Assembly (NCBI GenBank): GCA_015661715.1
Contig: DQVN01000159.1
Coordinates: forward strand, 1-14,596
Reading direction: 5' to 3'
Length of the DNA: 14,596 nt
From: Sulfurivirga caldicuralii
Lineage (GTDB): Bacteria > Pseudomonadota > Gammaproteobacteria > Thiomicrospirales > Thiomicrospiraceae
Notes under the pieces: model-generated
Seen by the model: the letters and a program-made list of their open reading frames with translations, nothing else
Databases searched by the model: none
What the model was told of the DNA's origin: nothing
Program-made: the position numbers and the translations under genes
In this document: positions 1 to 14,596 of the stretch, piece after piece
Layout: every line of letters starts with the position of its first letter
Position numbering within the stretch: position 1 is the first letter of the stretch

Positions 1-20
1 CAGAGTTATCTGGAGGTTAT

Positions 21-923
21 ATGAAAACGGGTTTGTTGACCTTATGGCGGGCATTGCGTCCGCCGTTTCTGTTGTTGAGCGTGGTGGTGGTGCTTTTGGC
101 CACCGCCTTGACGGTGTGGGAAGGGCATCCCTTCAATGGGCTGCACTTCACCTTGGCGTTGTTGGGCGCGCTGGCCGCCCATGGTGCGGTGAATCTGCTC
201 AATGAGTATGAGGATTGGCGTTCGGGGTTGGACAGCTTGACGGAGCGCACGCCCTTTAGCGGCGGCAGCGGGGCGCTGCAGCAACATCCCGAATACGCAG
301 GCCTGGTTCAAGCGGCGGCCTTTTTTCTGCTCGGTGTGGTGTTTGCCATTGGTGTCTATTTTTATCTATATGTGGGGATGGGGATTGTGCCCATCGGTCT
401 GGTGGGGCTGGGCTTGGTGGTGTTGTATACCTCCACCCTCACCCGTCACCCTTGGCTATGTTTGATTGCCGCCGGGCTGGCGTTTGGCCCCTTGATGGTG
501 TTGGGGACTTATTATGTGTTGACGGGTCAGATCAGCCAGCGGGCGGTGGTGGTGTCTCTGATTCCCTTCTTTCTGGTCAATAACCTGCTGCTGTTGAATC
601 AAATTCCCGATATGGCGGCTGACCGTCAGGTGGGGCGGCGTACATTTCCCATCGTCATGGGCCTGCCGCTGACTTTGCAGGTGTTCGACTTCTTTTTGCT
701 GGGCGCATATGGGGTGTTGGTATTGTTGGTGGCCAGCGCCATGCTGCCCACCTTGGCTTTGCTGGGGCTGATGACCCTCATCTTTGCTTTGCCCATGTTG
801 TTGGCGCTGAGGTGGGTGCGTGCAGGTCGGACCAGTGTTTTGCCCCGTGCCTTGGCGCTGAATGTGGTGATCAATCTACTGACACCCTTATTGATCGCCG
901 TGGCGCTGTGGTGGGCGGCGTGA
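21..923 (+). CDS. UbiA/MenA-family membrane prenyltransferase
   Basis: This 300-residue integral membrane protein belongs to the UbiA superfamily, which transfers a polyprenyl chain from its diphosphate to an aromatic or other acceptor at the inner membrane. Both Mg-diphosphate-binding motifs are visible. The first is N61-E-Y-E-D65 followed by D71, in the MenA-like spacing. The second is N193-Q-I-P-D197 followed by D201 and a G-R-R-T stretch. A conserved-looking R-T-P-F-S-G-G-S-G segment follows the first motif. The rest is a series of hydrophobic helices, consistent with about eight or nine membrane spans. A GGAGG ribosome-binding site at 12-16, 4 nt before the ATG, fixes the start. The second motif position is Glu rather than the usual Asp, which I believe also occurs in some MenA-like relatives. 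The closest named function would be 1,4-dihydroxy-2-naphthoate polyprenyltransferase (menA), but no men or ubi gene lies beside it, so the acceptor is unknown. Family is sure; substrate is not. Confidence 0.9.
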   Translation: MKTGLLTLWRALRPPFLLLSVVVVLLATALTVWEGHPFNGLHFTLALLGALAAHGAVNLLNEYEDWRSGLDSLTERTPFSGGSGALQQHPEYAGLVQAAAFFLLGVVFAIGVYFYLYVGMGIVPIGLVGLGLVVLYTSTLTRHPWLCLIAAGLAFGPLMVLGTYYVLTGQISQRAVVVSLIPFFLVNNLLLLNQIPDMAADRQVGRRTFPIVMGLPLTLQVFDFFLLGAYGVLVLLVASAMLPTLALLGLMTLIFALPMLLALRWVRAGRTSVLPRALALNVVINLLTPLLIAVALWWAA

Positions 924-997
924 AAACAGCCTGATTTTTTATACTACATACTTAGGTTGTTGTCGTAATTTGTTGATTTATTGTGAGATGCAATACC
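924..997 (+). promoter_or_regulatory. AT-rich gap, possible promoter of the downstream gene run
   Basis: This is the only intergenic space longer than 20 bp in the window, and it is clearly richer in A and T than its surroundings. A TATACT hexamer at 940-945 resembles a sigma-70 -10 box, but no convincing -35 box lies 16-18 bp upstream of it. TTGTTG at 957-962 resembles a -35 box but lacks a good -10 partner. I see no hairpin plus T-tract that would terminate the preceding gene. The placement, just ahead of a long run of overlapping genes, is the main argument for a promoter here. Confidence 0.3.
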
Positions 998-2041
998 ATG
1001 CGTAGGTATCTATTTGTTTTATTGGGCGGTGTCGTGTTGGTGGCGGGTTTGAGCGCCTGTAAGCAAGAGCAGGCTGACGCCCGTATCCCGCCGGTGGTCT
1101 GGACGGTTCAGCCCCACAAGGATCGGCCGACTTCCACCATTCAGTTGAGCGGTCGGGTGGTTGCCCTGCAGCAGAGCCCATTGAGCTTTCAAGTGCCGGG
1201 GCGGATTGTAGAACGCAAGGTTGAGGTGGGCGACCGGGTCCGCCGCGGCCAGGTCTTGATGGTGATCGATGACCGGGATTACCGCCTCAAGGTGGAGAAT
1301 TTGCAGGCCCAGATTAGCGCCACCGCTTCCGATCTGGAAACCGCCCGTCGGGATTTGCAGCGGCTGGAAAACCTTTTGCAGCGCAAGCTGGTATCCCAAC
1401 AACAGGTGGATAATGCGCGTAATCGGGTCACCCGATTGAAGGCTCAACTAGGTGCATTACAGCCCCAACTGGCGCAGGCGCGCAACCAGTTGGCCTATAC
1501 CCGCCTCAAAGCCCCTTTTGCTGGAGTGGTGACGGCCCGGCAGGTGGATATCGGCCAGGTGGTTGCGCCGGGTACGCCGGTGGTGACCGTGGCGGCGGAG
1601 GAACGGGGCGCGCGCTTTGACTGGCCGGAGACAGCGGGTCAGCCGCCGCAAGCGGTCATGCTTCGCTTTGATATGCAGGCTTTCACGGCCGTGTTGGACT
1701 ATATCTCGCCCCAGGCGGATCCTGTCAGCCGCACTTTTAGCGTGCGTTATCACTTGGGCCAGAAGGCGGTGCCCTTGGGACGCAGTGTGCAACTGAGGGT
1801 GGAACAAGCCGGTCAGCCGCTTTGGCGTGTGCCCCTGGCTGCGGTGCGTATGGAGCAAGGGCAGGCGATGGTGTTTGCTGTAGTAGATGATCGTATCCAG
1901 CCGGTCAAGGTGGCGGTGGAGCGCATGGATTCAGAACATGCTTGGGTGCGCGGGCCGCTGCAGCCCGATCTGTCCATTGTCAGTATGGGCGTGCATCGTT
2001 TGACGCCCGGTCAGAAGGTGCGAGCGCAGCGTCATGGATAG
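998..2041 (+). CDS. RND efflux periplasmic adaptor (membrane fusion) lipoprotein
   Basis: This is a MexA/AcrA/HlyD-type adaptor that links an inner-membrane RND pump to an outer membrane channel. The 347-residue product starts with a lipoprotein signal peptide ending in L-S-A-C, giving lipidated Cys21. The first half of the lipoyl domain lies at about 62-93 (P-G-R-I-V then V-G-D-R-V-R-R-G-Q). A coiled-coil hairpin spans about 95-165, and the second lipoyl half about 168-198 (A-P-F-A-G-V-V). Beta-barrel and membrane-proximal regions follow. I chose ATG 998 over an in-frame GTG at 983 because it gives a compact signal peptide with the Arg-Arg at the N-terminus, and because the only purine-rich stretch (GAG, 985-987) sits about 10 nt before it. 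The residue after Cys21 is Lys, which by the E. coli rule would not favour inner-membrane retention. The gene overlaps the pump gene by 8 bp. Confidence 0.92.
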   Translation: MRRYLFVLLGGVVLVAGLSACKQEQADARIPPVVWTVQPHKDRPTSTIQLSGRVVALQQSPLSFQVPGRIVERKVEVGDRVRRGQVLMVIDDRDYRLKVENLQAQISATASDLETARRDLQRLENLLQRKLVSQQQVDNARNRVTRLKAQLGALQPQLAQARNQLAYTRLKAPFAGVVTARQVDIGQVVAPGTPVVTVAAEERGARFDWPETAGQPPQAVMLRFDMQAFTAVLDYISPQADPVSRTFSVRYHLGQKAVPLGRSVQLRVEQAGQPLWRVPLAAVRMEQGQAMVFAVVDDRIQPVKVAVERMDSEHAWVRGPLQPDLSIVSMGVHRLTPGQKVRAQRHG

Positions 2042-5000
2042 ATTCAACCCTTCTGCCTGGGCGGTTCGGGAGAAGTCGCTGACGCTGTTTTTCATTCTGG
2101 TCACGCTGATCACCGGGACAGTGGCCTTTTTGACCAATGGGCGGGCGGAGGATCCCGCATTCAGCGTCAACGCCATGGTGGTGTCGGTGTACTGGCCGGG
2201 GGCGACGGTGGCGGAGATGGCTCAGCAGGTGGCGGATCCCCTGGAAAAACGGCTGGAGGAGATTGACTGGTTCGACCGGGTGGAGACCAAGGTGCGTCCA
2301 GGTCAGGTGGAGATGCTGGTCAATTTTTCCGATGCTACGCCCCATGGCATGAGTGAACAGTTGTTTTATCAGGTGCGCAAACGGCTGGGGGATGCGGCGC
2401 GCGAATTACCGCCGGGTGTGATCGGCCCCCTTTTCAAGGACGATTTCAAGGATGTCTATTTCACCCTTTATGCGTTGACTGCAACCGATGAGCAGATTGG
2501 CAACCGTGAGCTGGTCAAGGCGGCGGAGCAACTGCGCATCGCCTTGAGACGGGTGGAGGGGGTCAAGAAAGTGGTGCTGCTGGGTGAGCGCAAACCACAG
2601 ATTTTTATTGATCTGAATCTTGAGCGCCTGGCGGCGTTGGGCATCACCACCCATCAGCTCAAGCAGCAGATTGCCGCACAGGTGCAGATGACCGCGGGCG
2701 GTTTTGTGGAAACCCAGGGCCCGCGACTGCATGTGCGTATCGTGGAGCAGATGCGGGATCCGGTTGCTGCTTTGCAGCAGCTGCCCATCAGCCTCAACGG
2801 CAAGGTGTGGCGTCTGGGGGCGCTGGCGCATATCTGGCGCGGTTATGAAGACCCACCCAGCTTGATTATCCGCAGCCGCGGCAAGGAGGCGGTGCTGTTA
2901 GGGGTGGTGATGAATGAGAATGCGGACGGCCTGAAACTGGAGAAGGGACTGCGTGCCTTTGAGCAGCAATATCGCCCTCTGCTATCCGCCGGGATTCATT
3001 GGGATCTGTTGACCAACCAGGCTGAGGCGATTCATCGGGCGGTGGATGTCTTCCAGTGGAAGTTTGCGATCGCTTTGCTGGTGGTGATGCTGGTCAGCTT
3101 TCTGGCGCTGGGGTTGCGTGCCGGTATTGTGGTGGCCTTGGCGGTGCCTTTGACTTTGGCCATGACCTTTGTATTTATGAAAATCACCGGGATCGATTTC
3201 AACCGGATTTCCCTGGGCGCGCTGATTATCGCCCTGGGCTTGCTGGTGGATGATGCCATTATCGCCATCGAAATGATGATCGTGAAAATGGAGCAGGGGC
3301 TGGAAAAGATCAAGGCGGCCAGTTATGCCTGGACCCTGACCGCGGCGCCCATGCTGGTGGGTACGCTGGTGACCGCTTTGGGGTTCTTGCCCATTGGGTT
3401 GGCCCAGTCCCGCGTGGGCGAGTATGCGGGAGGGCTGTTTTGGGTCACCGCCATGGCGCTGATTGCTTCATGGCTGGTTGCGGTTCTGTTTACCCCCTAT
3501 CTGGGGGTGGCGCTGCTGCCTGAGCGATACAAACACGCGTCTGAGCCCTTGGATGAGCGGCCTTTTTTCCGCTGGTTGAATGGGGTGATTGAATATTGCG
3601 TGCGTCATCGCTGGTGGGTCATTGGTTTGACGGTCATGCTGTTTGCCCTCTCGGTAGTGGCCATGAACAAGGTGGTGGTCAAGCAATTTTTTCCCAGCTC
3701 AGATCGGCCGGAGCTGTTGATTGACATTTACCTGCCGGAAGGCAGCAGTTTTCAGGCCACCGAACAGGTGGTCAAGCGTCTCGAGCAGCAGTTGATGGGC
3801 GCTGAGGAGGTGCGAACGCTGTCCAGCTATATTGGCCAGGGCGCGCCGCGATTCTTTTTGGCGCTGAACCCGGAGCTGCCGAATCCCGCTTACGCCTCGA
3901 TGGTGGTGGTGGCGCATGATTGGCGGGCGCGGGATCGGCTGCAGGCACGGTTGCAGAAGATGATCCGTGAGGGGGCGTTTGCCGAGGCACGAGTGCGCGT
4001 GCATCCGCTGCTGTTCGGCCCGCCGGTGCCCTGGCCGGTGACCTTTCGGGTATTGGGCCCCGAACCTGAAACCTTGATTGATATTGCCGAGCAGATCCGT
4101 GCGCGGATGGCGCCCATGGCGTTTCTGGTCGATCCGCATCTGTCTTGGCGGACTCAAACCCCTCAGTTGACGATTCAGTGGAACCGCGACCGTTTGGCCC
4201 AGATGGGGTTGACGCCGGTGGATGTGGCCGAGCAACTGCACACCCTGTTGAACGGCACCGCCGTGGCCATGACCCTGGATGGAATCCGCACCCAGATGAT
4301 CCAGCTTCGCGGTGAGCCGAAACAAATCAGCGCTGAGGCGCTGAGCCGTTTGCCCATTAAGCTGCCGAATGGTCAGACAGTGCCGCTGAGCCTGTTGGGC
4401 GCGTTAGAGGTGACCATGGCCTATCCACTGATCGAGCGGCGCAATCGTGAGCCGGTCATCAGCGTCTATGCAGAGGTGGTGCCGGGTGTGCAACCGCCTG
4501 ATGCAACCCGGAAGGTGTGGCAGAAGATTCAGGATATCGTCTCCAATTTACCCCCTGGTTATCGGGTGGAAATCGGTGGTTCAGTGGAGGAGTCATCGAT
4601 TGCCCAGGCCTCGCTGAAGGTTAATATTCCATTGATGATCCTGTTGATTACCGTGCTGATCATGCTGTATATGCGCAGCTTTACCGGTCTGTTTATGGTG
4701 CTGGTGACCGCGCCCTTGGGGCTGATCGGGGCCGTATTGGCGTTGGTGCTGTTCAACCAGCCCTTTGGTTTTGTCGCCAATCTGGGGTTGATCGCTTTGG
4801 GGGGGATTCTGATGCGCAATACCTTGATTCTGACCGCGCAGATCGATGAAAACCGTCGTGCCGGCATGGCGATGCACGATGCGGTGGTGCAGGCCACGGT
4901 GACGCGCTCACGCCCGGTGTTGCTGACGGCGGCTGCGGCGGTGTTTGCTTTTGTGCCATTGACCACCTCCATTTTCTGGGGGCCCATGGCCTATGTGCTG

Positions 5001-5111
5001 ATTGGCGGCATTGTGGTGGGGACGTTGATCACGCTGTTTTTCCTGCCAGCGCTGTATGCGGTCTGGTTCAGGGTTAAAATGGCACCAACCGAGCAGAGGA
5101 CGATGGCATGA
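2034..5111 (+). CDS. RND-family multidrug efflux pump, inner-membrane permease
   Basis: This 1025-residue AcrB-superfamily transporter is a proton-driven exporter that works as a trimer with the adjacent adaptor. Its length is normal for the family. TM1 is at about 17-33, followed by an A-E-D-P segment and the periplasmic Y-W-P-G-A-T motif. TM4 carries the proton-relay pair D406-D407 (L-V-D-D-A-I). The second half mirrors the first, with a large periplasmic loop and a TM8-TM12 block at about 860-1010. In TM10 the position of AcrB Lys940 is Arg928 (L-M-R-N-T). Arg is, as I recall, usual in the subfamily with the A-E-D-P start, so the relay is probably intact. The gene has only a weak, distant Shine-Dalgarno sequence and overlaps the adaptor gene by 8 bp, suggesting translational coupling. 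Substrates cannot be read from sequence; drugs, dyes, detergents or bile-like compounds are typical. Confidence 0.95.
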   Translation: MDRFNPSAWAVREKSLTLFFILVTLITGTVAFLTNGRAEDPAFSVNAMVVSVYWPGATVAEMAQQVADPLEKRLEEIDWFDRVETKVRPGQVEMLVNFSDATPHGMSEQLFYQVRKRLGDAARELPPGVIGPLFKDDFKDVYFTLYALTATDEQIGNRELVKAAEQLRIALRRVEGVKKVVLLGERKPQIFIDLNLERLAALGITTHQLKQQIAAQVQMTAGGFVETQGPRLHVRIVEQMRDPVAALQQLPISLNGKVWRLGALAHIWRGYEDPPSLIIRSRGKEAVLLGVVMNENADGLKLEKGLRAFEQQYRPLLSAGIHWDLLTNQAEAIHRAVDVFQWKFAIALLVVMLVSFLALGLRAGIVVALAVPLTLAMTFVFMKITGIDFNRISLGALIIALGLLVDDAIIAIEMMIVKMEQGLEKIKAASYAWTLTAAPMLVGTLVTALGFLPIGLAQSRVGEYAGGLFWVTAMALIASWLVAVLFTPYLGVALLPERYKHASEPLDERPFFRWLNGVIEYCVRHRWWVIGLTVMLFALSVVAMNKVVVKQFFPSSDRPELLIDIYLPEGSSFQATEQVVKRLEQQLMGAEEVRTLSSYIGQGAPRFFLALNPELPNPAYASMVVVAHDWRARDRLQARLQKMIREGAFAEARVRVHPLLFGPPVPWPVTFRVLGPEPETLIDIAEQIRARMAPMAFLVDPHLSWRTQTPQLTIQWNRDRLAQMGLTPVDVAEQLHTLLNGTAVAMTLDGIRTQMIQLRGEPKQISAEALSRLPIKLPNGQTVPLSLLGALEVTMAYPLIERRNREPVISVYAEVVPGVQPPDATRKVWQKIQDIVSNLPPGYRVEIGGSVEESSIAQASLKVNIPLMILLITVLIMLYMRSFTGLFMVLVTAPLGLIGAVLALVLFNQPFGFVANLGLIALGGILMRNTLILTAQIDENRRAGMAMHDAVVQATVTRSRPVLLTAAAAVFAFVPLTTSIFWGPMAYVLIGGIVVGTLITLFFLPALYAVWFRVKMAPTEQRTMA

Positions 5112-6007
5112 CCCGTTGGCAAACATTGGAAGAGACCATCGGCAACACGCCGTTGGTGCAGGTCTGCCGTATGGCAGCGTTGGATAACGGATCGGTGGTG
5201 CTGGTTAAGCTGGAAGGCAATAATCCAGCCGGTTCGGTCAAGGATCGCCCCGCTTTCAATATGATCAAGCAGGCCCAGGTACGGGGGGAGATCCGCCCCG
5301 GTGATACCCTGATCGAGGCCACCAGCGGCAATACGGGTATTGCGTTGGCCATGGCGGCGGCCATGATGGGCTACCGCATGCGCCTGATCATGCCGGAGAA
5401 TATGAGTCTGGAGCGCCGTGCCAGCATGGCGGCCTTTGGCGCAGAGCTGGTGCTGGTTAGTGCCGAGGCGGGGATGGAAGGGGCGCGGGATCTGGCTCAA
5501 GAGATGGCCGCCCGTGGCGAGGGGTATGTGCTGGATCAGTTCGCCAATGCGGACAACTGGAAGGCCCATTATCTGACCACGGGGCCGGAGATCTGGCGGC
5601 AGACCCAGGGGCGTATCACCCATTTTGTCAGCGCCATGGGCACCACAGGCACCATTATGGGTGTCAGTCGTTATCTCAAGGAGCAGAACCCAGATATCTC
5701 CGTGGTGGGGGTGCAGCCGGCGGAAGATGCCAGCATTCCGGGCATTCGCCGCTGGCCGCCTGAATATCTGCCCCGTATCTACGATCCGCACTGGGTGGAT
5801 GAGCTGCGGGATGTGGCCCAGGCGGATGCGGAGGAGACCACCCGGCAGTTGGCGCGTCAGGAGGGTATCTTCGCCGGGATCTCTTCCGGTGGGGCCATGT
5901 ATGTGGCCCTGCAGGTGGCCGCAGCAGTGCCGGACAGCGTGGTGGTGACCATTGCCTGTGACCGGGGGGATCGTTATCTGTCCACGGGGGTCTTTCCACC
6001 GGCATGA
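5108..6007 (+). CDS. cysM: Cysteine synthase B (O-acetylserine sulfhydrylase, CysM type)
   Basis: This PLP enzyme of 299 residues makes cysteine from O-acetylserine and sulfide, or S-sulfocysteine from thiosulfate in the CysM branch. The PLP-binding lysine is K45 in N-P-A-G-S-V-K-D-R. The substrate-binding T-S-G-N-T-G loop is at 72-77 and the PLP phosphate-binding G-T-T-G-T loop at 178-182. A late G-I-S-S-G-G motif completes the fold type II signature. The stretch I-P-G-I-R-R-W-P followed by E-Y is characteristic of CysM rather than CysK, as is the length near 300. The start overlaps the pump stop as ATGA, and AGAGGA at 5095-5100 is a good ribosome-binding site. No sulfate-assimilation gene is nearby, so co-transcription with an efflux pump appears incidental or growth-linked. 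The call is firm; preference for thiosulfate versus sulfide is inferred. Confidence 0.93.
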   Translation: MTRWQTLEETIGNTPLVQVCRMAALDNGSVVLVKLEGNNPAGSVKDRPAFNMIKQAQVRGEIRPGDTLIEATSGNTGIALAMAAAMMGYRMRLIMPENMSLERRASMAAFGAELVLVSAEAGMEGARDLAQEMAARGEGYVLDQFANADNWKAHYLTTGPEIWRQTQGRITHFVSAMGTTGTIMGVSRYLKEQNPDISVVGVQPAEDASIPGIRRWPPEYLPRIYDPHWVDELRDVAQADAEETTRQLARQEGIFAGISSGGAMYVALQVAAAVPDSVVVTIACDRGDRYLSTGVFPPA

Positions 6008-6786
6008 TGGCACATAACATCCTGGTTTTCGACATTGAAACCGTGCCGGATGTGGATGCGGGGCGGCGGCTGTTATCCTTGACCGGGCTCAGCGATGCGC
6101 AGGTGGTGGAGGCGATGAAGCTGCACCGCTACAGCGAGGCGGGCACGGAATTTCAGCGTCACCATCTGCATCGTATTGTGGCCATTTCCGTGGTGTTGCG
6201 TACCGCCGAGACGCTGCAGGTGTGGAGTCTGGGCACAGCGGAGAGTGACGAGAAGGCGTTGGTACAGCGGTTTTTCGAAGGAGTGGAGCGTTTTCAGCCC
6301 ACCCTGGTGAGCTGGAATGGGTCCGGCTTTGATCTGCCGGTGCTGCACTACCGGGCGTTGCTGCACGGCGTGGAAGCGCGCACGTACTGGGATACGGGCC
6401 ACTTTGACCGTGAACGGAAGTGGGATAACTATATTAGTCGTTATCAGTTCGCCCATATTGATGTGATGGATGTGCTCTCCGGTTATCAGCCTCGGGCTGC
6501 TGCGAAACTGGATGAAATTGCCGTGATGTTGGGATTGCCGGGCAAGATGGGGCAGAGTGGGGCAGAGGTCACCGAACAGTGGCTGGCCGGGGAGATCGAA
6601 GCGATTCGCAATTACTGTGAGACGGATGTGGTCAATACCTATCTGATCTACCTGCAATTTGAGCGCATGCGCGGGCGACTGACGGAATCCCAGTGGCGGC
6701 AGTTGCGCCGACAGATGCGTGATTATTTGCTCAACAGTGGGCGCGCCCACTTACAGGCGTATGCAGAGGCATGGCATGAATCCTGA
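6004..6786 (+). CDS. Predicted 3'-5' exonuclease, PolB-exonuclease-like (DEDDy)
   Basis: This 260-residue protein belongs to the stand-alone exonuclease family related to the proofreading domain of B-family DNA polymerases. The ExoI motif is D10-I-E12 in F-D-I-E-T-V-P-D. The ExoII motif is S-W-N-G-x-x-F-D110, and the ExoIII motif is Y204-C-E-T-D208, giving the Y-x(3)-D form of DEDD nucleases. All four acidic metal ligands and the tyrosine are therefore present, so activity as a single-strand DNA or RNA 3'-5' exonuclease is expected. The start overlaps the cysM stop in the string ATGATG, so either 6004 or 6007 could be the initiation codon; I took the first. There is no signal peptide, so the protein is cytoplasmic. 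It ends 11 bp inside the next gene. The exact substrate is unknown. Confidence 0.88.
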   Translation: MMAHNILVFDIETVPDVDAGRRLLSLTGLSDAQVVEAMKLHRYSEAGTEFQRHHLHRIVAISVVLRTAETLQVWSLGTAESDEKALVQRFFEGVERFQPTLVSWNGSGFDLPVLHYRALLHGVEARTYWDTGHFDRERKWDNYISRYQFAHIDVMDVLSGYQPRAAAKLDEIAVMLGLPGKMGQSGAEVTEQWLAGEIEAIRNYCETDVVNTYLIYLQFERMRGRLTESQWRQLRRQMRDYLLNSGRAHLQAYAEAWHES

Positions 6787-7093
6787 ACACATCAGGCAGC
6801 GAATCGAAGATTTGAAATCCCGTGGCATTGTTTCGCCAGAAGATGAGGCGCGCATTGAACGGGATCTGGCCGCTGCAAACTGGGCGGATGTGGAAATATT
6901 TCTCAATCAGTTGGAAATCGAAGCGCGCTTTCGCAGCTGGCGGCCCATTATTCGGCTGGCCATGTTTTCCAGTCTGATTTCTGCGCTTGTTTTAATGGGC
7001 GTGGTGGTCTGGGTCGCCACCACCCACCCGGAACAGATTGAGGCCTTAAAAGGACGGCAAAGCCAACATGAAACAGAGCAACCGCGAGATTGA
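6776..7093 (+). CDS. Small single-pass membrane protein of unknown function
   Basis: I do not recognise this 105-residue protein. The first 55 residues are charged and predicted to be helical, with two Glu/Arg-rich segments. One hydrophobic span lies at about 61-81, followed by a short polar tail. Positive residues just before the span (R51, R53, R56, R60) suggest that the N-terminus is cytoplasmic. The frame stays open further upstream, but I chose ATG 6776 because CAGAGG at 6764-6769 is a well-spaced ribosome-binding site and because the upstream extension is only the shadow of the exonuclease gene. It overlaps the exonuclease by 11 bp and the CYTH gene by 26 bp, so its expression is probably coupled to both. 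The tight overlaps and the clean charge/hydrophobic layout argue that it is a real gene. Confidence 0.7.
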   Translation: MNPEHIRQRIEDLKSRGIVSPEDEARIERDLAAANWADVEIFLNQLEIEARFRSWRPIIRLAMFSSLISALVLMGVVVWVATTHPEQIEALKGRQSQHETEQPRD

Positions 7094-7580
7094 GCGCAAA
7101 TTTCTGGTCATAGGTGATGCCTGGAAGCAGCAGGCCTATCGCCGCTGTCATTTTGCTCAAGGTTACTTGAACAATGCCGCCAATCCGGAAAACAAATGCT
7201 CCGTTCGAGTGCGCATCGAGGGCGATGAAGCCACGCTGAATATCAAAAGCATGGAGATCGGCCTCAGCCGGGATGAGTATGAGTACGCCATTCCGTTACA
7301 GGATGCGGAGAAGATGCTCAAAACGCTGGTGATTGGCCCGGTGGTGGAAAAGATCCGTTACTGGGTGGAGTATGCCGGTTTTGTTTGGGAAATTGATGAG
7401 TTTCTGGGGGACAACGCTGGATTGGTGGTGGCGGAGGTGGAGCTGCCGGATGAACAGACCCAGCCGCCGCTGCCTGATTGGGTGGGCCAGGAAGTGACCC
7501 ACGAACTGCGTTATTACAATGTGGCGCTGGCGCAGCGCCCGTACAAGGATTGGGGTGATGAGGAGAAAAATCCGCAATAG
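7068..7580 (+). CDS. CYTH-domain protein, putative inorganic triphosphatase
   Basis: This 170-residue protein is a stand-alone CYTH (triphosphate tunnel metalloenzyme) domain. The signature E-x-E-x-K appears as E7-I-E9-R-K11 in E-I-E-R-K-F-L at the N-terminus. Further tunnel-type charged residues follow: R-V-R-I on an early strand, E-K-I-R-Y in the middle, and paired acidic strands (W-E-I-D-E-F, then V-A-E-V-E-L). It lacks the C-terminal CHAD domain of larger ygiF-type proteins and resembles the short bacterial tunnel enzymes that hydrolyse inorganic triphosphate. Adenylate cyclase or thiamine triphosphatase activity is also found in the superfamily and cannot be excluded. The start codon lies inside the preceding gene by 26 bp, with a somewhat distant AAAAGGA (7048-7054) upstream. 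The 3' end overlaps the outer membrane factor gene by 23 bp. Confidence 0.87.
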   Translation: MKQSNREIERKFLVIGDAWKQQAYRRCHFAQGYLNNAANPENKCSVRVRIEGDEATLNIKSMEIGLSRDEYEYAIPLQDAEKMLKTLVIGPVVEKIRYWVEYAGFVWEIDEFLGDNAGLVVAEVELPDEQTQPPLPDWVGQEVTHELRYYNVALAQRPYKDWGDEEKNPQ

Positions 7581-8886
7581 CCTGTTGCTGTTGGCGCTGG
7601 CAACGCCCACTGCCTGGGCCGATAGGGGGCTGTTGGATATCTGGAAACTGGCCGTGCAGCAGGATGCCCAATTGGCTCAGGCTAAAGCCCAGTATGAGGC
7701 GGATCGGCTGCAGTTGAAGCGGGCGCGGGCGGCCCTGTTGCCTCAGGTCAACCTTAATGCCACATGGGCGGATAGGGAGAGTGATCTGCCCAATAGCGGG
7801 GGAGATGTGCGCAGTCGCCAGATCAGCATAAACGCCCAGCAGGTGCTCTACAACCGTAAGGCGTGGGTGGCCTACGATATTGCCCAGCAACAAGTGCAGC
7901 AGGCGGCGCTGGCCTGGCGGCAGGCGCAGCAGGATCTGATGGTGCGGGTGGTTAAGGCCTATTTTGATGTGCTGCTGAGCCAGGCCGATGTGCGTCTGAC
8001 CCGCGCGTTGGAGCAGGCCAACAGGTTGCAATGGCAGCGGGCCTTGACCGCGGAAAAGGTGGGATTGGCGGCCAATACGGATGTGCTGCAGGCCCGGTCG
8101 GCCTATGATCTGTCACGGGCGGATCGCATCAAGGCGGAGAATGGGCTCAATATCGCTTATGAGAACCTGGCTAAGCTCACAGGACAACGCATCACTGCCC
8201 TGAAATCGATCGGCGTGGATTCTGCGCTGCCCCCGGTGCAATCAAATGAAGCACAGTGGCTGCAGCGGGCTCTGGAGAATAACCTGCAGCTTAAGATTGC
8301 CGCCTATCAAGTCACCCAAGCCCGATTGAATGTGGCCCTGAATAAGGGAGATTACCTGCCGACTTTGGCCTTGACAGCCGCCCTGACCGATACGGCCTAC
8401 GAGGGTTATGACCGTCGCTATGCGTCCACCTTTACCGACAACCGCAACCGTCAGGTGGCCTTACAGTTGAACTGGCCGATTTACAGCGGCGGCCTTACCC
8501 GGGCGACGGTGGAGCAGGCCCGTTATCAGGTGAACAAGGCACTGGCCGCGGAGCGGGATCTGCGCGAAAGCACCGCCTTGCAGGTGCGGGTACTGGTTGA
8601 CAATCTGCGCAATGGCATGGCGCTGGTGGAGGCGCTGCGTGCTGCGGTGGTCTCCAGTCAAGCTTTTTTACAAGCGGCTGAGGAGAGCCATCGGGTCGGG
8701 TTGAAGAGCATGCTGGATGTGCTCAGCGCCCGGGCCAATGCCCATAAGGCACAGCGTGACCTGATTGCAGCGTTGAATGACCTGGTGATCAATCGTATCA
8801 ATCTGGAAGCGGTGGCCGGGGACTTGAACGAGGCGGATCTGGCGCGAATTGAATCCCTGCTGGTGGCGGGTGATGGCCCACCATGA
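7558..8886 (+). CDS. TolC-family outer membrane efflux protein
   Basis: This 442-residue protein is a TolC-type outer membrane channel, forming trimers whose beta-barrel spans the outer membrane and whose helical tunnel docks on an RND adaptor. A signal peptide occupies residues 1-21, with a cleavage site after A-W-A. The mature part shows two homologous outer-membrane-efflux repeats rich in long amphipathic helices with many Ala, Gln, Leu and Arg (first about 30-215, second about 230-430). I chose ATG 7558 because AAGGA at 7545-7549 is well spaced, and starting there puts the signal peptide at the N-terminus. The longer in-frame GTG start would overlap the CYTH gene more and bury the signal. 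The most likely partners are the adaptor and pump genes upstream, although four other genes intervene. It overlaps the next gene as ATGA. Confidence 0.92.
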   Translation: MRRKIRNSLLLLALATPTAWADRGLLDIWKLAVQQDAQLAQAKAQYEADRLQLKRARAALLPQVNLNATWADRESDLPNSGGDVRSRQISINAQQVLYNRKAWVAYDIAQQQVQQAALAWRQAQQDLMVRVVKAYFDVLLSQADVRLTRALEQANRLQWQRALTAEKVGLAANTDVLQARSAYDLSRADRIKAENGLNIAYENLAKLTGQRITALKSIGVDSALPPVQSNEAQWLQRALENNLQLKIAAYQVTQARLNVALNKGDYLPTLALTAALTDTAYEGYDRRYASTFTDNRNRQVALQLNWPIYSGGLTRATVEQARYQVNKALAAERDLRESTALQVRVLVDNLRNGMALVEALRAAVVSSQAFLQAAEESHRVGLKSMLDVLSARANAHKAQRDLIAALNDLVINRINLEAVAGDLNEADLARIESLLVAGDGPP

Positions 8887-10367
8887 GGTTGACGCGGCGC
8901 GGCTTAGTGACCCTGACGGTCAGTTTGCCCATGGTGGGGTGCGACGCCTCGCCTGCTGCAGCGGATCCGTGGACGATCCGCATGGGCGTGGCCAATCTGC
9001 CGGGTCGGTTGAATCCTATTTATGCCACCGATGCCCTCTCCAGTCGCATCAACCGGCTGCTCTATCGTGCCTTAACCGACTTTGATCAGACCTTACGTCC
9101 GGTGCCGGATCTGGCACGCTGGCAACAGTTGGATTCCCTGAGCTGGCAGTTTGAGCTGATTGACCGGCCTCGATTTCCTGACGGTCAGCGTGTATCGGCA
9201 CAGGATGTGGCCGCCACCTACCGCCACCTGCTGCATCCTGCAACCGGCTCTCCTTTGCGCGGCAGTCTGGCCCATATTCGGCAGGTTGTGGCCCTCAGTG
9301 CCCACCGGGTGCGTTTTAGGCTCCAACGCCCGGATCCCCTTTTTCCCGAGCGACTCAATATTGGTATTTTGCCGGCCCGTCTGCTTGCCCAGGGCCATGA
9401 TTTCGATGCTCAGCCTTTTGGCTGCGGGCCGTGTCGGTTTGCTCATCGTGATGCCCAGCAGGTGACGCTGCGCCGCCCCGATGGGGTCTCCTTGCAGTTT
9501 GTGCGGGTCAAGGACCCGTTGGTGCAGGTGCTGAAACTGCGCAAGGGAGAGCTGGATCTGGTTCAAGGGGGGCTGTCGCCGGAGCTGGTGAATTATTGCG
9601 CCCATCGCCCTGAGCTGCGCGTTGCCTGGCACAGGGGAACCAATTTTGCCTACTTGGGGTTCAATTTTCGCGATGCCGCCTTGCGTCAGTTACCCGTGCG
9701 TCGCGCCATCGCCCATGGCGTTGACCGGGAAGCCATTGTGCGCGCCTTTTTTCACGGCCATGCGCAGCTTGCCGGATCATTGCTGGCGCCGACACACTGG
9801 GCGGCCTTGTCCGACTGGCGAGGCTATGAGTATGATCCGGAACGCGCCCGGATGCTGTTGCACCAGGCGGGCTTTAAGCGTTTGCGCTTGAGTTATAAAA
9901 CCAGCGCCAACCCCTTGCGTCTGCGCCTGGCCGCTGTGTATCAGGATATGTTGCAGGATTGTGGCATTGATCTGGAGATCCAGAGTTTCGACTGGGGCAC
10001 TTTTTACGGGGATATCAAGCAGGGCCGTTTTCAGCTCTACTCTTTGGCCTGGGTGGGAGTCAAAAGCCCGGATATCTTTCAGTATGTGTTCCACTCATCC
10101 ATGACCCCGCCTGCAGGCGCCAATCGCGGCCGCTATCGGGATGCGCAGGTGGATCGGTTGATCGAAGCGGCGCTGCAGGCGCCCACGGAAGCTCAGCAGC
10201 GCAAGCTGTATCATGCCCTGCAGCGTCGGCTGGCCGAAACCGTGGCGGTGGTGCCCCTGTGGTATGAAGATCAATATGCGGTGATGCGCCAGGGCTTGCA
10301 GGGCTATCGCCTGTATGCCGATGGGCGTTATGATGGTCTGTTGAGCGCCACCAAAGGGTCCCCCTAA
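8883..10367 (+). CDS. ABC importer substrate-binding lipoprotein, peptide (Opp/Dpp) family 5
   Basis: This 494-residue protein resembles OppA/DppA-type binding proteins, which capture oligopeptides, nickel chelates or murein peptides outside the inner membrane. The signal peptide has a T-R-R-G start, a short hydrophobic core and Cys20 in M-V-G-C, so it is a likely lipoprotein. Asp at +2 after the Cys matches the inner-membrane retention signal known from E. coli. The family-5 fold is seen in the early N-P-I-Y segment, the F-P-D-G-x-x-V-x-A-x-D-V stretch, a Y-L-G-F-N-F strand, the V-R-R-A-I-A-H-G-V-D-R block, and the C-terminal V-P-L-W-Y. The start overlaps the tolC-like stop as ATGA. The permeases follow after one intervening gene. 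Neighbouring YkuD and NagZ genes make murein peptides or muropeptides the best substrate guess; this is inference from context. Confidence 0.88.
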   Translation: MRLTRRGLVTLTVSLPMVGCDASPAAADPWTIRMGVANLPGRLNPIYATDALSSRINRLLYRALTDFDQTLRPVPDLARWQQLDSLSWQFELIDRPRFPDGQRVSAQDVAATYRHLLHPATGSPLRGSLAHIRQVVALSAHRVRFRLQRPDPLFPERLNIGILPARLLAQGHDFDAQPFGCGPCRFAHRDAQQVTLRRPDGVSLQFVRVKDPLVQVLKLRKGELDLVQGGLSPELVNYCAHRPELRVAWHRGTNFAYLGFNFRDAALRQLPVRRAIAHGVDREAIVRAFFHGHAQLAGSLLAPTHWAALSDWRGYEYDPERARMLLHQAGFKRLRLSYKTSANPLRLRLAAVYQDMLQDCGIDLEIQSFDWGTFYGDIKQGRFQLYSLAWVGVKSPDIFQYVFHSSMTPPAGANRGRYRDAQVDRLIEAALQAPTEAQQRKLYHALQRRLAETVAVVPLWYEDQYAVMRQGLQGYRLYADGRYDGLLSATKGSP

Positions 10368-10385
10368 AATTTTTCAAGGTCGAAA

Positions 10386-10874
10386 ATGGCAACGCCAAAA
10401 CACATCGAAATCAGCCTGAAACGGCAGGAAATGGCCTGTTTTGAGCAAAACAGGCTCATTTTGCGTTTTGTGGTGAGTACCGCTGCGGCGGGGGCGGGTT
10501 GTCGTATGGGTTCTGGGTGTACGCCCACGGGGCGGCATATTATTCGCGCCAAAATCGGCGCCGGACTGGATCCCTATGCGGTGTTGGTGGGGCGGCGGCC
10601 CACCGGTGAGGTTTGGACGCCGCAATTGCAAGCGATGCATCCAGGTCGGGACTGGATTTTGGGGCGGATTCTCTGGCTCAGCGGTTGTGAGGTGGGACAC
10701 AATCGCCTGGGGCAGGTGGATACCATGCGCCGCTATATCTATATTCATGGTGCGGCGCCGACGGCGCCGATGGGGGTGCCCCGCTCCTGTGGTTGTGTCC
10801 GTATGCGCTGTGAGGATGTGGTGCGGCTGTTTGACTGGGCCCATGTGGGTACGCGGGTGGAGATCATGCCATGA
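10386..10874 (+). CDS. Cytoplasmic YkuD-domain protein, ElsL-like L,D-carboxypeptidase candidate
   Basis: This 162-residue protein is a bare YkuD (L,D-transpeptidase fold) domain. The active site is Y-I-Y-I-H121-G, then 15 residues on S134-C135-G-C137-V-R139-M. C137 is the nucleophile position and H121 the upstream conserved His. There is no signal peptide or membrane span, so unlike LdtA-LdtF it should act in the cytoplasm. That is the architecture of ElsL from Acinetobacter baumannii, a YkuD enzyme that removes the terminal D-Ala from murein tetrapeptides during recycling. The usual S-H-G-C motif here reads S-C-G-C, so activity is not assured. AAGG at 10376-10379 is a good ribosome-binding site, and residues around 6-12 match the usual first strand, supporting this start. 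The gene sits between the binding protein (18-bp gap) and the first permease (ATGA overlap). Confidence 0.85.
   Translation: MATPKHIEISLKRQEMACFEQNRLILRFVVSTAAAGAGCRMGSGCTPTGRHIIRAKIGAGLDPYAVLVGRRPTGEVWTPQLQAMHPGRDWILGRILWLSGCEVGHNRLGQVDTMRRYIYIHGAAPTAPMGVPRSCGCVRMRCEDVVRLFDWAHVGTRVEIMP
10434..10455 (+). repeat. Perfect inverted repeat (9-bp arms, 4-base loop) inside the YkuD gene
   Basis: The arms GCCTGTTTT (10434-10442) and AAAACAGGC (10447-10455) are exactly complementary and flank the loop GAGC. In RNA a flanking G-U pair (10433 and 10456) would extend the stem to ten pairs. It is followed by the T-rich but interrupted sequence CATTTTGCGTTTT, so it is terminator-like but not a clean intrinsic terminator. 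It lies 49-70 nt into the YkuD coding region, just after the binding-protein gene. It could protect the 3' end of the upstream message or attenuate transcription. Confidence 0.6.
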
Positions 10875-11785
10875 GCCGTCTGCTGCAACTGTTGGGGGAG
10901 TTGGCCTTTACCCTCTGGGCAGTGGGTACTTTGGTGTTCTTGATGCTGCATCTGGTGCCTGGGGATCCAGTGGCGGTGATGTTGGGGGAGGGTGCCAATG
11001 CAGTGGATCAGGCGGCTTTGCGGGCGCAATTGGGCTTGGATCAGCCCTTATGGATGCAGTATGTCCACTGGTGGGGCAATCTGTTGCAGGGTGATCTGGG
11101 CCGCTCGCTGTTTTGGCATCAGCCGGTGGCGGCGCTCATTGGCGAGCGTCTGGTCTATACGGTGCAACTGGCGGTATTGGCGCTGGGGTTTGCGCTGCTT
11201 TTGGCCTTGCCGTTGGGGGTGTGGGCGGCGCTGCATGCCGGGCGCTGGCCGGATAGTCTGGCCATGGGGGTGTCTCTGTTGGGGGTGTCTATTCCCAATT
11301 TCTGGTTGGGGCCGGTGCTGATTCTCTTCTTTTCCCTGTGGCTGGGGTGGTTGCCGGTCAGCGGTGTGCAGGCGCCACTGGCGTGGGTGTTGCCGACGCT
11401 GACGTTGGGGACGGCATTGGCGGCCATTCTCACCCGCATGGTGCGCGCCAGTTTACTGGAGGTGCTGCATGAAGATTACCTGCGCACAGCGCGAGCCAAA
11501 GGATTGCCGCAGCGGGTGGTGATCTGGCGGCATGCCTTGGGCAACGCCCTCTTGCCGGTGGTGACGGTGTTGGGGCTGCAGTTGGGCACGCTGCTGGGGG
11601 GGGCGGTGATCACGGAGGTGGTCTTTGACTGGCCGGGGCTGGGGCAGTTGCTGGTGGAGAGTATTCAGCGGCGGGATTATCCCGTGGTTCAGGGGGTGAT
11701 GCTGGTGGTTACGGCTGCCTATGTGCTGGTCAATGCCTTGACGGAATGGCTTTATACCCGGTTGGATCCCAGGGTGCGCCCATGA
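10871..11785 (+). CDS. ABC importer permease, DppB/OppB type
   Basis: This 304-residue membrane protein is the first permease of a peptide-type ABC importer. The N-terminal helix is followed by the family signature H-L-V-P-G-D-P and a G-L-D-Q-P-L segment with W-x-x-N-L-L-Q-G-D-L-G. These are hallmarks of the DppB/OppB branch. About six membrane spans are visible. The cytoplasmic coupling loop that contacts the ATPase is at about 205-225, with A-R-A-K-G at 207-211 followed by R-H-A-L-G-N. The start overlaps the YkuD gene as ATGA, with GGAG at 10859-10862 as ribosome-binding site. An eight-G run at 11596-11603 lies in the coding sequence. The DppC-type permease follows directly, but no ATPase gene is seen. 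Confidence 0.93.
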   Translation: MSRLLQLLGELAFTLWAVGTLVFLMLHLVPGDPVAVMLGEGANAVDQAALRAQLGLDQPLWMQYVHWWGNLLQGDLGRSLFWHQPVAALIGERLVYTVQLAVLALGFALLLALPLGVWAALHAGRWPDSLAMGVSLLGVSIPNFWLGPVLILFFSLWLGWLPVSGVQAPLAWVLPTLTLGTALAAILTRMVRASLLEVLHEDYLRTARAKGLPQRVVIWRHALGNALLPVVTVLGLQLGTLLGGAVITEVVFDWPGLGQLLVESIQRRDYPVVQGVMLVVTAAYVLVNALTEWLYTRLDPRVRP

Positions 11786-12573
11786 GACTTTGGCTGGGGA
11801 TTCTGCTGTTGTGGGGACTGATGGCCGTGGCTGGCTGGGGGGTGGGCAATGGGGCCATGGCGGTGCAGTTGGACAAGCTGTTGGCTCTACCGGACTGGCA
11901 GAGCTGGTTGGGTTATGATCAGTTGGGTCGGCCGGTGGGGGCGCGCCTGTTGCTGGGGGCGCAGACCTCTTTGGTGGTGGCTTTGAGTGTGGTCAGTCTT
12001 TCTGCCCTGATCGGCACGGCCATCGGCTTGGTCAGCGGCTATGTGGGCGGCTGGTTGGATCGTTTCGTGGTGCGGGTGATCGATGTGTTTCTGGCCTTTC
12101 CCGGGCTGTTGCTGGCCATTGGCATGGCGGCTGTGTTGGGTCCAGGGGTGGAGAATGTGATTATCGCGCTGGTGGTGGTGGGCTGGGTGAGTTATGCCCG
12201 TTTGGCGCGGGCGCAGACGTTGAGTCTGCGCAGTCGGGAACATGTGTTGGCGGCGCGGGCATTGGGGGCCGGGCATGGGCGCATTCTGCTGCGCCATGTG
12301 CTGCCGTTGATTATGGCACCTTTGGGGGTGGAGATGTCCTTTGGCGTGGCGGGCGCGGTGATCAGCGAAGCGGGGCTCTCTTTTCTGGGGCTGGGGGTGC
12401 AGCCGCCAGCGGATTCCTGGGGGAGCATGATACGGGAAGGCACCCGCTATATGTTGGTGGCGCCCCATTTGGTATTGGCGCCGGGGTTGGCGTTGATGCT
12501 GGTGGTATTGGCCGCTAATCGCCTGGGGGATCACTGGCGGGATCGGTTGGATGTAAAGAGGTTGGATGGATGA
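11782..12573 (+). CDS. ABC importer permease, DppC/OppC type
   Basis: This is the second permease of the importer, 263 residues, slightly shorter than typical DppC because the region before the core is brief. After the first membrane span comes the family's G-Y-D-Q-L-G-R motif (G-T-D-x-x-G-R in many relatives), then the transmembrane core. The coupling loop reads A-A-R-A-L-G-A-G with R-H-V-L-P, and near the C-terminus comes the S-F-L-G-L-G-V-Q-P-P segment typical of DppC/OppC. I chose ATG 11782 because it overlaps the upstream stop as ATGA and has AGGG at 11771-11774. A longer in-frame start would lie well inside the upstream gene. It pairs with the preceding permease to form the channel. It ends in another ATGA overlap with nagZ. 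Confidence 0.92.
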   Translation: MRLWLGILLLWGLMAVAGWGVGNGAMAVQLDKLLALPDWQSWLGYDQLGRPVGARLLLGAQTSLVVALSVVSLSALIGTAIGLVSGYVGGWLDRFVVRVIDVFLAFPGLLLAIGMAAVLGPGVENVIIALVVVGWVSYARLARAQTLSLRSREHVLAARALGAGHGRILLRHVLPLIMAPLGVEMSFGVAGAVISEAGLSFLGLGVQPPADSWGSMIREGTRYMLVAPHLVLAPGLALMLVVLAANRLGDHWRDRLDVKRLDG

Positions 12574-13604
12574 AAACACGAGCCATGGCGCTGGGTGCGG
12601 TGATGGTGGATCTGGCAGGGCCAACTTTGAGCGAGGCGGAGCGTGAGCGGCTGCTGCATCCTCAGGTGGCGGGGGTGGTGTTGTTTACCCGCAACTTTGA
12701 AAGTTGGCAGCAGTTGGCCGACCTGTGTGAGCAGATCCACCGGCTGCGTCAGCCGCGACTGTTGATTGCGGTGGATCACGAGGGGGGACGGGTGCAGCGC
12801 TTTCGTCAGGATGGCTTTACCCCTTTGCCGCCCATGGCGCGCTTGGGAAAGCTGCACGATCTCAATCCCATGGCGGCGGATGAGGCCGCCAGGGCGCTGG
12901 GCTGGTTGATGGCGGCTGAGCTGTTGGCGGTGGGAGTGGATTTTAGTTTTGCGCCGGTGGTGGATTTGAACCACGGGCGCAGTCAGGTCATCGGTGAACG
13001 CAGTTTTCATGGGCAAGCGCAGACAGTGGCGCAGTTGGCCGGTCAGTGGTTAGCGGGCATGCATGAGGCGGGCATGGCGGGGGTGGCTAAACATTTTCCG
13101 GGTCATGGCTTTGCCCAGGCAGACAGCCATACAGATGTGGCGGTGGATGAACGTGATTGGGAGGCATTGCAGGCGGATCTATTACCCTTTCAGGCGCTGA
13201 TCGCGCAACGGGTGGAGGGTATTATGCCGGCCCATGTCATCTACCCCGCCGTGGATACGCGTCCGGCGGGTTTTTCTCCGCACTGGCTGCAGACCATTCT
13301 GCGCCAGCAGATGGGATTTGACGGCGCCATTATCAGTGATGATCTGAATATGGCGGCCGCTAAGGCTGTGGGCAATATTGTCAAGCGCGCTGAGCTGGCA
13401 TTGGCTGCCGGTTGCGATCTGTTATTGGCGCTCAATGATGTGGCCGGTGCGGATAGGCTACTGTACGGTTTGGATTACCCTATCCGGCCGCTATCCCAGG
13501 CACGGCGCATCGCTTTACACGGGCGGGCGCGGTTCAATGTGAAAAACTTGCGTCGACAACGGCAGTATGCCCTGGCACAACACTATATGGAGCAGTTGAT
13601 ATGA
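12570..13604 (+). CDS. nagZ: Beta-N-acetylglucosaminidase NagZ (glycoside hydrolase family 3)
   Basis: NagZ removes N-acetylglucosamine from GlcNAc-anhydroMurNAc and its peptides in the cytoplasm during peptidoglycan recycling. The 344-residue product is a single GH3 barrel of the Gram-negative type, with no signal peptide. The diagnostic K-H-F-P-G-H-G stretch is followed by D185-S186-H187, the mobile-loop Asp-His pair that serves as acid/base in this family. The nucleophile region is I-S256-D257-D258-L. Other conserved parts are V-D-H-E-G-G-R-V-Q-R-F near residue 70 and F-A-P-V-V-D-L-N near 130. All catalytic residues look intact. AAGAGG at 12556-12561 is a well-spaced ribosome-binding site, and the start overlaps the permease stop as ATGA. 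Context with a peptide importer and a YkuD protein supports the recycling role. Confidence 0.95.
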   Translation: MKTRAMALGAVMVDLAGPTLSEAERERLLHPQVAGVVLFTRNFESWQQLADLCEQIHRLRQPRLLIAVDHEGGRVQRFRQDGFTPLPPMARLGKLHDLNPMAADEAARALGWLMAAELLAVGVDFSFAPVVDLNHGRSQVIGERSFHGQAQTVAQLAGQWLAGMHEAGMAGVAKHFPGHGFAQADSHTDVAVDERDWEALQADLLPFQALIAQRVEGIMPAHVIYPAVDTRPAGFSPHWLQTILRQQMGFDGAIISDDLNMAAAKAVGNIVKRAELALAAGCDLLLALNDVAGADRLLYGLDYPIRPLSQARRIALHGRARFNVKNLRRQRQYALAQHYMEQLI

Positions 13605-14596
13605 ATGAGATTTTATCCTTGATGCAGCAAAATTGGCCGGCGGGTTATGCCGTTTGGCTGCAGGTGGTGCAGTTTTTCGGCGGCCAGGTGTGGCTGTTGC
13701 TGGCGAGCATTGTGCTGGTTGGAGCGCTGGTGGTGGATGCGCTGCAGCGTATGTTGGTGGGCATGCTGGTCAACCGCTGGACCCATCGTCACCCCTGGTT
13801 GAATGCTTTTGTCCAGGGGCTGAATCCGCCCTTGTCCGCCTATATCTGGCTGAGTGCGCTGGTGTGGGTGGTGATGCTGGTGATGGGACAGTTTGCGTTG
13901 GCAACCGACTGGGTGCCATCCCTTGCGCGCCTTAAATCCACCCTCGCCACCTTGATGCTGGGGTGGTATGTGATTCGGGTTGTCGGCTTTCTCGAAAGTC
14001 ATTTGAAAGTGGTGGCGGATACGGATCCTCGATTTGATCGTACCCTGGTGGAAGCGCTGGGTAAGGTGATTCGCCTGAGCGCGGTGGTGATTACCGGGCT
14101 GATTGTGCTGTCCGCTTTTGGGGTGAATATTGCTGGACTTCTGGCCTTTGGCGGCGCGGGGGGATTGATTGTGGGTTTAGCCGCCAAAGACATGTTGGCC
14201 AATCTATTCGGTGGATTGACTATTTATTTGGATCGCCCTTTTGCTGTGGGAGACTGGATCCGGTCACCGGATAAGGACATCGAAGGGGTGGTGGAGCATA
14301 TCGGTTGGCGGCGCACGGTGATTCGTCGCTTCAATAAAAACCCCCTTTATGTACCCAATGGGTTGTTTACCAACATTGTGGTGGAAAACCCCAGTCGGAT
14401 GAGCCATCGGCGCATCTATGAGAAAATTGGCGTGCGTTACGCTGACATGGATAAGGTGTCCCAGTTGACTGCTGAGATCAAGTCCATGTTGGAACAGCAT
14501 CCCGACATCGACCATACCCAGACCATTATCGTCAACTTCAATCGCTTTGCCGATTCGGCCCTGGAGTGTTTCATCTACTGCTTTACCAAGACCACG
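13601..14596 (+). CDS. MscS-family mechanosensitive ion channel (3' end cut by window)
   Basis: The frame from ATG 13601 stays open for 332 codons to the window edge, so the C-terminus is missing. The N-terminal part has several membrane spans (about 30-50, 78-96, 110-130 and 158-178). The pore-lining helix is at about 181-206, with G-G-A-G-G-L-I-V-G-L-A-A-K-D and N-L-F-G-G. It is followed by D-R-P-F-x-V-G-D-W-I, the start of the MscS beta domain, and then P-N-G-L-F and the C-terminal alpha/beta region. Extra N-terminal spans place it with the larger YnaI/YbdG-like channels rather than minimal MscS. These open under membrane tension during osmotic downshock. GGAG at 13589-13592 and an ATGA overlap with nagZ support the start. 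A role linked to wall recycling is possible but only by position. Confidence 0.93.
   Translation, partial: MNEILSLMQQNWPAGYAVWLQVVQFFGGQVWLLLASIVLVGALVVDALQRMLVGMLVNRWTHRHPWLNAFVQGLNPPLSAYIWLSALVWVVMLVMGQFALATDWVPSLARLKSTLATLMLGWYVIRVVGFLESHLKVVADTDPRFDRTLVEALGKVIRLSAVVITGLIVLSAFGVNIAGLLAFGGAGGLIVGLAAKDMLANLFGGLTIYLDRPFAVGDWIRSPDKDIEGVVEHIGWRRTVIRRFNKNPLYVPNGLFTNIVVENPSRMSHRRIYEKIGVRYADMDKVSQLTAEIKSMLEQHPDIDHTQTIIVNFNRFADSALECFIYCFTKTT

Follow-up and report, generated by a model that had tools for sequence, protein, structure and literature searches.

The window analysed here is a stretch of 14,596 nucleotides from Sulfurivirga caldicuralii (contig DQVN01000159.1), in which five consecutive genes form an array with a CYTH-domain gene upstream and an MscS-type channel gene downstream. 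The features are as follows.

7068..7580, + strand: CYTH-domain gene, upstream of the array (Pfam CYTH)
8883..10367, + strand: SBP5, a family-5 substrate-binding lipoprotein (Pfam SBP_bac_5, 182.8 bits)
10386..10874, + strand: ElsL-like leaderless YkuD protein (Pfam YkuD, 76.5 bits)
10871..10874, + strand: ATGA start-stop overlap of ElsL and DppB, from the junction sequence
10871..11785, + strand: DppB-type permease (Pfam BPD_transp_1, 149.0 bits, and BPD_transp_1_N)
11782..11785, + strand: ATGA overlap of DppB and DppC, which holds if DppC starts at 11782
11782..12573, + strand: DppC-type permease (Pfam BPD_transp_1, 101.7 bits)
12570..12573, + strand: ATGA overlap of DppC and NagZ, from the junction sequence
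12570..13604, + strand: NagZ beta-N-acetylhexosaminidase (NCBIfam PRK05337, 436.4 bits, cut-off 207)
13601..14596, + strand: MscS-type channel, downstream of the array, truncated by the contig end

An earlier note on this DNA had placed a binding lipoprotein, a signal-less YkuD protein, DppB, DppC and NagZ in this order at 8883-13604, and all five genes were confirmed on the + strand. The N-terminus of SBP5 carries a lipobox (Cys20) and a twin-arginine-like signal (TRRGLVTL), and one SBP_bac_5 protein together with two BPD_transp_1 permeases corresponds to a DppABC-class peptide/nickel ABC importer. The ATGA overlaps claimed for three of the four junctions were found in the junction sequences, with the start of DppC taken as 11782 (ATGA; the longest ORF begins at 11746) and with a gap of 18 bases and no overlap between SBP5 and ElsL. 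The same type of overlap was also observed at TolC-SBP5, NagZ-MscS, RND-CysM and CysM-exonuclease. Because the overlaps run on into unrelated genes, ATGA coupling alone is insufficient to define a module and is not specific evidence for one here.

NagZ contains KHFPGHG at 174 and DSH at 185, presumably its signature motifs. The YkuD protein (162 residues, beginning MATPKHIEISLKRQEM) showed no signal peptide when its N-terminus was judged by eye, and it carries His121 and an SCGC motif with Cys137, the two residues that we take to be catalytic. Its best NCBIfam model was ElsL (NF040925). Like ElsL of Acinetobacter baumannii (PMC8649774), it is a leaderless YkuD protein, and it differs from that protein by its score (141.5 bits against a curated cut-off of 270) and by SCGC instead of SHGC; many betaproteobacterial relatives have SIGC at this position. 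It is a probable cytoplasmic L,D-carboxypeptidase. ElsL-like matches were present in 36 of the 39 genomes searched.

Conservation of the array and its relation to AmpG

In the host's family, 22 loci were fetched, excluding G002, the sole family genome without an ElsL match. ElsL was followed by DppB in 22/22, by DppC in 21 (in the remaining locus, L116, the contig stops right after DppB) and by NagZ in 20, and SBP5 lay on the same stretch in 14/22, sometimes kilobases off. Across the class, 56 of the 185 genomes carried DppB, mostly beside NagZ or the probable carboxypeptidase: DppC adjoined it in 55/56, NagZ lay within 2.6 kb in 40/56, ElsL within 3 kb in 32/56 and SBP5 within 5 kb in 38/56. 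The neighbourhood comparison that the earlier note had proposed shows the permeases linked to at least one of NagZ and ElsL in 50 of these 56 genomes. The CYTH-domain gene is a conserved upstream neighbour in 26/56 and the MscS-type channel a conserved downstream neighbour in 22/56. The gene order is kept far beyond chance.

In the textbook account, recycled wall fragments enter through AmpG, and muropeptide signalling begins with this step. The earlier note had asked whether the host lacks ampG and ldcA, and this proved to be the case: AmpG (TIGR00901) was absent from the host and the sampled family (0/24 genomes) and present in 14 of 15 sampled genomes outside it, and LdcA was likewise absent from host and family (0/24), its one match among all 39 genomes lying outside the family. 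AnmK was present in 24/24 family genomes and Mpl in 21/24, with no Mpl over the cut-off in the host or its genus-mates G001 and G002.

Among the 185 genomes, DppB orthologues occurred in 29 of 40 AmpG-lacking vs 27 of 145 AmpG-bearing genomes (odds ratio 11.5, p 3e-10), the AmpG-lacking set including 20 genomes placed by elimination; genomes with no AmpG, DppB or ATPase match were also partly placed in this way. The association persisted with near-complete genomes only (p 1e-8), with one-per-family counts (p 5e-9; from family labels, 165 families assumed and G190 on its own), with linked DppB only (p 7e-8) and with a strict AmpG cut-off (p 1e-8), all p values being inflated by shared ancestry. 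Among 19 named genomes of unstated completeness, all three importer-bearing ones were without AmpG, and all 16 importer-less ones had it, 15 of them over the cut-off; these 19 were drawn from 80 named loci, namely 17 of the 18 NagZ-containing ones (all but L034) plus L052 and L100. Locus L097 retains the same flanking genes, but SBP5, DppB and DppC are all missing from it. Counter-evidence was also found: 27 of the 56 DppB-bearing genomes also match AmpG, 21 of them above its cut-off, DppB is missing from 11 of the 40 AmpG-lacking genomes, and ElsL and NagZ lie near DppB in no more than 32/56 and 40/56 genomes. On a tree of DppB+DppC (50 rows with both permeases of fitting length), the AmpG-lacking label requires 11 changes (10-13 across a bootstrap that had not settled), suggesting that AmpG was lost, or regained, repeatedly in importer-bearing lineages.

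Ligand of the binding protein and permeases

In E. coli DppA, D436 holds the amino group of the peptide (PMC12136057). At the corresponding site, all 50 aligned SBPs (the window protein and 49 of 51 extracted orthologues, the partial L116 and L251 being omitted) have I, V or L, a result based on a profile alignment with E. coli DppA as the sole reference. In an alignment to E. coli DppB, the scoop loop of the permease keeps its acidic residue (E40) with no Arg after it; R42 of E. coli DppB, the partner of DppA D436, falls opposite a gap, and an Arg follows the acidic residue in only 2 of 77 DppB sequences. Because the residues anchoring a free alpha-amino group are missing in both SBP and DppB, an N-blocked (anhydro)muropeptide appears more likely as ligand than free murein tripeptide. 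Of the murein fragments that the earlier note had considered, muropeptides are thus the more likely ligand, and the free tripeptide of MppA/Opp-type uptake the less likely one.

The MppA route imports murein tripeptide, and E. coli MppA-OppBCDF and DppABCDF share the fold class of SBP and permeases with the array, which differs in lacking the free-peptide amino anchor and ATPase genes beside it. We therefore weighed an importer of this kind, in which the sugars would be removed outside and the tri- or tetrapeptide imported and trimmed by ElsL. The peptide class of SBP and permeases would suit it, as would the substrates of ElsL, which bear a tetrapeptide (PMC8649774); with the anchoring Asp missing in 50/50 SBPs, the Arg missing in 75/77 DppB sequences, and both the NagZ linkage (40/56) and the AmpG complementarity left unexplained, we consider it unlikely.

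The solved structures closest to SBP5 belong to proteins that bind nickel, glutathione or dipeptides or that have no assigned ligand, and none of them indicates muropeptides. NikZ is among these best matches, the host apparently encodes a hydrogenase (at G000:C93, with ORF starts judged by eye), and DppB scores just above the cut-off of the NCBIfam Opp2B nickel permease (352.3 vs 350 bits). The array could then be a nickel-metallophore or general peptide importer that stands by chance in an old conserved neighbourhood. However, the Opp2B margin is 2 bits, DppC falls below Opp2C (260.4 vs 300) and under its nickel-model cut-offs, and neither the AmpG complementarity nor the linkage to NagZ or ElsL in 50/56 would be expected of a nickel importer; we consider this reading quite improbable.

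ATPase supply and comparison with known systems

In 79 DppB-bearing loci (43 with SBP5, DppB and NagZ, the rest partial), the DNA up to 2.7 kb from the array yielded no ATPase gene, so the ATPase must come from elsewhere. Thus, the earlier proposal of a self-contained route that imports murein fragments and processes them in the cytoplasm keeps its core, through the lack of AmpG and LdcA and the 50/56 linkage, but not its self-containment. A candidate is the fused ATPase of YejF/NppD type, present in 53 of 56 DppB-bearing vs 89 of 129 other genomes. Its surroundings were inspected in 50 of the 56 (G008, G049, G121, G142, G186 and G194 left out), and since 42 of these 50 have permeases of its own beside it, its presence is explicable without sharing. 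It stands without neighbouring permeases in G055 and G199 (the sole match in each), in G126, in G138 and at one of the two G201 loci; two further ATPases that lack a permease but lie at contig ends (G059 L294, G024 L303) were excluded from this count, and G034 has a permease 8 kb away. The lone ATPase of G126, a genome with further ATPase matches, lies directly behind a MurU gene (NCBIfam 292.2, cut-off 250), the one such case; G138 has AmpG. G075, G142 and G186 had no YejF/NppD-type ATPase at threshold, and G142 and G186 no oligo_HPY ATPase whatsoever. In the host, a frameshift close to the end of a contig breaks up its copy of this ATPase gene.

The separate fused-ATPase operon of the family resembles the opp-fabI or Npp operon of Pseudomonas aeruginosa. 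A fabI gene was recognised by eye next to it. Unlike the array, this Npp-type operon has a different SBP and permeases, and it is proposed here only as the ATPase source. That such a Yej/Npp system itself takes over from AmpG, in the way that YejBEF-YepA does in Agrobacterium (PMC9790009), would agree with the two OppB-type permeases of 23/24 family genomes, the second lying near the fused ATPase where both share a contig, with the NppABCD-like order in the three genomes looked at (G000, G003, G006) and with the ability of YejBEF to import muropeptides, but it is very unlikely, as among DppB-less genomes the ATPase occurs in 5/11 AmpG-lacking vs 84/118 AmpG-bearing ones and so is no marker of AmpG loss, several DppB-bearing genomes have it without permeases, and YepA is reported only from Alphaproteobacteria in PMC9790009.

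The array, which we propose from the genomic pattern to stand in AmpG's place, resembles YejBEF-YepA of Rhizobiales and Rhodobacterales (PMC9790009) as a peptide-class ABC importer with transporter parts at separate loci. It differs in having its own SBP and both permeases linked to ElsL and NagZ, with no ATPase encoded beside the permeases and only that component elsewhere, in occurring in Gammaproteobacteria rather than Alphaproteobacteria, and in its scores against the YejB model (DppB, 115.8, cut-off 445) and PRK15021 (DppC, 90.6, cut-off 439). Its permeases are of ABC type, unlike AmpG, an MFS permease. A. baumannii has AmpG, and a link of ElsL to an importer is not mentioned, in the excerpts of PMC8649774.

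A probable muropeptide importer with a borrowed ATPase

We consider it likely that the array is an ABC muropeptide importer and first-step recycling unit that substitutes for AmpG with a borrowed ATPase. In this model, GlcNAc-anhMurNAc-peptides released by lytic transglycosylases would be captured in the periplasm by the SBP5 lipoprotein and passed to the DppBC pore, where the flux would be inward and powered by the fused double ABC ATPase of YejF/NppD type from another locus of the genome. Next, NagZ would strip GlcNAc and ElsL shorten the tetrapeptide to a tripeptide for re-use, the importer replacing AmpG and ElsL replacing LdcA. Peptide ABC importers clustered with murein-peptide enzymes have a precedent in dppABCDE-ykfABCD of Bacillus subtilis, which differs from the array in its other enzymes, its lack of NagZ and its own ATPases. 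A literature search found no published account of an importer such as the one proposed.

The chances lie slightly in favour of the broader reading, that Gammaproteobacteria possess an ABC muropeptide importer independent of YejBEF-YepA, which runs on a borrowed fused ATPase and has made repeated losses of AmpG possible. If true, this would be an ABC importer whose binding site takes blocked peptides, and a peptide importer wholly dependent on an ATPase encoded elsewhere. Because the importer adjoins recycling enzymes, most often in AmpG-lacking genomes, it is probably the missing route of wall re-use there; as a second entry route, the array would explain recycling in many AmpG-less Gammaproteobacteria.

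The gene array and its conservation

The earlier note had proposed an operon for muropeptide uptake and recycling, and domain matches together with junction sequences bear out its five genes, their order and an ATGA at three of the four junctions:

8883-13604, all on one strand: family-5 binding lipoprotein (SBP5), YkuD protein, DppB-type permease, DppC-type permease and NagZ, in this order

With the DppC start taken as 11782, the junctions are an 18-base gap and then ATGA, ATGA and ATGA. Identical start-stop overlaps reach beyond the array, joining TolC to SBP5, NagZ to MscS, and the RND, CysM and exonuclease genes among themselves, and are therefore no evidence of shared function here. Upstream, a UbiA-HlyD-RND-CysM-exonuclease-CYTH-TolC run occupies positions 21-8886, with stop-start overlaps at several junctions. 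An ORF of 124 residues (6719-7093) had no Pfam or NCBIfam match and has a 62% identical stretch in G003. The window makes up all of contig C62 of its genome (G000). The window host is a Sulfurivirga-like bacterium and G003 belongs to the same genus, which NCBI assigns to Piscirickettsiaceae; except for the start residue, an SBP recorded under Sulfurivirga caldicuralii is identical to the one translated from G003, and close relatives of the window SBP5 were found in Hydrogenovibrio, Thiomicrorhabdus and Thiomicrospira.

The YkuD protein (162 residues) lacks a signal sequence by eye, and its best curated model was ElsL, at 141.5 bits, below the cut-off of 270. Its SxGC motif reads SCGC; relatives carry SHGC, SIGC and others, the Cys being kept. 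SIGC replaces SHGC in 35 of 110 ElsL loci, mostly betaproteobacterial (e.g. L032, L035 and L042), casting doubt on a requirement for the His.

Comparison of neighbourhoods upheld the association of the permeases with the recycling enzymes. After ElsL in the 22 fetched family (Thiomicrospiraceae) loci came DppB (22/22), DppC (21/22, the contig ending in the remaining locus) and NagZ (20/22); in 14 of them that stretch also holds SBP5. DppB orthologues (E ≤1e-70) were present in 56 of 185 gammaproteobacterial genomes, and DppC was adjacent in 55 of these. Of the recycling enzymes, NagZ lay within 2.6 kb in 40 and ElsL within 3 kb in 32; SBP5 was found within 5 kb in 38, and CYTH and MscS were neighbours in 26 and 22, respectively. 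NagZ or ElsL was linked to DppB in 50 of the 56; these counts come from tblastn with the window proteins, so that distant copies and contig ends score as misses. In some named genomes the frame of flanking genes is retained without the importer, as in locus L097, where CysM, exonuclease, CYTH, ElsL, NagZ and MscS are all present and SBP5, DppB and DppC are missing. In 11 of the 22 family loci TolC separates CYTH from SBP5, as it does in one locus outside the family (L217). Unrelated genes interrupt the ElsL-DppB or the SBP5-ElsL junction in some loci (L142:10338-13514; L130:8224-9629), the one in L130 being, by eye, a possible DNA methyltransferase.

Predicted ligand recognition

The SBP5 family shows tight conservation, 36 positions being invariant across 50 sequences, and its fold was confidently predicted as a cluster C binder. 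In E. coli DppA, R383 holds the peptide carboxylate and D436 the amino group, and both residues meet E41 and R42 of DppB (PMC12136057). In a profile alignment the D436 position was I, V or L in all 50 SBPs. E41 aligned with E40 of the array DppB, and R42 fell opposite a one-residue gap. Across 77 DppB sequences the acidic scoop residue was kept (E in 59, D in 17, R in 1), with an Arg directly after it in only 2. Both halves of amino-terminus recognition are therefore absent together, a pattern that, judged from alignment, would suit a ligand peptide whose amino end is bound to MurNAc. Nickel import by the array is a live alternative to muropeptide import: DppB clears the Opp2B model cut-off with 2 bits to spare, the structures nearest to the SBP include NikZ, and a hydrogenase is apparently present in the host.

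A twin-arginine-like lipoprotein signal (window 8883-8945 and orthologues) was matched by a regular expression in 11 of 14 family SBPs and 0 of 37 non-family extracted sequences; SBP5 may thus have switched to Tat export within the family.

Absence of AmpG

The absence of ampG and ldcA, expected under muropeptide import by the array, was confirmed: AmpG (TIGR00901) was not found in any of the 24 family genomes, and LdcA matched in 1 of 39 genomes, outside the family. AmpG was detected in 14 of 15 non-family genomes, 13 above cut-off; the sole exception, G033, is from a different family and carries the array. AnmK occurred in 24/24 family genomes and Mpl above cut-off in 21/24, including G003; Mpl above the curated cut-off was not found in the host (G000) and its genus-mates G001 and G002, all fragmented assemblies.

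Among the 185 genomes, AmpG was absent from 29 with and 11 without DppB, and present in 27 with and 118 without it (odds ratio 11.5, p 3e-10). The association held in near-complete genomes (23, 8, 25 and 106, in the same order), with one count per family, with linked DppB only and with a strict AmpG cut-off. In 19 named genomes, AmpG was missing from 3/3 with the importer and present in 16/16 without it. The two are not mutually exclusive, as 27 of the 56 DppB-bearing genomes retain an AmpG match. When the AmpG-lacking label was mapped onto a DppB+DppC tree (50 rows), 11 changes were required (bootstrap range 10-13), and well-supported branches forced at least 4 of these; AmpG loss, or regain, has therefore been recurrent among importer-bearing lineages.

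A proposed separately encoded ATPase

The idea of a self-contained route did not survive: no ATPase match lay within 2.7 kb of any array gene in 89 loci (DppB in 79; SBP5, DppB and NagZ together in 43). Exactly two OppB-type permeases were found in 23 of 24 family genomes, the array DppB and one near a fused double ATPase of ~545 residues (G021 has them on separate contigs). This second system has the order NppA-B-C-D in G000, G003 and G006, and the adjoining gene looks like fabI. The host ATPase gene (L258, G000:C116:1-1576) runs into a contig end and is interrupted near it by a frameshift, possibly an assembly error.

The fused ATPase was matched (E ≤1e-60) in 53 of 56 DppB-bearing versus 89 of 129 other genomes (p 6e-5); these counts rest on matches, and fused genes were seen at most fetched loci. 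Permeases lay within 3 kb of the ATPase in 42 of the 50 DppB-bearing genomes examined (of 56). Neighbouring permeases were missing in G055 and G199 (one family, each genome's only match), at both loci of G138, which has AmpG, at one of two in G201, and in G126, where the contig extends for 1 kb on one side and other ATPase matches occur; G070 kept a single permease of the set beside it. G075 had only an ATPase pair belonging to another complete system, and none was found in G142 and G186. Directly upstream of the G126 ATPase (L286:1011-3312) is a gene for the recycling enzyme MurU, above the curated cut-off, with integrase and TraI-like mobile-element genes nearby; a second such murU-ATPase pairing was not found. 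Evidence against replacement of AmpG by the Yej/Npp system alone comes from genomes without the array DppB, where the ATPase was matched in 5 of 11 lacking AmpG versus 84 of 118 bearing it; the array, not that system alone, therefore tracks AmpG loss.

The nearest described system is YejBEF-YepA, whose YepA is reported as confined to Alphaproteobacteria; the accessible portion of that work does not treat the array (PMC9790009), which would work alike but falls outside that system. ElsL is reported to be spread across Gamma- and Betaproteobacteria in a paper whose main text does not mention nagZ (PMC8649774), and no paper describing the array was found in the open-access literature searched. 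The conserved array is probably a muropeptide importer, in which SBP5 and DppBC would take the place of AmpG; with less confidence, we propose that an ATPase borrowed from elsewhere in the genome would drive it.
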